Origin: Taklimakanibacter albus
GTDB lineage: Bacteria > Pseudomonadota > Alphaproteobacteria > Rhizobiales > Aestuariivirgaceae
DNA: 64,000 nt
Assembly: GCF_016595235.1 (NCBI RefSeq)
Contig: NZ_JAENHL010000007.1
Location: 1,586,765 to 1,650,764, forward strand
Reading direction: 5' to 3'
Shown: in pieces, positions 1 to 64,000 of the stretch
How the letters are laid out: each line of letters begins with the position of its first letter
Numbering within the stretch: the first letter of the stretch is position 1
Position numbers and translations under genes: made by a program
The notes under the pieces: generated by a model
Database searches by the model: none
Told to the model about the DNA's origin: nothing
What the model saw: only the letters and a program-made list of their open reading frames with translations

Positions 1-450
1 AAGCTCGGCTGGATTCTGCTGGCACTCATCGCCGGCGCGGTGCTGCCGATCCAGGGCGCCCTCAACGGCCTGCTGCGCGCCGATCTGGGCACGCCGTTCC
101 CGGTCGGCGCCTTCAGCTTCGCCATCGCGACATTATCGATGCTGGTCGTGCTGCCGACGGCGCTGCTCGCGGGTACGCCGAAACCCCAGCTTGGCGGCCT
201 CTCCGCCATGCCCTGGTGGGGCTGGATCGGCGCCATCTGCGGCGCGACCTATGTGACCACCATGTTCACCGCGATCCCGGTGATCGGTGCCGCCACCACC
301 GTCGGCCTCACCGTCGCCGGCCAGCAGGTCACCTCGCTTTTCGTCGACCGCCAGGGCTGGTTCCGCCTGCCGAAGCGGGAGATCTCCGGCTTGCGTTTCG
401 CCGGCGTGGCCCTGCTCCTCGCCGGCGTCGCCATCATCAAATTCCTCTGA
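1..450 (+). CDS. YdcZ-family (DUF606) DMT transporter, 5' truncated
   Basis: The reading frame is open from the first base, so the true start lies before the window; 149 codons are visible. The product is almost wholly hydrophobic with about four membrane segments, begins with the motif [12 protein letters not shown] and carries a central GAICGATYV segment. This matches the YdcZ/DUF606 branch of the drug/metabolite transporter superfamily, which has about 145 residues per unit, so only a few residues are missing. It sits 11 bp before the Gdx gene and is probably in its operon. The substrate is unknown. Confidence 0.75.
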
Positions 451-461
451 GGGAGACCATC

Positions 462-779
462 ATGGCATGGCTGCTTCTCATCGGCGCCGGTCTGCTCGAG
501 ATCATCTGGGCGATCGCGCTCAAATATACCGGCGGCTTCACACGCTTCTGGCCGAGTGTCATCGGCATCACCGCGGCGGTGGTGAGCTTCGTCATGCTCA
601 CGCTGGCGCTGAAGAACCTCCCCGTCGGCACCGCCTATGCCGTCTGGGTGGGCATCGGCGCGCTCGGCGTGGCGCTGGCCGGCATCGTCGTTTTCGGCGA
701 CAGCGCTTCGCCGCTGAGATTAAGCCTGCTCGGCCTGATCCTGATCGGCATCATCGGGCTCAAGGTGATCGAGACTTGA
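462..779 (+). CDS. gdx: SMR-family guanidinium exporter (Gdx/SugE type)
   Basis: A 105-residue small multidrug resistance protein with four membrane helices. The essential membrane Glu is E13 (motif [13 protein letters not shown]). The segments [13 protein letters not shown] and [17 protein letters not shown] are characteristic of the SugE/Gdx subgroup, whose studied members exchange protons for guanidinium, rather than the EmrE subgroup. SMR proteins work as dimers in the inner membrane. The ATG at 462 follows GGGAGACCATC, a good ribosome-binding site, and lies in a putative operon with the preceding YdcZ gene. A guanidine riboswitch would lie upstream of the window and cannot be assessed. 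Confidence 0.88.
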
Positions 780-796
780 AATCTAACTCGTTGATT

Positions 797-833
797 TGCG
801 CATCGGATTGTCCGAAAACCGGTGCGCACCCAC
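797..833. repeat. Half copy of dispersed palindromic repeat
   Basis: GCATCGGATTGTCCGAAAACC and the following bases match the left arm of the complete element at 38605-38650. Only one arm is present and it abuts the ATG of the diol dehydratase gene, so that gene has no conventional Shine-Dalgarno sequence in front of it. Confidence 0.6.
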
Positions 834-834
834 T

Positions 835-3111
835 ATGTCAGATCAGAACTCGACACCGCCCCTCCCCAACCGCTGGCAACGCTTCGACCAATGGGACAAG
901 CGTCCCTTGCGCCTGGACCGCTTTGCCCGCGAGGACGCCAAGAACGGCTTTGCCGCGACCAACAGCCCGGCCGATCCGAAGCCTTCCCTAAAGATATCTC
1001 AAGGAAAGGTCGTCGAGCTGGATGGCGTCGCCGAGGCCGATTTCGACCTCATCGACGAATTCATCGCCCGCCATCATATCGATTTGTCGGTGGCCGCAGA
1101 GGCCATGGCGCTCGATGCCCGCGACTTCGCCCGCAGGCTCGTCGACATCAATGTGCCGCGGAGCGAGCTCACCCGTTTGGCCAAGGGCATGACGCCGGCC
1201 AAGCTGGCGGAGGTGATGGGCCATCTCTCGACCGTCGAATTGATGTTCGCGCAGACGAAATTGCGCGCTCGCCGCACACCCGCCAACCAGGCCCATGTCA
1301 CCAATGCCAAGGACGATCCTCTCCAGCTCGCCGCCGATTCGGCGACCGCCGTCGCGCTCGGTTTCGATGAGATCGAGACCACCATGCGCGTCGCGAGCAA
1401 TGGCTGGGCCAATGCGCTGGGCTGCGTGGTCGGCGCCGCGGTAGGCCGGGGCGGCGTGCTGTTCCAATGTTCGATCGAGGAGGCCGAGGAGCTTGCCATC
1501 GGCATGGCCGGCTTCACCTCCTATGCCGAGACGGTGTCCGTCTATGGCACCGAAGGGTCATTCATCGACGGCGACGACACGCCCTGGTCGAAGGCTTTTC
1601 TTACGACCGCTTATGCCGCGCGCGGCATCAAGGCGCGCTGCACGTCAGGCGGCGGCTCGGAATTGCTGATGGGTTATCACGACGCCCATTCCATCCTTTA
1701 TCTCGAGGCCCGCTGCCTCTGCCTGCAGCGCGGCATGGGCGTGCAGGGCACGCAGAATGGCGGTATTGACGGCGCGCCGCTCACCTATTCCGTTCCGGGC
1801 GGCGGCCGCGAGATCTTCGCCGAGAATGTCATGGCGGCCCTTCTCGACCTCGAATGCGCCAGCGGCAACGACACGCGCGCTTCATCATCGGAGATCCGCG
1901 TCGGCGCCAAGATCATGCCAGCGCTGGTGTCCGGCACCGACTTCATCTGTTCGGGCTTCGGCTCCATCCTCTCTTACGACAATTCCTTCGCCGCCTCGCT
2001 CTTCAATGGCGAGGAGATCGAGGACTTCCTGGCGCTGCAGCGCGATTTCGTTGTCGAAGGGGGCCTGACGCCTTTGACCGAGGACCGCGCCCTCGATGTG
2101 CGCCGCCGCGCCGTCGACGCGGTCGCCGCCGTGATGGAGGAGCTCGGCCTCGCCGAGCCGCGCGAAGACCAGAAAACCAGCGTCGTCTTCGCCTCGGGCT
2201 CGCTCGAGACCGACACGTTTTCGGCCGGCGAAGTCGTGGCGATCAGCCGGAAGATCAAGGATGGTCGCATTACCGCGACCGACGTGATCAAGGCCCTGCA
2301 CAAACGCGGCTTCGTCGAAGAGGCACGCAATCTCTTGTCGATGCTCCGCCTGCGCGTCGCCGGCGATCATCTGCAGACCGCCGCCATCATCCGCGACGGC
2401 AAGATCCTGAGCGCCATCAACGATCCCAATGATTATTCGGGCCCTGGAACCGGCTATCGCATCTCGGAGGAACGCTGGCGCGAGATCTCCGCGATGCGCG
2501 ACAGCATCGGCCGCAGCGACGTCTTCGGCGCCGGCGCCAGGCCGCATGACGGCAATGCCGCCTATGCTTTGATCCCGGCGGGCTCGGCGGCGCTTGGCCG
2601 TGACAAAAAGGAAGTGGTCATCGGCCTCAGCCCGGCCTGGGGCATCGACATTCACGAGACCACCGCCGGACACAAGCTGTCCGATGTGCTCGACGCGCTC
2701 ATCGCCGGCATCGAAAGCGCAGGGAGCAGCTTCAGGGTGGTGCGCGTGCGCCATACCGCCGATACGTCTTTCCTCGGCCTCACCGCCGCGCGCCTGTCGG
2801 GCTCAGGCTACGGCATCGGCATCCAGGCCAAGGGCACTGCCGTCATCCATCAGAAGGACCGTTACCCGCATATGAATGTGGAATTGTTCTCGATGGCCCC
2901 GATCACCAGCCTCGATCACTATCACAGGCTCGGCGCCAATGCAGCACGCTTCGCCGCCGGCGAAAATCCTGAGCCCGTGCTCGTCGCCTATAATGGCGAG
3001 GCACTGCTCGCCAAACATCACGTCAAGACGGCGCTGCTCTTCGCCGCCGAGACCGGCGCCACCAATCCCGCCGCTCTGCCCGAAGAGCTTCGCCTGGAGC
3101 GCCGCAGATGA
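835..3111 (+). CDS. B12-dependent diol/glycerol dehydratase, fused large and medium subunits
   Basis: A 758-residue protein. Residues about 1-560 match the PduC/DhaB large subunit throughout (MTPAKLAEVMGHLS, RARRTPANQAHVTN with the active-site His at about 154, YAETVSVYGTEG, LDLECASGND, INDPNDYSGPGTGYR). Residues about 575-755 match the PduD medium subunit (EVVIGLSPAWGI, YPHMNVELFSMAPI). Family members convert 1,2-diols or glycerol to aldehydes with adenosylcobalamin. The fusion removes the N-terminal PduD extension that targets microcompartments. I chose ATG 835; a TTG at 796 would add 13 residues encoded by a repeat element. The small subunit follows with an ATGA overlap. No reactivase gene, shell gene or cobalamin riboswitch is visible. 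Confidence 0.9.
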   Translation: MSDQNSTPPLPNRWQRFDQWDKRPLRLDRFAREDAKNGFAATNSPADPKPSLKISQGKVVELDGVAEADFDLIDEFIARHHIDLSVAAEAMALDARDFARRLVDINVPRSELTRLAKGMTPAKLAEVMGHLSTVELMFAQTKLRARRTPANQAHVTNAKDDPLQLAADSATAVALGFDEIETTMRVASNGWANALGCVVGAAVGRGGVLFQCSIEEAEELAIGMAGFTSYAETVSVYGTEGSFIDGDDTPWSKAFLTTAYAARGIKARCTSGGGSELLMGYHDAHSILYLEARCLCLQRGMGVQGTQNGGIDGAPLTYSVPGGGREIFAENVMAALLDLECASGNDTRASSSEIRVGAKIMPALVSGTDFICSGFGSILSYDNSFAASLFNGEEIEDFLALQRDFVVEGGLTPLTEDRALDVRRRAVDAVAAVMEELGLAEPREDQKTSVVFASGSLETDTFSAGEVVAISRKIKDGRITATDVIKALHKRGFVEEARNLLSMLRLRVAGDHLQTAAIIRDGKILSAINDPNDYSGPGTGYRISEERWREISAMRDSIGRSDVFGAGARPHDGNAAYALIPAGSAALGRDKKEVVIGLSPAWGIDIHETTAGHKLSDVLDALIAGIESAGSSFRVVRVRHTADTSFLGLTAARLSGSGYGIGIQAKGTAVIHQKDRYPHMNVELFSMAPITSLDHYHRLGANAARFAAGENPEPVLVAYNGEALLAKHHVKTALLFAAETGATNPAALPEELRLERRR

Positions 3112-3521
3112 GCGATATCTCCTATCCGGTGACGGACTCCGCCGCCGACAAGCTCAGCACGGCGACCGGCAAGAAGCTGAGTGATCTCACGCTCGAGAAT
3201 GTGCTGGCCGGAACGGTCACCGCCGCCGACTTCTCGATCACACGGGAAGCGCTGCTGCTGCAGGCCGAAGTGGCGCGTCTCGCATCACGCCGATCGCTCG
3301 CCGAGAATTTCGAACGCGCCTCGGAGCTGGTCGGCGTGCCCAACGAGACGATCTTCGAGATCTACGAGCTGCTGCGCCCGGGCCGGGCCGCCAGTGCCGA
3401 GGCGCTCAAGGAGCGCGCCCAGCATATGCGCAACGTCTATGGCGCGAACCGCATCGCCGCCTTCCTCGAGGAAGCTGCCGCCGCCTATGAACGCCGCTCT
3501 CTGTTCCGCCGGCGCTATTGA
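3108..3521 (+). CDS. Diol/glycerol dehydratase small subunit
   Basis: A 137-residue protein matching the PduE/DhaE small subunit (KKLSDLTLENVLAGTVTAADF, NFERASELVGVPNETIFEIYE, LRPGRAASAEAL). Enteric PduE is about 173 residues; the missing part is the N-terminal extension that directs the enzyme into microcompartments, so this enzyme is probably free in the cytosol. The start overlaps the stop of the fused large/medium subunit gene (ATGA), which indicates translational coupling and a one-to-one complex. Confidence 0.9.
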   Translation: MSDISYPVTDSAADKLSTATGKKLSDLTLENVLAGTVTAADFSITREALLLQAEVARLASRRSLAENFERASELVGVPNETIFEIYELLRPGRAASAEALKERAQHMRNVYGANRIAAFLEEAAAAYERRSLFRRRY

Positions 3522-3529
3522 GGACCATC

Positions 3530-4270
3530 ATGGATTTCTCCGGCAAGACCATTCTTCTGACTGGCGCCACTTCGGGTATAGGCGCCGCCATCGCCAAGGC
3601 CTTCGCCGCACGCGGCGCCGACCTCGTTTTGACCGGACGACGCCAGCTGTCCGAGATGCCAAGCGGCAGTGGGCGCACCGTCTTTATCGCCGCCGACATC
3701 ACGACCCCTGAGACGCCCGATCACCTCGTCGCCGAAACGATCGACCGCTTCGGCAAGCTCGACATTCTCGTGAACAATGCCGGCATCCTGTTCCGCGGCG
3801 ACGCGCTCGCCTGCACGGATGAGGAATGGGAGCGGACGCTCACCACCAATGTGACCGCGGCCTTCCGCCTGTCGCGCGCGGCGCTGCGCGTAATGAAGCC
3901 TCGCCGCAGCGGCGTGATCGTCAATATTGCCTCTGATTGGGGCCTCGTCGGCGCCCGCAATGCGGTGGCCTATGGCGTGAGCAAGGGCGCTCTGGTGCAG
4001 CTCACCCGCTCGATGGCGCTCGATCACGCCCGGGACGGCATCCGCGTGAACGCTGTCTGTCCGGGCGACACCGACACCGGCATGCTCGACAGCGCGATAG
4101 ATGGCGCCGACCGCCGGCAAAAGCTTGCCGAGCTCGGCGCCGCCATTCCGCTCGGCCGGGTCGGACGGCCCGAAGAGGTCGCTCATGCGGTTTGTTATCT
4201 GAGCTCCGACGAAGCCTCTTTCATCACCGGCGCGACACTCGCGGTCGATGGCGGCAACAGCGCCGGATAG
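3530..4270 (+). CDS. SDR-family oxidoreductase
   Basis: A 246-residue classical short-chain dehydrogenase: cofactor motif TGATSGIGAAIA near residues 11-22, NNAG near residue 80, catalytic Ser in VNIASDWG and the YxxxK motif in YGVSKGALVQ, with the C-terminal TGATLAVDGG signature. It starts 8 bp after the dehydratase small subunit and is probably co-transcribed, so it may reduce or oxidise the aldehyde product or the alcohol substrate; that role is inference. ATG 3530 follows GAGGACCATC. Confidence 0.85.
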   Translation: MDFSGKTILLTGATSGIGAAIAKAFAARGADLVLTGRRQLSEMPSGSGRTVFIAADITTPETPDHLVAETIDRFGKLDILVNNAGILFRGDALACTDEEWERTLTTNVTAAFRLSRAALRVMKPRRSGVIVNIASDWGLVGARNAVAYGVSKGALVQLTRSMALDHARDGIRVNAVCPGDTDTGMLDSAIDGADRRQKLAELGAAIPLGRVGRPEEVAHAVCYLSSDEASFITGATLAVDGGNSAG

Positions 4271-4271
4271 A

Positions 4272-4320
4272 GCATCAGTCCGAAAAGTGCGAAGCGGTTT
4301 TCGGATAAACCGATGCGCAA
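4272..4320. repeat. Dispersed palindromic repeat, full copy
   Basis: The inner arms TCCGAAAA and TTTTCGGA flank GTGCGAAGCGG, and GCATC/GATGC form outer arms. It lies between the convergent ends of the SDR gene and the DUF1989 gene, where it may also serve as a bidirectional terminator. Related copies are at 38605, 46021 and 55113-55204. Confidence 0.7.
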
Positions 4321-4331
4321 ACAATGAACTC

Positions 4332-4931
4332 CTACGACAAAATCTGGTAATGCGCCTCGACCGTCTTGCCGCTGTTCACCGGCAGGATGTCCTGCGGGCA
4401 GGCCGACATCGCGACGATGCAGTCGATCTGCGCGCGCAGCACGACATAGTCGCCGGGACTCGAAACCGGCTCGCCCCAGACGATCTTGCCGTCTGAAGCC
4501 ACCGGAATGTTCATCCACAGATTGAGCGGCGCCGGCACGTCGGGCGGCACCAGGCCGATCTGGCGCATCGCGGCATGGAGATTGTCGGTGCAGTTGTCGT
4601 GATATTCGGTGCAGCCGAGAAGCCCATAGCGGTAGTCGTCGCAGGACGCGATCAGCGTGTCATGGACGCCGGGCGAGGTGTCTTCTTCGAAGAACAGGAT
4701 CGAACGGCGCCGGTTGGTGTGGAGATGCTCCCCCTTCTTGGGAAAGATCGAGCCGGTGAGTGGGCGCGAATGCTCATGCGACATGAATTCGCGCGGGTCC
4801 TCGGCATTGAAGGCCCAGGTGTCGACCACCTGATGGCCATGCGTATTGATGATCTTGATCGCCTGGCCCTTGCTCAGGCGGCAGGCCCGGCCCTTGCGGG
4901 CCGGCAATGTCAGAATCTCAGCTGCGGTCAT
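4332..4931 (-). CDS. DUF1989 (urea-carboxylase-associated) family protein
   Basis: A 199-residue DUF1989 protein with the family-typical features: GQAIKIINTHGHQVVDTWAF near the N-terminus, MSHEHSR, CTEYHDNCTDNLH with possible metal-ligand Cys/His, PLNLWMNIPV, and DYVVLRAQIDCIVAMSACPQD near the end. Paired DUF1989 proteins (CgdA/CgdB) act as carboxyguanidine deiminase in guanidine degradation, but only one such gene is present here. It overlaps the upstream ureohydrolase gene by four bases (ATGA), so both probably act on the same guanidino compound. The exact reaction is unknown. Confidence 0.8.
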   Translation of the reverse strand: MTAAEILTLPARKGRACRLSKGQAIKIINTHGHQVVDTWAFNAEDPREFMSHEHSRPLTGSIFPKKGEHLHTNRRRSILFFEEDTSPGVHDTLIASCDDYRYGLLGCTEYHDNCTDNLHAAMRQIGLVPPDVPAPLNLWMNIPVASDGKIVWGEPVSSPGDYVVLRAQIDCIVAMSACPQDILPVNSGKTVEAHYQILS

Positions 4932-5890
4932 TTCTTCTTTCCCCGCTCCTCGAAGATGTAGCCGATGAAATTCAGGAGCACCTGTGCGGCGAGAAAGCCG
5001 GTGATGCCGGAAGGATCGTAGGCGGGCGCCACCTCGACGAGGTCGACGCCGACGACATTGCCACGTTTGACCAGGCCCTGCAGGATTTCCATCACTTCGT
5101 AATAGAGGAAGCCGCCATGGCTGGGCGTGCCGGTGCCGGGCGCGATCGAGGGATCGAAGCCGTCGATGTCGATCGTCACATAATAGCGCGCGCCTTGCGG
5201 GATCTTGTCGAGCACACCTTGCGTGCCGAGACGGCGCGCCTGGCGCACCGACAGGATGGACGAGCCCCGGGCGCGCGCATCCTCATAGCCCTCCTTGGCG
5301 GTCGAGGAGACATTGCGGATGCCGATCTGGGTGAGGCCCGTGACATAAGACTGCTCGGCGGCGCGGCGCATCGGGTTGCCATGGCCTTCGCGCACCCCGT
5401 GGCGCACATCGACGAAATCGAGATGGGCGTCGATCTGAACGATATGGATAGGTCCATGCTCGCTGAAGGCGCGCACGCAGGGAATGTTGATGGCGTGATC
5501 GCCGCCCAGCACGACCGGCATGGCGCCGCGCTCGAGGATCTTGCGCACCGCGAGCTCGGCATTGGCGTGGCTGCGCGCCGTGTCGGTATGGACCATGTCG
5601 GCATCGCCGACATCGACGATGCGCACCTTGTCGAGCGGCAGATAGGTGACGTCGTCCTCATGGTCATAGGCGCCGCCATGGCCGAAGGAGAACAAGGTCG
5701 AGGCCTCGCGGATGGCACGGGGGCCGAAACGGGCGCCGGAGCGGTATTGCGTGCCCATGTCATAGGGAATGCCGAGCACCGCCACATCGGCATCGATCGT
5801 ATTCCAGTCGGTGCAGATCGGCCTTTTGCCGAACGTGCAATGTCCCACAAAAGGCAGGTCCAGCCTGCCAGCCTCATATCCATGCGCCAT
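4928..5890 (-). CDS. Ureohydrolase (agmatinase/arginase family)
   Basis: A 320-residue member of the arginase fold with the binuclear metal motifs intact: GGDH (His132), DAHLD (Asp154, His156, Asp158) and DIDGFDP (Asp241, Asp243). Enzymes of this family release urea from agmatine, guanidinobutyrate, guanidinopropionate or related guanidino compounds. The N-terminal stretch GHCTFGKRP and the YDMGTQYRSGARFGPR segment resemble agmatinase-annotated proteins, but substrate specificity cannot be read from the sequence. The neighbours (DUF1989, a LysR regulator, an amino-acid-type ABC importer and a Gdx exporter nearby) favour a guanidino substrate. Confidence 0.85.
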   Translation of the reverse strand: MAHGYEAGRLDLPFVGHCTFGKRPICTDWNTIDADVAVLGIPYDMGTQYRSGARFGPRAIREASTLFSFGHGGAYDHEDDVTYLPLDKVRIVDVGDADMVHTDTARSHANAELAVRKILERGAMPVVLGGDHAINIPCVRAFSEHGPIHIVQIDAHLDFVDVRHGVREGHGNPMRRAAEQSYVTGLTQIGIRNVSSTAKEGYEDARARGSSILSVRQARRLGTQGVLDKIPQGARYYVTIDIDGFDPSIAPGTGTPSHGGFLYYEVMEILQGLVKRGNVVGVDLVEVAPAYDPSGITGFLAAQVLLNFIGYIFEERGKKK

Positions 5891-5966
5891 GATCAGATCC
5901 CATCTTCTGTTTTGTCCGCCATTTCGACACGGAACGTTGCGATGAAAAAGCTGAATTTAGTGACGA

Positions 5967-5978
5967 TCATATCGATTT
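5967..5978 (-). promoter_or_regulatory. Candidate LysR half-site upstream of ureohydrolase
   Basis: On the minus strand this reads AAATCGATATGA, identical over 12 bases to 6978-6989 in the promoter of the ABC operon. It lies about 77 bp upstream of the ureohydrolase start, overlapping the last codons of the LysR gene. Confidence 0.45.
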
Positions 5979-6920
5979 TGTCGATTTAACAACGCCCCGC
6001 GCCTTGGCCGGCCGGCGGCCGTCCTGCGCATGGACCCCCTGCGCCAGAAGCTCCTGGATGAACAGCCGCTGCAAAGGCGAGCTCGACGTGTCGCTCTTGG
6101 TCACGATCACGAAAGGCCGCACGATGCGGGTGGCGGGCGACATCAAAGCCCGCATCTGATCGAGCGCCACCCAGTGATGGGCGTAATGCTCGGGCAGATA
6201 GCCGATGAATTCGCCGCTCAGGATGAAAGCGGCCTGCGCCTCCATGTTGTTGGCATAGGCGCGCACTTTCGCCTTCCTGAAATGCCGCAATTCGCGGTTG
6301 TTGGCATAGGGCCTGACGACGAAGGCGTTCTGCTCGATCTCGCCTGGCGCCGGCTCCCGGCCGAACAGCGGATGGAGATGGCCGCAATAAAGCGAATGCA
6401 GCTCCTCGTGGAAGACCGTCTGGGCGAAGCCGTCCGGGATGTCGAGACGCGGGATCACCGCCATGTCGAGCCCCCCGGCGGCGATCTGGCTCATCAGCAC
6501 GTCGGGCGCCGTCACCGTCAACTTGATCTCGACATCGGGGGAGGCCTTCACGCACTGGCGGATCACCGCCGGGAAGGAAAAGCGCGGATCGGTGATGGTG
6601 TTGTCCACCATGCCGACCCGGAGCGTGCCGACGAGCCGGTGATGCAGCTCGCCCAAAATGCCTTCGAAAGCCGAGATGGAGGCGACGAGCGCCTTGGACC
6701 CTTCATAGACGGAACGTCCGCGCTCGGTGAGGACGAAACCCTTGCGGCCGCGCCGGCACAGATCGAAGCCGAGCCGCTCCTCGAGTGCCCGCAGATGGAA
6801 GCTCACCGTCGACTGGCTCATGCCGAGGGCGAGCTGCGTGCCGACGAAGCTGCCATGCTCGGCCAGCGCCCGGAACACGGTCAGGGAGCGCAGATCGCTG
6901 GGTGAAAAGCGCATGGGCAT
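5967..6920 (-). CDS. LysR-family transcriptional regulator
   Basis: A 317-residue regulator with an N-terminal winged helix-turn-helix (FRALAEHGSFVGTQLALGMSQSTVSFHLRALE, split at about residues 15-47) and a LysR substrate-binding domain to about residue 295. It lies between the ureohydrolase/DUF1989 genes on the same strand and a divergent amino-acid-type ABC operon, so it probably senses the compound imported and hydrolysed by these neighbours. Two ATG codons two residues apart are possible (6920 or 6914). The tail after residue 295 is basic and probably disordered. Confidence 0.88.
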   Translation of the reverse strand: MPMRFSPSDLRSLTVFRALAEHGSFVGTQLALGMSQSTVSFHLRALEERLGFDLCRRGRKGFVLTERGRSVYEGSKALVASISAFEGILGELHHRLVGTLRVGMVDNTITDPRFSFPAVIRQCVKASPDVEIKLTVTAPDVLMSQIAAGGLDMAVIPRLDIPDGFAQTVFHEELHSLYCGHLHPLFGREPAPGEIEQNAFVVRPYANNRELRHFRKAKVRAYANNMEAQAAFILSGEFIGYLPEHYAHHWVALDQMRALMSPATRIVRPFVIVTKSDTSSSPLQRLFIQELLAQGVHAQDGRRPAKARGVVKSTKSI

Positions 6921-6965
6921 CGGATCCTTGAAAGAGCGGCCTCCGACATTCTGGCAGGTTTGGCG

Positions 6966-6990
6966 CTCATATCAAAGAAATCGATATGAG
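6966..6990. promoter_or_regulatory. Inverted-repeat operator in lysR-ABC divergent promoter
   Basis: CTCATATC and GATATGAG form a perfect 8-bp inverted repeat separated by nine bases, extended to GCGC on both sides with one inserted base. The geometry and position between the divergent LysR and ABC genes fit a LysR-type site. It contains the 12-mer also found at 5967-5978. Confidence 0.65.
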
Positions 6991-7078
6991 GCGCAGCAAC
7001 TTCGTGTTTTTTGCAATGACCGCCTCTGCTTGGATGCGATCCGCTGCAAAGCCAATTCATAAATCAGGGTGGAACCAC

Positions 7079-7936
7079 ATGCTTAATCCGCTGCACATGC
7101 CCCTTGCCCGCACTCTCCTCATCGCCGCCGGCCTCGCCGTCTCCTGCATCGCTCCGGCCGCGGCCGAGGATCTCCTGGACGGCATCAAGGCGAAAGGCAC
7201 TTTCACCGTCGCCACCGAGGCGCGCTTCCCGCCATTTGAATTCGTCGAAAACGGCCAGATCGTCGGCTATTCGGCCGATATGATGGCGGAAGTGATGAAG
7301 GCGCTGCCGGGCGTCAAGCTCGAGCGTCTCGACCTGCCCTGGCAGGGTGTGCTGCCCGGCCTCGCCGCCAAGCGCTTCGACTATGTCGTGACCTCGGTCA
7401 CCGTCACCAAGGAACGCTTTGACGCCTATCATCTGAGCCTGCCGGTCGCCGATGCGACCATGGCGATCCTGAAGCGCAAGGACGATACATCGATCACCAA
7501 GCCCGAGGATATCGCCGGCAAGACCGTGGGCTCGCAAACGGGCTCGGCCCAGCTCCAGGCACTCGAGGCTTTCGCCGCCGAGCTCAACGGCAAGGGCACG
7601 CCGATCAGCGGCACCAAGACCTATGTCGATTTCAGTGAGGCCTATGCCGATCTGGGCGCCGGACGTCTCGATGCCGTCGTCAACAGCCTGCCCAACCTGC
7701 TCGAAGCGGCGCGTCAGCGTCCCGATGTCTTCGAAGTGGTGCTGCCCACCTTCGGTCCCAAGACCTATTTTTCCTGGGCCGGCCGCAAGGATGAGGACAG
7801 CGCCGCGCTCAACGCGCTGATCGACGCCGAGCTGCGCAAGCTGGGCGAAAGCGGCAAGCTTGCCGAGCTGCAGAAGAAATGGTTCGGCGCAACGATGGAG
7901 CTGCCGACCGACAAGCTGCCCGAACCGGCGAAATAA
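7079..7936 (+). CDS. Polar amino-acid-type ABC transporter, substrate-binding protein
   Basis: A 285-residue periplasmic binding protein of solute-binding family 3. A signal peptide covers about residues 1-27 (cleavage after APAAA), followed by the usual start of the mature domain (GTFTVATEARFPPFEFVENGQ). I chose ATG 7079, which gives a clean signal peptide; upstream codons in frame would add unrelated sequence. It is the first gene of a four-gene importer operon, followed by an intercistronic hairpin. The ligand may be a guanidino compound or basic amino acid, judging from the divergent ureohydrolase region. Confidence 0.9.
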   Translation: MLNPLHMPLARTLLIAAGLAVSCIAPAAAEDLLDGIKAKGTFTVATEARFPPFEFVENGQIVGYSADMMAEVMKALPGVKLERLDLPWQGVLPGLAAKRFDYVVTSVTVTKERFDAYHLSLPVADATMAILKRKDDTSITKPEDIAGKTVGSQTGSAQLQALEAFAAELNGKGTPISGTKTYVDFSEAYADLGAGRLDAVVNSLPNLLEAARQRPDVFEVVLPTFGPKTYFSWAGRKDEDSAALNALIDAELRKLGESGKLAELQKKWFGATMELPTDKLPEPAK

Positions 7937-7943
7937 GATAATC

Positions 7944-7979
7944 CCCTCGCCCCACGGCACGCCGCCGGTGGGGTGAGGG
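7944..7979 (+). terminator. Intercistronic hairpin after binding-protein gene
   Basis: CCCTCGCCCCAC pairs with GTGGGGTGAGGG (12 bp, one G-U pair) around a 12-base loop, with no T-tract. It lies between the binding-protein and permease genes and probably stabilises the upstream message or attenuates transcription into the permeases. Confidence 0.65.
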
Positions 7980-7992
7980 AACTCAGCTCCCG

Positions 7993-8652
7993 ATGATCGA
8001 TCTCATCGTCAAATATGCACCCTCCCTGTTCCAGGGCATCCTGACGACCGTCTTCGTCTCGGGCGCGGCCATCCTGCTGGGGGCCGTTCCGGCGCTCGGT
8101 CTCGCTTTCGGGCTCATCTCGAAGAACCGGATCCTGCGCACCTTCTGCGCGCTTTATCGCAGCTTCTGGCGCGGCACGCCTATTCTCGTTCAGTTGCTCA
8201 TCGTCTTCTATCTCCTGCCGCTCATCGGCATCAATGTGCCGCCGGTGCTCGCCGCGATACTCGCTCTCGCGCTCAACACCACCGCTTTCCAGGCCGAAAT
8301 CTACCGTGCCGGCCTCAATGCCATTCCGGCGGGCCAGATCGAGGCGGCGCGCATGCTGGGCATCGGCACCGCGGCGATCCGCCGACGCATCCTGGTGCCG
8401 CAGACCATTCGCCTGGTACTGCCGGCGCTCGTCAGTGAAATCGTCATCATCATCAAGAACTCCTCGCTCGTCTCGGTCATCGCCGTCACCGAGGTGACGC
8501 GCGTCAGCCAGCAGATGGCGTCCAATTCCTTCCGGCCGCTCGAAAGTTATGTCGCGGCCGGCATCATCTATCTCATCATCTGCTTCCTGGTCGCTCTCTT
8601 GGGCCTTGTTTTCGAGCGGCTCTTAAGCCGCCGGGGAGGTGTCTCGTCATGA
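7993..8652 (+). CDS. Amino-acid-type ABC transporter permease 1
   Basis: A 219-residue inner-membrane permease of the HisM/HisQ family with about five membrane helices. The coupling motif for the ATPase is AARMLGIGTAAIRRRILVP near residues 118-136, and TPILVQLLIVFY is typical of the family. It overlaps the second permease by four bases and should form a heterodimer with it. Confidence 0.9.
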   Translation: MIDLIVKYAPSLFQGILTTVFVSGAAILLGAVPALGLAFGLISKNRILRTFCALYRSFWRGTPILVQLLIVFYLLPLIGINVPPVLAAILALALNTTAFQAEIYRAGLNAIPAGQIEAARMLGIGTAAIRRRILVPQTIRLVLPALVSEIVIIIKNSSLVSVIAVTEVTRVSQQMASNSFRPLESYVAAGIIYLIICFLVALLGLVFERLLSRRGGVSS

Positions 8653-9290
8653 GCTTCATCGAGACCTACACGCCCCTTCTTCTATCCGGCCTATGGGCCA
8701 CGATACGCATCTGCTTCCTGGCGACGCTCCTCGCTCTTCCTCTGGGCCTCGGCGTGACTCTCCTGCTGCGCCGGCCTGGACGCGCGCTGCCGGCCCTGGC
8801 CCGCCTCTATGTCGAAGTGATGCGCGGCACGCCGATCCTCGTCGTGCTCTTTCTTCTCTACTATGGCGGCCCGAGCATCGGCCTCGTGCTCGAGGCGGAG
8901 CCGGTGGGCATATTGGGTCTCGGTCTTTATGGCGCCGGCTACTTCGCCGAGATCTTCCGCGCCGGCCTGCAATCGATACCGCAAGGCCAGCGCGAGGCAG
9001 CGCGCATGCTGGGCATTCCGAGCTGGCGCATTCTCCTGCGCATCGAGCTGCCGCAGATGCTGCGCCTGGTGACGCCACCGGTCATCAATCAGATCATCGT
9101 GCTCATCAAGGAATCCGCCGCGCTTTCGATCATCACCGTCGCGGAACTCACCAAGATCGGTGCCCAGATCGCCAATGAGACCTTCGCCGTCATCGAACCC
9201 TATCTCGCGGTGGCGCTGCTTTATTGGCTCCTGATCGAACTCATCGCATTGGCCGGCCATTGGCTGGAGCGCAAGGCGAAGCATGGTTGA
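8649..9290 (+). CDS. Amino-acid-type ABC transporter permease 2
   Basis: A 213-residue permease of the HisM/HisQ family. Visible features are the [15 protein letters not shown] helix, the [21 protein letters not shown] coupling loop and about five membrane segments. The start overlaps the preceding permease gene, and the ATPase gene begins 11 bp after its stop, so the operon is tightly packed. Partner of the 7993-8652 permease. Confidence 0.9.
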
Positions 9291-9301
9291 AGGAAGAAGA
9301 C

Positions 9302-10093
9302 ATGAAGCCTGAAGCCACCGACAAGCCGCTGATCGAGATACGCAACCTGCGCAAGCGCTTCGGAACGATCGAGGTGCTGAAGGGCATCGATCTCGCCATC
9401 CACCGCAGCGAGGTTCTCTGCGTCATTGGGCCGTCGGGTTCAGGCAAGAGCACGCTCCTGCGCAGCATCGCTTTTCTCGAAGCCTATGACGAAGGCAGCG
9501 TCACCTTCGAGGACCGCCTCATCGGCTATCGCGAGGAGAACGGCAGGCGCAGGCGCGCCGGCGAACGCGAGATCAATGCCGACCGCTCGGGCTTCGGCAT
9601 GGTGTTCCAGCATTTTCATCTCTGGCCGCATATGTCGGTGATGGAGAACGTGACCGAGGCTTTGCGCGTCGTGAAGGCTCTCGGCCGCGCCGAGGCTGAG
9701 CAGATCGGCCGGGAAATGCTGGACAAGGTCGGCATTGCCGCCCATGCCGCGAAATATCCCGAGCAATTGTCGGGCGGTCAGAAGCAGCGCGTCGCCATCG
9801 CCCGGGCGCTCGCCATGAAGCCGCGCGTGATGCTGTTCGACGAGCCGACCTCGGCGCTCGATCCTGAGCTCGTTGGCGAAGTGCTGGCCGTGATGAAGCA
9901 GCTGGCGCAGGAAGGCATGACCATGATGGTCGTGACCCATGAAATGGGCTTCGCCGCCCATGTCGCCGACACCGTGGTCTTCATGGATCAGGGCCGCATC
10001 GTCGAAAAAGGCGACCCCGGCGCCACCTTTGCCGATCCAAAGAGCAACCGGCTCAAGCAATTCTTGAATACCTGGCGCGAGCGTTCGATCTGA
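9302..10093 (+). CDS. Amino-acid-type ABC transporter ATP-binding protein
   Basis: A 263-residue ATPase: Walker [10 protein letters not shown] (about residues 43-51), Q-loop FQHFHLWPH, signature [15 protein letters not shown], Walker B VMLFDEP and switch His in VVTHEMGFA. It is closest to the HisP/GlnQ group. The insertion [20 protein letters not shown] between Walker A and the Q-loop is longer than in GlnQ. ATG 9302 follows GAAGGAAGAAGAC. It is the last gene of the importer operon, followed by a hairpin. Confidence 0.92.
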
Positions 10094-10109
10094 GCAAGCA
10101 GACAGATAA

Positions 10110-10135
10110 GGGAAGAGGCCTCAACGGCCTCTCCC
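10110..10135. terminator. Hairpin between convergent ABC and DoxX genes
   Basis: GGGAAGAGGCC pairs with GGCCTCTCCC (one bulged A) around TCAAC. It lies between convergent genes and probably ends both transcripts, although no long T-tract follows. Confidence 0.6.
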
Positions 10136-10145
10136 ATTCGAAGTG

Positions 10146-10571
10146 TTATCCCTTGCGGGCATCGAGGCTGAGCGCGCCGCCGCCGAAAGCGACGACCTGC
10201 AGGAGGCCGCCGGCCATGGCGATGTTCTTGAAGAAATGGATGAACTGGTTCTGGTCGCCGAGATTGCCATGGAAGGCGAAGGCGGTGACGACGCTGAACA
10301 GCGCCAGGGCGCCCGCGACCCAGCGGGTCTTGAAGCCGGCGATCAACGCGATGCCGCCCACGACTTCGACCGCGACGGCGATGGCGAAGGCGACGGGCGC
10401 CAAAGGCAGGCCGGCCGCTTCGATATAGCCGATCGTGCCGGACATGGCGGTGAGCTTGGACAGGCCGGACAGGATGAAGATCGCGCTGATGAGGACGCGA
10501 CCCAGGACCGCGGCGACATTGGCCGATGTAAGGGTGGTCGAATTGCCATTGAGCGTGGTGGCGACAGACAT
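10146..10571 (-). CDS. DoxX-family membrane protein
   Basis: A 141-residue protein with four membrane segments typical of DoxX/DUF417-like proteins (LGRVLISAIFILSGLSKL, VAVEVVGGIALIAGF, FIHFFKNIAMAGGLLQV). ATG 10571 is preceded by GAGGAAATCATC, so I prefer it to a GTG six codons earlier. DoxX proteins are linked to redox and thiol stress, but no specific reaction is established for this branch. A perfect palindrome about 110 bp upstream is a candidate operator. Confidence 0.85.
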   Translation of the reverse strand: MSVATTLNGNSTTLTSANVAAVLGRVLISAIFILSGLSKLTAMSGTIGYIEAAGLPLAPVAFAIAVAVEVVGGIALIAGFKTRWVAGALALFSVVTAFAFHGNLGDQNQFIHFFKNIAMAGGLLQVVAFGGGALSLDARKG

Positions 10572-10680
10572 GATGATTTCCTCAGACACTTGAGGCGGCG
10601 CAACACCATGAAGCGCCTGCCGTTGGCCCTTATCTGGCGCGACGCATTCGATCTAACAATCCGAATAAAATCGATCAGTA

Positions 10681-10699
10681 CGTTCTAAATTTTAGAACG
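10681..10699. promoter_or_regulatory. Perfect palindrome upstream of DoxX gene
   Basis: CGTTCTAAA and TTTAGAACG form a perfect 9-bp inverted repeat around one T. It lies about 110 bp upstream of the DoxX start and just past the end of the lactonase gene. The size and symmetry suit a dimeric repressor; no regulator gene is adjacent. Confidence 0.5.
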
Positions 10700-10703
10700 A
10701 TAT

Positions 10704-11597
10704 CTACCGCCACTTGAAGCGCGGCTCCGGCAGGCCGGTGACGCCAGCCCTGACCGCGAACAGGCTACCGGCCTGCGGCTGGTTTTCGAGCCCGGCACTG
10801 GGGCGGATCGAGGTCACATAGATAATGTCGAGCCTGTCGCCGCCGAAAGCGAGCATGCTCGGCTTGGCGACCGGCAGCGCGATGCGGCGGTCGACGATAC
10901 CCTCCGGCGTGAAGCGGACGATCTCCCAGCCGTCATTGCCGGCCATCCAGTAGCAGCCATCGGCATCGACGGCGCCGCCATCGGGGCGCCCCGGCATGCC
11001 CGATGTGTCGACGAAGACGCGCCGGTTGTGGATCTGGCCGTCATCGGGATCGAGATCCCAGGCCCAGATGGTACGCACCGCCTTGAAGCTGTCGGAATGA
11101 TAAAGCGTGCGCCCGTTGGGGCTGAAGGCGAGCCCGTTGGCGACGAAAAGTCCGCCCGTCATGCGCGTGCAGCGCTGGTCGCCGTCGAATCGATAGAGCG
11201 AGCCTTTCGGTCCCGACGGATCGACCGGGTCCTCCATGCTGCCGACCCAGAAGCGGCCCTGACGGTCGCAGCGCCCGTCATTCACACGGTTATTCGGGAG
11301 ATGCACTTCCGGCTGGACCAGCGGCGTCGTTTGTCCGGTCCGGAGATCGAAGCGCGCCAGGCCGGATTTGAGCGCTACCAGCACACTGCCATCGTCGGTC
11401 AGCGCGAAGGAGCCGATCGGCTCGGACAAGGCCCAGATCCGGTTGACGCCCGTCTCGGGCTCGAAACGGTTGAGACGTCCGGTATAGATGTCGATCCAGT
11501 AGAGGGCTTTCTCCTCGCCGCACCAGACCGGGCATTCGCCGAGCTCGGCCCTGATGTCGAGCACGCAGTCGACCTCGGGCTTGCGCGCGCCCGCCAT
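10704..11597 (-). CDS. SMP-30/gluconolactonase family lactonase
   Basis: A 297-residue six-bladed beta-propeller protein of the SMP-30 family. Recognisable parts are ELGECPVW near residue 17 with the metal-ligand Glu, YWIDIYTGRLNRF, LPNNRVNDGRCDRQGRFWVGSM with the metal-ligand Asn, and MPGRPDGGAVDADGCYW with the metal-ligand Asp. Family enzymes open sugar lactones. The start ATG overlaps the stop of the dipeptide-type ABC ATPase, so it ends that operon. Together with the uronate-dehydrogenase-like gene at 25603 it suggests oxidation of a sugar acid through a lactone. Confidence 0.88.
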   Translation of the reverse strand: MAGARKPEVDCVLDIRAELGECPVWCGEEKALYWIDIYTGRLNRFEPETGVNRIWALSEPIGSFALTDDGSVLVALKSGLARFDLRTGQTTPLVQPEVHLPNNRVNDGRCDRQGRFWVGSMEDPVDPSGPKGSLYRFDGDQRCTRMTGGLFVANGLAFSPNGRTLYHSDSFKAVRTIWAWDLDPDDGQIHNRRVFVDTSGMPGRPDGGAVDADGCYWMAGNDGWEIVRFTPEGIVDRRIALPVAKPSMLAFGGDRLDIIYVTSIRPSAGLENQPQAGSLFAVRAGVTGLPEPRFKWR

Positions 11598-13348
11598 CAG
11601 CCCTCGACCTCGCTTGCATAACGGATGCGCTGGGTCTTGCCGCGCAGGCGCGGGTCGGGCTTCGGGATCGCCGAGATCAGCGAGCGCGTATAGGCGTGGC
11701 TCGGCCGGTCGCATACCGTGTCGGTGTCGCCGATCTCGACGATGCGGCCGCGATGCATGACCGCCACCCGGTCGCACATATAGCGGATCACCCCGATGTC
11801 ATGGCCGATGAAGATGAAGCTCATATCGAACTCGCGGCACAGGCCGAGCAGGAGATCGAGCATATGGGCGCGCAGCGAAACGTCAAGCGCCGAGGTGGCC
11901 TCGTCGGCGACGATGAGCTCGGGCCTGAGCGCGATGGTGCGGGCGATGCCGATGCGCTGGCGCTGGCCGCCGCTGAAGGCATGTGGATAACGCCACATGG
12001 CCTCGCGCGGCAGGCCGACACGCTCCAGAAGTCCCGCCACCTCGGTTTCGAGCGCACGCCTGTCGGTCATCCCGTGATTGAGCAAGGGCTCGGCAATCAC
12101 CTGGAAAACGGTCATGCGCGGGTTGAGCGAGGAGAACGGATCCTGGAAGATCATCCGCATCTTGCGCCAATAAGGCTTGACCGCCGATTTCGGCAGCGCC
12201 GCGAGATCGACCGGCTCGGCGTCGCGCCCCTTGAAGACGATGCGCCCTGAACTTGGATCGAGGACGCGCAGGACGCAGCGCCCGAGCGTCGTCTTGCCGG
12301 AGCCGCTTTCGCCGACGATGCCCAGGACCTCGCCGCGCTTGAGCGTGAAGCTCACATCATCCAGCGCCTTGACCGGCGGCTCCTTCGGGGTGCGGCTGAA
12401 GAAGCGCCGCCGCGCCTCGAAATTCATCGAGACATTGGAGACTTCCAATATTGCATCGTCATTCGAGAGCTTAGGGGCCGGACCGGCGCGGTGCGAGCGC
12501 CGCTCGAGCGCCCTGACCGAGGCCAGAAGCCGCTGCGTATAAGGGTGTTTCGGCGCGAAGAAGATATCGTTCACCGGGCCGTGCTCGACCACTTCGCCCA
12601 TATACATCACGGTCACATCGTCGGCGATCTCGGCGACGACACCCATATCATGAGTGATGAACATCAGCGCCATGCCGTGACGCTGCTGCAGGCCTTTCAT
12701 CAGATCGAGGATCTCGGCCTGGGTGGTGACGTCGAGCGCCGTCGTCGGCTCATCGGCGATGACGAGCTTGGGCTCGCAGATCAGCGCCATCGCCGTCATC
12801 GCGCGCTGGCGCATGCCGCCCGAGAATTCGAACGGATAGGCGTCGATGCTGCGCTCGGGACGCGGGATCTTCACTTGCGCCAGGACCTCGATGGCGCGCT
12901 CACGCGCTTCCTTTTTGCCGATGCGCCGGTGCAGCTGGATGGTCTCCATGATCTGCTGGCCGATCGTATGCACCGGGCTCAGGCTCGACATCGGCTCCTG
13001 GAAGATCATGCTGATGTCGCGCCCGCGCACCGAACGGATCTGCCGTCCCTTGGGATCGAGCGCGGCAAGATCGATCACGTCGCGGCCGGTACCGGCGCCA
13101 TGCAGCAGCACCTGCCCTTTCATGATGCGCCCGGGCTTCGGAACGATATTGAGGATCGAGCGCGCAGTGATGCTCTTGCCGCTGCCGCTTTCGCCGACGA
13201 TGCAATGGGTCCGGCCACGCCTGAGCGTCAGGTTCAGACTTTCGACCGCCTTGATCACCTGTTTGCCGGTATCGAACCAGGTCGAGAGGTCCTTTACTTC
13301 GACGACCACATCATTTGCTTGGGGAGGCATCGGGGGAACGGACGTCAT
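11597..13348 (-). CDS. Dipeptide/oligopeptide-type ABC transporter, fused double ATPase
   Basis: A 583-residue protein with two complete nucleotide-binding domains, equivalent to DppD fused to DppF. Domain 1 (about 12-270): GESGSGKS, FSGGMRQRAMTAMAL, VIADEPT. Domain 2 (about 305-570): GESGSGKTT, FSGGQRQRIGIARTI, IVADEATSALD. Each domain carries the oligopeptide-ATPase C-terminal extension (HPYTQRLLASV, HAYTRSLISAI). The start ATG 13348 overlaps the DppC-type permease stop (ATGA). Such fusions (for example GsiA) energise peptide or glutathione importers, but sugar oligomers and opines are also carried by this class. Confidence 0.92.
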   Translation of the reverse strand: MTSVPPMPPQANDVVVEVKDLSTWFDTGKQVIKAVESLNLTLRRGRTHCIVGESGSGKSITARSILNIVPKPGRIMKGQVLLHGAGTGRDVIDLAALDPKGRQIRSVRGRDISMIFQEPMSSLSPVHTIGQQIMETIQLHRRIGKKEARERAIEVLAQVKIPRPERSIDAYPFEFSGGMRQRAMTAMALICEPKLVIADEPTTALDVTTQAEILDLMKGLQQRHGMALMFITHDMGVVAEIADDVTVMYMGEVVEHGPVNDIFFAPKHPYTQRLLASVRALERRSHRAGPAPKLSNDDAILEVSNVSMNFEARRRFFSRTPKEPPVKALDDVSFTLKRGEVLGIVGESGSGKTTLGRCVLRVLDPSSGRIVFKGRDAEPVDLAALPKSAVKPYWRKMRMIFQDPFSSLNPRMTVFQVIAEPLLNHGMTDRRALETEVAGLLERVGLPREAMWRYPHAFSGGQRQRIGIARTIALRPELIVADEATSALDVSLRAHMLDLLLGLCREFDMSFIFIGHDIGVIRYMCDRVAVMHRGRIVEIGDTDTVCDRPSHAYTRSLISAIPKPDPRLRGKTQRIRYASEVEG

Positions 13349-14502
13349 TGCCGGTAGGGATCCGCGGCATCGCGCAAGCCATCGCCGACGAAATTGAGGG
13401 CCAGCACGGCGATCACCACCGCAACGCCCGGTGCGAAAAGCCAGGGCGCGGTGACGATCGAGCGGATATTCTGCGCCTCTTGCAGCAGAACGCCCCAGCT
13501 CACGATCGGCGGCTGCAGGCCGAGGCCGAGAAAACTCAAGGCCGTCTCGGCCAGGATCATAGCCGGGATGGCAAGGCTGACCTCGGCGATGATGTGGCTG
13601 ACGAAGGACGGCGCCATATGGCGGAAGATGATGCGTGGTTCGCTCGCCCCATCGAGACGCGCCGCGGTGACGAAGTCCTCCGTGCGCAGCGACAGGAAGC
13701 GGCCGCGGATGACGCGCGCCAGATTGGTCCAGCCGATGAGCGACAGGATCAGCGTGATGGCGAAATAGATGCGCAGAGGCGGCCAGTTGTTCGGCATCGC
13801 CGCGGCGAGGCCGAGCCACAAAGGCGTCGTCGGCAAGGACAGGATGAATTCGATGACGCGCTGGATGACATTGTCGATCATGCCGCCCTTGTAGCCCGAT
13901 ATGCCGCCGAGGATGATGCCGAGCACCAGGCTCAGCGCCACGCCGACCAGGCCGATCGACATCGAGATGCGGGTGCCGTAGGTGATACGGCTCAACATGT
14001 CGCGGCCGAGCCGGTCGGCGCCGAGCAGGAACATCGGATCGCCCTTCTTGACCGGCCCGAAGAGCTTGGTTTCGAGCGTGAAGAGCCCGCCCCACATCGG
14101 ATAGGGATCGGATTTGACGAAGAGCCCGACCGGGTATTTCACAGTCTCGTCGACAGTGAAGACGCGGCGCAGCGCCGTCTGCTCGATCGTGACCTTGTAG
14201 CCGTTCACATAGGGACGGAACACCAGGCTGCCCGCCTCGTCACGGTCGAAGAAATGCAGCCGCTGCGGCGGCGCATAGGTATAACGCGGCGTGAAAGCGT
14301 TGGGCGAGAACGGTGCCAGGAACTCGCAGAATATGCCGACGATGGCGATGAACACGAGCACATAGGTGCTCGCCATGGCGAGGCGGTGGCGGCGGAACTG
14401 CCACCACATCAAGCGCCATTGCGATGCGGAATCGCGTTGCGGCGCCACCGCGGCGACGGCGGGCGTCTCGGCTTCGGGCACAGTGGCGGGACTAGTTGTC
14501 AT
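13345..14502 (-). CDS. Dipeptide-type ABC transporter permease (DppC type)
   Basis: A 385-residue permease with an N-terminal cytoplasmic tail, the first helix at about residues 40-60, a long periplasmic insert (about 65-165) and the BPD_transp_1 core (LGADRLGRDMLSRITYGTRIS, coupling loop EDFVTAARLDGASEPRIIFRH). The insert of about 100 residues before the LGAD motif is longer than in E. coli DppC and resembles the YejE/microcin C-type group. It overlaps the DppB-type gene by 11 bases. Confidence 0.9.
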   Translation of the reverse strand: MTTSPATVPEAETPAVAAVAPQRDSASQWRLMWWQFRRHRLAMASTYVLVFIAIVGIFCEFLAPFSPNAFTPRYTYAPPQRLHFFDRDEAGSLVFRPYVNGYKVTIEQTALRRVFTVDETVKYPVGLFVKSDPYPMWGGLFTLETKLFGPVKKGDPMFLLGADRLGRDMLSRITYGTRISMSIGLVGVALSLVLGIILGGISGYKGGMIDNVIQRVIEFILSLPTTPLWLGLAAAMPNNWPPLRIYFAITLILSLIGWTNLARVIRGRFLSLRTEDFVTAARLDGASEPRIIFRHMAPSFVSHIIAEVSLAIPAMILAETALSFLGLGLQPPIVSWGVLLQEAQNIRSIVTAPWLFAPGVAVVIAVLALNFVGDGLRDAADPYRQ

Positions 14503-15478
14503 AACGGATACGCGGATCGACGAAAGCGAGGAGGATATCGGACAACAGCGTGCCGATGAGGACGAGGACGCATTGGAACATGATGAGCGCGCCGCCCAGA
14601 TACATGTCCTGCGTCTTGAGCGCCTGGATCAGGATCGGCCCCGAGGTCGGCAAGCTCAGCACACTCGACACGATGACGTCGCCCGAAACCAGCACCGGCA
14701 GCACCCATCCGACCGTCGAGATGAAGGGATTGAGCGCGACGCGGGTCGGGTAGCGCAGGATGAGGGTCGTCTCCGGCAGGCCCTTGGCGCGGCCGGTTTC
14801 GACATAGGGCTTGCCGAGCTCGTCGAGCAGGTTGGCGCGCATGATGCGCACCAGGGCTGCAATGCCGGCGACCCCCAGCACGACCACCGGGATCCACAGA
14901 TGCTGCACGAGGTCGATGACTCTCGCAAAGCTCCAGGGCGCGTTGACGAAATCCGGCGAGAACAGCCCGCCGACCGAATAGCCGAGGAATTCGACCGAGA
15001 GATACATGACGACGAGGGCAAGCAGGAAGCTCGGCGTCGCCATGCCGAGGAAACTGAGGAAGGTGACGACATAATCGCCGATGCTGTATTGGCGCACGGC
15101 GGAGAAGATGCCGACCGGGAAGGCGACGAGCCACACGAAAGCGAGGGTGCAGAAGGCGACCAGCGTCGTCATGCCGAGCCGGTCCCAGATGATGTCGGAA
15201 ACGGGCGAGCGGTATTCGAAGCTCATGCCGAGATCGCCCTTGAGCGCATTGCCGACCCAGGTGAAATACTGGACGACCATCGGTTGGTCGAGGCCATAGC
15301 GCAGGCGCAGCGCATCGAGCGTGGCGCTATCCGCCGGCGAGCCCGATGTTGCCAGGTCCGCCGCATAGCTGGTGACGAAGTCGCCCGGCGGCAATTGGAT
15401 GATCACGAAAGCGACAACGGTCACCGCGAAGAACGATGGAAACATCCAGAGCAGGCGGCGGAGAATAAAACCGAGCAT
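14492..15478 (-). CDS. Dipeptide-type ABC transporter permease (DppB type)
   Basis: A 328-residue permease with a membrane helix at about 9-29, family motif IIQLPPGDFVTSYAADL, the core LGMATPSFLLALVVMYL and coupling loop YVETGRAKGLPETTLILRYP. I chose ATG 15478, which begins the typical MLGFILRRLLW helix; an earlier in-frame codon would start inside the intercistronic hairpin. It forms a heterodimer with the DppC-type permease. Confidence 0.9.
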   Translation of the reverse strand: MLGFILRRLLWMFPSFFAVTVVAFVIIQLPPGDFVTSYAADLATSGSPADSATLDALRLRYGLDQPMVVQYFTWVGNALKGDLGMSFEYRSPVSDIIWDRLGMTTLVAFCTLAFVWLVAFPVGIFSAVRQYSIGDYVVTFLSFLGMATPSFLLALVVMYLSVEFLGYSVGGLFSPDFVNAPWSFARVIDLVQHLWIPVVVLGVAGIAALVRIMRANLLDELGKPYVETGRAKGLPETTLILRYPTRVALNPFISTVGWVLPVLVSGDVIVSSVLSLPTSGPILIQALKTQDMYLGGALIMFQCVLVLIGTLLSDILLAFVDPRIRYDN

Positions 15479-15502
15479 GACCAAACAATCTTGAAACGAG
15501 GG

Positions 15503-15531
15503 CACCGGCCGATGCGAAGCACCGGCCGGTG
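15503..15531 (-). terminator. Intercistronic hairpin after binding-protein gene
   Basis: CACCGGCC pairs with GGCCGGTG around a 13-base loop, between the binding-protein gene and the first permease gene. It is likely to attenuate or stabilise, giving more binding protein than permease. Confidence 0.55.
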
Positions 15532-15547
15532 TCATTCTATGCCGATA

Positions 15548-17488
15548 TCAGCGCGGCGGGTCGAAGTAATACTGCTCCGTATTGCTGGCCACCGGGCTCG
15601 GATAGGTCCAGGCGAACGGCCGCGGATAGACATTGTGCAGGTTGTTCTTGACCGCGGCGAACAGCGGGCCCGGCGAATTGATACCGATCGCATAGAACTC
15701 GTCCGCCGCGATATTGAGCAGCTGCTGCATCAGTTCGTTCTGCTTGGACACGTCCGCCGAGCGCAGGATCTCGCGATAGAGGTCCATCTGCTTCTTGGCC
15801 GCAGCCGAGGGCTCCTCGCCCGCTTTGCCGCCCGAGGCGTACCAATTGCCCCACGGCACCGCGAACAGGGTTTCGTTCCAGAACGGGAAGTAGAAGGTCG
15901 GCTCGAACAGCGCGTCACCCATGCCGCCGCTGCCGAGGAACACGGCCGCATCATGCTCATTGGCATCCTTGCGGTCGTAGAACAGCGTGCGGTCGACGGT
16001 CTGCACCTTCGCATCGACGCCGACCGCCTGCCAGTATTGGGCCGTGAGCTGGGTCGAGTCGAGGAAGTCGCCGAGCGCCGGGATAACCATGATGTTGAAG
16101 GTGATCCGCTTGCCGTCCGGTCCGAGACGGAAGCCCTCGCTGTCCTTCTTGGGGAAGGCCTTGTCGAGATGCTCGTTCGCCTTGGCGACGTCGTATTCCG
16201 TATATTGCTTGGCGAGCCGCTCATTGTAATAGGGTGACTCCTTGCGCGGCGCCGCCTGCCACGGTTCACCCTGCCCGACAAAGGCGGCATCGATGATCGC
16301 CTGCCGGTCGATGGCGTAGCTGAGGCCGATACGGAAGTCCTTGTTGTTGAAGATCTCATGCTTCACCGGATCCTTATGGGTCAGGTTGAAGGAGATGATC
16401 GTCGTGTTCATGTCGGCATTAGGCCCATCGGAGAGATGGATCTGCGCCTTCTCCGCCGCATCGGCAAATACCGCGCGGTTGGCGTTGGCGTTCACATGGC
16501 GATCCTGATAGTCGATCTCGCCATTCACCACCTTGAGCACCAGCGTCTGCTTGTCGGCATTCACCGAAACGCTCAGATCGTCGATATAGGGAAGCTGGTT
16601 GCCCTCCGGATCGACCTTGAAATAATAGGGATTGCGCTTGAGCGTCACGAGCGTGGCGCCGCCGATATAGGGGTCCTTGATGACCCAGGGCTCCATGGTC
16701 GGCCGGTCGGGATTCTGCCAGCGTTCATTGGCTTCGGTGTCGACGGCGCATTTCTTGATGAACAGCTCCGTCCAGTTGGCGACCCCGGCTTCCTTGATCA
16801 GCGCGTCCAGGCCGTCCTTGTTATAGGTCGGCTGGAACTGCGAGCAATAATGCTTCGCCATCATCGTCATCTGCACGCCATAGACGCTGGCGAGCTTCTG
16901 CGGGAACACGCCATAGGGCTCTTTGAACGTGATCTTGAAGGTCTTGTCGTCGATCTTCTCGAACTTGCCCGCCTCGCCGCCGCTCATCAGCCAGTCGACG
17001 CCATTCGCCAGCAATTCCTTGTTGCCGGCGATGTCATTGATGAAGAAGCCAATATCGTCGCTGGTGAAGGGCTTGCCGTCCGACCATTTCAGGCCGTCGC
17101 GCAGCCTGATCGTATATTCCTTGGCGTCGGCGCTGTTGGTGATTTCGGCCGCGAGATTGGGGATCACCTTGCCGCTCCATTCGCGGTCCCAGGCGAGCAG
17201 CGGTTCGTAGCCCGCCATGCGGAAGAGCCAGTTGCGGTCGGAGCCGCCGACCATGCCGGAGCGCCAGGTACCGCCATATTTGCCGACCTTCTCGACCGGC
17301 GTGACGACGCGCGGATCTTTCGGCAGTCTTTCGGCGACCGGCGGCAAGGTGCCGGCCTTTACGAGCTCGTCGAGCATCGGCGCCTGCTTGTATTCGACCG
17401 CCAAGGCCGCGGTCGTGCCGAGGCAGAGCGCGCCGAAGGCGGCAAGCAGGCCGCTTATTTTTGGTCGGGTTGTCCCGGAACTCCTCAC
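15548..17488 (-). CDS. Dipeptide-type ABC transporter, substrate-binding protein (family 5)
   Basis: A 646-residue exported binding protein of solute-binding family 5. A signal peptide lies at about residues 12-31 (LLAAFGALCLGTTAALA). Family motifs include YEPLLAWD, YTIRLRDGLKWSDGKPFTSD (split), VTLKRNPYYFKVD and FRIGLSYAIDRQAII. I start it at GTG 17488 because GGGAGG lies seven bases upstream; earlier codons have no ribosome-binding site. It is the first gene of the five-gene importer-lactonase operon, and a 17-bp operator copy lies about 90 bp upstream. Confidence 0.9.
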   Translation of the reverse strand: MRSSGTTRPKISGLLAAFGALCLGTTAALAVEYKQAPMLDELVKAGTLPPVAERLPKDPRVVTPVEKVGKYGGTWRSGMVGGSDRNWLFRMAGYEPLLAWDREWSGKVIPNLAAEITNSADAKEYTIRLRDGLKWSDGKPFTSDDIGFFINDIAGNKELLANGVDWLMSGGEAGKFEKIDDKTFKITFKEPYGVFPQKLASVYGVQMTMMAKHYCSQFQPTYNKDGLDALIKEAGVANWTELFIKKCAVDTEANERWQNPDRPTMEPWVIKDPYIGGATLVTLKRNPYYFKVDPEGNQLPYIDDLSVSVNADKQTLVLKVVNGEIDYQDRHVNANANRAVFADAAEKAQIHLSDGPNADMNTTIISFNLTHKDPVKHEIFNNKDFRIGLSYAIDRQAIIDAAFVGQGEPWQAAPRKESPYYNERLAKQYTEYDVAKANEHLDKAFPKKDSEGFRLGPDGKRITFNIMVIPALGDFLDSTQLTAQYWQAVGVDAKVQTVDRTLFYDRKDANEHDAAVFLGSGGMGDALFEPTFYFPFWNETLFAVPWGNWYASGGKAGEEPSAAAKKQMDLYREILRSADVSKQNELMQQLLNIAADEFYAIGINSPGPLFAAVKNNLHNVYPRPFAWTYPSPVASNTEQYYFDPPR

Positions 17489-17575
17489 TGGTAGTCCTCC
17501 CTGGTTATTTATTGTGGAATTCGACAGTGCGGCGGGTACGCTTACATGTCGGCGACTGACTGTCAAGAAATCATC

Positions 17576-17592
17576 AACTTGTCAGTCATCTT
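17576..17592 (-). promoter_or_regulatory. GntR-type operator copy 1
   Basis: AACTTGTCAGTCATCTT, upstream of the dipeptide-type importer operon. It is one of five related 17-bp sites (consensus AACTTGTCTKACATCTT, core TGTC-N-GACA) found only in front of transcription units of the 10.7-26.4 kb island. Confidence 0.7.
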
Positions 17593-17701
17593 TTGAGAAC
17601 CTGGCCGACTAACATATCACTCCCGGAAATTGGGCGTTTCTGCCACATTTTGTACATTTCCGGAGTGCCTTGCTGGAAAATCGTTGAATCTCGAAGGGAC
17701 A

Positions 17702-17718
17702 AAGATGTAAGACAAGTT
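17702..17718 (+). promoter_or_regulatory. GntR-type operator copy 2
   Basis: On the minus strand this reads AACTTGTCTTACATCTT. It lies 34 bp before the DSD1 start codon, at the other side of the divergent region from copy 1. A short TTG-started extension of the DSD1 frame would overlap it, which argues for ATG 17753 as the start. Confidence 0.7.
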
Positions 17719-17752
17719 GGAGGAAACATCCGCAGGAACGGTGCGAAGACCA

Positions 17753-19069
17753 ATGACCACCATCGATTTGACCGCCATCGAGGCCTTTGCACTCGACCGG
17801 ACGGTGAAGGGCATGCCGGGCGATCTCTCGCCCATAGCGCTCAGAGATATCGGCAAACGCGGCTGGAATGTGCTGCGCGAAGACCTGCCCTTGCCGGCAG
17901 CGGTGATGCGCGAAAGCGCCATCGCACATAACAGCGCCTGGATGCGGCGTTATCTCGAGGCAACCGGCGCCGACATCGCGCCGCACGGCAAGACGACGAT
18001 GAGCCCGCAGCTCTTCGCCCGCCAGGTGAAGGATGGCGCCTGGGCGATCACCATCGGATCGGTCGAGCAGCTGCAGGTGGCGCGGCAATTCGGATTCCAG
18101 CGCCTTCTCCTCGCCAACCAGCCGGTCGGCGCCAAGTCGCAGCGCTACATCGTCGAGGAGCTCAAGCGCCACAAGCAATTCGATTTCTATTGCTTCGTCG
18201 ATTCGGTCGACCTCGTCCGCCAGCTCAGCGCCGTCGCGCGTGACGGCAAGCTCGATCGCCCCATCCAGGTGATCATCGAAGGCGGTTTTGCCGGCGGCCG
18301 CACCGGCTGCCGCACGCTCGAAGAAGCGCTCGCGGTGGCGCGCGCCGTCAAGGCCGCCACTCCCTATCTCTCCTTGCGCGGCGTCGGCGGCTATGAAGGC
18401 CTGCTGCGCCGGCCCGCGCCCGATGAATCGGCCAAGGTGGTCGACGGCTTTCTTACTTTCCTTCTCGACATCGCTCTGGGCTGCGACCGTGAGGATCTGT
18501 TCGGCGACGGCGAAATCATCCTGACCGCCGGCGGCACCGTCTTCTACGATCTGGTGACCCGGCATTTCGGTGCGGCGAAGATGTCGCGCCCGATCCGCGT
18601 CGTGCTGCGCTGCGGCTGCTACATCACCCATGATTCGGCGAGCTACGTGGCGCATTTCGAGCAGCTGCGGGCCCGCAATGGCTGGGTCGACGATCTGGGC
18701 CCCGGCCCCCAGGCGGCCCTCGAAGTCTGGGCCTATGTGCAATCGCGCCCGGAGCCCGGCAAGGCTCTTCTCACCGTCGGACGACGTGACATCTCCTTCG
18801 ATTCGGCTATGCCGACACCGCTGAAATGGTTGCGCCCAGGCCCTGGCGTCACCGCCGCCGATCTGCGCCCGATCGGGCCCGATCACGTCGTGACCGGGCT
18901 CAACGACCAGCACTGCCACCTCAAGATCCCGGACACGAGCCCACTCGCCGTCGGCGACATGGTGGCCTTCGGCATCTCGCATCCCTGCACCACTTTCGAC
19001 AAATGGCAGGTGATCTCCGTCGTCGACGATGACTACAATGTCGTCTCGGCCATCCGCACTTTCTTCTGA
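17753..19069 (+). CDS. DSD1-family PLP enzyme (D-threonine aldolase / D-serine dehydratase type)
   Basis: A 438-residue fold-type III PLP enzyme. The N-terminal alanine-racemase-like barrel has the PLP lysine in DIAPHGKTTMSPQ (about residue 80). The C-terminal domain carries the metal site in DQHCHLK (about 384-390) and GDMVAFGISHPCTTF with a second His/Cys pair, as in D-serine dehydratase and D-threo-3-hydroxyaspartate dehydratase. Family members split or dehydrate beta-hydroxy D-amino acids. The first gene of a unit with the RraA-like gene, directly behind an operator copy. Its imine product would suit the RidA encoded nearby. Confidence 0.87.
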   Translation: MTTIDLTAIEAFALDRTVKGMPGDLSPIALRDIGKRGWNVLREDLPLPAAVMRESAIAHNSAWMRRYLEATGADIAPHGKTTMSPQLFARQVKDGAWAITIGSVEQLQVARQFGFQRLLLANQPVGAKSQRYIVEELKRHKQFDFYCFVDSVDLVRQLSAVARDGKLDRPIQVIIEGGFAGGRTGCRTLEEALAVARAVKAATPYLSLRGVGGYEGLLRRPAPDESAKVVDGFLTFLLDIALGCDREDLFGDGEIILTAGGTVFYDLVTRHFGAAKMSRPIRVVLRCGCYITHDSASYVAHFEQLRARNGWVDDLGPGPQAALEVWAYVQSRPEPGKALLTVGRRDISFDSAMPTPLKWLRPGPGVTAADLRPIGPDHVVTGLNDQHCHLKIPDTSPLAVGDMVAFGISHPCTTFDKWQVISVVDDDYNVVSAIRTFF

Positions 19070-19098
19070 TCAGATCTCAGCAACCAGGAAGCCTCACG

Positions 19099-19815
19099 AT
19101 GAGCCCCGAACCCCTTTCCCCCGAAACCCGCAGCCTGCTGGCTGAGATCAGCACTGCCACGCTGACCTCGCAGTTGATGGCACGCGGCTTGCGCAACACC
19201 TTCATGCAGAAGGTGTACCGGCTGACCACTGGCGGCCCGTCCATGGTCGGTGAAGCCTTCACGCTGCGCTATATCCCGGCGCGCGAGGACATCGATGTGT
19301 CGGCCGTCTTCGAAGACCGCAACCATCCGCAGCGCAAGGCGGTCGAGACCATCCCTTCGGGCCATGTGCTGGTCATTGACTGCCGCCAGGATATCCGCGC
19401 CGCCGGCGCCGGAAGCATTCTCGTCACCCGCACGATGATGAAGGGCGCCGCGGGCGTCGTCACCGATGGCGGCTTGCGCGATTCGCCCACCATCGAAGCC
19501 TTGGATTATCCGGTCTATTGCGGCGGCCGCTCCGCCCCCACCAATCTGACGCGTCATCATGCGGTCGACATCAATGTGCCGATCGGCTGCGGCGATGTGC
19601 CGGTCTATCCGGGCGATATCATCGTCGGCGACCGCGAGGGCGTGGTGGTCATTCCACGCCATCTCGCCGACGAGGTGGCAAAACAGGGCAAAGAACAGAC
19701 GCTGATGGAGGACTTCGTCACCGAACGTGTTCTCGCCGGGCAGTCGACCTTCGGTCTCTATCCGCCCAATGCCGAGACGCTGGCGCAGTTCGAGGCGTGG
19801 AAGAAGCAGCGCTGA
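19099..19815 (+). CDS. RraA-like / HMG-aldolase family protein
   Basis: A 238-residue protein of the RraA/4-hydroxy-4-methyl-2-oxoglutarate aldolase superfamily. The active-site region GAAGVVTDGGLRDSPTIEAL (about 114-133) contains the G-x(20)-R-D type substrate and metal motif, and GDIIVGDREGVVVIP (about 174-188) is the second signature. Many catabolic members are metal-dependent aldolases or oxaloacetate decarboxylases rather than RNase regulators. It follows DSD1 by 29 bp and is probably co-transcribed. Confidence 0.8.
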   Translation: MSPEPLSPETRSLLAEISTATLTSQLMARGLRNTFMQKVYRLTTGGPSMVGEAFTLRYIPAREDIDVSAVFEDRNHPQRKAVETIPSGHVLVIDCRQDIRAAGAGSILVTRTMMKGAAGVVTDGGLRDSPTIEALDYPVYCGGRSAPTNLTRHHAVDINVPIGCGDVPVYPGDIIVGDREGVVVIPRHLADEVAKQGKEQTLMEDFVTERVLAGQSTFGLYPPNAETLAQFEAWKKQR

Positions 19816-19835
19816 CAGAGTTCAACACTACCTCC

Positions 19836-19935
19836 GTCATCCCGGCGAAAGCCGGGACCCAATAAACGCCATCCACGCGACCATCGCTGCCCAGCTTGCG
19901 CTTATTCAATGGGCCCCGGCTTTCGCCGGGGTGAC
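19836..19935. repeat. Inverted pair of CCCGGCGAAAGCCGGG palindromic repeats
   Basis: Two copies in opposite orientation: GTCATCCCGGCGAAAGCCGGG at 19836 onwards and its inverted relative CCCCGGCTTTCGCCGGGGTGAC ending at 19935, with TTATTGGGT/ATTCAATGGG extensions. Each arm is itself a hairpin, and the pair can form one large structure. It lies between the convergent RraA and flavoprotein genes and may terminate both. This class of repeat is widespread in alphaproteobacteria. Confidence 0.75.
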
Positions 19936-19960
19936 ACTATTGAAAAATGACGGGGGCGCC

Positions 19961-22195
19961 TCACACCACGTGATCACCAAGCTTCGGGAAAGTCTCGTGG
20001 CCCCAGATCTGCCTTTCGCGGATGATCGCTTTCGGTCGCTCCGGATTGACGCTCTCGAATTCACGCGCGATCCGGTGACCGTCGAAGATTGCGTCCGCCA
20101 AGTAGCGCGGCGCCAGGCAATCGCCTGAGCGCACCACCGTTTCGAGGCCGGCGTCCTGCCAGCGCGGCTTGAGCGCCATCACGCCATCATAAAGCTCGGT
20201 CTTCGCTTCGCGCGACGTGCACAGGATCACGCTGTCGCAATCGAGGATTTCGACCGCATCGCCGAGCCGGCGCGGATAGACGCCAGTCTGGGGCGTGGTG
20301 GTGCGCCGCGAGCCGTCGCGATAGCGGTCATAAAGCACAACCTCGACGCCATTGCCCGCCTTATCGACCTTGTCGACCCAATGGCCGGTGCGCTCCTTGA
20401 TGCCCTTCTCGCGCAGCATGCGGCGCAGATTGTAGCCTTCGAGCGTGAGCGCCGTCATCGGCGCGACGGTTTCGAGATGCGTCACCAGAGTCACCTGCTT
20501 GCCCTGGTCGGCAAGAACCTCGGCGATGCTGATGGCCATGAAATACCCGTCCGAATCGAGCACCACGACGCGCTCGCCGATCGCCTTGCCGGCGAAGAAC
20601 TGCTCCGGCGTGACGAAATGATCGAGCGCCGCGTCGATGCCTGGAATTGTGTCGGGCCCGCTGGCGCCGAGCCCGTTGCCGGCCCAGCGGGCGCCCGTCG
20701 CCAGCACGACGCGCCGCGCGCCGTAATCAAGGATGTCTTCCGCCGTGACGAGGCCGGTGCCGCGCATCACCGTCACATTGGGCATGCGCGCGATCTGGCT
20801 CTCGCGATAGTCATAGACGCGGCCCCATTCGGCGAGACCGGGCAGCCGCACGACGTCGCGCAGATGGCCGCCGAGCTGTTCCTTCGCCTCGACGAGATGC
20901 ACCTCATAGCCGCGCTTGCCCAGCACGCGGGCGCATTCGAGACCGGAAGGACCCGCGCCCACCACCAGCACCATTTCGGGATTGGGCGTGGGCTCGAAGC
21001 GCTCCGGATGCCAGCCGCGCCGATATTCCTCGAGCGCCGTCGGATTCTGCGTGCAGATGATCATGTTGTTGAGGTTGAAGCGCGAGACGCAGGCATTGCA
21101 GCCGATGCATTCGCAGATGTCCTCGACGCGACCTTCGTCGATCTTGCGCGGCAGCCAGGGATCGGCGATCGAGGGCCGCGCCGCGCCGATGATGTCGAGC
21201 TGGCCCGAGCGGATCACCCGCACCATTTCGTCGGGCTCGGTGAAGCGTCCGACTCCCACCACCGGCACCTTGGCGATGCGTTTGACTTCGGCGTTCCACG
21301 GCGACTGGTGGTTCGATTTGTAGAAGCGCGAGGGACCGGAATCCTCGCCCCACATATCCTCGCCCGAGCCGCCGATGATGATGTCCCACATGTCGACGAG
21401 GCCGAGCTTGGTGATGTACTCGACGAAAGCGAGGCCCTCATCGCGAAGCTCCAGCCCCCAAGGACCGGCGAGGTCGTCGATCGAGATACGCGTCGCCACC
21501 GCGCAGTCATCGCCCGCGACTTTCTTCAGCCGTTCCAGCGCCTCGACCCAGAAGCGGGCGCGATTTTCGAACGAGCCACCATATCCGTCGGTACGGCGGT
21601 TGAAATGGCGCGACAGAGCATGCACCGGGAAAACGCCGGCGGCACCGTGAATATAGAGAATGTCGAAGCCGGCATCCTTGGCGCGCCGTGCCGCATCCTC
21701 ATACATCTGCATGATGCGGGCGATGTCTTCCTCGGTCGCGGCATAGGTATAGACCTTGGGTGTACCGCCGGACGGAAAGCGGTCGAAGGCGGCCGCCACA
21801 TAGCGGCTCCACAGATTGTCCTTGACCCCACCGGCGCCGAGCTCGACGCCGGCGAGCGCCCCCCATTTATGGACCTCGTCCACCATGTGGCGATGGTTGA
21901 TGACGTCGCCCTCGTCCCACATCGTCGTGTTGGTCGAGGTTGACTGGTTGACCTCGGGATGGATCGAGCAGGATTCGGTCGACAGCCCGCCCCAGCCGCC
22001 TTCCGCCTTGACGGCGCGATGGCCGGCATTCGAACCGGGGCGCGGATGACCGGCGCCGGTGCATTGCGGCACCTGGTAGAAGCGGTTCTTCATCACCTTG
22101 GGGCCGATGCGGATCGGCTCGAACAGGAGATCGTAGCGCGGGTCGCGCCGGCGCGGCGCCGTGCCGGTCGGGTGGGCTGCCGGTGCCTGGGTCAT
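19961..22195 (-). CDS. Trimethylamine-dehydrogenase-like FMN/[4Fe-4S] oxidoreductase
   Basis: A 744-residue flavoprotein of the old-yellow-enzyme/TMADH family. An FMN TIM barrel covers about 20-370, the cluster ligands are in CIGCNACVSRFNLNNMIIC, and an FAD/NAD-type domain follows (VLVVGAGPSGLECARVLG). The cluster spacing and ICTQNP tail match trimethylamine and dimethylamine dehydrogenases and N-methylproline demethylases, so an N-methylated amine is a likely substrate. The start ATG 22195 overlaps the RidA stop (ATGA). Confidence 0.85.
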   Translation of the reverse strand: MTQAPAAHPTGTAPRRRDPRYDLLFEPIRIGPKVMKNRFYQVPQCTGAGHPRPGSNAGHRAVKAEGGWGGLSTESCSIHPEVNQSTSTNTTMWDEGDVINHRHMVDEVHKWGALAGVELGAGGVKDNLWSRYVAAAFDRFPSGGTPKVYTYAATEEDIARIMQMYEDAARRAKDAGFDILYIHGAAGVFPVHALSRHFNRRTDGYGGSFENRARFWVEALERLKKVAGDDCAVATRISIDDLAGPWGLELRDEGLAFVEYITKLGLVDMWDIIIGGSGEDMWGEDSGPSRFYKSNHQSPWNAEVKRIAKVPVVGVGRFTEPDEMVRVIRSGQLDIIGAARPSIADPWLPRKIDEGRVEDICECIGCNACVSRFNLNNMIICTQNPTALEEYRRGWHPERFEPTPNPEMVLVVGAGPSGLECARVLGKRGYEVHLVEAKEQLGGHLRDVVRLPGLAEWGRVYDYRESQIARMPNVTVMRGTGLVTAEDILDYGARRVVLATGARWAGNGLGASGPDTIPGIDAALDHFVTPEQFFAGKAIGERVVVLDSDGYFMAISIAEVLADQGKQVTLVTHLETVAPMTALTLEGYNLRRMLREKGIKERTGHWVDKVDKAGNGVEVVLYDRYRDGSRRTTTPQTGVYPRRLGDAVEILDCDSVILCTSREAKTELYDGVMALKPRWQDAGLETVVRSGDCLAPRYLADAIFDGHRIAREFESVNPERPKAIIRERQIWGHETFPKLGDHVV

Positions 22196-22665
22196 GGCGC
22201 GATTTCCACGATGGCTTCGACTTCGACGCCGACGCCACGCGGCAGAGTAGCGACACCGATGGCGCTGCGCGCATGCCGGCCGGCCTCGCCGAAGACTTCC
22301 ATCAGCAGCTCCGAGGCGCCATTGGCGACACTCGAGGCATCGATGAAGGACGGCGCGGCATTGACGAAGACGGTGAGCTTCAGGAAGCGCTTCACCCGGT
22401 CGATGCGGCCGTCGAGCGCCTCTTCGAGCTGGACCAGGAGGTTGAGCGCACACAGCCGCGCCGCCTTGTAGCCGTCTTCATTGCTGAGCGTGTCGCCGAG
22501 ACGGCCCTTGAACATGATCTCGTCGCCGCGCCGGGGGATCTGTCCCGACATGAAGACGAGATTGCCCATTGTCGCGGCCTGGAGAAAGAAGGCCGAACCC
22601 GGCTTCGCGACGGGCGGCAGTTCCGCACCGAGGGCGGCGAGGCGGTCTTTGAAATTCACGCTCAT
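22192..22665 (-). CDS. RidA-family enamine/imine deaminase
   Basis: A 157-residue RidA/YjgF family protein (LVFMSGQIPRRGDE, LTVFVNAAPSF, GRHARSAIGVATLPRGVGVE with the catalytic Arg preceding SAIGV). It has the longer form seen in several Rid subgroups. RidA proteins hydrolyse reactive enamine and imine intermediates released by PLP dehydratases. Co-transcription with the TMADH-like enzyme and regulon membership of a DSD1-type enzyme fit that role. An operator copy lies about 92 bp upstream. Confidence 0.88.
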   Translation of the reverse strand: MSVNFKDRLAALGAELPPVAKPGSAFFLQAATMGNLVFMSGQIPRRGDEIMFKGRLGDTLSNEDGYKAARLCALNLLVQLEEALDGRIDRVKRFLKLTVFVNAAPSFIDASSVANGASELLMEVFGEAGRHARSAIGVATLPRGVGVEVEAIVEIAP

Positions 22666-22756
22666 ATTATGGAGTTCCTGTCCGGTGATAGAGGGTTCGT
22701 CGGCAGCCCGGCCCCTTATGCGAGGCCCGATCTTGCGTTACGGCGCAGTAATTGTA

Positions 22757-22773
22757 AACTTATCTGACATCTT
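22757..22773 (-). promoter_or_regulatory. GntR-type operator copy 3
   Basis: AACTTATCTGACATCTT, in the divergent region between ridA and the GntR gene. It may control both the RidA/flavoprotein unit and the regulator itself. Confidence 0.7.
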
Positions 22774-22888
22774 TGGGCAAGCCATCCTTTGGGGGACTTG
22801 CACAAGATCGGGCGATGCTGCAAACACGGACGAGTTGCAACCGGCGCGAACAACGCGCGACAGAACGTAAAAAACGGGAGACAGGGAT

Positions 22889-23641
22889 TTGGCTCGCAAA
22901 TCCAGCGAAAGGCCGCGCAGTAAAGCGGACTGGCAGGTGCAGTCACCCAGCCGGCCATCGCGCCTTGCCGACCAGCTTTATGGCCAGATCCTCGACCGCA
23001 TCGTTTCCGGCGCTCTGCCCGAAGGCGAAAAGCTGCCGTCGGAAAGCCAGCTCTGCGAGCTGTACAGCGTGTCGCGGCCGGTGGTGCGCGAAGCCCTGTC
23101 GCGCCTGCAGGCCGATCGCGTCGTCATTTCACGCCATGGCTCCGGCACCTTCGTGCAGCGCCGACCCAACCAGGCTTTCTCGCTCCTGGCGCCGATCGAC
23201 GACATCGCCGGACTGATGCGCTGCATGGAGTTCCGCATCGGGCTCGAGGGCGAAGCGGCCTTTCTCGCCGCCACAAGGCGCACCGAGGCCGATCTCGACC
23301 GCATGAAGCGTGCTTTCGACGAGCTCGAGAAAGTCATTGCCCGGGGCGAGGTCGGCAGCGAGGCGGATCAGGCTTTCCATGTGGCGATCGGCGCCGCCGC
23401 CCAGAACCAGCTTTTCGTTCAGATGATGGAAGTGCTCTCCGAGCATACGTTGCGCGGCATGGAGCTCGCCCGCACCTTGTCGCTGCGCCAAAGCACGAGG
23501 CGCCTGCAGCTCGTCCAGCAGGAGCACAGCCGCATCCTCGCCGCGATCGCCGCCGAGGAGCCGGAAGAAGCCCGCAACGCCATGCGCACCCATATCGACA
23601 ATGCGCGGCTGCGCGTCCTCAGCGACAGTATCGAGCCGTAA
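22889..23641 (+). CDS. GntR-family (FCD/FadR subgroup) transcriptional regulator
   Basis: A 250-residue regulator: winged helix-turn-helix at about 25-95 (EGEKLPSESQLCELYSVSR, VVREALSRLQADRVV) and an all-helical FCD ligand domain at about 110-240 with the metal-type residues in EADQAFHVAIG and THIDNARLR. The start is TTG 22889 behind GGGAGACAGG; no ATG or GTG gives a complete domain. It lies in the middle of the catabolic island, and the 17-bp palindromes around it are its probable binding sites. Confidence 0.9.
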   Translation: MARKSSERPRSKADWQVQSPSRPSRLADQLYGQILDRIVSGALPEGEKLPSESQLCELYSVSRPVVREALSRLQADRVVISRHGSGTFVQRRPNQAFSLLAPIDDIAGLMRCMEFRIGLEGEAAFLAATRRTEADLDRMKRAFDELEKVIARGEVGSEADQAFHVAIGAAAQNQLFVQMMEVLSEHTLRGMELARTLSLRQSTRRLQLVQQEHSRILAAIAAEEPEEARNAMRTHIDNARLRVLSDSIEP

Positions 23642-23645
23642 CGGG

Positions 23646-24560
23646 CTAAGCAGCCTTTGCCAGCGCCGCGTCACGCATCTGCAACTCGCGCGCCACCGGA
23701 GCGACCCGTGCCCGTTCGGCGTCATCGAGATTGGACAGAAGCGGCAGGATCGGCCCCATATCGGCGATGCCGGCAAGCGTCACCCCGTCATGCAGCACGC
23801 GCGTCGGATTGATCCCGTCGCGCTCATTCTCGAAGGGCAGGAAGATCTCGCGCAGGCGCTGGGCCTCGTCATAGGCTTCCGCTTTGAGCGCCGCGAGCAG
23901 CGCGCTCGACAGCCGGGGCGCGATCGCCACCGACCCCGAGGTGAAGCCTCGAAGCCCGAATTGCCGCCAATGCTGGATCGCCGGCCGCTCGCCGATGCCG
24001 CTGATGATGCGCGACCGGTCGACCGCCGTGACGAGCTGGCTCAGATAGGGATCGCGGCTCGGATCATCGCGCACGATCGCATATTTGATGGCGCTGACCA
24101 GGCCCTTGTCACAGAGCCGCGCCACCGAAGCCACCGAGAGATAGCTCTCCGCTTTGAGATAGAGGATGACCGGCTTGCCCAACGCATCGGCGAAACGGCT
24201 GATACCGTCGGCGGTGCCGGCATCGGTCGCAAACCCGCTGGCCGGCAGGACCATCGCCGTCGGGAACGGCCGCTCGCGTAGATACCGCGCCTGATCCATG
24301 AGCTTGCCGAAATCGGGACCGGCCGAGGGAATGATCCAGCTCGAAGGCTGGGCGAGCTCGAGCAGCATGTCGAGCACGCGCGGATAGTCGCTCAAGCCCA
24401 GGTGATAGAAATTGGCGTTGCCGCCATACATCAGCGTCGAGACGCCGCCCGCTTCGAGATGGCGGATGAGCGCCGCATTGGCTTTGATGTTGAGGGTCAG
24501 GTCGGCGTTGCGGGCCAGCGGCGGTACCGCCACGACCGATTTTCCCGGATCGCTATGCAC
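23646..24560 (-). CDS. DapA-family lyase/aldolase
   Basis: A 304-residue TIM-barrel protein of the dihydrodipicolinate synthase/N-acetylneuraminate lyase superfamily. The Schiff-base lysine is in LVSAIKYAIVRDD (about residue 160), with the preceding KPVILYLKAESY strand. Genuine lysine biosynthesis is unlikely given the context; members next to uronate dehydrogenases commonly act on 2-keto-3-deoxy sugar acids. It ends 4 bp from the convergent GntR gene and has an operator copy about 90 bp upstream. Confidence 0.82.
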   Translation of the reverse strand: MHSDPGKSVVAVPPLARNADLTLNIKANAALIRHLEAGGVSTLMYGGNANFYHLGLSDYPRVLDMLLELAQPSSWIIPSAGPDFGKLMDQARYLRERPFPTAMVLPASGFATDAGTADGISRFADALGKPVILYLKAESYLSVASVARLCDKGLVSAIKYAIVRDDPSRDPYLSQLVTAVDRSRIISGIGERPAIQHWRQFGLRGFTSGSVAIAPRLSSALLAALKAEAYDEAQRLREIFLPFENERDGINPTRVLHDGVTLAGIADMGPILPLLSNLDDAERARVAPVARELQMRDAALAKAA

Positions 24561-24647
24561 AGGCTTTTCCTCGTCGCAGAGATGATGGTTGCAAGAAGCG
24601 ACCTCAGTCCTAGCCTCTCATCCGCGCATGAGTCAACCCAAGACATA

Positions 24648-24664
24648 AACTTGTCTTACGTCTT
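24648..24664 (-). promoter_or_regulatory. GntR-type operator copy 4
   Basis: AACTTGTCTTACGTCTT, in the 104-bp space between the amidohydrolase stop and the DapA-like start, giving this gene its own regulated promoter. Confidence 0.7.
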
Positions 24665-25489
24665 TTATGCAGAAATACCGAACAGGCGCGCCGCTGTCCC
24701 GCCCATGACCAGTTCCTTGTCGGCCGCGCCGAGGCCCGGGAAATCCGCGCCCCATTGAATGAGCTTTTCGTAACTGCATATATTCGCGGCCCCCGGATAG
24801 TCCGAGCCATACATGAGGCGCTCCGCCCCGAAACGGGCGAGAACCTCCCGATAGAAGGCGACGACATCGGGAAATGGATAGGCGGTCTTCGTATCTTCCG
24901 CGGTGCAGAGCAGCTTGAAATAGATATTGGGATGCCCCGCCAGAAGATCGAGATAGGGCGCCGCGTCGGTCCGCGCATGAATCTCCGGCCCCAGATAATC
25001 GACGATCAAAGGTAGCGAGCGATGCTGCGCCGCCAGCCGGGCGATCACCGGCGCCTGCTCGATATCCATCTGAAAGGCGACGGAAACCCCCATATGCTCA
25101 ACAGTATCGAAGAGGCCTTGATAGTCGGGACCGGCGAGCTTCGTGACATCGCCGCGCAGGATCGTGTTGAGGCGCAAGCCGCCGCCAAGCCCTTTGGCGA
25201 CGAGATCGAGGAAATCCTCCCGCGGTGTCGCCGAACGCAGATCGACGAGGCCGACGCCGATAAAGCGGTCGGGCGCCGTCTTGACGCTGTCGATCAGATA
25301 GCTGTGATCGCGGCCATAGACGCTGGGCTGCACCAGGATCGCCTTGTCGACCTCTGCGCGCGCCATATCGGCGAGCAGCCTTTCCACCGGGGCGGCATAG
25401 GTCGGCGGCGGCACATGGGCGAGCAGCGGCTGCCACGGATAGGCAATGGGATCGCTGGACCAGACATGCAGGTGGGAATCGACGATCAT
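24665..25489 (-). CDS. Amidohydrolase family 2 TIM-barrel protein
   Basis: A 274-residue metal-dependent hydrolase of the amidohydrolase-2 group: N-terminal metal site VDSHLHVW (residues 3-10), central QMDIEQAP and VDYLGPEI segments, and C-terminal YGSDYPGA with the conserved Asp. Members close to sugar-acid clusters are often lactonases (for example L-fuconolactone or galactonolactone hydrolases). I start at ATG 25489; longer forms would run through the operator at 25547-25563. Confidence 0.82.
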   Translation of the reverse strand: MIVDSHLHVWSSDPIAYPWQPLLAHVPPPTYAAPVERLLADMARAEVDKAILVQPSVYGRDHSYLIDSVKTAPDRFIGVGLVDLRSATPREDFLDLVAKGLGGGLRLNTILRGDVTKLAGPDYQGLFDTVEHMGVSVAFQMDIEQAPVIARLAAQHRSLPLIVDYLGPEIHARTDAAPYLDLLAGHPNIYFKLLCTAEDTKTAYPFPDVVAFYREVLARFGAERLMYGSDYPGAANICSYEKLIQWGADFPGLGAADKELVMGGTAARLFGISA

Positions 25490-25546
25490 GGGGCCTCGGG
25501 GGACGATGCGATTTGTCACATCTTGAAGGATGGTGGCCAGCATATA

Positions 25547-25563
25547 AACTCGCCTGACAAGTT
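25547..25563. promoter_or_regulatory. GntR-type operator copy 5
   Basis: AACTCGCCTGACAAGTT, the most symmetrical of the five copies (AACT-N3-C-T-G-N3-AGTT). It lies between the divergent amidohydrolase and uronate-dehydrogenase-like genes. A gapped partial match (TTTGTCACATCTT, 25512-25524) is close by. Confidence 0.7.
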
Positions 25564-25602
25564 TGTCCAAGCCCAGATCACAAAAACCGGGATCTCTCCA
25601 CC

Positions 25603-26412
25603 ATGACCGACACCCGCCCGACCCTCTTCACCGGCGCCGCCGGGATTCTCGGCCGCTGGCTGAGGCCCCGGCTCGCTGAGAAATATGGGCGCCTACGCTC
25701 CTCCGATGTCGTCGAATTCGGCCCGGCGCTGCCCGGCGAGGAGATCGTCATCACCGATCTCGCCGATGCGGCGGCGGTGGACCGCATGGTGGAAGGCGTC
25801 GGACGGATCATCCATTTCGGCGGCATCTCTTATGAGTCGACCTTCGACCGCATCCTCCAGTCCAATATCGCCGGCACCTATAATGTCTTCGAGGCGGCGC
25901 GCCGGCATGATGCCGGTCCCATCGTCTATTCGAGTTCCAACCACGCCATCGGCTTCTACACCCGCGATGACCGCCTCGATGCCAGTGTCCCTCAGCGCCC
26001 GGACTCGCTCTATGGCGTGTCCAAGGCCTTCGGCGAGGACCTGGCGAGCTTCTTCGCCGACAAATACGGCATGGACATCGCCTGCCTGCGCATCGGCACG
26101 GCGAGGCCCGATCCGACCGACGTGCGCCAGCTCTCGACCTGGCAGAGCTATGAGGATCTCCTGCGCATGATCGAAGCCTGCTTCGACGCCCCGAAGCTCG
26201 GCTGCACCATTCTCTATGGCGTATCGAACAATGACCGGCGCTGGTGGAGCAATGAGCTCGCCCCCCATGTCGACTATCGCCCGCAGGACAATGCCGAGAC
26301 CTTCGCCGCCAAACTGATCCCTGATGGCGATAAGCGTGATCTCAACGATCCGGCGGTCAAATATCAGGGCGGCGTTTTCGTCGCCGATGGTTACGCACCC
26401 AAACGGCGCTAG
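25603..26412 (+). CDS. Uronate-dehydrogenase-like NAD-dependent epimerase/dehydratase family protein
   Basis: A 269-residue extended SDR. TGAAGILGRWLRPRLAEKYG begins the NAD site. Closely Udh-like segments follow: IIHFGGISYE, ILQSNIAGTYNVFEAARR, YSSSNHAIGFY, the catalytic YGVSKAFGED, and LSTWQSYEDLLRMIEA. Uronate dehydrogenase oxidises galacturonate or glucuronate to the aldarolactone, which would fit the SMP-30 lactonase and DapA-like lyase in the same region. The final TAG shares the CTAG with the convergent unknown gene. Confidence 0.82.
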   Translation: MTDTRPTLFTGAAGILGRWLRPRLAEKYGRLRSSDVVEFGPALPGEEIVITDLADAAAVDRMVEGVGRIIHFGGISYESTFDRILQSNIAGTYNVFEAARRHDAGPIVYSSSNHAIGFYTRDDRLDASVPQRPDSLYGVSKAFGEDLASFFADKYGMDIACLRIGTARPDPTDVRQLSTWQSYEDLLRMIEACFDAPKLGCTILYGVSNNDRRWWSNELAPHVDYRPQDNAETFAAKLIPDGDKRDLNDPAVKYQGGVFVADGYAPKRR

Positions 26413-27509
26413 GCCTTATTTTCCTTGGCAGCTTCGCGGCGCAGTTCGGCGCGTCGCGATCTCTCGCTCAGCGGTGCGCCCAGTATTGTGCCTGGCGGTA
26501 TCGAGTTGATGAGGTCGTTCACTTGCTCGTAAGAGAGGAAAAGCGAGGTTGCGCTCGTCCGTTTCTTACTCGAAGCAGCCTCCCAAGGAGTGACTTTGCG
26601 GCCTTGGATACGCTCTGTCGACGTCACGATGAATCCTGCCGGCTCATCGCAGGCTTGCACTCGGACGATCGGCCGGCGTTTTGCGGGATCTGGCCATAAT
26701 TGCCGGAAACCATCGTACAATACACCACAGTATTCGCCGCTGAAACACTCGGAGAGTGGCATTGGCTCGGCGCTCATCCTGGTTGTGATGAGCCCGTGAT
26801 TATCCGCGGCAATGACGAGCACATCACGATAGATCGCGATGTCTCGCGCGCCTTTCAGCGGTGGAAAACTAAAACGGTGTCGCCATACAAAGTGCCCTTC
26901 TACGGTACCGGCGTGCCCCAGTTCCTGAGATGTCGAGCCACATAGGATCCGGGCATACTTTCCGACCAGCCCGTGAAAGACCAGACCCGAAAGAGTAGCG
27001 AATTTGCCGTCGCAATAGGCTGCCGCCTCTATGGTGTGGGAAGAGTACTGGGGTAACTCGATGCTGGATAACTCACTCGCGCCACCAGGCGTCAGTTCAT
27101 AACGCAGCCATTCCAGGTCATCGATGGCGATCAAGGTTTCATGTTGGATGGCCAGCGCGTGGATGTTCTTGTCGCAAGGCAGCGATGTCCATGTCGTTCC
27201 GGCCTCCCACTCTGAGGTTGCCAGCAGCGTCTTCCCGCCAGCCGCGACGAAGAGCCAGTTCCGCCAGACCGCCAGGTCGAAAGGCTGCGAACGCGGCGGA
27301 AGCGGAATCGACCAGCGCTTCCCACTCTGCGGCTCATAGAAATGAACAGCTGGATCAGCGCGGCTGACGAAGACAAAGGAGCGTCCGTTCCGGATCCATT
27401 TCGTGACGGGCGGCGCCTGCAAATCTTCATCCGGCTCATAACTATCGCCGGCCAGTTTGAAACCAAAAGTTGAATTTCCATGAGGCGCGAGAAATGCCGT
27501 TTCTTCCAT
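26409..27509 (-). CDS. Unrecognised 366-residue protein, paralogue 1
   Basis: I do not recognise the family. It begins METAFLAPHGNSTFGF-like (residues 2-16), has repeated hydrophobic beta-strand segments (FDLAVWRNWLFVAAGG, DIAIYRDVLVIAADN, AGFIVTSTE) suggesting a beta-propeller, and a basic charged C-terminus (SRRAELRREAAKE). No signal peptide or membrane helix is evident. Its base composition is visibly less GC-rich than the flanking genes. A clear paralogue lies at 36034-37242. There is no strong ribosome-binding site. The stop shares CTAG with the convergent Udh-like gene. Confidence 0.8.
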   Translation of the reverse strand: MEETAFLAPHGNSTFGFKLAGDSYEPDEDLQAPPVTKWIRNGRSFVFVSRADPAVHFYEPQSGKRWSIPLPPRSQPFDLAVWRNWLFVAAGGKTLLATSEWEAGTTWTSLPCDKNIHALAIQHETLIAIDDLEWLRYELTPGGASELSSIELPQYSSHTIEAAAYCDGKFATLSGLVFHGLVGKYARILCGSTSQELGHAGTVEGHFVWRHRFSFPPLKGARDIAIYRDVLVIAADNHGLITTRMSAEPMPLSECFSGEYCGVLYDGFRQLWPDPAKRRPIVRVQACDEPAGFIVTSTERIQGRKVTPWEAASSKKRTSATSLFLSYEQVNDLINSIPPGTILGAPLSERSRRAELRREAAKENKA

Positions 27510-27630
27510 GATACGATCGCCGTTGAGATGTTGAACAATTTATTCTCAAGGCGATTCCCGAAGATTGCAATCCGTCACTCAATTTAAAATAGCAGTCCAG
27601 AAAAATAAAGTTGCGGCCCCGCATCCGGCT

Positions 27631-28545
27631 TTACGTCAGACCTTCGGCCTGTTGCCGGAAGCGCGCGATGAGCCATGATCCGGCCGGTCCGGGCGGCGCA
27701 TCGGCGCGATAGATCGCATCGAACCGGTAGGCGCCACCCGTCATGTCGGGCAGATCGAGGCGGACGAGACGCCCGGAAGCGAGGTCTTCCTCGATCATCG
27801 GGAGCGGCATGTTTCCCCAGCCGATGCCTTCCCGGAGCAGCATGTGCTTGGAGCCGAGATCGGCGAGCTTCCAGGTCCTGGGGCTGAGCACCGCGAAATT
27901 GAGCCCCTGGGTCAAAGGCGAGCGGTCGGTGAGGACGAGTTGCGTGTGCTGGCGCGCCTCGCCGGGATCGATCGCCCCGCTCCGGGCCAGCGGATGATCG
28001 GGCGCCGCCACGGGAATGAGCGTGACCGATCCGACGCCCATCCGCTCGACGCCGGCCACGCCGGCATCCCCCGGCAGCGGCCCGCTGACCCCGATCGCCG
28101 CCACCCGGTCGAGCACCAGCTGGCTGACGGCGCCGAGCGCTTCCATATGGAGGGAAAGCGCCACCGTCGGGAATTCCTCCCGAAACGCCTTCAGGGCGTC
28201 GACGATGCGCGCCGCCGGCAGCATGACATCGAGCGCCAGATGGATCTCCGCCTCGAGACCGTGCAAAAGTCCTTTGACCTTGGCGCGCAGCCCGTCGATG
28301 CCGTTCCACACACCGCGCGCCTCCGACAATACGGCACGGCCGGCTTCCGTCAGCTGCGGCTTGCGGGTCGTTTCACGGTCGAACAGCGACACGCCGAGCT
28401 GCGCTTCGAGATTGGCGATGGAATAGCTGATCACCGATGTGGCCCGGCCGAGCTTGCGCGACGCGGCGGCAAAACTTCCGAGGTCGACCACGGTGAGAAA
28501 AACCCGCAGCTGATCAAGCGTCGGCGTGCCGGGATCAGAGCTCAT
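27631..28545 (-). CDS. LysR-family transcriptional regulator
   Basis: A 304-residue LysR protein. The winged helix is at about 10-68 (LRVFLTVVDLGSFAAASRKL, SVISYSIANLEAQLGVSLFDR), followed by the effector domain. It is divergent from the NAD(P)-binding oxidoreductase gene at 28650, with 104 bp between them; GCTG-N9-CAGC at 28567-28583 is a possible binding site. It probably controls that neighbour. Confidence 0.88.
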   Translation of the reverse strand: MSSDPGTPTLDQLRVFLTVVDLGSFAAASRKLGRATSVISYSIANLEAQLGVSLFDRETTRKPQLTEAGRAVLSEARGVWNGIDGLRAKVKGLLHGLEAEIHLALDVMLPAARIVDALKAFREEFPTVALSLHMEALGAVSQLVLDRVAAIGVSGPLPGDAGVAGVERMGVGSVTLIPVAAPDHPLARSGAIDPGEARQHTQLVLTDRSPLTQGLNFAVLSPRTWKLADLGSKHMLLREGIGWGNMPLPMIEEDLASGRLVRLDLPDMTGGAYRFDAIYRADAPPGPAGSWLIARFRQQAEGLT

Positions 28546-28649
28546 TTCTATTTCCTCGAACGTTTTGCTGCACTTTATACAGCTTTTCGTCCTAGTCCAC
28601 CCGGCCTAGCTATTGGATCACCATCAACTTTCTGATCCAGGAGAACGAC

Positions 28650-29246
28650 ATGACCTACTCGATCATCGGCTCAGGCCGCATCGGCGCGGCCGTTGCCCGG
28701 CAATTTGCCCGCGCCGGTCTTGATATCCTCATCGCCAACAAACGCGGCGCCGAGTCGCTCGCCGATCTCGTGCGTGAGCTCAGGCCCCATGTAAAACCGG
28801 CGCCGCTTGCCGAGGTCCTTGCCGCCGACATCGTCTTCCTGGCTGTTCCCTATGATGCCATAGGCACAGTCACTTCGGGTGTTGCGGACTGGAAGGGGAG
28901 GATCGTCATCGACGCAACCAATGCGATCGACTACCCCGCTTTCACGCCGCGCGATCTTGGCGGGCGGCCGTCGAGCGATATCGTTGCGGCCGCATTGAAA
29001 GGTGCTCGCGTCGTGAAGGCCTTCAATACGCTGCCCGCCGCCATTCTGGCGCAGGATCCAATCGAAGGCCCAGGCCGGCGCGTGCTTTTCGTCTCCGGCG
29101 ACGATGCGGCCGCCAATGCAGAAGTGGCGGGCTTGATCGAAAAGCTCGGATTCGCGCCGATCCTGCTCGGCAAGCTCGCCGAAGGGGGCCGCCTCCAGCA
29201 GTTCGGCGCACCGCTGGTGGCGCAAAACTTCATCAAGGCTGGCTAG
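28650..29246 (+). CDS. F420H2:NADP oxidoreductase-like NAD(P)-binding protein
   Basis: A 198-residue Rossmann protein: YSIIGSGRIGAAVARQFARAG at the N-terminus, VFLAVPYDAI, IDATNAIDY and VVKAFNTLPA, the pattern of the NpdG-like/YfjR-type branch. F420 use is not implied in this order; NADPH-linked reduction is more likely. It is divergent from a LysR gene, and its TAG overlaps the stop of the convergent SnoaL-like gene at CTAG. Confidence 0.8.
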   Translation: MTYSIIGSGRIGAAVARQFARAGLDILIANKRGAESLADLVRELRPHVKPAPLAEVLAADIVFLAVPYDAIGTVTSGVADWKGRIVIDATNAIDYPAFTPRDLGGRPSSDIVAAALKGARVVKAFNTLPAAILAQDPIEGPGRRVLFVSGDDAAANAEVAGLIEKLGFAPILLGKLAEGGRLQQFGAPLVAQNFIKAG

Positions 29247-29665
29247 CGCCGAGGTAAAGCGCCTAGCTGCTGCAGAAGCGAATAGAGATTGGCGACACCC
29301 CAGTGCTCGCTGATCTTGCCGTTTCTGACGCGCATAGCGTCGACGGTTTCGAACTGGATCTTCCGGCCAGTCGGGGCGATGGCGAGGAACGTTCCCGTAT
29401 GGGTGCCGTGATAGGTCTTGAAGGTCGTGACCAGATCGCCCTCCGCCGCCTGCCAATGGATGACGGCATGAAAATCCGGGAAGGCTTCGCGTAAGCTCCG
29501 ATAGAGGCCGCGCACGCCCTCCTTGTCCGGCACCATATTGGGCTGCGGGGTATGATCGACGAAATCATCGGCGAAGAGCTGGTCGAAAAGGACGAAATCG
29601 CCCTTGCCCTGCACCTCCTCGGTATTGCGGCGGACGATCGCCTTGGCTTCTTCGCTGCTTGTCAT
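29243..29665 (-). CDS. SnoaL-like ester cyclase family protein
   Basis: A 140-residue NTF2-fold protein of the SnoaL/ester-cyclase group (LFADDFVDHTPQPN, GLYRSLREAFPDFHAVIHW, IQFETVDAMRVRNGKISEHWGV). Most bacterial members have no assigned substrate. It is the last gene of the minus-strand operon that begins at 34014, two bases after the isochorismatase-like gene. Confidence 0.83.
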   Translation of the reverse strand: MTSSEEAKAIVRRNTEEVQGKGDFVLFDQLFADDFVDHTPQPNMVPDKEGVRGLYRSLREAFPDFHAVIHWQAAEGDLVTTFKTYHGTHTGTFLAIAPTGRKIQFETVDAMRVRNGKISEHWGVANLYSLLQQLGALPRR

Positions 29666-29667
29666 GA

Positions 29668-30330
29668 TCAGACTCCGCTACCCGGGCGACTATTCAACAG
29701 CTGCAGCTCCCAGGCAAGGTTGGTCGCACTGGCGCCGCCATGATCGAGCAGGGCTTCGGAGACTTTGCGTGCCGTGTCCTCGCGCGCCCAGTCGCGCTGC
29801 AGCTCTGACGCGAAGACCATCCAGGTCAGCGGCACCGCACCGGCCTGGATCATGCGCTGGATGCCCATTTCATGGGCTTCCGTGCTGACGCCGCCCGAGG
29901 CATCGGTCACGAAATAGACGTCGTAGCCGTCACCCAGAGCATGGATGACCGGAAAGGCCAGGCAGATCTCCGTCCACAAAGCCGCCATCACGATCTTCTT
30001 GCGACCGGTCTTCTTCACCCAGTCGACGCAGCGCGGATCTTCCCAGGTGTTGATCGTGGTCCGGTCGATCGGCGTCTGCTCCGGAAAAACATCGGTCAAT
30101 TGCCGGATGATATAGCCGCCGCGATCCTGCACCACGCTGGTCAGCAATGTCGGCACGTTGAATATCTTCGCCGACTTGGCCAAAGCGACGACATTGTTGA
30201 TCATCAGGGCGGCGTCGATGTTCTTGACGGCGCTGACCTGAAAAGGCTGATGATCGATCAGCATCAGAACGCAATTGTCGGGCGTCAACATGGCGTCGAG
30301 GCCGATCCTGGTCGATGGCGAAGTCTTCAC
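29668..30330 (-). CDS. Isochorismatase-family hydrolase (YcaC-like)
   Basis: About 220 residues if started at GTG 30330, or 207 from ATG 30291; the start is uncertain because neither has a strong ribosome-binding site. The cysteine-hydrolase fold is clear: VLMLIDHQPFQ with the catalytic Asp, a central lysine region (KKIVMAALWTEICLAF) with the catalytic Cys, then GYDVYFVTDASGG. It resembles E. coli YcaC over its whole length (WEDPRCVDWVKKTGRKK, SELQRDW). Substrate unknown. Confidence 0.82.
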   Translation of the reverse strand: MKTSPSTRIGLDAMLTPDNCVLMLIDHQPFQVSAVKNIDAALMINNVVALAKSAKIFNVPTLLTSVVQDRGGYIIRQLTDVFPEQTPIDRTTINTWEDPRCVDWVKKTGRKKIVMAALWTEICLAFPVIHALGDGYDVYFVTDASGGVSTEAHEMGIQRMIQAGAVPLTWMVFASELQRDWAREDTARKVSEALLDHGGASATNLAWELQLLNSRPGSGV

Positions 30331-30442
30331 GCGGCTATTTTCCCATACTCGTCTGTGGATATGAACGACCTGCCTACCATGTCGGGTAATCCGCAACAGT
30401 CCGATATGATCGAAGCTAATGTTCGACAGGATCGGCAAGCTG

Positions 30443-31732
30443 TCATCGCCTGGCGAATTCCTCGCCGGCGATGACCATCGCATCCTGCACCGCGGGATAG
30501 CCGACATAAGGGAGCAGATTGAGCAAGACCTCGATGATCTCCGCGCGACTGGCGCCGACATTCAGCGCCGCGTTGATATGGACTCGCAAGGGCGTTTCGG
30601 CGTTCTTGGTCGCTTTCGCCGCCAGGGCGGCGCAGGCGGAGAGTTCGCGTGTCTTGGCGTCGATGCCCGGGCGATGGAAAATGTCGCCATATGAATGATC
30701 GACGATCATCGCGCCGATCTCGGGGGCGATGTCGTCGAAGCTGTTGACGACAGCCTCGCCAACCGCGCCGGATGTCTTTGCCAGGGCCTCCAGGCCGCGC
30801 CGCCGGCGCAACGTATCAGCCTCCGGGTGAAGCCCGTCGAGCGACAGCTCCTTGTCCTCGAATGACTCTCCACTCGCCGGAGTGAGCGCGGCGCCGAGCG
30901 CGGCGAAGGCGTTGAGGGCAGTCGGGAATCCGGCATAGACGCAAAGCTGCATCATCGCCTCGGTGGCGTGCGTTGCCGTCGCGCCATTCGCCAGCGCGGC
31001 GCGCAGATGCCTTGCAAGCGCATCGGTCCGGTTGCCGGCCGCAGCCAGCATGCTGGCGATGGCCAGGTGTTTGGTTGCGGCGTCCATGCCTCGTCTCGAC
31101 GCCACGTCGCCATAAAAGAACTCCACCGTCCAGCGCGCCAGTTCGGGTGAGATGCTCCGCAGGTGGCTGAGATGCCGCACGGCATCACCCCCCAGCTCGG
31201 CTTGAATGAAACGGAGTCCGCGGGCAAAGCGGTCAGGCTCGGATCCGGCCGGCTCGGCTGCATCGATCTTGATACCGCGCTCGGCAAAAATCTCCCGCAC
31301 GATACCGATGGAGTTGATCGCCACCGGAAATCCCAGTGTCGCCGTCGCGAGCATCAGGAGCTCCACCAGATCGCCCGGCGTTCCGCCGGCATTGAGCAGG
31401 CCATCCATATGGAAACGCAGTTGCGGCTGGGCCGATCCGAGCGCCATCACCGCGCTCACGGTACAGATCTGCCGCGTCCGAAGATCGAGGCCGGGACGCG
31501 AGAGAATGTCGCCATAGGGAAAGGTGACGGTGAAACCCGCCATGTCCGGCGATATCCGGGCAAGGCGGCTGATCGGCCCATCGAAATCGGCGCCACCGAT
31601 CTTACGCAGGACATCCAGCCCGCGTGTATAGCGTTCATTTTCGGTCATGATCTCATTCCCTGAAGCTTCGCGGCCTGCCGCGATCGTGCCTGCAGCCAGC
31701 AGCATCGTGCGTCGTCGGTCGAGCGTCCTCAT
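30443..31732 (-). CDS. Triple-domain carboxymuconolactone-decarboxylase-family protein
   Basis: A 429-residue protein with three tandem CMD/AhpD-like domains at about 30-150, 155-275 and 310-425. Each contains a related block: GDILSRPGLDLRTRQICTVSA, GDVASRRGMDAATKHLAIASM and GDIFHRPGIDAKTRELSACAA, followed by a helix with H in the first (RFHMDGLLNAGG) and others. No CxxC of AhpD type is visible, so peroxidase activity is unlikely. The first 20 residues (LDRRRTMLLAAGTIAAG) resemble a Tat signal, but ATG 31648 with AGGGAATGAG is an alternative cytosolic start. Confidence 0.82.
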   Translation of the reverse strand: MRTLDRRRTMLLAAGTIAAGREASGNEIMTENERYTRGLDVLRKIGGADFDGPISRLARISPDMAGFTVTFPYGDILSRPGLDLRTRQICTVSAVMALGSAQPQLRFHMDGLLNAGGTPGDLVELLMLATATLGFPVAINSIGIVREIFAERGIKIDAAEPAGSEPDRFARGLRFIQAELGGDAVRHLSHLRSISPELARWTVEFFYGDVASRRGMDAATKHLAIASMLAAAGNRTDALARHLRAALANGATATHATEAMMQLCVYAGFPTALNAFAALGAALTPASGESFEDKELSLDGLHPEADTLRRRRGLEALAKTSGAVGEAVVNSFDDIAPEIGAMIVDHSYGDIFHRPGIDAKTRELSACAALAAKATKNAETPLRVHINAALNVGASRAEIIEVLLNLLPYVGYPAVQDAMVIAGEEFARR

Positions 31733-31733
31733 G

Positions 31734-32084
31734 TCAGCGCTCCCGATAGAAGATCATGCCGCCATGATGAAGGACGTCGTTCTCCACGAAGGTGCCGTCG
31801 GCGGTGAAGCCGGCATCGTCCCAATAGTCGATGTGATTGCCGCGCACTTCATAGCGGCCCTGATAGGCGCTCTTGCGCGTGCCGCGCGCCTCGTCATAGC
31901 GGCCATTGGGCAGAAGCTCCTGGCGGATATGGCCGTCGGCGGTGACCCACATGCCGATATAGGGGTGCTGTGTCATGATATCCTCCTTCTGTGTAGTGGG
32001 TTGAACGGCGCTGGCGGGCGCCGGCATCAGCAAGGCCATCGCCGTCAGCAGACACGCTGCCATGAGAAATTTGTGCCGTGTCAT
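31734..32084 (-). CDS. Exported Atu4866-type small protein
   Basis: A 116-residue protein with a signal peptide (residues 1-26, ending PAPASA) followed by a domain of the Agrobacterium Atu4866 family (HPYIGMWVTADGHIRQELLPNG, YEVRGNHIDYWDDAGFTADG). The family is a small beta-barrel of unknown function. It begins 4 bp after the SDR stop and ends 1 bp before the triple-CMD start, inside a compact operon. Confidence 0.75.
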   Translation of the reverse strand: MTRHKFLMAACLLTAMALLMPAPASAVQPTTQKEDIMTQHPYIGMWVTADGHIRQELLPNGRYDEARGTRKSAYQGRYEVRGNHIDYWDDAGFTADGTFVENDVLHHGGMIFYRER

Positions 32085-32088
32085 GGGA

Positions 32089-32823
32089 TCAGAACGGGCT
32101 GGCGGTGGGACGGACGATGATCTCGCTCACATCGACCTCGTCCGGCTGTTCGATGGCGTAAGCGATGGCGCGCGCTATGGCATCGGCCGGGATGGCGATG
32201 CGGCGGAACGCCTTCATTTCATCGCGGCCCGCCGCGTCCGAAATGCTGTCGGCAAGCTCGGATTCGGTGACGCCCGGCGACACGACGGTGACGCGGATCT
32301 TGTCGGTCTCCTGCCTGAGCCCGTCCGAGATCGCCCGGACCGCGAATTTGGTGGCGCAATAGACCGCCGCCGTCGGCGACACGGCATGGCCGCCGATCGA
32401 GGAGAGATTGACGATCTGACCCGACCCTTGCGCCGCCATGCCCGGCAGCGCCGCGGCGATGCCGTGCAGGACGCCCTTGATATTGACGTCGATCATCCGG
32501 TTCCACTCATCGACCTTGAGCGAGGCCAATGGCGACAGCGGCATCACGCCGGCATTGTTCACCAGAACATCGAGGCGCCCGAATTCGGCCTTGGCGAATC
32601 CGATGAAGGTTTTCATGTCGTCCAGGCTGACGACATCGAGCGCGCGGATACGAACCGAGCCGCCCTTTTCGGCAATGGCCTTGGCGAGGGCTTCGAGACG
32701 GTCGGTGCGCCTTGCACCGAGAACGACATGCGCCCCTTTTGCCGCGAGAAACCGCGCGGCTGCCTCGCCGATGCCGCTCGAGGCACCCGTGATGGCGACG
32801 ACTTTGTCTTTGATACCGGACAT
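32089..32823 (-). CDS. SDR-family oxidoreductase
   Basis: A 244-residue short-chain dehydrogenase: TGASSGIGEAAARFLA, NNAG, VNLSSIGGHAVSP with the catalytic Ser, and YCATKFAVRAISDG with YxxxK. It resembles YdfG-like NADP-dependent enzymes, with Arg residues after the second strand (GARRTDRL). ATG 32823 follows AAGGAATTCATC. Substrate unknown. Confidence 0.88.
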   Translation of the reverse strand: MSGIKDKVVAITGASSGIGEAAARFLAAKGAHVVLGARRTDRLEALAKAIAEKGGSVRIRALDVVSLDDMKTFIGFAKAEFGRLDVLVNNAGVMPLSPLASLKVDEWNRMIDVNIKGVLHGIAAALPGMAAQGSGQIVNLSSIGGHAVSPTAAVYCATKFAVRAISDGLRQETDKIRVTVVSPGVTESELADSISDAAGRDEMKAFRRIAIPADAIARAIAYAIEQPDEVDVSEIIVRPTASPF

Positions 32824-32855
32824 GATGAATTCCTTTTTCGTGTTCATGGATGAGA

Positions 32856-33170
32856 TCAGAAGCGCCACGGCGCCGGGGTCGAGATCATGGCGAAGCGCCG
32901 GAGATCGAGCTCGCCCTCAACCAGCGCCGGGACGCGCGTGATGAAGTCCTGCATATGCGGCAAGGCGAAATGCGCCGCGAGATCGCCGGCCGAGCGCCAG
33001 TTTTCATAGACGCACCAGCTGTCGGGATCGTCAGCCGATCGGTGCAGGTCGTAATTGATGCAACCCGGTTCCTGGCGCGACGGCTCGACGAGAGCGAGAA
33101 GCCGCCGGCCCAGCTCTTCCGATTGCCGCGCCTTGGCGCGAATGAAGGCGATATTGGTCACGTTCGACAC
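32856..33170 (-). CDS. Antibiotic biosynthesis monooxygenase (ABM) domain protein
   Basis: A 104-residue ferredoxin-like ABM protein (EPGCINYDLHRSADDPDSWCVYENW, AAHFALPHMQDFITRVP). GTG 33170 is preceded by CCAGGAGATACCC, a good ribosome-binding site, and gives the family length; a longer frame would overlap the upstream SDR gene. ABM proteins of this type include quinol monooxygenases such as YgiN. Confidence 0.82.
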   Translation of the reverse strand: MSNVTNIAFIRAKARQSEELGRRLLALVEPSRQEPGCINYDLHRSADDPDSWCVYENWRSAGDLAAHFALPHMQDFITRVPALVEGELDLRRFAMISTPAPWRF

Positions 33171-33183
33171 GGGTATCTCCTGG

Positions 33184-34014
33184 TTATCCGGGGAAGTCGG
33201 TGCTGAGTGTGAGGCTTTCCCACCGCCTGATATCTTCATCGAAGCGGTCGAGGCGGGCCTTGGTGCGCGTCAACGCATCACTGCCCAGCAGGAGGTTGAG
33301 CGGCGGTTCGTCGGCATCCACAGCTTCAATGATCGCTGTGGCGCCGCGGCGGGGATCGCCCAGTTGTTGGCCACTGCGGGTCAGAAGCCCATCGACCGCC
33401 CGGCCGCTGGTGGCGGCATAGTCATCGATGCTGTGCGCTGTCCGGCGCGCCGAATGAGCCGACAGGAACGCGGTGCGGAAGGCTCCGGGTTGCACCAGGC
33501 TGACCCAGATGCCAAAGGGCGCGACTTCCTGCGCCAGGCTGTGCGACATCGCATCGAGCGCCGCCTTGGTCGCCGCATAGAGGCCGGCACCGGGAGTAGA
33601 GGCGATGGCCTGGACCGATGAAATATTGACGATATGACCGCTGTTCTGGGCGCGCAGAAACGGCAAAGCCGCCTTGATGAGAGCGAGCGGACCGAAGAAA
33701 TTGACGGTGAAGACCTGCTTGACCTCGTCTTCGCTCGCACTTTCGACGGAACCCAGCAACCCATAGCCGGCATTGTTGACGATGACGTCGAGCCGGCCAT
33801 GGCGGCCGAAAGCTACTTCGACTTGCCTGGCAATCTGCCGCTCATCTGCCATTTCGAGCGGCAGGACGGTCAGGCTCTCGCATCCCAGTCCGGCGGGCGG
33901 CTCACCATTGCGCGTGGTGCCGATCACCAGATCGCCCCGGTCGAGCACCGCCTGGGCGAGCGCGTGGCCGAGGCCGCGCGAGATGCCCGTGATGAGCCAG
34001 ATTTTCTGAGCCAT
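33184..34014 (-). CDS. SDR-family oxidoreductase
   Basis: A 276-residue SDR of the long single-domain type: WLITGISRGLGHALAQAVLD, NNAGYGLLGSVE, VNISSVQAIASTPG, YAATKAALDAMSHSLAQEV with YxxxK. It is the first gene of a seven-gene operon running to 29243. Its ribosome-binding site (AAGGGA) lies inside a nested hairpin at 34022-34065. Confidence 0.88.
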   Translation of the reverse strand: MAQKIWLITGISRGLGHALAQAVLDRGDLVIGTTRNGEPPAGLGCESLTVLPLEMADERQIARQVEVAFGRHGRLDVIVNNAGYGLLGSVESASEDEVKQVFTVNFFGPLALIKAALPFLRAQNSGHIVNISSVQAIASTPGAGLYAATKAALDAMSHSLAQEVAPFGIWVSLVQPGAFRTAFLSAHSARRTAHSIDDYAATSGRAVDGLLTRSGQQLGDPRRGATAIIEAVDADEPPLNLLLGSDALTRTKARLDRFDEDIRRWESLTLSTDFPG

Positions 34015-34021
34015 GGGATTG

Positions 34022-34065
34022 TCCCTTCGTTTGCGACGGAAACTTCTTCCGTCCTGTCGAAGGGA
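34022..34065 (-). promoter_or_regulatory. Nested leader hairpin covering the ribosome-binding site
   Basis: Outer stem TCCCTTCG/CGAAGGGA and inner stem GACGGAA/TTCCGTC with a five-base loop, both perfect. In the minus-strand transcript the AAGGGA of the outer arm is the probable Shine-Dalgarno sequence, about eight bases before ATG 34014. The structure may control translation of the operon, or it may be a DNA operator. Confidence 0.6.
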
Positions 34066-34153
34066 AAATTAAGCAGGCATGGCGCCGATGATAATCGGCG
34101 GAAATCCGGACGGGCTTTTCAGTCCAGCCACATAATCGCAGCGGCGAAGAGAT

Positions 34154-35056
34154 TCACGCTTTCACGGCATGCGCCTTGACGAAATCGATGAAGGCGCGCA
34201 AGGCCGGCGCCATCTGACGCTGCTGGGGATAACAGATATAGAAGCCCGGGAACGGCGCCGAAAAGTCCTCCAGCAAGGGAACTAATCGTCCCGCATCGAT
34301 CAGCGGCCGCAATTCCTGCTCGACCCAGAAGGCGATGCCCATGCCCTCGAGCGCCGCATCGATGACCATCATATGCTCGCTGAGGATCAGCGGTCCGTCG
34401 ACCTCGACCTCGAACCAGCTGCCATCGGTGAAGAACTCCCAATTATAGGGCATCACCCGGCCGGGCCAGCGCCAGCGCAGGCATTTGTGCTGGAGCAGAT
34501 CCTTCGGCGTCTCGGGGCGGCCATGGCGGGCGACATAATCGGGGGACGCGACGGCGATCTGGCGCATGTCGCCACCCAGACGGACGCCGACCATGTCTTT
34601 CTCGATCACCTCACCCAGGGTGAAGCCGACATCGAAGCCCCCGGCGACGAGATCGGTGATCGTGTCGTCGATGAGAATATCGAGCTTGATGTCGGGATAG
34701 GCGCGGTGGAATTCGGCCAGTATCGGCGCCACATGCCTCCTGAAAGCATGCCTGAGGCAACGGACCCGCACGATGCCCGCCGGATTCTCACGAAAATGCC
34801 CGACATCGGCCAGCGCCGCGTCGAGCTCCGCCAAAGCCGGCCTGATACGCAGCAGCAAGCGCTCGCCGGCTTCGGTGAGCGCCACGCTGCGTGTCGTGCG
34901 GTGCAGCAGCCGCACGCCGAGGCGCTCCTCGAAGCTGCGAATGATCTGGCTGAGCGATGAGGGCGACAAACCAAGCTGCTCGGCCGCCTTGGAGAAGCTG
35001 CCCTGCTCGGCGACCGCGACAAATGCCCGGAGATCATTGTTACTATTGGCCCGCAT
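34154..35056 (-). CDS. LysR-family transcriptional regulator
   Basis: A 300-residue regulator of the AaeR/DmlR-like LysR group: FVAVAEQGSFSKAAEQLGLS, SSLSQIIRSFEERLGVRLLHR, then RSVALTEAGERLL. It is divergent from the SDR gene at 35211 and lies upstream of the seven-gene operon on its own strand, so it may regulate either. Confidence 0.88.
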   Translation of the reverse strand: MRANSNNDLRAFVAVAEQGSFSKAAEQLGLSPSSLSQIIRSFEERLGVRLLHRTTRSVALTEAGERLLLRIRPALAELDAALADVGHFRENPAGIVRVRCLRHAFRRHVAPILAEFHRAYPDIKLDILIDDTITDLVAGGFDVGFTLGEVIEKDMVGVRLGGDMRQIAVASPDYVARHGRPETPKDLLQHKCLRWRWPGRVMPYNWEFFTDGSWFEVEVDGPLILSEHMMVIDAALEGMGIAFWVEQELRPLIDAGRLVPLLEDFSAPFPGFYICYPQQRQMAPALRAFIDFVKAHAVKA

Positions 35057-35101
35057 TCACCTTACCCGACCGATCATGGCTTTATGTATCTCAGCCTAAA
35101 C

Positions 35102-35115
35102 AAGCCATTCGGCTT
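35102..35115. promoter_or_regulatory. Possible LysR site between lysR and SDR gene
   Basis: AAGCC and GGCTT form an inverted repeat around ATTC in the divergent region between the LysR gene and the SDR gene. Support is limited to symmetry and position. Confidence 0.3.
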
Positions 35116-35210
35116 ATAGCGGATTAATATCCAGAGCTCACCTCCTTAGCTTTGCTGTGTCCAAGGGGCGTCCGCCGGCGCCCGACGCAACAACAGCCAA
35201 GGAGACGAAC

Positions 35211-35969
35211 ATGTCGAACGTCAATATCGTGAATGAAGTGGAGGGCAAGGTCGCCATCGTGACGGGCGCCGCCAGCGGCATCGGCCGCGCCATCGCGGAA
35301 CTTCTCCATGCCCGCGGCGCCAAGGTGGTGGCCGAGGACATCAATCCGGAAGTCGAGGCGCTGGCGAAGCCCGGCATGGTGCCCTTCGTCGCCGATGTTT
35401 CGCGCGAAGACAGCGCGGTCAGGGCCGTGGCCCTGGCGCAGGAGAGCTTCGGCAAGCTCGACATATTGGTGAACAATGCCGCGCGCATCATGAACAAGCT
35501 CGTGGTCGATATGACCCGCGCCGATTGGGAGGCGATCATGTCGGTGAATGTGACCGGCGCATTCCTGCATTCACGCGAGGCCATGAAGGCGATGATTCCG
35601 AACAAGTCGGGTGCGATCGTCAACATCGCCTCCTATGCAGCTTATTTCGCCTTCCCGGAAATATCGGCCTATACGGCGTCCAAGGGCGCGCTGGTGCAGC
35701 TCACCCGCACCTTGGCGCTCGAGGCGATCGACCACGGCATTCGCGTCAATGCCATCGGCTCAGGCGATGTGGTCACCAATATCTGGGCCGGCAAGCTGGC
35801 GAATGGACCGGAATTCCTTGCCGATCACGGCCGCAAGGCGCCGATCGGGCGCGCCGCCGAAGCGCGGGAGATCGCCGAACTCGTGGCTTTCCTGGCCTCC
35901 GACCGGGCGAGCTTCATGGTCGGCGCGGTCGTCATGGCCGATGGCGGCATGAGCGTGAAGATCGGCTAA
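35211..35969 (+). CDS. SDR-family oxidoreductase
   Basis: A 252-residue classical SDR: TGAASGIGRAIAELLHARG, NNAARIMNK, VNIASYAAYFAFPEIS and YTASKGALVQLTRTLALEA with YxxxK, ending VGAVVMADGGMSV. ATG 35211 is preceded by AAGGAGACGAAC. It is alone in its transcription unit, divergent from a LysR gene and followed by a strong hairpin. Confidence 0.88.
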   Translation: MSNVNIVNEVEGKVAIVTGAASGIGRAIAELLHARGAKVVAEDINPEVEALAKPGMVPFVADVSREDSAVRAVALAQESFGKLDILVNNAARIMNKLVVDMTRADWEAIMSVNVTGAFLHSREAMKAMIPNKSGAIVNIASYAAYFAFPEISAYTASKGALVQLTRTLALEAIDHGIRVNAIGSGDVVTNIWAGKLANGPEFLADHGRKAPIGRAAEAREIAELVAFLASDRASFMVGAVVMADGGMSVKIG

Positions 35970-35978
35970 TGGGCCGGC

Positions 35979-36006
35979 GCCGGTAGTGGCTCCCGCCACT
36001 ACCGGC
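35979..36006. terminator. Strong hairpin after SDR gene
   Basis: GCCGGTAGTGGC and GCCACTACCGGC form a perfect 12-bp stem around TCCC, between convergent genes. No T-tract follows. Confidence 0.7.
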
Positions 36007-36033
36007 GGAAGCTGCATCAGATCCGTAATGTCA

Positions 36034-37242
36034 TCACTTCTTGCCTGTGGCGCTTCTGTCCAGAGCCCGCGCCTCGACCCAGCCACTTGCCTTGCCGGCA
36101 TCCCGACGCAGCTCGGCGCGGCGGGTTTTGTCCCGCCATTTGGTGCCCTCCGCCCGACCGGGCGGCATCCTCTCGAGATGTTGCTTCATCTCGTCATAAT
36201 CGAGGAAATACGACTCCGCCCGCACCTGTTTCCTGACGAGCGCTTCCTCCCAGGATCTCTCCCGCCGCAGCCGCCGGCCTTCGATCGAGGTCACGATAAA
36301 TCCGGCCGGGTCGTCGCAAGCCCGCACGCAGACAATTGGCTGATGCCGCGCCACAGCCGGCCAGAATTGCCGAAAGTCATTGGCCAGAAGTCCTTGGTAA
36401 TTTCCATGTCCGCTTATGGCGGTGACATGCGCCTCCATGGCGAGGCTGGTTGCGACGAGTCCGTATCGGCCACCGGCCAGGACCAGGATATCACGACACA
36501 CCGCGATGTCCTCGGCGCAGATCAGCGGCAGGAAACCCTCGTCATAGCGCGGATCGAAACTTGCCTCAAAGCTGTAGGCATGTCCAACTTCGCCATATGA
36601 AGTACCATCGAGCACCCACACACATTTGCTTACACCCATCATGCCGACCGTCCGCGAGAGCACGGCAAATCGGCCATTCCAATAGGCTGCCCCTTCGATT
36701 GTCTCGTAGGTACCGTGGTCAGGCAGTTTAATGCGCGATGGGCCTAGCGCCCCCGCATCCGTCAGCTCAAAGATCAGGAGCCATTTTGGCATCACGATAT
36801 TGTCGAGGGCCAGCAGTCTGTCCTCTTGAATGGCAAGTGCGTCGATATCCTTCTCGCAAGGCAAGGTCAGCCAGGTCGCATTTCCGCGCGGCGGAGCTGC
36901 ATCCTCGCAGGACAAAGTCACCCAAGATGCATCGGCCTTCCAAGTGTCGGTTGCGAGCAACGTCCTGCCGCCGGCCGCCACAAAGAGCCAGTTTCGCCAG
37001 ACAACCAGATCAAAGGGGCGCGATTTGGCGGGCAAGGAAATCGACCATCGCTTGCCGCTTTCAAGCTCAAAGAAATGAACCGCCGGATCTGGACGGCAAA
37101 CAAAGATCAAGCACCCTTGATGCCTGATCGTTCTGGTGACCGCAGGTATGGCAAGGTCGACATGAGGCCGATAGCCGCCATCTCTTTCGACAAAGCCAAA
37201 GGTTGAATTGCCCTGAGGTGCTAGAAATGCAACACGCTCCAT
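36034..37242 (-). CDS. Unrecognised 402-residue protein, paralogue 2
   Basis: Same unknown family as 26409-27509: shared blocks include AFLAPQGNSTFGF, DPAVHFFELESGKRWS, WRNWLFVAAGGRTLLAT, RACDDPAGFIVTS and TRRAELRRDAGK. It is about 36 residues longer, partly from a tandem duplication (SWVTLSCE then TWLTLPCE; DNA near 36850-36935). It has no signal peptide or membrane helix and less GC than its neighbours. ATG 37242 is preceded by AAAGGAGAGCGATTTC. Its function is unknown. Confidence 0.82.
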   Translation of the reverse strand: MERVAFLAPQGNSTFGFVERDGGYRPHVDLAIPAVTRTIRHQGCLIFVCRPDPAVHFFELESGKRWSISLPAKSRPFDLVVWRNWLFVAAGGRTLLATDTWKADASWVTLSCEDAAPPRGNATWLTLPCEKDIDALAIQEDRLLALDNIVMPKWLLIFELTDAGALGPSRIKLPDHGTYETIEGAAYWNGRFAVLSRTVGMMGVSKCVWVLDGTSYGEVGHAYSFEASFDPRYDEGFLPLICAEDIAVCRDILVLAGGRYGLVATSLAMEAHVTAISGHGNYQGLLANDFRQFWPAVARHQPIVCVRACDDPAGFIVTSIEGRRLRRERSWEEALVRKQVRAESYFLDYDEMKQHLERMPPGRAEGTKWRDKTRRAELRRDAGKASGWVEARALDRSATGKK

Positions 37243-37338
37243 GAAATCGCTCTCCTTTCCAGTCGAGCGATTCATAATTACCAAAACGGGCACTGCAATA
37301 GGAATTGCAATCTTAAATTGCAGTTACGACAAATTATT

Positions 37339-38475
37339 TTACCGCCGGAACGCCTTGAGCCGGTCGATGCGCCGCTTCCCCTCTGCCGTTTCGCGCATGT
37401 CGAGGAAATCAGTGAAGGTGAAGACGCAAAGCCCGTCCGCCTCACTCTTTTCGAGGCCGTCGACCATGGAAATGAACTCGTCGGTGGAGAGATCCGTGGC
37501 ACGGCCGCGATTCGCATGCATGCCATTGAGATAAAGCGCGCTGCCCTGGATGGTCGAGACGGTGGTCGATCCGCTGCGCCGCTTGACGTCATTGGCGATC
37601 TCGGCCGGCCATGTCGGCGGCCGCCTGAGGATCTGGTGATAGGCCATGACCTCGAAGACATCGGCGACGTCTTTCAATCGCGCCGGGCTTTGGCCGAAAA
37701 CTTCTTCCGCCACATTGTCGAAATCCGACAAGAAGAGAGGCAGCGTATTGATGGCGATCTTGACGTCGGATTTGATCGCCCGGAGTGCGTCGCGGATGCG
37801 CCCGACCGCCGCGACCGTGACACCGCATTTCCAGTCGCGCCAGGCGGCCTTGTGCTCCTTGGCGATGAGCGCCGCCGCCGCGATCGGATCATTGAGCGGC
37901 ACATCGATGCCCGTCGCGGCGCGGAAGCGGGCCAGCGTACCCGCGCCATAGCAATAATCCGGCATCGAAGCGCGCTTCACATCGGGCAGCCAGATCTCCC
38001 AGAAGCCCGGCCAGCGGATGAAACCCAGATGCACACCGTCCGGCGCGAGAATCCGCGTCGCATTTTCGAGCAGCGCCAGCTTATGGTCGATATTGGGCTT
38101 CCGGTCGGGCGGCAGGCCGATATACCAGTCGGTCTTGCCTTCGCGTTTGCCGAACTGGTCGATCGGCAGGAGATCCTGATTGGCGGCGATGAAGTTCGGG
38201 TCGAAGCCGATATTGATGCTGGCGAAATAGGAAATGCCGCGTGCTTTCAGCGCATCGCGGAAAGCGCGGTCGTTCAGCGTCGCGAAACGCACCTTTTCTT
38301 CCGCCGTCACCTCGCTTTCGATCGCGGTGTCCTGCATCGGCAGGATCTTGCTCTGTGCCATGACATAAGTGACGCCCATGGCGCTGAGGATGTCGGCGGC
38401 CTGCTCCGGCTCAAGCCGATGCCGCAGATACCAGACATTGTCATAGATCTTCATTCCGACGCGCGGATCAAACAT
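37339..38475 (-). CDS. Uncharacterised protein, probable TIM-barrel glycosidase-like
   Basis: A 378-residue cytosolic protein without a recognised signature. The pattern of strands and acidic residues (FASINIGFD, VHLGFIRWPGFWEIW, VKIAINTLPLFLSDFD, VFEVMAYHQILRRPP, STIQGSALY) suggests a TIM barrel of the glycosyl-hydrolase type. It is the last gene behind a sugar ABC operon and may act on the imported sugar. ATG 38475 is preferred because longer forms run into a hairpin. Confidence 0.65.
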   Translation of the reverse strand: MFDPRVGMKIYDNVWYLRHRLEPEQAADILSAMGVTYVMAQSKILPMQDTAIESEVTAEEKVRFATLNDRAFRDALKARGISYFASINIGFDPNFIAANQDLLPIDQFGKREGKTDWYIGLPPDRKPNIDHKLALLENATRILAPDGVHLGFIRWPGFWEIWLPDVKRASMPDYCYGAGTLARFRAATGIDVPLNDPIAAAALIAKEHKAAWRDWKCGVTVAAVGRIRDALRAIKSDVKIAINTLPLFLSDFDNVAEEVFGQSPARLKDVADVFEVMAYHQILRRPPTWPAEIANDVKRRSGSTTVSTIQGSALYLNGMHANRGRATDLSTDEFISMVDGLEKSEADGLCVFTFTDFLDMRETAEGKRRIDRLKAFRR

Positions 38476-38507
38476 GGACTCGGGACCTTCAGAAAACGAG
38501 AAAATAT

Positions 38508-38531
38508 GCCGGCCGGAATGAACCGGCCGGC
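38508..38531 (-). terminator. Hairpin between sugar-binding-protein gene and 37339 gene
   Basis: GCCGGCCGG and CCGGCCGGC form a perfect 9-bp stem around AATGAA, downstream of the binding-protein gene; partial termination or message stabilisation is likely. Confidence 0.55.
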
Positions 38532-38604
38532 CGTCGCGCGGGAGACCCGGCGGAGATGTACCCCCGCTCTCCACCAGGCGTCGCGCGACTTGGTCATTTG
38601 TTAC

Positions 38605-38650
38605 GCATCGGATTTGCCCGAAAACCGCTTCGCACTTTTCGGTCCGATGC
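38605..38650. repeat. Dispersed palindromic repeat, full copy
   Basis: Outer arms GCATCGGA/TCCGATGC (8 bp, perfect) and inner arms CCGAAAA/TTTTCGG around CCGCTTCGCAC. Just past the stop of the sugar-binding-protein gene. Best-preserved copy of the family. Confidence 0.8.
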
Positions 38651-38655
38651 TTGGA

Positions 38656-39612
38656 TCACCACTCGCCCTTGAACTCGTTCACATTGGCGGAGGTGATCTT
38701 CGGCATCGGGATGATGTTGCGCTTTTCGGCGAGCTTCTCGCCCTTGGCGAGCTTCACCGCGAAATCGAGCGCCTGCTTGGCATCGGTCGTCGGCGACTGG
38801 TCCATCGTGCCATACATCAAGCCGTCGCGGATCGCCTTCAGCCCGTTGATGGTGCCGCCGGTGCCGACGACCTTGATGTCGCCACGGCCGGCCGCCTTGA
38901 AGACTTCAGCGGCCGCCGCGCCCGTATTATCGTCCTGCGCGAAGACGCCCTTGAGCTGGTCGCCATGGGCGGTGAGGAAAGCCTGTGCCACATCCTTCGC
39001 CTTGACGGGATTCCAGTCGGCCGTCTGCGAGCCGATGATGGTGATCTTGGAATTGAGCTTGGCGAGACCATCCTTCAGGCCTTGCGTGCGCAGCAGCGTG
39101 GTGCTCTGGCCGGGCGAGCCTTCGATGACGGCGATGGCGCCTTCACCTTTCAGCGCGTCGTTCAAGAGCTCCGCCGCAATCACGCCCTGCACGTAGTCGT
39201 CGGGACCCGAATAACCGGCGAGCAGCTTCTGGCCTGCTTCCGACGGCTCGTTCGACACCGCGAGGATCGGGATGCCGGCATCGGCCGCTTTCTTGAGCGC
39301 CGGGACGACGGCATTGCCATCGAGCGAGGTGACCAGCAGCACATTCACCTTGCGGTTGACGAGCGTCGCGATATCACTGCTCTGCTTGGCGATGTCGCCA
39401 TCGGCGCTGAGCGTCACCACTTCGACGCCGTCCATGCTCTTGCCCGCGGCTTCGAGCGCGTTGGTTACGGCGGCGATATAGGGCCAGCCGAGATTGGGCT
39501 GTGAATGACCGATCACAATCTTTTCCGCCGCGGCGGCATAGGACGTGGCCGCCATGAAGGAGGCAAAGGCCGCGAGCGCGACCCGCCTTGAGATTTTCAA
39601 ACTGACTGACAT
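38656..39612 (-). CDS. Sugar ABC transporter substrate-binding protein (ribose/fructose type)
   Basis: A 318-residue periplasmic binding protein with a signal peptide (residues 1-28, ending SYAAAA) and the type-I fold typical of RbsB/FrcB (KIVIGHSQPNLGWPYIAAV, VNVLLVTSLDGNAVVPALKKA, IPILAVSNEPSE, GVFAQDDNTGAAAAE). Gene order ATPase-permease-permease-binding protein is unusual in placing it after the membrane parts. Hairpins flank the gene on both sides. Confidence 0.9.
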   Translation of the reverse strand: MSVSLKISRRVALAAFASFMAATSYAAAAEKIVIGHSQPNLGWPYIAAVTNALEAAGKSMDGVEVVTLSADGDIAKQSSDIATLVNRKVNVLLVTSLDGNAVVPALKKAADAGIPILAVSNEPSEAGQKLLAGYSGPDDYVQGVIAAELLNDALKGEGAIAVIEGSPGQSTTLLRTQGLKDGLAKLNSKITIIGSQTADWNPVKAKDVAQAFLTAHGDQLKGVFAQDDNTGAAAAEVFKAAGRGDIKVVGTGGTINGLKAIRDGLMYGTMDQSPTTDAKQALDFAVKLAKGEKLAEKRNIIPMPKITSANVNEFKGEW

Positions 39613-39641
39613 GACTCTTTCCTCTCCTCACAAGTTTTCAC

Positions 39642-39659
39642 TGGCCGGTTCGCCGGCCA
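39642..39659 (-). terminator. Hairpin between permease and sugar-binding-protein genes
   Basis: TGGCCGG and CCGGCCA form a perfect 7-bp stem around a four-base loop (CGAA on the transcript) immediately upstream of the binding-protein gene. Confidence 0.5.
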
Positions 39660-39678
39660 CGGCGGCTTCTTCTCTTTC

Positions 39679-40608
39679 TCAACGCGGCCGCGCGCGCTGC
39701 AGCAGGCCTTCCACCACGACCAGGGCGAACAGCAGCCCGCCGATGGTCATGCGTTGGTAGTAGGAAGGCACACCAAGAAGGTTCATGACGTTGATGAGGC
39801 AGCCGACGAAGAGAAGGCCGCACAAAGCGCCCATGATCGAGCCCTCGCCGCCGCGCAACGAGGCGCCGCCGATCAGAGCGGCGGCCGCGGCGGTGAGCGG
39901 CGTCATCTCACCGACGATCGGCGATCCGGTGCCGAGCCGCGCCGCAAGCAGCATGCCGGCAAAGGCTGCGAGCGCGCCGCTCAGCATGTAGCATTCGATC
40001 TTGAGACGATTGACCTTGAGCCCGGTCATCTGCGCGGCGCGCTCATCGGCGCCCACCGCATAAGCATGCCGGCCCCAGGGCCGGTGATAGAGCAGGACAT
40101 GGGCGGCGAGCATGACGACGATCATGATCAGGAAGGCGTAAGGCAAGGGATCGCCGCCACCCAGCGCCAGGAAAGTGTCGTCGAGGCCGACGACGGGGCG
40201 TGTGTCGGTGTAGGCAAGTGTCGCGCCACGCACCATCACCATCATGGCGAGCGTGGCGATGAAAGGATTGATGCGGAGCCGGGTGACAAGTGTGCCGCTC
40301 AAGAAGCCGGAGATGCCGCCGGCAACGAGAGCGCCCAATGCGGCGGGCACGATGCCATAGGGCAGAAGCACCACAGCCGCGACGCCGCCCATCGCCATCA
40401 CGGCGCCGACCGAGAGATCGAAGCCACCGGCGATCATCACAATGGTCATGCCGGCGACGATGAGCCCATCGGTCGAGATCGATTCGGCTAGCGTGCGCAG
40501 ATTGCCCAGTGACCAGAAGCCGTCGACGAAGGTGGCGAGCAGCAGGAGCGGAATGAGCGGTGGCTTGACGAACAGCCGGAGCGTCATGGGAGAGAGCGTG
40601 ATCTGCAT
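39679..40608 (-). CDS. Sugar ABC transporter permease 2 (RbsC-like)
   Basis: A 309-residue permease with eight to ten membrane segments and the RbsC/BPD_transp_2 features MIAGGFDLSVGAVMAMGGV, AGGISGFLSGTLVTRL and GGASLRGGEGSIMGALCG. It starts two bases after the first permease and probably forms a heterodimer with it. Confidence 0.9.
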   Translation of the reverse strand: MQITLSPMTLRLFVKPPLIPLLLLATFVDGFWSLGNLRTLAESISTDGLIVAGMTIVMIAGGFDLSVGAVMAMGGVAAVVLLPYGIVPAALGALVAGGISGFLSGTLVTRLRINPFIATLAMMVMVRGATLAYTDTRPVVGLDDTFLALGGGDPLPYAFLIMIVVMLAAHVLLYHRPWGRHAYAVGADERAAQMTGLKVNRLKIECYMLSGALAAFAGMLLAARLGTGSPIVGEMTPLTAAAAALIGGASLRGGEGSIMGALCGLLFVGCLINVMNLLGVPSYYQRMTIGGLLFALVVVEGLLQRARPR

Positions 40609-40610
40609 GA

Positions 40611-41558
40611 TCAGCTCCGCGCCCTTTGCCAGGAATAGAAGGCGACGGCGGCGGTGAGTACGACACCCTGGACCAGGAGCTGCACCGGATACTGGTAGTT
40701 AAGGATGGTCATCACATTGGTGATGACGGCGATGACCCAGATGGCGGCGGCCGTATCGGCGGGCCGGCCGACGCCGCCGGTGAGGCTGGTGCCGCCGAGG
40801 ACGACGGCGGTGAGCGCCGGGAATTCATAGCCGCGGATGGCGGTCGGATCGAGATTGCCGACGAGCGAGGCGATGAGCACGCCGGCGAGCGCCGCCAGCA
40901 TGCCCGATATCATGTAGGTGGCGATGCCGGTGCGCACCACCTTGACGCCGGCGCGCCGCGCCGCCTCGATATCGCCGCCCAACGCATAGACATGGCGGCC
41001 GAAGACGGTGTTGCTCATTATGATAGAGAGAGCGACGACGAGGCCGAGGAAGATGTAGACCGAATAGGGAATGCCGAGGAACCGCGCGCGCGAAAGCGAA
41101 ACGAACATCTCGCTCATATTGTCGGCGCGCACATGCTGGCCCGAGACGAGCGCCAGCACCGCGCCGATGACCAGGAACTGCATGCCGATCGTGGCGACGA
41201 TCGAATTGGCGCCGGCGCGATAGACGGCAAGTCCATTGACGAGGCCGATCACGCCGCCGAGCGCGACCGGCAGCAGGATGGCAAGAACCGTGCTCGTGCC
41301 GTCGGCCGGATTGAGCAGCAGCGCCAGGACCGCCGCCATCATCACCGTGGCGCCGGTCGACAGATCGAACTGCCCACCGATGAGCACGATGGTCATACCG
41401 AGCGCCACGATACCGGTGATGACGCCTTGCTGCAGCACCGCCGCGATATTGGCCGGCGACAGGAACGGCCCCGACAGCAGCGCCGCGCCGATCACCAGCA
41501 CCGCGAGCACCGGCCAGATCGGCGTGACGAAGCGCCAGGGGGTGGAAGCAGCTGTCAT
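40611..41558 (-). CDS. Sugar ABC transporter permease 1 (RbsC-like)
   Basis: A 315-residue BPD_transp_2 permease: GMTIVLIGGQFDLSTGATVMM, NGLAVYRAGANSIVATIGMQ, VVLGGTSLTGGVGRPADTA. Its start overlaps the ATPase stop by four bases. A two-permease arrangement matches FrcC/XylH-type systems with heterodimeric membrane parts. Confidence 0.9.
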   Translation of the reverse strand: MTAASTPWRFVTPIWPVLAVLVIGAALLSGPFLSPANIAAVLQQGVITGIVALGMTIVLIGGQFDLSTGATVMMAAVLALLLNPADGTSTVLAILLPVALGGVIGLVNGLAVYRAGANSIVATIGMQFLVIGAVLALVSGQHVRADNMSEMFVSLSRARFLGIPYSVYIFLGLVVALSIIMSNTVFGRHVYALGGDIEAARRAGVKVVRTGIATYMISGMLAALAGVLIASLVGNLDPTAIRGYEFPALTAVVLGGTSLTGGVGRPADTAAAIWVIAVITNVMTILNYQYPVQLLVQGVVLTAAVAFYSWQRARS

Positions 41559-42316
41559 TTCACGGCGCCGTCGGCGTCGAGCTTGCGGCCGCGGATGATC
41601 ATGTCCACGACCTCGTCTTCATTCGTATCCCTGGCGGTGAGCGCGCCGACGACCTCGCCATTCTTGAGGACGACGATGCGGTCGGCGAGGCGCAGCACGT
41701 CGCGCACATCGTGGCTGATCAGCAGGATGCCGATGCCCTGGGCGCGCAGCCTTTTGATGAGCTCGGCCACCTGCGCGGTCTCATGGGGTCCAAGCGCCGC
41801 GGTCGGCTCGTCCATGATGAGGAGCTGCACCTGGAAATGGATGGCGCGCGCAATGGCGATCGCCTGGCGCTGGCCGCCCGACATCTGGCGCACCGGGCGC
41901 TCGATATCGGTGAAATTGGGATTGAGGTCGGCAAGTGCCTTCTTCGCTTCCTCAGCCATCTTTTTCTTGTCGAGAAAGCCGAAGCGGGTGCGCAGCTCGC
42001 GGCCCAGGAAGAAGTTGGCGGGCGCGTCGAGATTATCGGCGAGCGCCAGCGTCTGATAGATGGTCTCGATCGCATAGAGGCGGGCATCGGATGGCGACGT
42101 GAAAGCAACCGGCTTGCCGCCGACGCGGATTTCGCCCGAGGACGGCGGGAAGACGCCCGAAAGGATCTGCACCAGCACCGATTTGCCGGCGCCATTATGG
42201 CCAACCAGGGCCACGACCTCACCGGACCGGACCGAAAGATCGACGCCCTTCAGCGCGCGGACGCCGCCGAACTGCTTCGTGATGCCGACAAGATCGACCA
42301 AGGCGCCGTCAGTCAT
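41555..42316 (-). CDS. Sugar ABC transporter ATP-binding protein (single domain)
   Basis: A 253-residue ATPase with one nucleotide-binding domain: GHNGAGKSVL, signature MSGGQRQAIAIARAI, LLIMDEPTAALG, switch His in LLISHDV. It resembles FrcA and one half of RbsA/XylG, so the transporter would use a homodimer. It is the first gene of the operon, divergent from the ROK regulator with an AT-rich 94-bp region between them. Confidence 0.92.
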   Translation of the reverse strand: MTDGALVDLVGITKQFGGVRALKGVDLSVRSGEVVALVGHNGAGKSVLVQILSGVFPPSSGEIRVGGKPVAFTSPSDARLYAIETIYQTLALADNLDAPANFFLGRELRTRFGFLDKKKMAEEAKKALADLNPNFTDIERPVRQMSGGQRQAIAIARAIHFQVQLLIMDEPTAALGPHETAQVAELIKRLRAQGIGILLISHDVRDVLRLADRIVVLKNGEVVGALTARDTNEDEVVDMIIRGRKLDADGAVK

Positions 42317-42410
42317 GATGTCCCTTTCTGGGCCAAAGACTAGGAAAAGCCTGTGCGTGAGTCAATAAATCAATTTCATTGTTTTACTTTAATAGGGTAA
42401 GCTTTTGATC

Positions 42411-43574
42411 ATGCTCGATGGAAATGCGTCGCCCCGCTCCGGTCTTTCCGCCAATTCCGCCAGCCGGGTCCGCCATCACAACCGGCGGGTCCTGCTTCAT
42501 GCACTGCGCCTGCAGGGCAGCCTGTCGCGCGCCGAGCTGGCGCGCGCCACCGGACTGACCCCGCAAGCCATCGCCAATATTGTCGAAGATCTGATCGGCG
42601 CCGGACTCGTGCGCGAGGCCGGCCGGCGCAAGGCCAAGCGTGGACAGCCGCCGATCGAGATCGAGATCGCCAAGGATGGCGGCTATGCGCTCGGCATCCG
42701 CATCGACACGACGCATTATCATGCCGTCGCCGCCGATCTCGCCGGTGACATCATCGAGACCCGCGAAGGCTCGGCGCCGGCCGATGGCGAATGGCTCGAT
42801 TTCCTGAGCCGCATCTATGCGGATTTCGCCCAGCGTTTCGGCGCCGAGCGCTGTCTGGGCTTAGGGCTCGTGACCCCTGGCCCCTTCGACACGTCCTGGC
42901 CGGGCGTGCCGACGCCAGGCGCCGTCTCCGCCTTGCAAAGCCGCGCCATCGCCGAGCAGCTCGCCGAGAAGACCGGCAGCGACGTGCTGCTCGAGAATGA
43001 CGCGACCGCCGCTGCGCTCGGCGAGAAGCTCTATGGCGAGGCCCGCAATCTCAACGACTTCTTTTATGTCTTCATCGGCGAAGGCGTCGGCGGCGGCATC
43101 GTCATCAGGGCCGAGCCTTATCGCGGCAATCGCGGCAATGCCGGAGAATTCGGCCATGCCATCATCGATCCCCATGGCCCGCAATGTTATTGCGGCAATC
43201 GCGGCTGCCTCGGCCAGTATCTCTCATTGAGCGCCATGCGGCGCGACCTCGCTGCAGCGGAGGCGCGAGGTGAAGACGCCGACGCCGCTTTGGAGGCCTG
43301 GATCGCGCGCGCCGGCGAAGCTCTCTCTCTGGGATTGACCACCGTCGAAAACCTCTTCGATCCCGAGACGATCATCATCGGCGGCGCCGCCCCGCTCGCT
43401 CTGCTCGAAAGGCTGGTCGCCAATTTGCGCGGCCTCAGGCCCTCGGTGCGCCAGGATTTCGGCGCCGACCGCTTGCGCCTCTCGACGCTCGGCGAGCGCA
43501 GCGCTGCGCTTGGCGCCTCGGCCCTGCCGATCCTGGCGGCGACGACCTCGGGGCCAGCCAATATCGGCAACTGA
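42411..43574 (+). CDS. ROK-family transcriptional regulator
   Basis: A 387-residue NagC/XylR-type repressor: N-terminal winged helix (LSRAELARATGLTPQAIANI), ROK sugar-kinase-like domain with the zinc motif CYCGNRGC near residue 262, and EGVGGGIVI. The glucokinase-like phosphate loop near the N-terminus is not conserved, so it is a regulator rather than a kinase. It is divergent from the sugar ABC operon. The intergenic AT-rich stretch CAATAAATCAATTTCATTG (42363-42381) is the likely operator area. Confidence 0.9.
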   Translation: MLDGNASPRSGLSANSASRVRHHNRRVLLHALRLQGSLSRAELARATGLTPQAIANIVEDLIGAGLVREAGRRKAKRGQPPIEIEIAKDGGYALGIRIDTTHYHAVAADLAGDIIETREGSAPADGEWLDFLSRIYADFAQRFGAERCLGLGLVTPGPFDTSWPGVPTPGAVSALQSRAIAEQLAEKTGSDVLLENDATAAALGEKLYGEARNLNDFFYVFIGEGVGGGIVIRAEPYRGNRGNAGEFGHAIIDPHGPQCYCGNRGCLGQYLSLSAMRRDLAAAEARGEDADAALEAWIARAGEALSLGLTTVENLFDPETIIIGGAAPLALLERLVANLRGLRPSVRQDFGADRLRLSTLGERSAALGASALPILAATTSGPANIGN

Positions 43575-43609
43575 AGACAGAAGCATGTTCATCCTGTACA
43601 ACAACAAGC

Positions 43610-44146
43610 ATGACGCTTCCCAAATTCACCTATCATCCCGACCCTATCGCCACCGGCAGCCTGGTCGCTTCCGAGGAAATCTGTATCTGCTGCGGTCAAG
43701 CACGCGGCTTCATCTATAAGGGCCCTGCCTATGCGGTGGAGGAACTTGTCGATTGCATCTGTCCCTGATGCATCGCCGATGGCAGCGCGCATCGCAAATT
43801 CGACGCCGAGTTCACCGATTTGGCGGGCATTGGCGGCAATGGCGAGTGGGGCAAGGTTACCGATCAGATCCGCGATGAGGTGGCTCACCGCACGCCGGGC
43901 TTTTCGGGCTGGCAGCAGGAGATGTGGTGGACACATTGCGGAGACGCGGCCGAGTTCCTGGGTCCGATGGGTTTCGAACAGGCCTCAGCCTACGGGTCAG
44001 AGCTCCTGGAAGCCTTCAACTGCGGCTATGACGAGCCCTTCCGCACGGAATATCTGAAGTCGCTCGACCGCGATCACGGGCCGACCGGCTATGCCTTCCG
44101 CTGCCGGCATTGCGGCACGCTTGGCGGCTATTCCGACTGCCATTGA
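43610..44146 (+). pseudogene. CbrC/UPF0167-family gene with one in-frame TGA
   Basis: The frame from ATG 43610 gives MTLPKFTYHPDPIATGSL, CICCGQARGFIYKGPAYAVEE and CICP, then TGA at 43766-43768, then CIADGSAHRKFDAEFTD, TPGFSGWQQEMWWTHCGDAAEF and a C-terminal FRCRHCGTLGGYSDCH. E. coli CbrC has Trp at the stop position (CPWCIADG), so a single TGG-to-TGA change explains it. Everything else is in frame and the length (about 178 codons) is the family norm. It may be a recent nonsense mutation, a sequencing error or readthrough. Confidence 0.8.
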
Positions 44147-44243
44147 GATTTCCGCCAGGGCGGGCTGCGCGCCGAGGCTCTTCCCCTCCGCCTGTCCCCT
44201 GTGCTTCAAAGGGCACTCCGAGGCCTCATGAGGAAGACCGATC

Positions 44244-45380
44244 GTGCCTGAAAGAAACGCGACCTGGCGCATTGGCGTTCTGTTTTCGCGCAGCGGTGTC
44301 GCTTCCGTCACCGGAACCGAGCATTTCCTCGGCACCACGCTCGCCGTCGAGGAGATCAACGCCAAAGGCGGCGTGCTCGGCCGCCTCATCGAGCCTGTCG
44401 CTTATGATCCGGGCGGCGAGCCCGAGCTCTACCGCGCTTTCGCCCGCAAGCTTCTGGTCGAGGACGAGATCAACGTCATTTTCGGCTGCTCCATGTCGGG
44501 CAGCCGCAAGGCGGTGCTGCCGATCGTCGAGCGCCATAACGGCCTGCTCTGGTATCCCTCGATCTATGAGGGCTTCGAATTCTCCGAGAATGTCCTCTAT
44601 ACCGGCGCCACGCTGAACCAGAACACCTTCGCGCTCGCCGACTTCATCCTGCAGCGCTACGGCAAGCGCATCTTCATGGCGGGGTCGGACTATATCTATC
44701 CACGCGAATCCAACCGCGTGATGCGCGACCTGCTCGAATGCAAAGGCGGCCAGATCGTCGGCGAGCATTACGTGCCGCTCAAAGCCGACGAGAAGACATT
44801 GCGCCAGCTGATGCGCAAGATCGACGAGGCTGAGGCTGATGCGGTCTTCTCGACCATCATCGGACGCGGTGCGCGCCAGCTCTATGGCATGTATGCCGAC
44901 GCCAAGATCGACCGCAGCAAGAGGCCGATCGCCAGCCTCACTCTGGCGGAAGGCGAGATCCAGGTGATCGGGCCTGAGCGCTGCACCGGTCATGTCCTCT
45001 CCGCCCCTTATCTCGCCGCCGTCGAGAATGAGGAAAACCAGCGCTTCGTACGCGCGCTGCAGCAGCGTTTCGGCGCCGGCGCCATGGCCACCATGTGGTC
45101 GCAGACCGCCTATTCACAGATCCATCTCTTCGCCCGCGCGCTGGAGCTCGCCGAGTCGCTCGATACCCACAGGCTCGGCCAGGCGGCGCTGGCCGTCGAA
45201 TATATCTCCCCCGAAGGCCGTCTCGCTTTCGACGACAACCGCCATGTCTGGTCGACCCCGCGCATTGGCATCGCGCAGGAAGACGGACAGTTCGAGATCG
45301 CCTGGCAGTCGCAGGTGCCGATCAGGCCCGATCCCTATCTCGCCTCCATCCGCTTCGAAGAACCGTGGCTCGAGAATTGA
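44244..45380 (+). CDS. amiC: AmiC-type amide sensor (periplasmic-binding-protein fold regulator)
   Basis: A 378-residue protein of the AmiC/UrtA group without a signal peptide, as expected for the cytosolic amide sensor of Pseudomonas. Segments IGVLFSRSGVASVTGTEHFLG, GCSMSGSRKAVLPIVE, LLWYPSIYEGFE and IYPRESNRVMRDLL are typical. AmiC binds short-chain amides and releases AmiR. The start is GTG 44244 behind GAGGAAG. The AmiR gene follows after seven bases. Confidence 0.88.
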   Translation: MPERNATWRIGVLFSRSGVASVTGTEHFLGTTLAVEEINAKGGVLGRLIEPVAYDPGGEPELYRAFARKLLVEDEINVIFGCSMSGSRKAVLPIVERHNGLLWYPSIYEGFEFSENVLYTGATLNQNTFALADFILQRYGKRIFMAGSDYIYPRESNRVMRDLLECKGGQIVGEHYVPLKADEKTLRQLMRKIDEAEADAVFSTIIGRGARQLYGMYADAKIDRSKRPIASLTLAEGEIQVIGPERCTGHVLSAPYLAAVENEENQRFVRALQQRFGAGAMATMWSQTAYSQIHLFARALELAESLDTHRLGQAALAVEYISPEGRLAFDDNRHVWSTPRIGIAQEDGQFEIAWQSQVPIRPDPYLASIRFEEPWLEN

Positions 45381-45387
45381 GGCCGCT

Positions 45388-46011
45388 TTGGCAAATCTGA
45401 AGCTCATCCTCGACGATCTGCGCCAGGCGAAAATTCTGGTCATCCATCCACGCGACGATGACGGCGCCGCCCTCGTCGATCACCTGAAGCGGCTCGGCTG
45501 CGACGTGAAGGCCGTATGGCCGGCGCCCACCGCGATTCCCGCCGATACCGACGCTGTCTTCGTGCAGGTCGGCGAGACCAGCATCGAAGACCTGGCGACA
45601 CTGCTCGAAACCGCGAACACCGCCGTCATCGCGATCGTGACCTATGAAAGCCCGACCTCGCTCAAGGCGGTGATCGATCTCAACGCCCATGGCGTGCTGA
45701 CCAAGCCGTTGCGCCAGCTGGGCGTGCTGACGCAATTCGCGCTCGCCCGTTATCGCTTCAGCTACGAGGCGCGCCTCGCCAACAAGGTGAAGAAGCTCGA
45801 AGAGACGATGAAGGGTCGCCGCACCATCGAGAAGGCGGTGAAGATCCTGACCGCGATGAACGGCCTCGAAGAAGAGGCCGCCTATAAGCAGATCCGAGAT
45901 CAGGCGACGGCGAAGCGCGTCGCGGTCGTGTCGGTGGCGGAAAGCATCATCGCCGCCAATGAAGCGATGCGCGCCTTCGGGTTGAAGATCACCAAGTCCG
46001 AAGAAAGCTGA
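45388..46011 (+). CDS. amiR: AmiR-type transcription antiterminator with ANTAR domain
   Basis: A 207-residue protein: a degenerate receiver-like domain (about 15-125, KILVIHPRDDDGAALVDHLKRLG) without the phosphorylation Asp pattern, a coiled linker (LANKVKKLEETMKGRRTIEKA) and a C-terminal ANTAR RNA-binding domain (about 135-200). The start is TTG 45388 with GAGG five bases upstream. AmiR proteins bind leader RNA and block a terminator; a matching leader follows at 46140-46267. Confidence 0.88.
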   Translation: MANLKLILDDLRQAKILVIHPRDDDGAALVDHLKRLGCDVKAVWPAPTAIPADTDAVFVQVGETSIEDLATLLETANTAVIAIVTYESPTSLKAVIDLNAHGVLTKPLRQLGVLTQFALARYRFSYEARLANKVKKLEETMKGRRTIEKAVKILTAMNGLEEEAAYKQIRDQATAKRVAVVSVAESIIAANEAMRAFGLKITKSEES

Positions 46012-46020
46012 GATTCACAC

Positions 46021-46070
46021 AGCGCGCGATCAGGAAAAGTGGGCACCGGTTTTCCGTCCGATCGCGCGCT
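46021..46070. repeat. Dispersed palindromic repeat, full copy
   Basis: Outer arms AGCGCGCGAT/ATCGCGCGCT (10 bp, perfect) and inner arms GGAAAA/TTTTCC around GTGGGCACCGG. Just after the amiR stop. Confidence 0.75.
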
Positions 46071-46084
46071 AAATATAAGATTCC

Positions 46085-46132
46085 GATCACGTTTATCACT
46101 TCAGGTCGAACCGACCTGAAGTGATCGTGATC
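46085..46132. terminator. Long palindrome downstream of amiR
   Basis: ATCACTTCAGGTCG and CGACCTGAAGTGAT form a perfect 14-bp stem around AAC, with GATCACG/CGTGATC as outer arms. It lies just before the amidase promoter and probably ends the amiCR transcript. It may itself be a second repeat family. Confidence 0.6.
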
Positions 46133-46139
46133 TAAGCGC

Positions 46140-46167
46140 TTGACTGCGCATGGCAGCTATGTAACTT
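46140..46167 (+). promoter_or_regulatory. Probable promoter of the amidase leader
   Basis: TTGACT at 46140-46145 and TAACTT at 46162-46167 with 16-bp spacing form a plausible sigma-70 promoter, placing the RNA start only a few bases before the stem-loops at 46179. Confidence 0.45.
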
Positions 46168-46178
46168 CATCGACCAAC

Positions 46179-46210
46179 GAGCAGGTTTGCTCTCGCGGCA
46201 GGAATGCCGC
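46179..46210 (+). promoter_or_regulatory. Tandem hexaloop stem-loops, candidate ANTAR RNA target
   Basis: Two adjacent hairpins: GAGC-AGGTTT-GCTC and GCGGC-AGGAAT-GCCGC. ANTAR proteins bind paired stem-loops with six-base loops beginning with A. Here A is in position 1 of both, but the usual G in position 4 is not present; G occupies positions 2 and 3. The two hairpins precede an intrinsic terminator. Confidence 0.6.
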
Positions 46211-46229
46211 TCAAAATCTGGCTGGGTAG

Positions 46230-46267
46230 CCCTTGGTTCGCGGATGATTTCCGCGCCAGGGGTTTTT
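46230..46267 (+). terminator. Leader terminator upstream of the amidase gene
   Basis: CCCTTGG pairs with CCAGGGG and CGCGGA with TCCGCG around TGATT, followed by TTTTT. The terminator ends 17 bp before the TTG start of the nitrilase-family gene, so the gene can be read only if the terminator is bypassed. Confidence 0.75.
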
Positions 46268-46284
46268 GCGTTTTGGAGGGTAGC

Positions 46285-47130
46285 TTGACGGCACAGGCGA
46301 AAGCACGACCGGCAATCAAGGTTGCTTGCATTCAGTTCGAGCCGGTCTTCGGCGATGTCGATGCCAATCTCGGCATGATGGAGAAACACATCCGCACGGC
46401 GCAGGCGCAAGGTGCGAGCGTGATGATCCTGCCCGAGCTCGCCGATACCGGCTATGTCTTCCACGATGTCGATGAGGTTGGCGCCCATGCGGGGCCCATC
46501 CCTGCCGGCCGCAGCGCCAAGCGCCTCGTCGCGCTGGCCCAGGAGCTGAAAGTCTACATCGCCAGCGGCCTCGCCGAGCGCGACGGCAAGAGCTTCTTCA
46601 ACTCCGCCATCCTCTGCGGTCCTGACGGCTATATCGGCAAATACCGCAAGATCCATTTGTGGAATCGCGAGAAGCTCTATTTCGAGCCGGGTGATATGGG
46701 GCTGCCTGTCTTCGACACCGCCATCGGCAAGCTCGGCGTCGCCATTTGTTATGACGGCTGGTTTCCCGAGACCTTCCGGCAGATGTCGCTCAAAGGCGTC
46801 GAGCTCGTCTTGATCCCAACCAACTGGGTGCCGATGCCGGGCCAGACCCGTGACATGGAGCCGATGGCCAATATCCTGCACAAGGCGGCGGCGCATTCCA
46901 ACGCCATCTATATCGCCTGCGCCGACCGCGTCGGCACCGAACGCGGCCAGCCCTTCATCGGCTCGAGCCTCATCATCGGCCCGACCGGCCGGCCCATCGC
47001 CGGCCCTGCGAGCTATGACGGCGAGGAGATCCTGATCGCCGAAGTCGCACTCGATTCCGTCGCCGACAGCCGCAAGCTCAATGAGCGCAATGACGTGCTC
47101 GGCGACAGACGACCAGACGTCTACGGCTGA
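46285..47130 (+). CDS. Nitrilase-superfamily carbon-nitrogen hydrolase (probable amidase)
   Basis: A 281-residue cytosolic hydrolase with the Glu-Lys-Cys triad: Glu51 in LPELADTGY, Lys122 in KYRKIHLW, Cys155 in ICYDGWFPE. TTG 46285 is preceded by GGAGGG. It is shorter than Pseudomonas AmiE (about 346 residues) and closer to the carbamoylase/omega-amidase branches, so the substrate may be an amide or carbamoyl compound rather than acetamide. Its position behind an AmiR-type leader and before an amide-type ABC importer supports an amide. Confidence 0.88.
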   Translation: MTAQAKARPAIKVACIQFEPVFGDVDANLGMMEKHIRTAQAQGASVMILPELADTGYVFHDVDEVGAHAGPIPAGRSAKRLVALAQELKVYIASGLAERDGKSFFNSAILCGPDGYIGKYRKIHLWNREKLYFEPGDMGLPVFDTAIGKLGVAICYDGWFPETFRQMSLKGVELVLIPTNWVPMPGQTRDMEPMANILHKAAAHSNAIYIACADRVGTERGQPFIGSSLIIGPTGRPIAGPASYDGEEILIAEVALDSVADSRKLNERNDVLGDRRPDVYG

Positions 47131-47180
47131 AAGCCGGACGCACTCCAAGAAACTGCTGTCAACAACCTAGGGAGACGACC

Positions 47181-48329
47181 ATGGTAAGCAGGCTACTTCT
47201 CTTGACCCTCAGCACCGCTCTGGCGACCGGCGCCTTGGCGGACGAAGCCCCCATCAAGATCGGCATTCCGGTCGGACTGTCGGGCGCCAACAGCGTCGTG
47301 GCGCCGTCGGTGGTGCAATCGGCGGAGCTCGCGGTGGAAGAGATCAATGCGGCGGGCGGTGTGCTCGGCCGCAAGCTCGAGCTCGAAATCGCCGATGACG
47401 CCTCGGGCGCCGCCGGCGCGCAGAAGGCCTTCGACGCGCTGGTCTTCCAGAAGGAAGTCAACGCCATCATCACCATGGAGACGAGCGCGGCGCGCAATGC
47501 CGGCCTGCCCATCATCTCCAAGGGCGACATCCCCTTCATCTACACGTCCTTCTATGAAGGCCGCTCCTGCAATCCCAATCTCTTCGTCAATGCCTGGGTG
47601 CCGGAGCAGCAGGTGCCGCCGGTCGTCGACCACTTCATGAAGTCCGAGAAGGCCAAGAAGTTCTTCCTGGTCGGCAGCGACTACGCCTTCGGCCGCGGCA
47701 TGCTGCAATTCTCCCGCGCTTACATCGAGAAGGCGGGCGGTGAAGTCGTCGGCGAGGAATATCTGCCGATGGAAGGCACCGACTGGACCGCGATCATCTC
47801 CAAGCTGAAAAGCTCAGGCGCCGAGGCTCTCATCACCTCGACCGCCGGCGGCTCGCCCAATGTCACGCTCACTAAGCAATTGCGTGGCGCCGGCGTGACC
47901 CTGCCCTATGGCAATCTCGCCGTCGATGAGGGCACGGCCAAGAGCATGGGCGCCGATGCGGCCGGCATCTTCATCTCCGCCTCCTATGTGACTTCGATCG
48001 ACAGCCAGGCCAACAAGGACTTCCTGGCGGCGATGGGCAAAAAATTCGCCGGTGAGCTCAGGACGCCGAACGATCTCTCGGTGCCGCAATATGAAGGTGT
48101 CTATCTCTATAAGGCGGCGGTGGAGAAAGCGGGCTCGACCGACACCAAAGCGGTGCTCGCCGCCCTTGCCGAAGTCTCCTTCACCGGCCCGCGCGGCCCG
48201 GTGACGATGAACAAGCAGCATCACGCGCCCTTGACCATGTATCTGGGCCAGGTGCAGGAGGATGGTTCGGTCAAAATTGCCGGCACCTTCGAGAATGTCG
48301 ATCCGGGTGAACAGTGCCCTGGTCTCTGA
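47181..48329 (+). CDS. Branched-chain/amide-type ABC transporter substrate-binding protein
   Basis: A 382-residue periplasmic binding protein with a short signal peptide (residues 1-20, ending TGALA) and the LivJ/UrtA-type fold (IKIGIPVGLSGANSVVAPS, LAVEEINAAGGVLGRKLEL, FFLVGSDYAFGRGMLQF). It resembles AmiC in fold. It is 50 bp after the hydrolase and probably under the same antitermination control. A 13-bp hairpin follows it. Confidence 0.9.
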   Translation: MVSRLLLLTLSTALATGALADEAPIKIGIPVGLSGANSVVAPSVVQSAELAVEEINAAGGVLGRKLELEIADDASGAAGAQKAFDALVFQKEVNAIITMETSAARNAGLPIISKGDIPFIYTSFYEGRSCNPNLFVNAWVPEQQVPPVVDHFMKSEKAKKFFLVGSDYAFGRGMLQFSRAYIEKAGGEVVGEEYLPMEGTDWTAIISKLKSSGAEALITSTAGGSPNVTLTKQLRGAGVTLPYGNLAVDEGTAKSMGADAAGIFISASYVTSIDSQANKDFLAAMGKKFAGELRTPNDLSVPQYEGVYLYKAAVEKAGSTDTKAVLAALAEVSFTGPRGPVTMNKQHHAPLTMYLGQVQEDGSVKIAGTFENVDPGEQCPGL

Positions 48330-48342
48330 TTTAGGGGAACAG

Positions 48343-48375
48343 CAGAGGGCGGCGGACATGAACCGCCGCCCTCTG
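48343..48375 (+). terminator. Intercistronic hairpin after binding-protein gene
   Basis: CAGAGGGCGGCGG and CCGCCGCCCTCTG form a perfect 13-bp stem around seven bases, followed shortly by AAAAATTTTT. It probably attenuates transcription into the permease and ATPase genes. Confidence 0.7.
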
Positions 48376-48448
48376 CGCAAAAATTTTTGATCGCTCCCTT
48401 ATCGCCAAAGTCGAGCAACTTTGGCGGGAAGCGCTCTGGGGACAGTCG

Positions 48449-49282
48449 ATGATCGTTCTGCTCGATATTGTGACGACCGCGGCCATTCTGTTCGTCGTGG
48501 CCTCAGGCCTGCTGGCGATCTTCGGCGTGCTCAAGATCATCAATTTCGCCCATGGCGCCTGGCTGACGCTGGGCGGCTATTGCGCGGTGGTGACGACGGC
48601 GTTGGGTCTCAATCCGTGGACAGCACTGCCGCTCGCTTTCGTCGCCGGCGCGCTGCTGGGCGCCATTACCGAGATGGTCATCGTGCGCCCGCTTTATCGT
48701 CGCCCCCTCGATGCCATCCTCGCCACCTGGGGTCTCGGCATCGTCATCGGCCAGTTGATCACTTTGTGGTTTGGTCGTGACGTCCAGTTCACGCCCAACC
48801 TCCTTTCCGGCACTGTCGATCTATTCGGCGCCAGCTATTCGATCTATCGCCTGTTCACCATCGCCGCCGCCTTGATCATCGGTTGCGCCTTCGCCTTCCT
48901 GCTCGAGGGCACCAGGCTCGGCCTGTCGACCCGTGCGGTGATCATGAACGAGACGCTCGCCCGGGCGCTCGGTATCGATGTGGCGCGCGTCCGGCTCATC
49001 ACTTTCATGATCGGCACCGGCTTGACGGGGCTTGCCGGCGTCCTGCTCACGCCCCTTACGAGCGTCGATCCCAATATGGGCGTCGGCTGGCTCATCGGCG
49101 CCTTCATGCTGGTGATGGTGGCGGGCTCCTCCTTTGCAGCACTCGCTTTCGCCTGCCTCATCTTCGGTGGCGCCCAGGTGATGGTCAGTACTTTCGTCAG
49201 CCCGATCCTCGGCGGCATCACGGTGGCGGTCCTGTGCGCGCTGGTTCTGCGCGTCAGCCCGAAAGGATTTTCGCGTGGCTGA
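48449..49282 (+). CDS. Branched-chain/amide-type ABC permease (LivH type)
   Basis: A 277-residue permease with about eight membrane segments. LivH/UrtB-type features are VLKIINFAHGAWLTLGGY and TRAVIMNETLARALGIDVARV. Its end overlaps the permease-ATPase fusion by eight bases. Confidence 0.9.
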   Translation: MIVLLDIVTTAAILFVVASGLLAIFGVLKIINFAHGAWLTLGGYCAVVTTALGLNPWTALPLAFVAGALLGAITEMVIVRPLYRRPLDAILATWGLGIVIGQLITLWFGRDVQFTPNLLSGTVDLFGASYSIYRLFTIAAALIIGCAFAFLLEGTRLGLSTRAVIMNETLARALGIDVARVRLITFMIGTGLTGLAGVLLTPLTSVDPNMGVGWLIGAFMLVMVAGSSFAALAFACLIFGGAQVMVSTFVSPILGGITVAVLCALVLRVSPKGFSRG

Positions 49283-51047
49283 ACGGCGCCCCTCCTCCTT
49301 CAATTTCCGCGCCTTAATACTGGCCGGCCTCGCCGTCCTGGCGTTGCTGCTCGTGCTGTTCGGACCGATGTTCCTCGACCGCTTCACGCTCAACGTTCTC
49401 ACCCGCTCGATGATCTACGCCATGCTGGCGATCACCGTCGATCTGCTCTGGGGTTTCACCGGCGTCTTGACTTTCGGCCAGGCCGCCTTCTTCGGCATCG
49501 GCGCCTATGCCGCGGCGATGATCCTGACCCATATGGGCGCCAGCCCGGGGCTGATCGCACTCGCTTTCGCGCTCGCCATCATCGTGCCCATGCTGGTCGG
49601 CCTCGTCGTCGGTTGGCTGTCTTTCAGCTACAAGGCGACGCCGCTTTACGCGACCGTCATCTCGCTTGTCCTGCCGATCGTCACCACCCAGGTGGTCTTC
49701 TCGGGCGGCCAATGGACCGGTTCGAGCAGCGGCCTCGTCGGCTACGGCACCTTGCCTTTCGGTCTCGTCGGATTCTTCCGTCTCGCCGGCGTCTGCCTCC
49801 TCGTGCTGACGGTCGCCGCCTGGTTCTTCGTGCGCTCGGATGCCGGCAAGCTGCTCGTCGCCATTCGCGACAATGAGGTGCGCTGCGCCTATCTCGGCCT
49901 CAACCCGCAGCGCCTCAAGATCGCGCTCACCACCGTGCTCGCCGGCGTCGCCGGCCTGGCCGGCTTCCTCTTCGCCAATTCATCCGGCGTGGTGGCGCCC
50001 GAGATCACCGGCTTCGTCTTCGGCACCGAGCTCGTCATCTGGACGGCGCTCGGCGGACGCGGCACCATCATCGGGCCTGTGATGGGCACCATCGGCATCG
50101 ATTATCTGAGCGCCAATCTCTCCGGCGAATTGCCCTTCCTGTGGAATCTGGTGATCGGAACGCTGTTCGTCGCCATGATCATCCTGCTGCCGAACGGCCT
50201 CGCCGCTCTGGTGGCGAAGTTCCTGCCCGCCAGGCGCGGCGCCGGCGCCATGCGGCTCACCAACCTCGCCGCGGCGGGCGCGCAAGTCACGGCGCCGGAG
50301 GAAGCGGCGCTGCTCTCCGTGAAAGATCTCGGCAAGACCTATGGCAGCCTCAAAGTGCTGGAAGGTCTCGATTTCGATATCCGGCCGGGCGAGCTCGTAA
50401 GCCTCGTCGGCCCCAATGGCGCCGGCAAGACGAGCCTGATGCGCTGCCTGAGCGACGGCACCGAAATCTCGAGCGGCGTGGTGCGTGTCGCCGGCCAGGA
50501 GATCAACGGGCGAACGCCGAACGAGATCGTCGCCTTGGGTGTCGGCCGCAAATTCCAGGTGGCGAGCGTCTTCGAAAGCCTCGCCGTCGCCGACTGCCTG
50601 CGGCTGGCGCTGGCGGCGCGCCACCGGCCAAGCCCCGTGACGCGCGAGAGCGATCTCGCTCTGCCCACCGCGGCCCTCGACATCTTGCGGCTGACCGGGC
50701 TCGACCACATGCTCGAGCGCCCGGTCGCCGACCTCTCGCACGGGCTCAAGCAGAGCCTGGAGCTGGCGATGGTGGTGGCGCTCGAGCCGCGCCTCATTCT
50801 CCTCGACGAGCCGACCGCCGGCCTGACCAAGACCGAGCGCACCACCATTGGCGGCATCCTGCAGAAGCTCACCCGTGAGCTCGGCATCGCCGCCATCGTG
50901 GTCGAGCATGATCTCGATTTCGTCCGCACCATATCGAGCCGGGTCGTCGTGCTGCATCAGGGCCGCCTGGTGCTCGACGGCACCGTAGACGCGGTCGCCA
51001 ATTCCGAACTGGTCAAGACGATCTATTCGGGAGGCGCCCATGGCTGA
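49275..51047 (+). CDS. Fused ABC permease-ATPase (LivM-LivG type)
   Basis: A 590-residue fusion. Residues about 15-325 are a LivM-type permease (DLLWGFTGVLTFGQAAFFGIG, ALGGRGTIIGPVMGTIG). Residues about 340-590 are a LivG-type ATPase (GPNGAGKTSL, LSHGLKQSLELAMVV signature variant, LILLDEPTAGL, VVEHDLDFV). The signature LSHGL replaces the common LSGGQ, as in urea-type UrtD proteins. The fusion fixes a one-to-one ratio of the two parts. Confidence 0.92.
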   Translation: MAERRPSSFNFRALILAGLAVLALLLVLFGPMFLDRFTLNVLTRSMIYAMLAITVDLLWGFTGVLTFGQAAFFGIGAYAAAMILTHMGASPGLIALAFALAIIVPMLVGLVVGWLSFSYKATPLYATVISLVLPIVTTQVVFSGGQWTGSSSGLVGYGTLPFGLVGFFRLAGVCLLVLTVAAWFFVRSDAGKLLVAIRDNEVRCAYLGLNPQRLKIALTTVLAGVAGLAGFLFANSSGVVAPEITGFVFGTELVIWTALGGRGTIIGPVMGTIGIDYLSANLSGELPFLWNLVIGTLFVAMIILLPNGLAALVAKFLPARRGAGAMRLTNLAAAGAQVTAPEEAALLSVKDLGKTYGSLKVLEGLDFDIRPGELVSLVGPNGAGKTSLMRCLSDGTEISSGVVRVAGQEINGRTPNEIVALGVGRKFQVASVFESLAVADCLRLALAARHRPSPVTRESDLALPTAALDILRLTGLDHMLERPVADLSHGLKQSLELAMVVALEPRLILLDEPTAGLTKTERTTIGGILQKLTRELGIAAIVVEHDLDFVRTISSRVVVLHQGRLVLDGTVDAVANSELVKTIYSGGAHG

Positions 51048-51750
51048 TGCCGCGGCCAAGCTGTCGCTCGAAGGGGTAGCCAGCGGTTATGGCGCCATCA
51101 ATATCATCACCGAGCTTTCACTCGCCGTGAAAGCGGGCGAGATCTTCGCTCTCATGGGCAAGAACGGCATGGGCAAGACGACCCTGCTCAAGACGATCCT
51201 CGGCCTCATAGGCTTGCGCGCCGGCGCGATCGCCGTCGACGGCCGCTCCATTGCCGGCGCCTCGCCGGCCTCGCTCATCGCCTCGGGCATCGCTTATGGA
51301 CCACAGGAGCAGGCGCTGTTCCAGGATCTCTCCATAAAGGACAATCTGCGCCTCGCTTTGCGATCCGACCGCGAGCTCGATAACGGGCTCGATCACGTCT
51401 ACGGGCATTTCCCCTTCATGAAGGAGAGGCTCGCGCAGAAGGCCGGCACGCTCTCGGGCGGCGAGCAGAAGATGCTGATCCTCGCCCGCGCTTTGATGCT
51501 CAAGCCGAAGCTCCTGCTGCTCGACGAGATTTCCGAGGGACTGCAGCCATCGGTCGTCACCCGCATCGCCAACGCGCTGAAGGACGAGCGGCAGAAGAAC
51601 GGCACGACCATATTGCTGGTCGAGCAGAATCTCGATTTCGCCCTCGGCATCGCCGACCGCTGGGCGGTGCTGAAGCTCGGCCGCATCGATGATGAAGGTG
51701 ATGTCGCGCCCGAGGCGCGCCAGAAGATTCTGGAGCACCTCAAGATCTGA
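51040..51750 (+). CDS. Branched-chain/amide-type ABC ATP-binding protein (LivF type)
   Basis: A 236-residue ATPase: GKNGMGKTTLL, FPFMKERLAQKAGTLSGGEQ, LLLLDEISEGLQPSVV, LLVEQNLDFAL. The EISEGLQP variant of Walker B with ISEG is typical of LivF/UrtE proteins. It overlaps the preceding fusion gene by eight bases and ends the operon. Confidence 0.92.
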   Translation: MADAAAKLSLEGVASGYGAINIITELSLAVKAGEIFALMGKNGMGKTTLLKTILGLIGLRAGAIAVDGRSIAGASPASLIASGIAYGPQEQALFQDLSIKDNLRLALRSDRELDNGLDHVYGHFPFMKERLAQKAGTLSGGEQKMLILARALMLKPKLLLLDEISEGLQPSVVTRIANALKDERQKNGTTILLVEQNLDFALGIADRWAVLKLGRIDDEGDVAPEARQKILEHLKI

Positions 51751-52342
51751 AGTCAGAAAGGTTCTTCGGTCTTGTCAGTTCACTGCTGAGACAAGGTCGG
51801 TTCAGCGCAAGAAGCCCCTTGAAATTCCACTGACAGGAAACTAACGTTCCTCTTGCGCTGGACGACCTGCGCCTTCGATTGCCCCCGAGGACGACCTCTT
51901 TTCGCATTGCCGAAACAAGGAGGACGTCGCGTGGCATCCGGTTCGTACCCTTGAAAGCAAGTGCATCGCCTGACCGGGCGATGCCTCACTTGCAGGCGAC
52001 AGGGCTCCCTTGGCACGAGCCTACTCTCTTATCCTTCCCACCAAACTGCCCCTGAGCAATGGCCATGGCTGGCCCTGCCTCATCCACCACGCCAGCCACC
52101 AGGGGCCCCTTTTTCGCTTGAGGTCCAGCAGGGTTGACAGCTGCCACTGGCGGCGGCACACAGACCCTCATGCGCGAGATCGACACCCACATCGTAGCCC
52201 GGCTGGCCGGCATCCCAACAGGCGGGATGCAGGCTGATCGAGCACGCTGACAAGCGTATTGCGCGCCGCAGCCCCGCCACAGACGGACGGGGTATTTGTT
52301 GGACAGCATGTCCCGTCCATCGGCCTCTCGATGGAGTGAATA
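51751..52342. other. 592-bp region without a convincing gene
   Basis: No frame here has convincing codon usage or recognisable domains. It holds a hairpin directly after the operon (CTTGTCAG/CTGAGACAAG, 51770-51795), a long hairpin at 51957-51993 (GCAAGTGCATCGCC pairing with GGCGATGCCTCACTTGC with a two-base bulge), and a GGGGCCCCTTTTT run near 52095-52107. It could be non-coding RNA or remains of a mobile element; I cannot decide between them. Confidence 0.5.
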
Positions 52343-53071
52343 ATGGCCCAGAATATCTACGATCAACCCGACTTCTTCGCCGGCTACAGCCAGCTCGGCC
52401 GCCAGCTGCACGGACTTGCCGGTGCCGCCGAATGGCCAGCCGTCAGGGCCCTGCTCCCTGATCTCACCGACAAGCGCGTCGTCGATCTCGGCTGCGGCTT
52501 CGGCTGGTTCGCGCGCTTCGCCCGCGCGCAGGGCGCCCGGAACGTCCTGGGCCTCGATCTCTCCGAGAAGATGATCGCGCGCGCCAAGGCCGACACCCAG
52601 GACCCCGCGATCGACTACCGCATTGCCGATCTGGAACGTTTCACGCTCCCTGAGTCAGCCTTCGATTTGGCCTATAGCTCGCTCGCCTTTCACTATATCG
52701 AGGACTTCGGCCGGCTGGCGGAAACCGTGCATCGCGCGCTCGTCACCGGCGCGTCTTTCATCTTCACCATCGAGCATCCGATCTATATGGCGCCGACGCA
52801 TCCGGGCTGGGTGGTGAACGCCGAGGGACGCCGGACCTGGCCCATCGAGCGCTACGCTGTCGAAGGCCCGCGCGTGACCGACTGGCTGGCCAAAGGTGTC
52901 GTCAAACAGCACCGCACCATGGGCACGACGCTCAACACCCTGATCGAGACCGGTTTCACCATCCGTCATGTCGAAGAATGGGCGCCGACATCGGAGCAGC
53001 TCGCGGCGATCCCGGATCTCGCAGACGAGATGGACCGGCCAATGCTGCTGATCGTCTCGGCGCAGCGCTGA
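52343..53071 (+). CDS. Class I SAM-dependent methyltransferase
   Basis: A 242-residue Methyltransf_11-type protein. Motif I is VVDLGCGFGWFARFARAQG (about 47-65), motif II LGLDLSEKMIARAK, and motif IV AYSSLAFHYIEDFGRL. The N-terminus MAQNIYDQPDFFAGYSQL is common in an uncharacterised group of small-molecule methyltransferases. ATG 52343 is preceded by GGAGTGAATA. It stands alone and gives no substrate clue. Confidence 0.88.
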   Translation: MAQNIYDQPDFFAGYSQLGRQLHGLAGAAEWPAVRALLPDLTDKRVVDLGCGFGWFARFARAQGARNVLGLDLSEKMIARAKADTQDPAIDYRIADLERFTLPESAFDLAYSSLAFHYIEDFGRLAETVHRALVTGASFIFTIEHPIYMAPTHPGWVVNAEGRRTWPIERYAVEGPRVTDWLAKGVVKQHRTMGTTLNTLIETGFTIRHVEEWAPTSEQLAAIPDLADEMDRPMLLIVSAQR

Positions 53072-53187
53072 CCCAGCCTAGAATGTTAGCCACCTTGTGG
53101 CAAAACTGCTCTCCCCGGAACCATTCCAGATGTGCTCCGTTGACAGCTGTCGGGGGAACGCCCATCATGTTTGTCGTGAGATGAGCC

Positions 53188-55041
53188 ATGATCATCCAGC
53201 CGGTCGACTACGCCCTCGTCGTGTGGTTCACCCTGGCCACACTCTCAACCGCCTATGTTGCCTGGGATCAGTTCCGTAACAATCCCGAACCGCGGGTGAT
53301 GAAATGGGGCTTCATCCTTGTTACGCTTTATATGGGCCCCTTCGGCCTGCTGCTTTATGTCCTCGCCGACAAGGAGCCGCGCCCCGGCGAGCATGAAGCA
53401 TTCGCCCGGCCGTTGTGGAAGCAGGGCGTCGACTCGACGATCCATTGCGTGGCCGGCGGTGCCACGGGCATCATCCTGGCCGCGGCCGTCACCGCGGCTC
53501 TCGGCCTGCCCATGTGGATCGACCTGATCGTCGAATATATCACCGGCTTCGCCATCGGCCTGTTCATCTTCCAGGCGCTGCTCATGAAGTCGATGGCGGG
53601 CGGCACCTACTGGGAGAATGTCCGCCGGAGCTTCCTGCCCCTATTCATCAGCATGAATTTTGTAATGGCCGGCATGGCGCTGGTGATTAGCTTCCTCATG
53701 ATGGGACGCGACATGCGCGCCATCGAGCCGACGGGGATCCTGTTCTGGAGCGTGATCTCGCTCGGCGTCATTGTCGGTTTCGCCGCCGCCTATCCGGCAA
53801 ATGTGTGGATGGTGGCGCGCGGTCTGAAACATGGTCCGATGGCTGAGCGCGCCGACGAGAAGATGAAGCCGCAAAGACCTGCCCGGCACAAGGAGACACA
53901 CGACACGATGGCCTCCGATGCGACCACGCCGCAGCTTGCCGCGCTGAGTGGTGTGTCGCTGTTCCTCCTGGCGCTCGCCATGGCAGTTCCGGCCAACTGG
54001 GCGGATCTGACCCTGAACACAGGCGACGTCGGTGGGATGATCATGCCGCCCGGCTTGTTCGTGAACCGCGATACGCCCACCGCGGCCATGCGCGACATGG
54101 CCGCGATCCATCCCGGCCTGATCGAGGCGAGCTACGGGCTGGACAGCCGCGGCGACAAGGTGCTGGAGCCCCGCATCGAGAATGGCGTGAAGATCTACGA
54201 CCTGGAGACCTCGGTCATCCGCTGGTCGATATTGCCCAATGTCACCGTCGATGCGTATGCGGTCAACGGCAAGGTCCCCGGTCCACGCCTGCATTTCCGG
54301 CAGGGCGACCGCGTGCGCATCAACGTGACCAACCATCTGCATGAAAGCACCACCTTCCACTGGCATGGCCTGATCCTGCCCAACGAAGTGGACGGTCCGG
54401 CCGAAGTCACGCTGGAGCCGATCGAACCGGGCGGGAGCTACTCCTACGAATTTACCGCCGAGCAATCGGGGACCTATTTCTATCATTCGCATGATCATAT
54501 CGACCGTCATCAGGCGCTGGGTCTTTATGGCGCCATGATCATCGACCCGACCAATCCGGCGGACGAGATCGAGACCGACCACGAATATGTCATCCAGCTG
54601 CAGGAATGGCTGAAGCGCGAGGGCCTGACCTATCCGGCCATGCCGATGGACGGCGGTCAGCCGAATTATTTCACCATCAATGGCCGCGCCTCTCCGGCAA
54701 CCGACACGATCAGGATGAAGGTCGGCGAGACGCTGAAGCTCCGTTTCATCGGCACCAATAACGGTTTCATCCATCCCATGCATATTCATGGCGGGCCGTT
54801 CGAGGTGGTGGCGCGTGATGGTGAGATGCTCAAACCTTCCGCCCGCTTTCTCGCCGATACGGTGAATGTCGGCCCCGGCCAGCGCTATGATGTGATCTGG
54901 AAAGCGCAGCAACCCGGCAAGTGGCTGATCCACTGCCACATCGGTCATCACACCACCAACAACAATGTCGAGGAGAAGGGTGGCGGCGGTCTGATGGTCG
55001 TGATCGAGGTCAGCCCGCAGGCCGCCGCTGCGGAACACTAG
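53188..55041 (+). CDS. DUF4396 membrane domain fused to multicopper oxidase
   Basis: A 617-residue protein. Residues 1-220 contain about six membrane segments typical of DUF4396 (VMKWGFILVTLYMGPFGLLLY, HCVAGGATGIILAA, FIFQALLMKSMAGG). A linker and a further membrane segment (about 255-275) lead to a multicopper oxidase (about 340-610) with all copper motifs: FHWHGL, YFYHSHDH, HPMHIHGG and HCHIGHH. The usual axial Met/Leu after the last motif is not evident. The oxidase would be anchored in the inner membrane and face the periplasm. Copper or metal-ion oxidation is possible but not shown. Confidence 0.88.
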   Translation: MIIQPVDYALVVWFTLATLSTAYVAWDQFRNNPEPRVMKWGFILVTLYMGPFGLLLYVLADKEPRPGEHEAFARPLWKQGVDSTIHCVAGGATGIILAAAVTAALGLPMWIDLIVEYITGFAIGLFIFQALLMKSMAGGTYWENVRRSFLPLFISMNFVMAGMALVISFLMMGRDMRAIEPTGILFWSVISLGVIVGFAAAYPANVWMVARGLKHGPMAERADEKMKPQRPARHKETHDTMASDATTPQLAALSGVSLFLLALAMAVPANWADLTLNTGDVGGMIMPPGLFVNRDTPTAAMRDMAAIHPGLIEASYGLDSRGDKVLEPRIENGVKIYDLETSVIRWSILPNVTVDAYAVNGKVPGPRLHFRQGDRVRINVTNHLHESTTFHWHGLILPNEVDGPAEVTLEPIEPGGSYSYEFTAEQSGTYFYHSHDHIDRHQALGLYGAMIIDPTNPADEIETDHEYVIQLQEWLKREGLTYPAMPMDGGQPNYFTINGRASPATDTIRMKVGETLKLRFIGTNNGFIHPMHIHGGPFEVVARDGEMLKPSARFLADTVNVGPGQRYDVIWKAQQPGKWLIHCHIGHHTTNNNVEEKGGGGLMVVIEVSPQAAAAEH

Positions 55042-55112
55042 ATCACGAGGAGTTTGGATCGAGTCGATCCAAGCGCACAAACGTAATCGATTCTAATATT
55101 TGGCACGGAATT

Positions 55113-55204
55113 CTAGCGAAAAACCGGTATCCACTTTTTCGCATCCCGCGCTAGACAGCGTGATGCGGAAAAAGTGCGAAGTGGTTTTCCGAAAAGATCA
55201 TGCG
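55113..55204. repeat. Two dispersed palindromic repeats in tandem
   Basis: Copy one (55113-55154) has inner arms GCGAAAAA/TTTTTCGC around CCGGTATCCA and outer CTAGCG/CGCTAG. Copy two (55158-55204) has GGAAAA/TTTTCC around AGTGCGAAGTGG. They fill the space between the convergent oxidase and MarR genes. Confidence 0.75.
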
Positions 55205-55206
55205 TT

Positions 55207-55689
55207 TTAAAGCCCCGCGATCAGCTTCTTGAGCAGCTGGTTGAGTTGCTCCTGCTCCTTGTGGGTCAGCGCCGCAAGGAGGCGCTCCTCATTGGCGACA
55301 TGACGGCCAATGGTCTCATCGATCACCCGCTTGCCGGCTTCAGTGAGCGCGATGAGCTTGCCGCGCCGGTCATTCGGATCGGGGCGGCGCTCGACAAAGC
55401 CTGCGCGCTCGAGGCGGTCGAGGCGGTTGGTCATGCCGCCCGAGGAGATCATCGCCGCCTCGTAAAGTTTCGTCGGCGACAGCATATAAGGCTCGCCCGA
55501 GCGTCGGAGCGTCGCCAGCACGTCGAACTCGCCCGGCTGCAGACCCGCTTCGGCGAAGAGCGGGTTCATGTGGTCGCGCATCACCAGCTCGACGACATCC
55601 GACAGGCGGCCGAACACCGCCATCGGCAATGAGGGAAGATCGGGGCGTTCGCGGGCCCATTGCTCGACGGCGATATCGGCGCGGTCCAT
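55207..55689 (-). CDS. MarR-family transcriptional regulator
   Basis: A 160-residue MarR protein with the winged helix at about 65-125 (LSPTKLYEAAMISSGGMTNRLDRLERAGFVERR, cut here to its parts LSPTKLYEAAM and GGMTNRLDRLERAGFV), then DPNDRRGKLIALTEAG. It is divergent from the VOC gene, with a perfect operator-like palindrome at 55710-55733 only about 20 bp before its own start, so autoregulation is likely. Confidence 0.9.
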   Translation of the reverse strand: MDRADIAVEQWARERPDLPSLPMAVFGRLSDVVELVMRDHMNPLFAEAGLQPGEFDVLATLRRSGEPYMLSPTKLYEAAMISSGGMTNRLDRLERAGFVERRPDPNDRRGKLIALTEAGKRVIDETIGRHVANEERLLAALTHKEQEQLNQLLKKLIAGL

Positions 55690-55709
55690 GGTTCAATTAT
55701 CTCGATATA

Positions 55710-55733
55710 AAGTATCTTGACATCAAGATACTT
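55710..55733. promoter_or_regulatory. MarR operator candidate
   Basis: AAGTATCTTG and CAAGATACTT form a perfect 10-bp inverted repeat around ACAT. It lies in the 113-bp divergent region between the MarR and VOC genes. The size matches MarR-family sites. Confidence 0.75.
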
Positions 55734-55802
55734 ATTATGTATTAACTCGCCATCGAGACAATATCCCATCTCGTGAGTTCGTTAAAGTCAACGGAGGACG
55801 TT

Positions 55803-56210
55803 ATGAGCAGGATGATTTTCGTGAATCTGCCGGTGCGCGACCTGGCCAAGTCGCTGGGTTTCTATGTCGCGCTCGACGGCAAGCCGAATCCGCAATTTTC
55901 CGATGATCAGTCGAAGTCGGTGATGCTGTCGGACGCGATCGGCGTGATGCTGATGACCCATGACCGCTATGGCACCTTCACCAAGCGCCCGATCGGCGAT
56001 GCGCGACGCGAAAGCCAGACGCTGCTGGCGCTGAGCGTCACCAGCCGCGATGCGGTGAACGACACGCTCACCCGCGCCACCGCCGCCGGCGGCAAGGCCG
56101 ACCCCAACCCGGCGCAGGATCATGGCTTCATGTTCATGCGCAGCGTCGAGGATCCCGACGGCTATGTCTGGGAGATCATGTGGATGGACCCTGCCGCCGT
56201 TAACGGCTAA
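55803..56210 (+). CDS. VOC-family (glyoxalase/bleomycin-resistance-like) protein
   Basis: A 135-residue vicinal-oxygen-chelate protein (MIFVNLPVRDLAKSLGFYVAL, FMFMRSVEDPDGYVWEIMWMD with the C-terminal Glu ligand) similar to the YaeR/lactoylglutathione-lyase-like group. ATG 55803 is preceded by GGAGGACGTT. Probably controlled by the divergent MarR protein. It ends before a strong terminator. Substrate unknown. Confidence 0.88.
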   Translation: MSRMIFVNLPVRDLAKSLGFYVALDGKPNPQFSDDQSKSVMLSDAIGVMLMTHDRYGTFTKRPIGDARRESQTLLALSVTSRDAVNDTLTRATAAGGKADPNPAQDHGFMFMRSVEDPDGYVWEIMWMDPAAVNG

Positions 56211-56234
56211 GCGGCCTGTCCGGCCTTGTGCAAG

Positions 56235-56261
56235 AGGGCATCCCGACGGGGTGCCCTTTTT
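56235..56261. terminator. Intrinsic terminator between convergent genes
   Basis: AGGGCATCCC pairs with GGGGTGCCCT (10 bp with one G-T pair) around GAC, followed by TTTT on the plus strand. It serves the VOC gene and, with the AAGAGGGC side, possibly the convergent ATPase gene. Confidence 0.8.
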
Positions 56262-56270
56262 GCTTGTGAA

Positions 56271-57068
56271 TCAACGCACCGAGCGCAGGAAGCTTCCGAG
56301 ACGCGCGCTCTTCGGCTGCTTCAGGACGTCCGCCGGCAGGCCGTCTTCCTCGATGCAGCCATCGTGGAAGAACACGACGCGGTCGGACACTTCGCGCGCA
56401 AAGCTCATTTCATGGGTCACCACGATCATGGTGCGGCCTTCCTTGGCAAGGCCGCGAATGACGGTGAGCACCTCGCCGACGAGTTCAGGGTCGAGCGCCG
56501 AGGTCGGCTCGTCGAAGAACAGCACTTCCGGCTCGATCGCCAGCGCCCGGGCGATGGCGACGCGCTGCTGCTGTCCGCCGGAAAGAGCCGCCGGATAAGC
56601 ATCCCTCTTCTCGGCCATGCCGACTCGGTTCAGGAGCTCCATGGCGCGCGCCATGGCTTCGGCGCGCGGCACTCCGTGCACCTGGATCGGCACCTTGGTG
56701 AGATTTTCGAGCACCGTCCAATGGGACCATAGATTGAACTGCTGGAACACCATGCCGGTGCGCCGGCGCAATCTTTCGATCTGCTGGCGCGGCGGCCGGC
56801 GCGGATCGGAAATGCGGATGACCTCGCCTTTGAAGTGGATCTCGCCCTGGTCCGGCTGTTCGAGGAAATTGAGGCAGCGCAGAAAAGTGCTTTTGCCCGA
56901 GCCGCTCGCCCCGATGATGGCGATGACCTGATGCTCATGCGCCTTGAAGGAAACGCCTTTCAGCACCTTGAAGGCGCCGAAGCTCTTATGGAGGTCGCGC
57001 GTCTCGATCGCCGGCTGGATGCTGGCGACCCGATGCGCATTTGCCGCCGCTGGTGCTGGATCGGTCAC
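56271..57068 (-). CDS. Amino-acid-type ABC transporter ATP-binding protein (HisP/OccP type)
   Basis: A 265-residue ATPase: GASGSGKSTF, FQQFNLWSHWTVLENL, signature [46 protein letters not shown]. The insert RRPPRQQIERLRRRTG between Walker A and the Q-loop is typical of the HisP/OccP subgroup for basic amino acids and opines. It is divergent from the binding-protein gene of the same system. Confidence 0.92.
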   Translation of the reverse strand: MTDPAPAAANAHRVASIQPAIETRDLHKSFGAFKVLKGVSFKAHEHQVIAIIGASGSGKSTFLRCLNFLEQPDQGEIHFKGEVIRISDPRRPPRQQIERLRRRTGMVFQQFNLWSHWTVLENLTKVPIQVHGVPRAEAMARAMELLNRVGMAEKRDAYPAALSGGQQQRVAIARALAIEPEVLFFDEPTSALDPELVGEVLTVIRGLAKEGRTMIVVTHEMSFAREVSDRVVFFHDGCIEEDGLPADVLKQPKSARLGSFLRSVR

Positions 57069-57096
57069 GATTTTGTCCTCCGAGGCGGGTCCCGGC

Positions 57097-57110
57097 CTGC
57101 CACATGGCAG
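57097..57110. promoter_or_regulatory. Palindrome in divergent ABC promoter
   Basis: CTGCCA and TGGCAG form a perfect inverted repeat around CA, 28 bp upstream of the ATPase start in the 236-bp divergent region. Possible operator; no regulator gene is adjacent. Confidence 0.3.
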
Positions 57111-57304
57111 CCTGTGACCGTGGCCCAGATGCTATATGGAGCGGGTTGTGGAAAATCTTTCCTTTCCGCTTCCGGATGAGAAATATTCTACCCCGCGCGG
57201 TCTTGATTGCAGCCGAAAACCCGCAAGCCGGCTTCCTATCATCACCGCCGTCAGCCATCGCCGCGCGATGGCCAACAAGAACAAAATATTTGGAGGGTAG
57301 TCCT

Positions 57305-58195
57305 ATGAAGCTACGAAACTATGGAATGGGTCTCCTGATGCTGGGTACGCTCGTGGCGGGCTTGTCGGGCGCTTCGGCGGAGGAGATGCGCAAAGTGAGG
57401 CTCGGTTCCGACGGCGTCTATCCGCCGTGGAACTACAAAGACGCCGGCGGCGCGCAGACGGGTTACGAAGTCGAGCTCGCCAATGATCTCTGCCAGCGTG
57501 TGAAGGTCACCTGCGAATGGACCTTCCAGGCCTTTGACGGATTGATCCCCGCCTTGAACGAAGACCGCTTCGATGTGCTGATGGCGTCGCTGGGCATCAC
57601 CGCGAGCCGCGAGAAGGCGATCGACTTCTCGATCCAGTATTATGCCGGCCCGCATCTTTTCGTCGCCTCGACCGACGCCGACTTCGCCAAGACGCAAGCG
57701 AAGGGCAATGGCGTCAAACTGCGCATGGAGAAGCTCGAAGGCGACAACCAGGCGACTTATGACGGGCTCAAGGCGGCGCTCAAGGGCAAGACGGTCGGCG
57801 TCGAGCGTGGCGTGAAATATGTCGACTTCCTCAAGCAGTGGTTCCCGGATGTAACAGTGCGCCAGTACGACAAGAGCGAGGCGATCTATCTCGACCTGCA
57901 GGCGGACCGCATCGACGCCGCCTTCGAGGGCTACAGCTCCGTCCACGCTTTTTTGCAGAGACAGAAGGCGGCCGGCGGCACCGGTGAGCAGTTCCAGCCC
58001 TTCGGCCCCGAATTCTGGGCGGAAGCGCTCGGCCGCGGCGTCGCCATGGGCTTCGCCAAGGGCAAGAACGAGGATCTGCGCAAGGCTTTCAACACGGCGA
58101 TCTATGAAGCGACCGAGGACGGCACGATCTCGAAGCTCAGCCTCAAATGGATGGAGTATGACGGCGCGGTGCATCAGGCGACCAAGCCGGAATGA
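57305..58195 (+). CDS. Amino-acid-type ABC transporter substrate-binding protein
   Basis: A 296-residue periplasmic binding protein of family 3. The signal peptide is residues 1-25 (ending SGASA), followed by VRLGSDGVYPPWNYKDAGG and LNEDRFDVLMASLGITASREKAIDFS. It has an insert at about 135-160 (KLRMEKLEGDNQ). GGAGG lies eight bases before ATG 57305. The HisJ/ArgT-like beginning agrees with the HisP-like ATPase. Its stop overlaps the next permease by four bases, with no hairpin, unlike the other systems here. Confidence 0.9.
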   Translation: MKLRNYGMGLLMLGTLVAGLSGASAEEMRKVRLGSDGVYPPWNYKDAGGAQTGYEVELANDLCQRVKVTCEWTFQAFDGLIPALNEDRFDVLMASLGITASREKAIDFSIQYYAGPHLFVASTDADFAKTQAKGNGVKLRMEKLEGDNQATYDGLKAALKGKTVGVERGVKYVDFLKQWFPDVTVRQYDKSEAIYLDLQADRIDAAFEGYSSVHAFLQRQKAAGGTGEQFQPFGPEFWAEALGRGVAMGFAKGKNEDLRKAFNTAIYEATEDGTISKLSLKWMEYDGAVHQATKPE

Positions 58196-58911
58196 GCATG
58201 TTCGACATTCTCTCCTTCGGCCCCGGCGGATGGGGAGATGAGATGCTGCGAGGAGCGTTGATGACGCTCCTCGTTGCCGCTCTGGGTTTCTTGGGCGGCA
58301 ACATCATCGGCGCCGTGGTGGCGATCGCCCGTGTCCTGGGCCCCGCTCCGGTGAAATGGCTCGGCGCCACCTATACGACCGTGGTGCGCGGCGTGCCCGA
58401 GCTTCTCATCATCTATCTCCTGTTCTTTGGCGGCGGCGAGTTCTTCCGCTTCATCGCCAAGATCTTTTTCTTAGGCGGCGACGGTTTCGCCGATGCGTTC
58501 ATCGCCGGCGTGCTGGCGCTCTCCGTCGTCTCTGGCGCCTATAGCGCCGAAGTCTTCCGCGGTGCGGCGGGCGCCGTGCCGCGCGGCATGTTCGACGCGG
58601 CACGCACTTTCGGCATGCGGCCCTTCCAGATGCTGCGCCTGATCGCCATTCCGCAAGTGCTGCGCTACGGCCTGCCCGCGATGGCCAATGTCTGGCAGCT
58701 CACCCTCAAGGACACGGCGCTCATCTCGGTCACCGGCCTCGTCGAATTGATGCGCACCACCGACATCGCCGCCGGTTCGACGCAAAGACAGTTCTTCTTC
58801 TACACGATCTCGATCATGATCTTCCTCGGCTTCACCGCCCTTTCAGACTTCCTGTTCCGCCGCGCCGAAAATTTCTGCGGCTGCCACGGCCATGCGGGAG
58901 GCAAAGGATGA
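58192..58911 (+). CDS. Amino-acid-type ABC permease (HisQ/OccQ type)
   Basis: A 239-residue permease with about five membrane segments (VVRGVPELLIIYLLFFGGGEF, ARTFGMRPFQMLRLIAIPQ coupling loop). The sequence FGGGEFFRFIAKIFFLGG is characteristic of the HisQ/ArtQ group. Overlaps both neighbours by four bases. Confidence 0.9.
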   Translation: MSMFDILSFGPGGWGDEMLRGALMTLLVAALGFLGGNIIGAVVAIARVLGPAPVKWLGATYTTVVRGVPELLIIYLLFFGGGEFFRFIAKIFFLGGDGFADAFIAGVLALSVVSGAYSAEVFRGAAGAVPRGMFDAARTFGMRPFQMLRLIAIPQVLRYGLPAMANVWQLTLKDTALISVTGLVELMRTTDIAAGSTQRQFFFYTISIMIFLGFTALSDFLFRRAENFCGCHGHAGGKG

Positions 58912-59606
58912 GCTGGTGGGATCCCTTCATCGAGGCCTTCCCCTCGCTCATCAAGGCGGTACCGCTCACCGTCATGCTGGCCGTGACGGCCGTCACCATC
59001 GGCATCGTCATCGCCGTCTTCATCACTCTCGCCCGCATGTCGGGCTCGGCGTTTCTGCGCTGGCCGGCTTATACTTATGTCTATGTGATCCGCGGCACGC
59101 CGCTCTTCCTGCAGCTGTTCTTCATCTATTACGGCCTGGCGCAGCTCGACATCATCCGCCACTCGATGTTGTGGCCGCTGTTCCGCGATGAATATTGGTG
59201 CGCGCTCCTGGCGCTATCGCTCAACACGTCGGCCTATGGCAGCGAGATCATCCGCGGTGGCATCCAGGGCGTCGCCAAGGGCCAGATCGAGGCGGCGCTC
59301 GCTTTCGCGCTGTCGCCGGTGCAGCGTTTCACCCGCATCATCTTCCCGCAAGCCTTGCGCCAGATGCTGCCCGCTTACGGCAATGAAGTTGTGCTGATGA
59401 TCAAGGCAACCTCGATCGCCAGCACCGTCACCATCATGGAAGTCACTGGCACGGCCCGCGCCATAGCGTCCGAGACCTATGCCCCGGTGCAGGTCTTCAT
59501 CGCCGCCGGCCTCATCTATCTGGCCCTGACCGGCAGCCTGACCTATGGCGTGCATTGCCTGGAGAAGGCCCTGCACAAACGCGGCGGCTTGGCGGTGGCG
59601 CGGTAA
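58908..59606 (+). CDS. Amino-acid-type ABC permease (HisM/OccM type)
   Basis: A 232-residue permease: IRGTPLFLQLFFIYYGLAQ, coupling loop EAALAFALSPVQRFTRIIFPQ and the HisM-typical NEVVLMIKATSIASTVTIME segment. It completes the transporter together with the 58192 permease and the ATPase at 56271. Confidence 0.9.
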   Translation: MSWWDPFIEAFPSLIKAVPLTVMLAVTAVTIGIVIAVFITLARMSGSAFLRWPAYTYVYVIRGTPLFLQLFFIYYGLAQLDIIRHSMLWPLFRDEYWCALLALSLNTSAYGSEIIRGGIQGVAKGQIEAALAFALSPVQRFTRIIFPQALRQMLPAYGNEVVLMIKATSIASTVTIMEVTGTARAIASETYAPVQVFIAAGLIYLALTGSLTYGVHCLEKALHKRGGLAVAR

Positions 59607-59635
59607 GGAAGCCGTGGCCTCCTCACTCAAGACCA

Positions 59636-59669
59636 TAACCGGTTTACACTTGCTTCCGTAATCCGGTTA
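59636..59669. promoter_or_regulatory. Inverted repeat before small unknown gene
   Basis: TAACCGG and CCGGTTA are separated by 20 bases, ending 18 bp before ATG 59688. Possibly an operator for autoregulation of the following gene, or a terminator of the ABC operon. Confidence 0.35.
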
Positions 59670-59687
59670 CGCCATTCCTATCCCGCT

Positions 59688-60149
59688 ATGACAGACCCCA
59701 CCGCCGCCCGCCGTGTCCAAAAATACCGCGTCCGCCAGGCGGCGGAGCGCGGCATCAGGCGCGTGGAAGTTCAGGTTCCTGAAAACGCGGCCCAGGACAT
59801 CAAGGATCTGGCCAGTAAGCTCCAGCTTTCCGTCAAGAATGCACTCGTGGCCGATCGCCAGATGAAACTTGTCCTCGGCACCATCAACGCACCTCGGCCT
59901 CATCCCATCGATGCGCAAACTCTCGTCCGTTGCTTGCTCGCTTCCCGAGCCGAGGCGGGCTTTCGCCCGCATATCGAGGCTTTCTTCGACGAGTTCGCTC
60001 CGGAGTCCATTCACGATCTCGTTCTGGCGCAGGTGATCAGCTTCGAAGATCTCTATCGGGCAACCCGCAATTGGAGGCTCAATGATGCCGGCAATGCCGC
60101 GTGGATCAAGGAAATGGCGGACCTCCGACTGGCGAAGCCTGCTGCATAG
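59688..60149 (+). CDS. Unknown protein with basic ribbon-helix-helix-like N-terminus
   Basis: A 153-residue soluble protein I cannot assign. The first 45 residues are basic (RRVQKYRVRQAAERGIRRVEVQVPENA) and could form a strand-helix-helix DNA-binding unit like those of antitoxins. The rest is helical and acidic (HIEAFFDEFAPESIHDLVLAQ). No toxin-like partner gene is adjacent; the next gene is the convergent cyclase. Confidence 0.55.
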   Translation: MTDPTAARRVQKYRVRQAAERGIRRVEVQVPENAAQDIKDLASKLQLSVKNALVADRQMKLVLGTINAPRPHPIDAQTLVRCLLASRAEAGFRPHIEAFFDEFAPESIHDLVLAQVISFEDLYRATRNWRLNDAGNAAWIKEMADLRLAKPAA

Positions 60150-60201
60150 GGCAATCTCGCTCATCGACACGCTGGAGGGCTAGCGCGCCGCGAGATCGAG
60201 A

Positions 60202-61788
60202 TCATATCTCCTCGCCCATTCTCCGTCGCGCCTCGAGCGTGGCAATCGCCCTTTCCAACAACGCCTTGGTGCGCGCCGCCTGCGCCTCGTCCATGAGCGA
60301 CGGGTCGAGGTAAAGATCGAGTCCCGGCGCGTGCTCGCTGATCAGGTTCGACACCTGGCCGCCGCTGGCGCGCATGCCGTCGATGACATAGGGCACAACC
60401 GGCCGGCTTATGCCCTTCATCTGGATGGGCGGCAACGAATGGCCGGCGAAGACCTCGCTCACCAGCGCATAGGTTTCGTAGGAGAGCACGATCTGCCCCG
60501 GCTCGGCGATCGATTGCAGCCGTGCCGCCAGATTGGCCTCGGCGCCGATGATCGTATAATCCATGCGATCGGTCGAGCCGAAATTGCCGACATTGCAGAA
60601 GCCGGTATTGATGCCCATGCGCACCAGGAAGCGATGTTCGATGCCTTCCTGGCGCCATTTGGCATTGAGCTCCGCCGTGCGCGACTGCATCTCGAGCGCC
60701 ATGCGCAGACAGGCGAGCGCATCCTCGGGGACGCCCTTGGTCTCGGGATCGCCGAAGAAGATCAGGATCGCATCGCCGATGAACTTGTCGACGGTGCCGC
60801 CATGCGTGGCCGCGATCGCCGACATCTCGGTGAAATATTCGTTGAGGAGATGGGTGATCTCCTCCGGCTGCAGCTGCTCGGTCGTCGCCGTGAAGTCCTT
60901 GATGTCGGAGAAGAAGATGGTGAGCTTCTTGCGCTCGGTCTGGATGGCGACATCCTTCTCGCCGGCGAAGATGCTCTTGTAGAGCTGCGGCGAGAGATAA
61001 CGCGAGATCTTCATCGACACCGCGGCGAGGAAGGCATTGTTGGTCTCGAGCTCGCGGTTCATGCCGGCGATCACATTGGACTGACGTTTCTGCCAGCCGA
61101 CCACGCCGAAGCCGAACAGCGCCATGATGCCGAAATAGCTCATCAGATATTTGAAGGAGAACAGATTCTTGGCGAGCGGCTGATCGACGATGATCTCCTG
61201 GATGCCGCGCACATCGCCGACTTTCCAGTCATGCTTGGGGCTGTCGGGCCGGCTGTTGTGGCAGCTGACGCAGGGCGCCGCCATGAGGACGGGGGCGACG
61301 AGGCGCACCCGGCCATTGAGATTGCTCCACGATACCTGGTTGATGATCTGGCTCGAATCCGCCCGCAGCCGCGTCAGGGCCGCCTGCTCGAAGCTGTCGA
61401 GCTCATGTGGCGCTCGCCCCTGGAACGGATAATCGGAGACGAAGCGATAGGTGATGTTGCCCTGCTGTTCGCCGATGACCTTGCCGAGCTCGAGCGAAAG
61501 TGTCGCGGGGATCGGGATGGCGCCCGGCACATCGGCGTAATTATGGATGACCTGGGTGTCGCCCGGATGCGCCAGCACGCGGCCGACGACATTCTTGGAA
61601 TAATAGCTGCGCACGCTGGTGATGACGGAATTGAGGTCGCTAGCCTGCAACCTGAGCGAGCCTTCTGCCAGATTGCGCAGATCGAGCCAGGCGGCGAGCG
61701 GCAGCCCAGCCAGAAGAAGCAGCACCCCGATCGCAAGAGCCCATCCCGGCAAGCGGCCGGAAGCGCTCGTCGCTGGCTGGTTGGTCAT
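60202..61788 (-). CDS. Adenylate cyclase with heme-c-type DUF3365 sensor domain
   Basis: A 528-residue membrane protein: a membrane helix at about 14-34, a periplasmic DUF3365 (Tll0287-like) sensor at about 40-200 with heme-attachment motif CVSCH (residues 173-177), a second helix at about 213-232, then a class III cyclase domain (about 285-460) with FFSDIKDFT holding a metal Asp, GDAILIFFGD and the DYTIIGAEANLAARL segment with an adenine-type Asp. The heme could sense redox state or a gas. ATG 61788 starts a normal membrane anchor. Confidence 0.88.
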   Translation of the reverse strand: MTNQPATSASGRLPGWALAIGVLLLLAGLPLAAWLDLRNLAEGSLRLQASDLNSVITSVRSYYSKNVVGRVLAHPGDTQVIHNYADVPGAIPIPATLSLELGKVIGEQQGNITYRFVSDYPFQGRAPHELDSFEQAALTRLRADSSQIINQVSWSNLNGRVRLVAPVLMAAPCVSCHNSRPDSPKHDWKVGDVRGIQEIIVDQPLAKNLFSFKYLMSYFGIMALFGFGVVGWQKRQSNVIAGMNRELETNNAFLAAVSMKISRYLSPQLYKSIFAGEKDVAIQTERKKLTIFFSDIKDFTATTEQLQPEEITHLLNEYFTEMSAIAATHGGTVDKFIGDAILIFFGDPETKGVPEDALACLRMALEMQSRTAELNAKWRQEGIEHRFLVRMGINTGFCNVGNFGSTDRMDYTIIGAEANLAARLQSIAEPGQIVLSYETYALVSEVFAGHSLPPIQMKGISRPVVPYVIDGMRASGGQVSNLISEHAPGLDLYLDPSLMDEAQAARTKALLERAIATLEARRRMGEEI

Positions 61789-61943
61789 GGCGGAATCACC
61801 CTGTAAACCTCAAGTGAGGCGCGCACTATGTCGGAAAAGACCGATTATCGCACCGTCATATTTATGATTTCGTCGATCGGTCGTGCAATCCTGTCGTCTC
61901 ATGCTTATGTTCCCGTCACCTTCACCTGCCGGGAACCTGCTTC

Positions 61944-62627
61944 GTGATCGAAAAGACCCTCTATCTCCTGACCATCTGGGCCCTCCCGGTGATCATCGCG
62001 ATCACCTTTCACGAGGCGGCGCATGCCTATGCCGCGCGTCTCCTGGGCGATGATACCGCCGCGCGGCTAGGGCGCGTGAGCCTCAATCCCCTGAAACACA
62101 TCGATCCCTTCGGCACGGTGCTGCTCCCCGGCCTCCTGTTGCTGACGCAGGCCCCTTTCCTGTTCGGCTACGCCAAGCCCGTGCCGGTCGACTACCGGGC
62201 GCTCCGACACCCCCGCCGCGACATGGCCCTGGTCGCGGCAGCGGGACCCGCCATCAATATTGTGCTCGCGGTGGTTGCCGCTTTGGCCTTCCATGGCATC
62301 GATTACCTCCCGGCGCTCCCCGCCCAGTGGCTGGCGGACAATTTGAAGAACGCCTTGATCATCAATGTCGTCCTGGCGGTCTTCAACCTTTTCCCCATCC
62401 CACCGCTCGATGGCGGGCGCATCCTGGTGGGTCTGCTGCCCCCGGCGCTCGCGGTCCGCCTCGCCCGGCTCGAGCCCTACGGCTTCGTCATTCTGATCGG
62501 CCTGTTCATCGTCCTGCCGCTGGTCGGACCGCAGCTCGGTCTCGATCTCGGCGCGGCCTCGCAAGTGCTCTCCTCCTCGGTGGGGACCGTCATCGGCTGG
62601 ATCCTTGCCGTCACCGGTCATGGCTGA
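61944..62627 (+). CDS. Site-2 protease family (M50) membrane metalloprotease
   Basis: A 227-residue rhomboid-free S2P-type protease: HEAAH zinc motif near residue 23, LGDDTAARLGRVSLNPLKHIDPFGTVLLP, GYAKPVPVD, and the second zinc site in NLFPIPPLDGGRIL. About six membrane segments. The start is GTG 61944. This short M50 group (Rip/YwhC-like) is widespread and has no assigned substrate. Confidence 0.9.
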   Translation: MIEKTLYLLTIWALPVIIAITFHEAAHAYAARLLGDDTAARLGRVSLNPLKHIDPFGTVLLPGLLLLTQAPFLFGYAKPVPVDYRALRHPRRDMALVAAAGPAINIVLAVVAALAFHGIDYLPALPAQWLADNLKNALIINVVLAVFNLFPIPPLDGGRILVGLLPPALAVRLARLEPYGFVILIGLFIVLPLVGPQLGLDLGAASQVLSSSVGTVIGWILAVTGHG

Positions 62628-62702
62628 ATGTCGAACCGCCTTTGACAGATCTATCTGCCGGCGCGAAGCTGCCGCACATCCGTCGCCGCCAAGGAACAGC
62701 CC

Positions 62703-63629
62703 ATGAAGACCTGTCTTCTTCTCTGCCGCATTTTCCTGACCGTGCTCCTGCTGACCGGCACACTGTCCCTGCGTGCCTCAGCGACGGGTCTTCTCGATAC
62801 GACGCCGCGCATCGCCGTGGTGTCGGCTTTCGAGCCGGAATGGACCCTGCTCAAGAGTGAGATCGTCGATCCGGTCGAGCATAAGATCAATGGCAGGAGC
62901 TTCATCACCGGCAAGCTCGCGGGCAAGGACGTCGTGTTGTTTCTGAGCGGCATCAGCATGGTCAATGCGGCGATGAACAGCCAGCTGGCCATCGACCGCT
63001 TCTCGCTCAAAGCGGTTCTGTTCTCCGGGATCGCCGGCGGCGTCGATCCTGGCCTGCATATCGGCGACGTCGTCATTGCCGACCAATGGGGGCAGTATCT
63101 CGAGGCCGTATTCGCGCGCGATACGGCGCAAGGCTTTGCCATTCCACCCTGGATGGCGAAGGGCGACTTTGCCGGCTATGGCATGATGATGCCGCGCCCG
63201 GTCGAGGTGACGCGCAAGGACGCCGCGCCCGAAAGCCGATTCTGGTTTCCGAGCGATCCTGGTTTGCTCGAGGTGGCCCGCAGGGCCGCAGCCAAGGTCG
63301 ATCTCGCTCATTGCGTCGAAGCGAACAGCTGCCTCAGCAACAAGCCAAGGATAGTTGTCGGTGGCGCCGGCGTCTCGGGCCAGGCCTTCGTCGACAACGC
63401 CAAGTTTCGCGAATATGTGGCGGCGACCTTTCAAGCGAAGGTGCTCGATATGGAAAGTGCCGCCGTCGCCCACGTAGCCTATTCCAATGGCGTCCCGTTC
63501 CTCGCCGTGCGCAGCCTCTCCGACCTCGCCGGTGGCGACGGCGGCGCCAATGAGATGATGACCTTCATGGACCTGGCGTCGAAGAACTCGGCGACGGTCG
63601 TCAAGGGAATCCTGAAGGAGATGCGCTGA
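62703..63629 (+). CDS. Exported nucleosidase/phosphorylase-family protein (MTAN-like fold)
   Basis: A 308-residue protein with a signal peptide (about 1-27, ending LRASA) followed by a PNP_UDP_1 domain: RIAVVSAFEPEWTLLKSEI, FLSGISMVNAAMNSQLAID, FSGIAGGVDPGLHIGDVVIAD, VLDMESAAVAHVAY and FLAVRSLSDLAGG with the catalytic Asp. The core resembles MTA/SAH nucleosidases, but export is unusual. It contains two extra Cys (about 201 and 206) that could form a periplasmic disulphide. Confidence 0.85.
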   Translation: MKTCLLLCRIFLTVLLLTGTLSLRASATGLLDTTPRIAVVSAFEPEWTLLKSEIVDPVEHKINGRSFITGKLAGKDVVLFLSGISMVNAAMNSQLAIDRFSLKAVLFSGIAGGVDPGLHIGDVVIADQWGQYLEAVFARDTAQGFAIPPWMAKGDFAGYGMMMPRPVEVTRKDAAPESRFWFPSDPGLLEVARRAAAKVDLAHCVEANSCLSNKPRIVVGGAGVSGQAFVDNAKFREYVAATFQAKVLDMESAAVAHVAYSNGVPFLAVRSLSDLAGGDGGANEMMTFMDLASKNSATVVKGILKEMR

Positions 63630-63636
63630 TCACTCG

Positions 63637-63912
63637 CTAGACGGCGAAGGCGATCACCGCCGCCGCGAACAGGACCACGAAGACCGCCGGAAAGGCGATG
63701 GCGAGCGCCAACGCCAGGCCGGGCTTGGTGTTGCGCCAGGCCAGGAGCAGCGCCGGCAGGCCGGTGACGAGGAACAGCGCGGTGACCAGCCACCCGGCCA
63801 GCGAATCGAGGCCCTTGGTGGCGGGATCCGACAGTGAAACGAACAGGCTGACGGCAATCACGGCCCATAGGACCGCATCCAATACGCCGATGATCAAGGC
63901 CGCGATCCGCAT
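63637..63912 (-). CDS. Small integral membrane protein
   Basis: A 91-residue protein with three hydrophobic segments (about 4-26, 40-58 and 67-90). I recognise no family. It is convergent with the nucleosidase-family gene, with seven bases between their stops. Confidence 0.6.
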   Translation of the reverse strand: MRIAALIIGVLDAVLWAVIAVSLFVSLSDPATKGLDSLAGWLVTALFLVTGLPALLLAWRNTKPGLALALAIAFPAVFVVLFAAAVIAFAV

Positions 63913-64000
63913 CGTTCCGATCCCCTTCAGAGGTCGCTATTTTTCACCAGTCCGCAGAAAATCTCACATCTTTTCGCGCTTGTGGACAGTTTTTCTATAT

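Follow-up and report, generated by a model that had tools for sequence, protein, structure and literature searches.

Five predicted operators of an FCD-type GntR regulator at a probable sugar-acid catabolic cluster of Taklimakanibacter albus

Described systems and composition of the cluster

In Escherichia coli hexuronates are used by an isomerase route. Agrobacterium tumefaciens uses galacturonate by an oxidative pathway, in which Gli belongs to the amidohydrolases and KdgD is related to DapA. The isomerase route and the steps of the oxidative pathway (Udh, Gli, Gci and KdgD) are given in PMC6353982, and the GntR-family proteins ExuR/UxuR, which control hexuronate use, are treated in PMC9369180 (both sources in part). 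In the nicotine cluster of PMC7688666 (in part), Pno, which is TMADH/histamine-dehydrogenase-like, occurs with a Rid6 protein. For operators of the FadR subfamily, GT-N3-AC is the usual spacing (PMC4494728, in part).

At the locus analysed here (Table 1), thirteen genes come together as a single predicted co-regulated unit, in which the control logic is ordinary and the blend of controlled enzymes less so. Like the FadR-subfamily (FCD) regulators PdhR, LldR, GlcC, ExuR and DgoR, the regulator encoded at 22889 combines a GntR winged helix with an FCD domain, and it likewise has a predicted local regulon containing its own gene. The predicted GntR-family control of putative hexuronate genes resembles that of the ExuR/UxuR regulons of E. 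coli; unlike those regulons, the genes here encode a uronate dehydrogenase, a lactonase-like protein, a DapA-like protein and amine-handling enzymes. With the Agrobacterium tumefaciens pathway the cluster shares a clearly related Udh (266 bits over 255 residues to 3rft, 257 bits over 258 residues to 3ay3), an amidohydrolase and a DapA-superfamily protein. It differs in that the DapA-like protein scored 37.2 bits against NF002958 (subfamily cut-off 278) and 27.7 bits against the KdgD model TIGR03249 (cut-off 374), in that no galactarolactone cycloisomerase or other enolase-superfamily protein was present among the ten regulon proteins scanned, which are those other than the permeases and the ATPase, and in the extra DSD1, RraA, RidA and TMADH-like proteins. 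A TMADH-like flavoprotein and a Rid-family protein within one catabolic cluster recall the nicotine cluster (PMC7688666, in part), from which this locus differs in its substrate context and in the overlap of the flavoprotein and ridA genes. The gene content as a whole matches no single nameable catabolic pathway.

Table 1. Genes of the cluster and predicted operators S1 to S5 in the window (the whole 64-kb stretch of DNA analysed).
Feature	Position	Strand	Remarks
SMP-30 / gluconolactonase-like protein	10704..11597	-	PF08450; last gene of importer operon
Two putative permease genes and putative double ATPase gene, same importer	11597..15478	-	open frames conserved in orthologous clusters; starts as read here
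Solute-binding protein, SPH1118-like	15548..17488	-	GTG start at 17488 as read here
Operator S1, AACTTGTCAGTCATCTT	17576..17592	+	upstream of importer operon (solute-binding protein to SMP-30); invariant columns 14/17 (W, G003, G002, G039)
Operator S2, AACTTGTCTTACATCTT	17702..17718	-	upstream of DSD1-rraA; invariant columns 14/17; G039 copy only 15.5 bits
DSD1-type PLP enzyme (D-serine deaminase-like)	17753..19069	+	
RraA-like aldolase family protein	19099..19815	+	
TMADH-like flavoprotein	19961..22195	-	1djn, 733 bits
RidA-family protein	22192..22665	-	4-bp overlap with flavoprotein gene
Operator S3, AACTTATCTGACATCTT	22757..22773	+	ridA/gntR gap; fills spacer of possible ridA promoter; invariant columns 14/17
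GntR-family regulator with FCD domain	22889..23641	+	PF00392 and PF07729 above Pfam cut-off
DapA-superfamily protein, weakly KdgD-like	23646..24560	-	
Operator S4, AACTTGTCTTACGTCTT	24648..24664	+	upstream of DapA-like gene, adjoins amidohydrolase stop codon; invariant columns 15/17
Amidohydrolase-2 family protein (lactonase-like)	24665..25492	-	
Operator S5, AACTTGTCAGGCGAGTT	25547..25563	-	amidohydrolase/Udh-like gap; exact 17-bp spacer of possible amidohydrolase promoter; invariant columns 16/17 (W, G003, G002 only)
Uronate-dehydrogenase-like protein	25603..26412	+	

Sites, symmetry and promoter context

All five 17-bp sites listed by the initial annotation were found at the coordinates it gave, and all were intergenic with gene boundaries as read in this analysis; S4, in the gap between two same-direction genes, ends at the base before the amidohydrolase stop codon (24665-24667). 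A symmetric weight matrix built from S1-S5 scored them at 21.8-25.1 bits (window ranks 1-5), and the next-best match (rank 6, at 38435) reached 12.9 bits, which bears out the statement, made by eye, that the window holds no further copy. On leave-one-out, the omitted sites kept window ranks 1-5 under the symmetric matrix; an asymmetric one gave ranks 1-6, the site at 25547 being sixth. The string AACTTGTCTKACATCTT with up to three mismatches gave four matches in the window (shuffled mean 0.07); S5, which is too divergent for this asymmetric string, nonetheless took fifth place in the window with either matrix.

In each site, an imperfect and polarised palindrome, one half is the near-fixed AACTTGTC and the other is loose; the proposed operator is 17 bp long, AACTTGTC-N-KACATSTT, with the core GT-N3-AC. 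The term palindrome, under which the sites had been introduced, fits the consensus of 23 sites (near-identical G001 left out, here as in the column-conservation counts), which has the GT-N3-AC core and palindromic flanks; it fits single sites less well: of 8 pairs just 4-6 are self-complementary in them, and at least five such pairs occur at about 4% of the positions in the window. Symmetry is thus clear in the consensus only, and among the window sites GT and AC are both intact only in S2 and S4. Ser53 of the regulator was taken to correspond to Arg35 of FadR and to position 28 in the numbering of the subfamily source cited in the next sentence. The core agrees with that of the FadR-subfamily groups in PMC4494728 (in part), from which the system differs by TTGT/ACAA boxes (T, not G, at K of TKGT) and by serine at position 28, where arginine is commonest.

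Upstream of ridA the best-conserved promoter-like pair has S3 as its spacer. Upstream of the amidohydrolase gene two promoter-like pairs tie for best, and S5 is the spacer of one of them. S2 overlaps what may be a -10. The promoter matches are weak (3 found, 1.7 expected), and the plus-strand pair of gntR itself scored low. From the sites, their conservation, their linkage to the regulator and the gene families, all seen at the level of sequence, we infer binding, dimer form, repression, effector and pathway as follows, a reading held with high confidence. The five sites would be operators of the GntR protein encoded at 22889, which as a dimer would bind the 17-bp polarised palindrome and most likely repress its own gene together with the importer/SMP-30, DSD1-rraA, ridA-flavoprotein, dapA, amidohydrolase and udh units; release would come about when the FCD domain binds an intermediate from use of the imported compound, and this ligand would probably be a hexuronate or its oxidation product. 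Autoregulated repression is likely. The case is clearest where the spacer between -35 and -10 is taken up by the operator, and less clear at S1 and S4, which lie upstream of the best -35-like box (centres estimated at about -53 and -56), positions unlike those of simple steric repression.

A rival reading, which appears rather unlikely, gives the 22889 protein an activating or dual role at S1 (importer) and S4 (dapA) at least, with repression at S2, S3 and S5. Both sites lie upstream of boxes that are kept among relatives (TTGACA adjoining S1 in 5/5 aligned genomes, TTGACT adjoining S4 in 4/5), but neither box has a good -10 (AAGCGT and TAGGAC, respectively), so that the start sites of the importer and dapA are guesses, and in the FadR subfamily repression is commoner than activation. 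A DNA loop joining S1 to S2 was also considered and was dropped because their start-to-start distance varies among relatives (125-126 bp within the genus, 145 bp in G039, 196 bp in Bosea).

Linkage to the regulator and specificity of the motif

The assignment of an FCD-type GntR protein to 22889 was confirmed by an N-terminal GntR winged-helix domain (PF00392, 78.4 bits, cut-off 27) and a C-terminal FCD domain (PF07729, 94.8 bits, cut-off 24.3). In many FCD domains Asp-His-His-His are metal ligands, and D160, H164, H213 and H235 of the regulator were invariant across 12/12 aligned homologues. Its best NCBIfam scores were to the LldR and PdhR models, far under their cut-offs, and its predicted set of DNA-contact residues is S/P/V/G.

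Comparison with orthologous clusters, as the initial annotation had advised, supported S1-S5 as predicted operators of this regulator. Close orthologues (79-99% identity) were present in five other genomes, and sites recurred at the corresponding promoters in all five: five sites each at the same promoters in the congeneric G001, G002 and G003, four in G039 of another family (one at 15.5 bits), and four, one of them weak (13.4 bits), in the rearranged cluster of Bosea sp. 117. The sites are conserved islands amid diverging flanks, with 14-16 of 17 columns invariant as against 33-49% across their whole intergenic regions. In Bosea a site lies between SMP-30 and gntR, and ridA is absent from the fetched locus; in G166 the homologue, at 45% identity, shares all four predicted contact residues, and similar sites lie upstream of gntR and rraA. 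That the sites travel with the orthologues supports, at the level of sequence, the regulon as first proposed, and the Bosea and G166 sites strengthen the more hesitant suggestion that gntR itself is a target. Among 32 homologue loci scanned (consensus match called at shuffle p ≤ 0.02), a match was obtained in six (L012 and L004, both close orthologues, L015, L018, L063 and L070) and no convincing match in 26; L071, one of four loci among the 32 with the same contact residues, had no good site before gntR. The motif is therefore retained only in close relatives and in a few that are distant. The APTG homologues showed a different palindrome, taken from four loci of one genus without shuffle control.

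Attribution of the sites to another regulator, be it a paralogous GntR protein or some other unlinked one, with gntR as just another target, is improbable. The genome does have at least 44 other GntR-like matches, and at the start of one paralogue lies a related site, AACTGGTCTGACAGCCT; however, none of the 14 of them examined shares the S/P/V/G contact set, upstream of 13 of these no match exceeds 10 of 16, and sites and gntR stay together despite the Bosea rearrangement and in the distant G166.

The 7.17-Mb genome was searched with the degenerate pattern AACTTGTCWKACAWSTT, with the reversed pattern as control. At up to two mismatches seven places were obtained, namely S1-S5 and two on coding DNA, which were set aside: contig 8 413572, which lies across the start codon of a frame resembling enoyl-CoA hydratase, and contig 7 638655, within a solute-binding-protein-like frame (names from translation). 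At up to three mismatches the control was commoner (90 strand-specific matches, as against 45 for the real pattern), so that specificity is confined to the best matches and weak ones are noise. That the sites are no operators, and reflect chance similarity or a dispersed repeat, is scarcely credible: real matches are indeed fewer than control matches at three mismatches, but five of the seven best genomic places are intergenic, lie in one 8-kb cluster and are conserved amid diverging flanks.

Likely substrate of the predicted regulon

Through five matching switches this soil bacterium probably co-induces the import and breakdown genes for a sugar acid. The importer and SMP-30 unit, annotated initially as dipeptide-type, was retained as to S1 upstream and the SMP-30 domain, but the dipeptide label was not, since the solute-binding protein resembles a pectin-binding protein. 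A tentative reading, against the odds, is that the regulon encodes an undescribed route for a nitrogen-bearing uronate compound (for instance an amino-sugar acid or an amine/amide uronate conjugate), in which a uronate-binding importer, the uronate dehydrogenase, a TMADH-like amine dehydrogenase with imine hydrolysis by RidA, the DSD1-type PLP enzyme and the RraA-like aldolase would stand under one repressor. Because the thirteen genes form one predicted co-regulated unit, the substrate question becomes testable: an inducer of udh should induce the amine dehydrogenase and RidA too, and the predicted operator is defined enough for direct testing and for finding the inducer.

A plain old-yellow-enzyme identity for the flavoprotein was abandoned in view of its match to 1djn. 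In trimethylamine dehydrogenase, Cys30 links the flavin, further cysteines hold the 4Fe-4S cluster, and Tyr60, Trp264 and Trp355 form the aromatic bowl for the substrate. The alignment with this enzyme is full-length (query residues 17-737), and Cys30 and the 4Fe-4S cysteines are kept (numbering counted from the alignment). The aromatic bowl is not preserved as a whole, Trp264 being kept, Tyr60 replaced by Ser and Trp355 by Phe; Tyr169 is further changed to His and His172 to Ala.

Predicted operator sites in the window and genome

The five 17-bp sites on which the initial annotation had based a GntR regulon were all present in the window as described (5/5), and the five-site finding is real. 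Their predicted assignment to a regulon of the GntR protein encoded at 22889 has good support from comparison between genomes, of the degree customary for regulon predictions; the regulon belongs to a well-known kind of system, and no paper on this gene cluster was found among the matches listed in the open-licence literature.

Predicted operators in the window and the genes they precede
Site	Position	Strand	Assignment	Target
S1	17576-17592	+	predicted operator	importer and SMP-30
S2	17702-17718	-	predicted operator	DSD1-rraA
S3	22757-22773	+	predicted operator	ridA-flavoprotein and probably gntR
S4	24648-24664	+	predicted operator	dapA
S5	25547-25563	-	predicted operator	amidohydrolase/udh pair

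With the 17-bp string proposed in that annotation, 4/5 sites were recovered in the window at ≤3 mismatches (0.07 expected). A symmetric weight matrix built on all five placed them at ranks 1–5 of the window with 21.8–25.1 bits, the next-best place reaching 12.9 bits; when each site was withheld from its own matrix, ranks were 1–5 (symmetric) and 1–6 (asymmetric). The genome (7.17 Mb, nine contigs) was then searched with the pattern AACTTGTCWKACAWSTT, which at ≤2 mismatches matched seven places, five of them S1–S5 and the remaining two touching coding DNA. At ≤3 mismatches, 45 strand-specific matches were obtained genome-wide vs 90 for the reversed control, and the weaker (3-mismatch) matches carry no signal because the real pattern is rarer than the control.

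Site shape and conservation in related clusters

Beside orthologous clusters, the sites recurred in each of five other genomes found with a close regulator orthologue. Gene order was as in the window, with five sites each, in G001, G003 and G002 (locus L003, Taklimakanibacter lacteus, of the window's own genus). G039, from a different family, had four sites (S2 at only 15.5 bits), and the 20-kb stretch scanned yielded neither S5 nor udh. The rearranged cluster of Bosea sp. 117 had four sites, located before the importer operon, before rraA (weak, 13.4 bits), between SMP-30 and gntR, and before dapA; the 20.7 kb scanned yielded no DSD1, ridA or udh. Among 60 relatives searched at ≤1 mismatch, matches occurred in 5/5 genomes with a close orthologue and in 12/55 others (1 or 2 strand-specific matches each); the reversed control matched in 13/60 genomes.

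Invariant columns were counted in four aligned intergenic regions from the window, G003, G002 and G039 (S5 without G039) and amounted to 14/17 for S1, S2 and S3, 15/17 for S4 and 16/17 for S5. Whole regions had 33–49% invariant columns, so that the sites stand out as conserved islands; 7/88 to 20/98 windows per region, overlapping or adjoining the sites, equalled the site value because conservation extends into promoter-like boxes close by.

A consensus drawn from 23 sites at five loci was polarised, with one half near-fixed (AACTTGTC) and the other loose (AAGATGTC, read from its own end). The sites had been called palindromes; they are imperfect ones, with 4–6 of 8 positions pairing in individual window sites. 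At S1, S2 and S4, whose targets are unambiguous, it is the near-fixed half that points toward the target gene, and likewise at their three Bosea sp. 117 counterparts.

Regulator, homologues and predicted contact residues

The regulator consists of GntR and FCD domains, and its Asp160, His164, His213 and His235 are invariant across 12 homologues. Ser53, Pro64, Val65 and Gly84 were placed at positions 28, 39, 40 and 59 via FadR Arg35, Thr46, Thr47 and Gly66, which we take to correspond. In PMC4494728, these four positions of GntR proteins are tied to operator letters. The Ser/Pro/Val/Gly set is common to close orthologues and absent from 14/14 paralogues examined in the same genome.

G166, a genome whose homologue has 45% identity and the same contact set, carries AAGTTGTATGACAAATT before gntR and AAGTTGTCTTACAACTT before rraA, and TTGTCNGACAA sites precede gntR in G217 (set KPVG) and G044 (QPVG). 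A different palindrome, CGGTGNTACCG, was found at 4/9 loci with the APTG set, all of one genus and counted without a shuffle control. Against the assignment, no good site was found before gntR at L071, which has the regulator's contact set, and 26/32 homologue loci scanned gave no convincing motif match.

Close to the start of a paralogous GntR gene of the same genome (L087) lies a related site, AACTGGTCTGACAGCCT (contig 8, 667733-667749); this paralogue has contact residues R/P/T/G, in line with a TGGT-type box. At L014, L081 and L084 (G057, G306 and G407; one genus), GAGTTGACAGATAATTA was the best consensus match, 148–216 bp before the gntR homologue (shuffle p 0.33–0.38 each), and is possibly the diverged operator of these homologues. 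At the distant loci L031, L090, L091, L092, L093 and L096, rraA adjoins the regulator homologue (44–48% identity) or lies a few kb away at most; L031, L091, L092 and L093 also have TRAP-transporter or SDR genes close by.

Probable mode of control and possible substrate

The best-conserved promoter-like pair of ridA, TTGCCC-18-TACAAT, has S3 plus one base as its spacer; at the amidohydrolase gene, two pairs are equally good, and the spacer of one (TGGACA-17-TATATG) is exactly S5. DSD1 likewise has two pairs of equal quality, with the -10 of one overlapping S2. Promoter-like matches were statistically weak (3 found vs 1.7 expected), their support coming mainly from conservation. A dimer bound at S2, S3 and S5 would shut out RNA polymerase, which makes repression the likely mode of control, with S3 probably serving as the control site of gntR as well. 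At S1 and S4, which sit directly upstream of TTGACA and TTGACT boxes, respectively, the regulator may instead activate, or repress at a distance.

Under this predicted control would stand a TMADH-like flavoprotein, whose gene overlaps ridA by 4 bp (window 19961-22665). Its flavin and iron-sulphur cysteines are kept and 2/3 substrate-bowl aromatics are changed, these roles being presumed from trimethylamine dehydrogenase (TMADH); given the altered bowl, its amine substrate is probably not trimethylamine. PMC7688666 describes a nicotine cluster in which a Rid protein likewise accompanies a TMADH-like enzyme. The importer's binding protein shares 39% identity (234/601 aligned residues) with SPH1118, described in PMC9314435 as a pectin-binding protein of Sphingomonas sp. 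A1. Among the residues listed there for the first galacturonate unit, the protein retains Asn53, Arg57, Glu216, Arg466, Glu505 and Trp594 but not Arg496; among those for outer units it retains Phe592, with Ser298, Asn324, Arg438, Asp483 and Val484 changed. Since first-unit residues are mostly kept and outer-unit residues mostly changed, a single uronate unit is a plausible ligand. The Udh protein is clearly uronate-dehydrogenase-like and the DapA-like protein weakly KdgD-like; this combination of enzymes may point to a uronate that bears nitrogen as well.

The rraA and flavoprotein genes run toward each other, and the gap separating them holds two inverted 26-base units (GTCATCCCGGCGAAAGCCGGGACCCA and a variant; window 19836-19935) that form a REP-like pair. 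At ≤3 mismatches, the GTCATCCCGGCGAAAGCCGGGACCCA unit had no match in G039, 70 in its own genome and 194 in G002.
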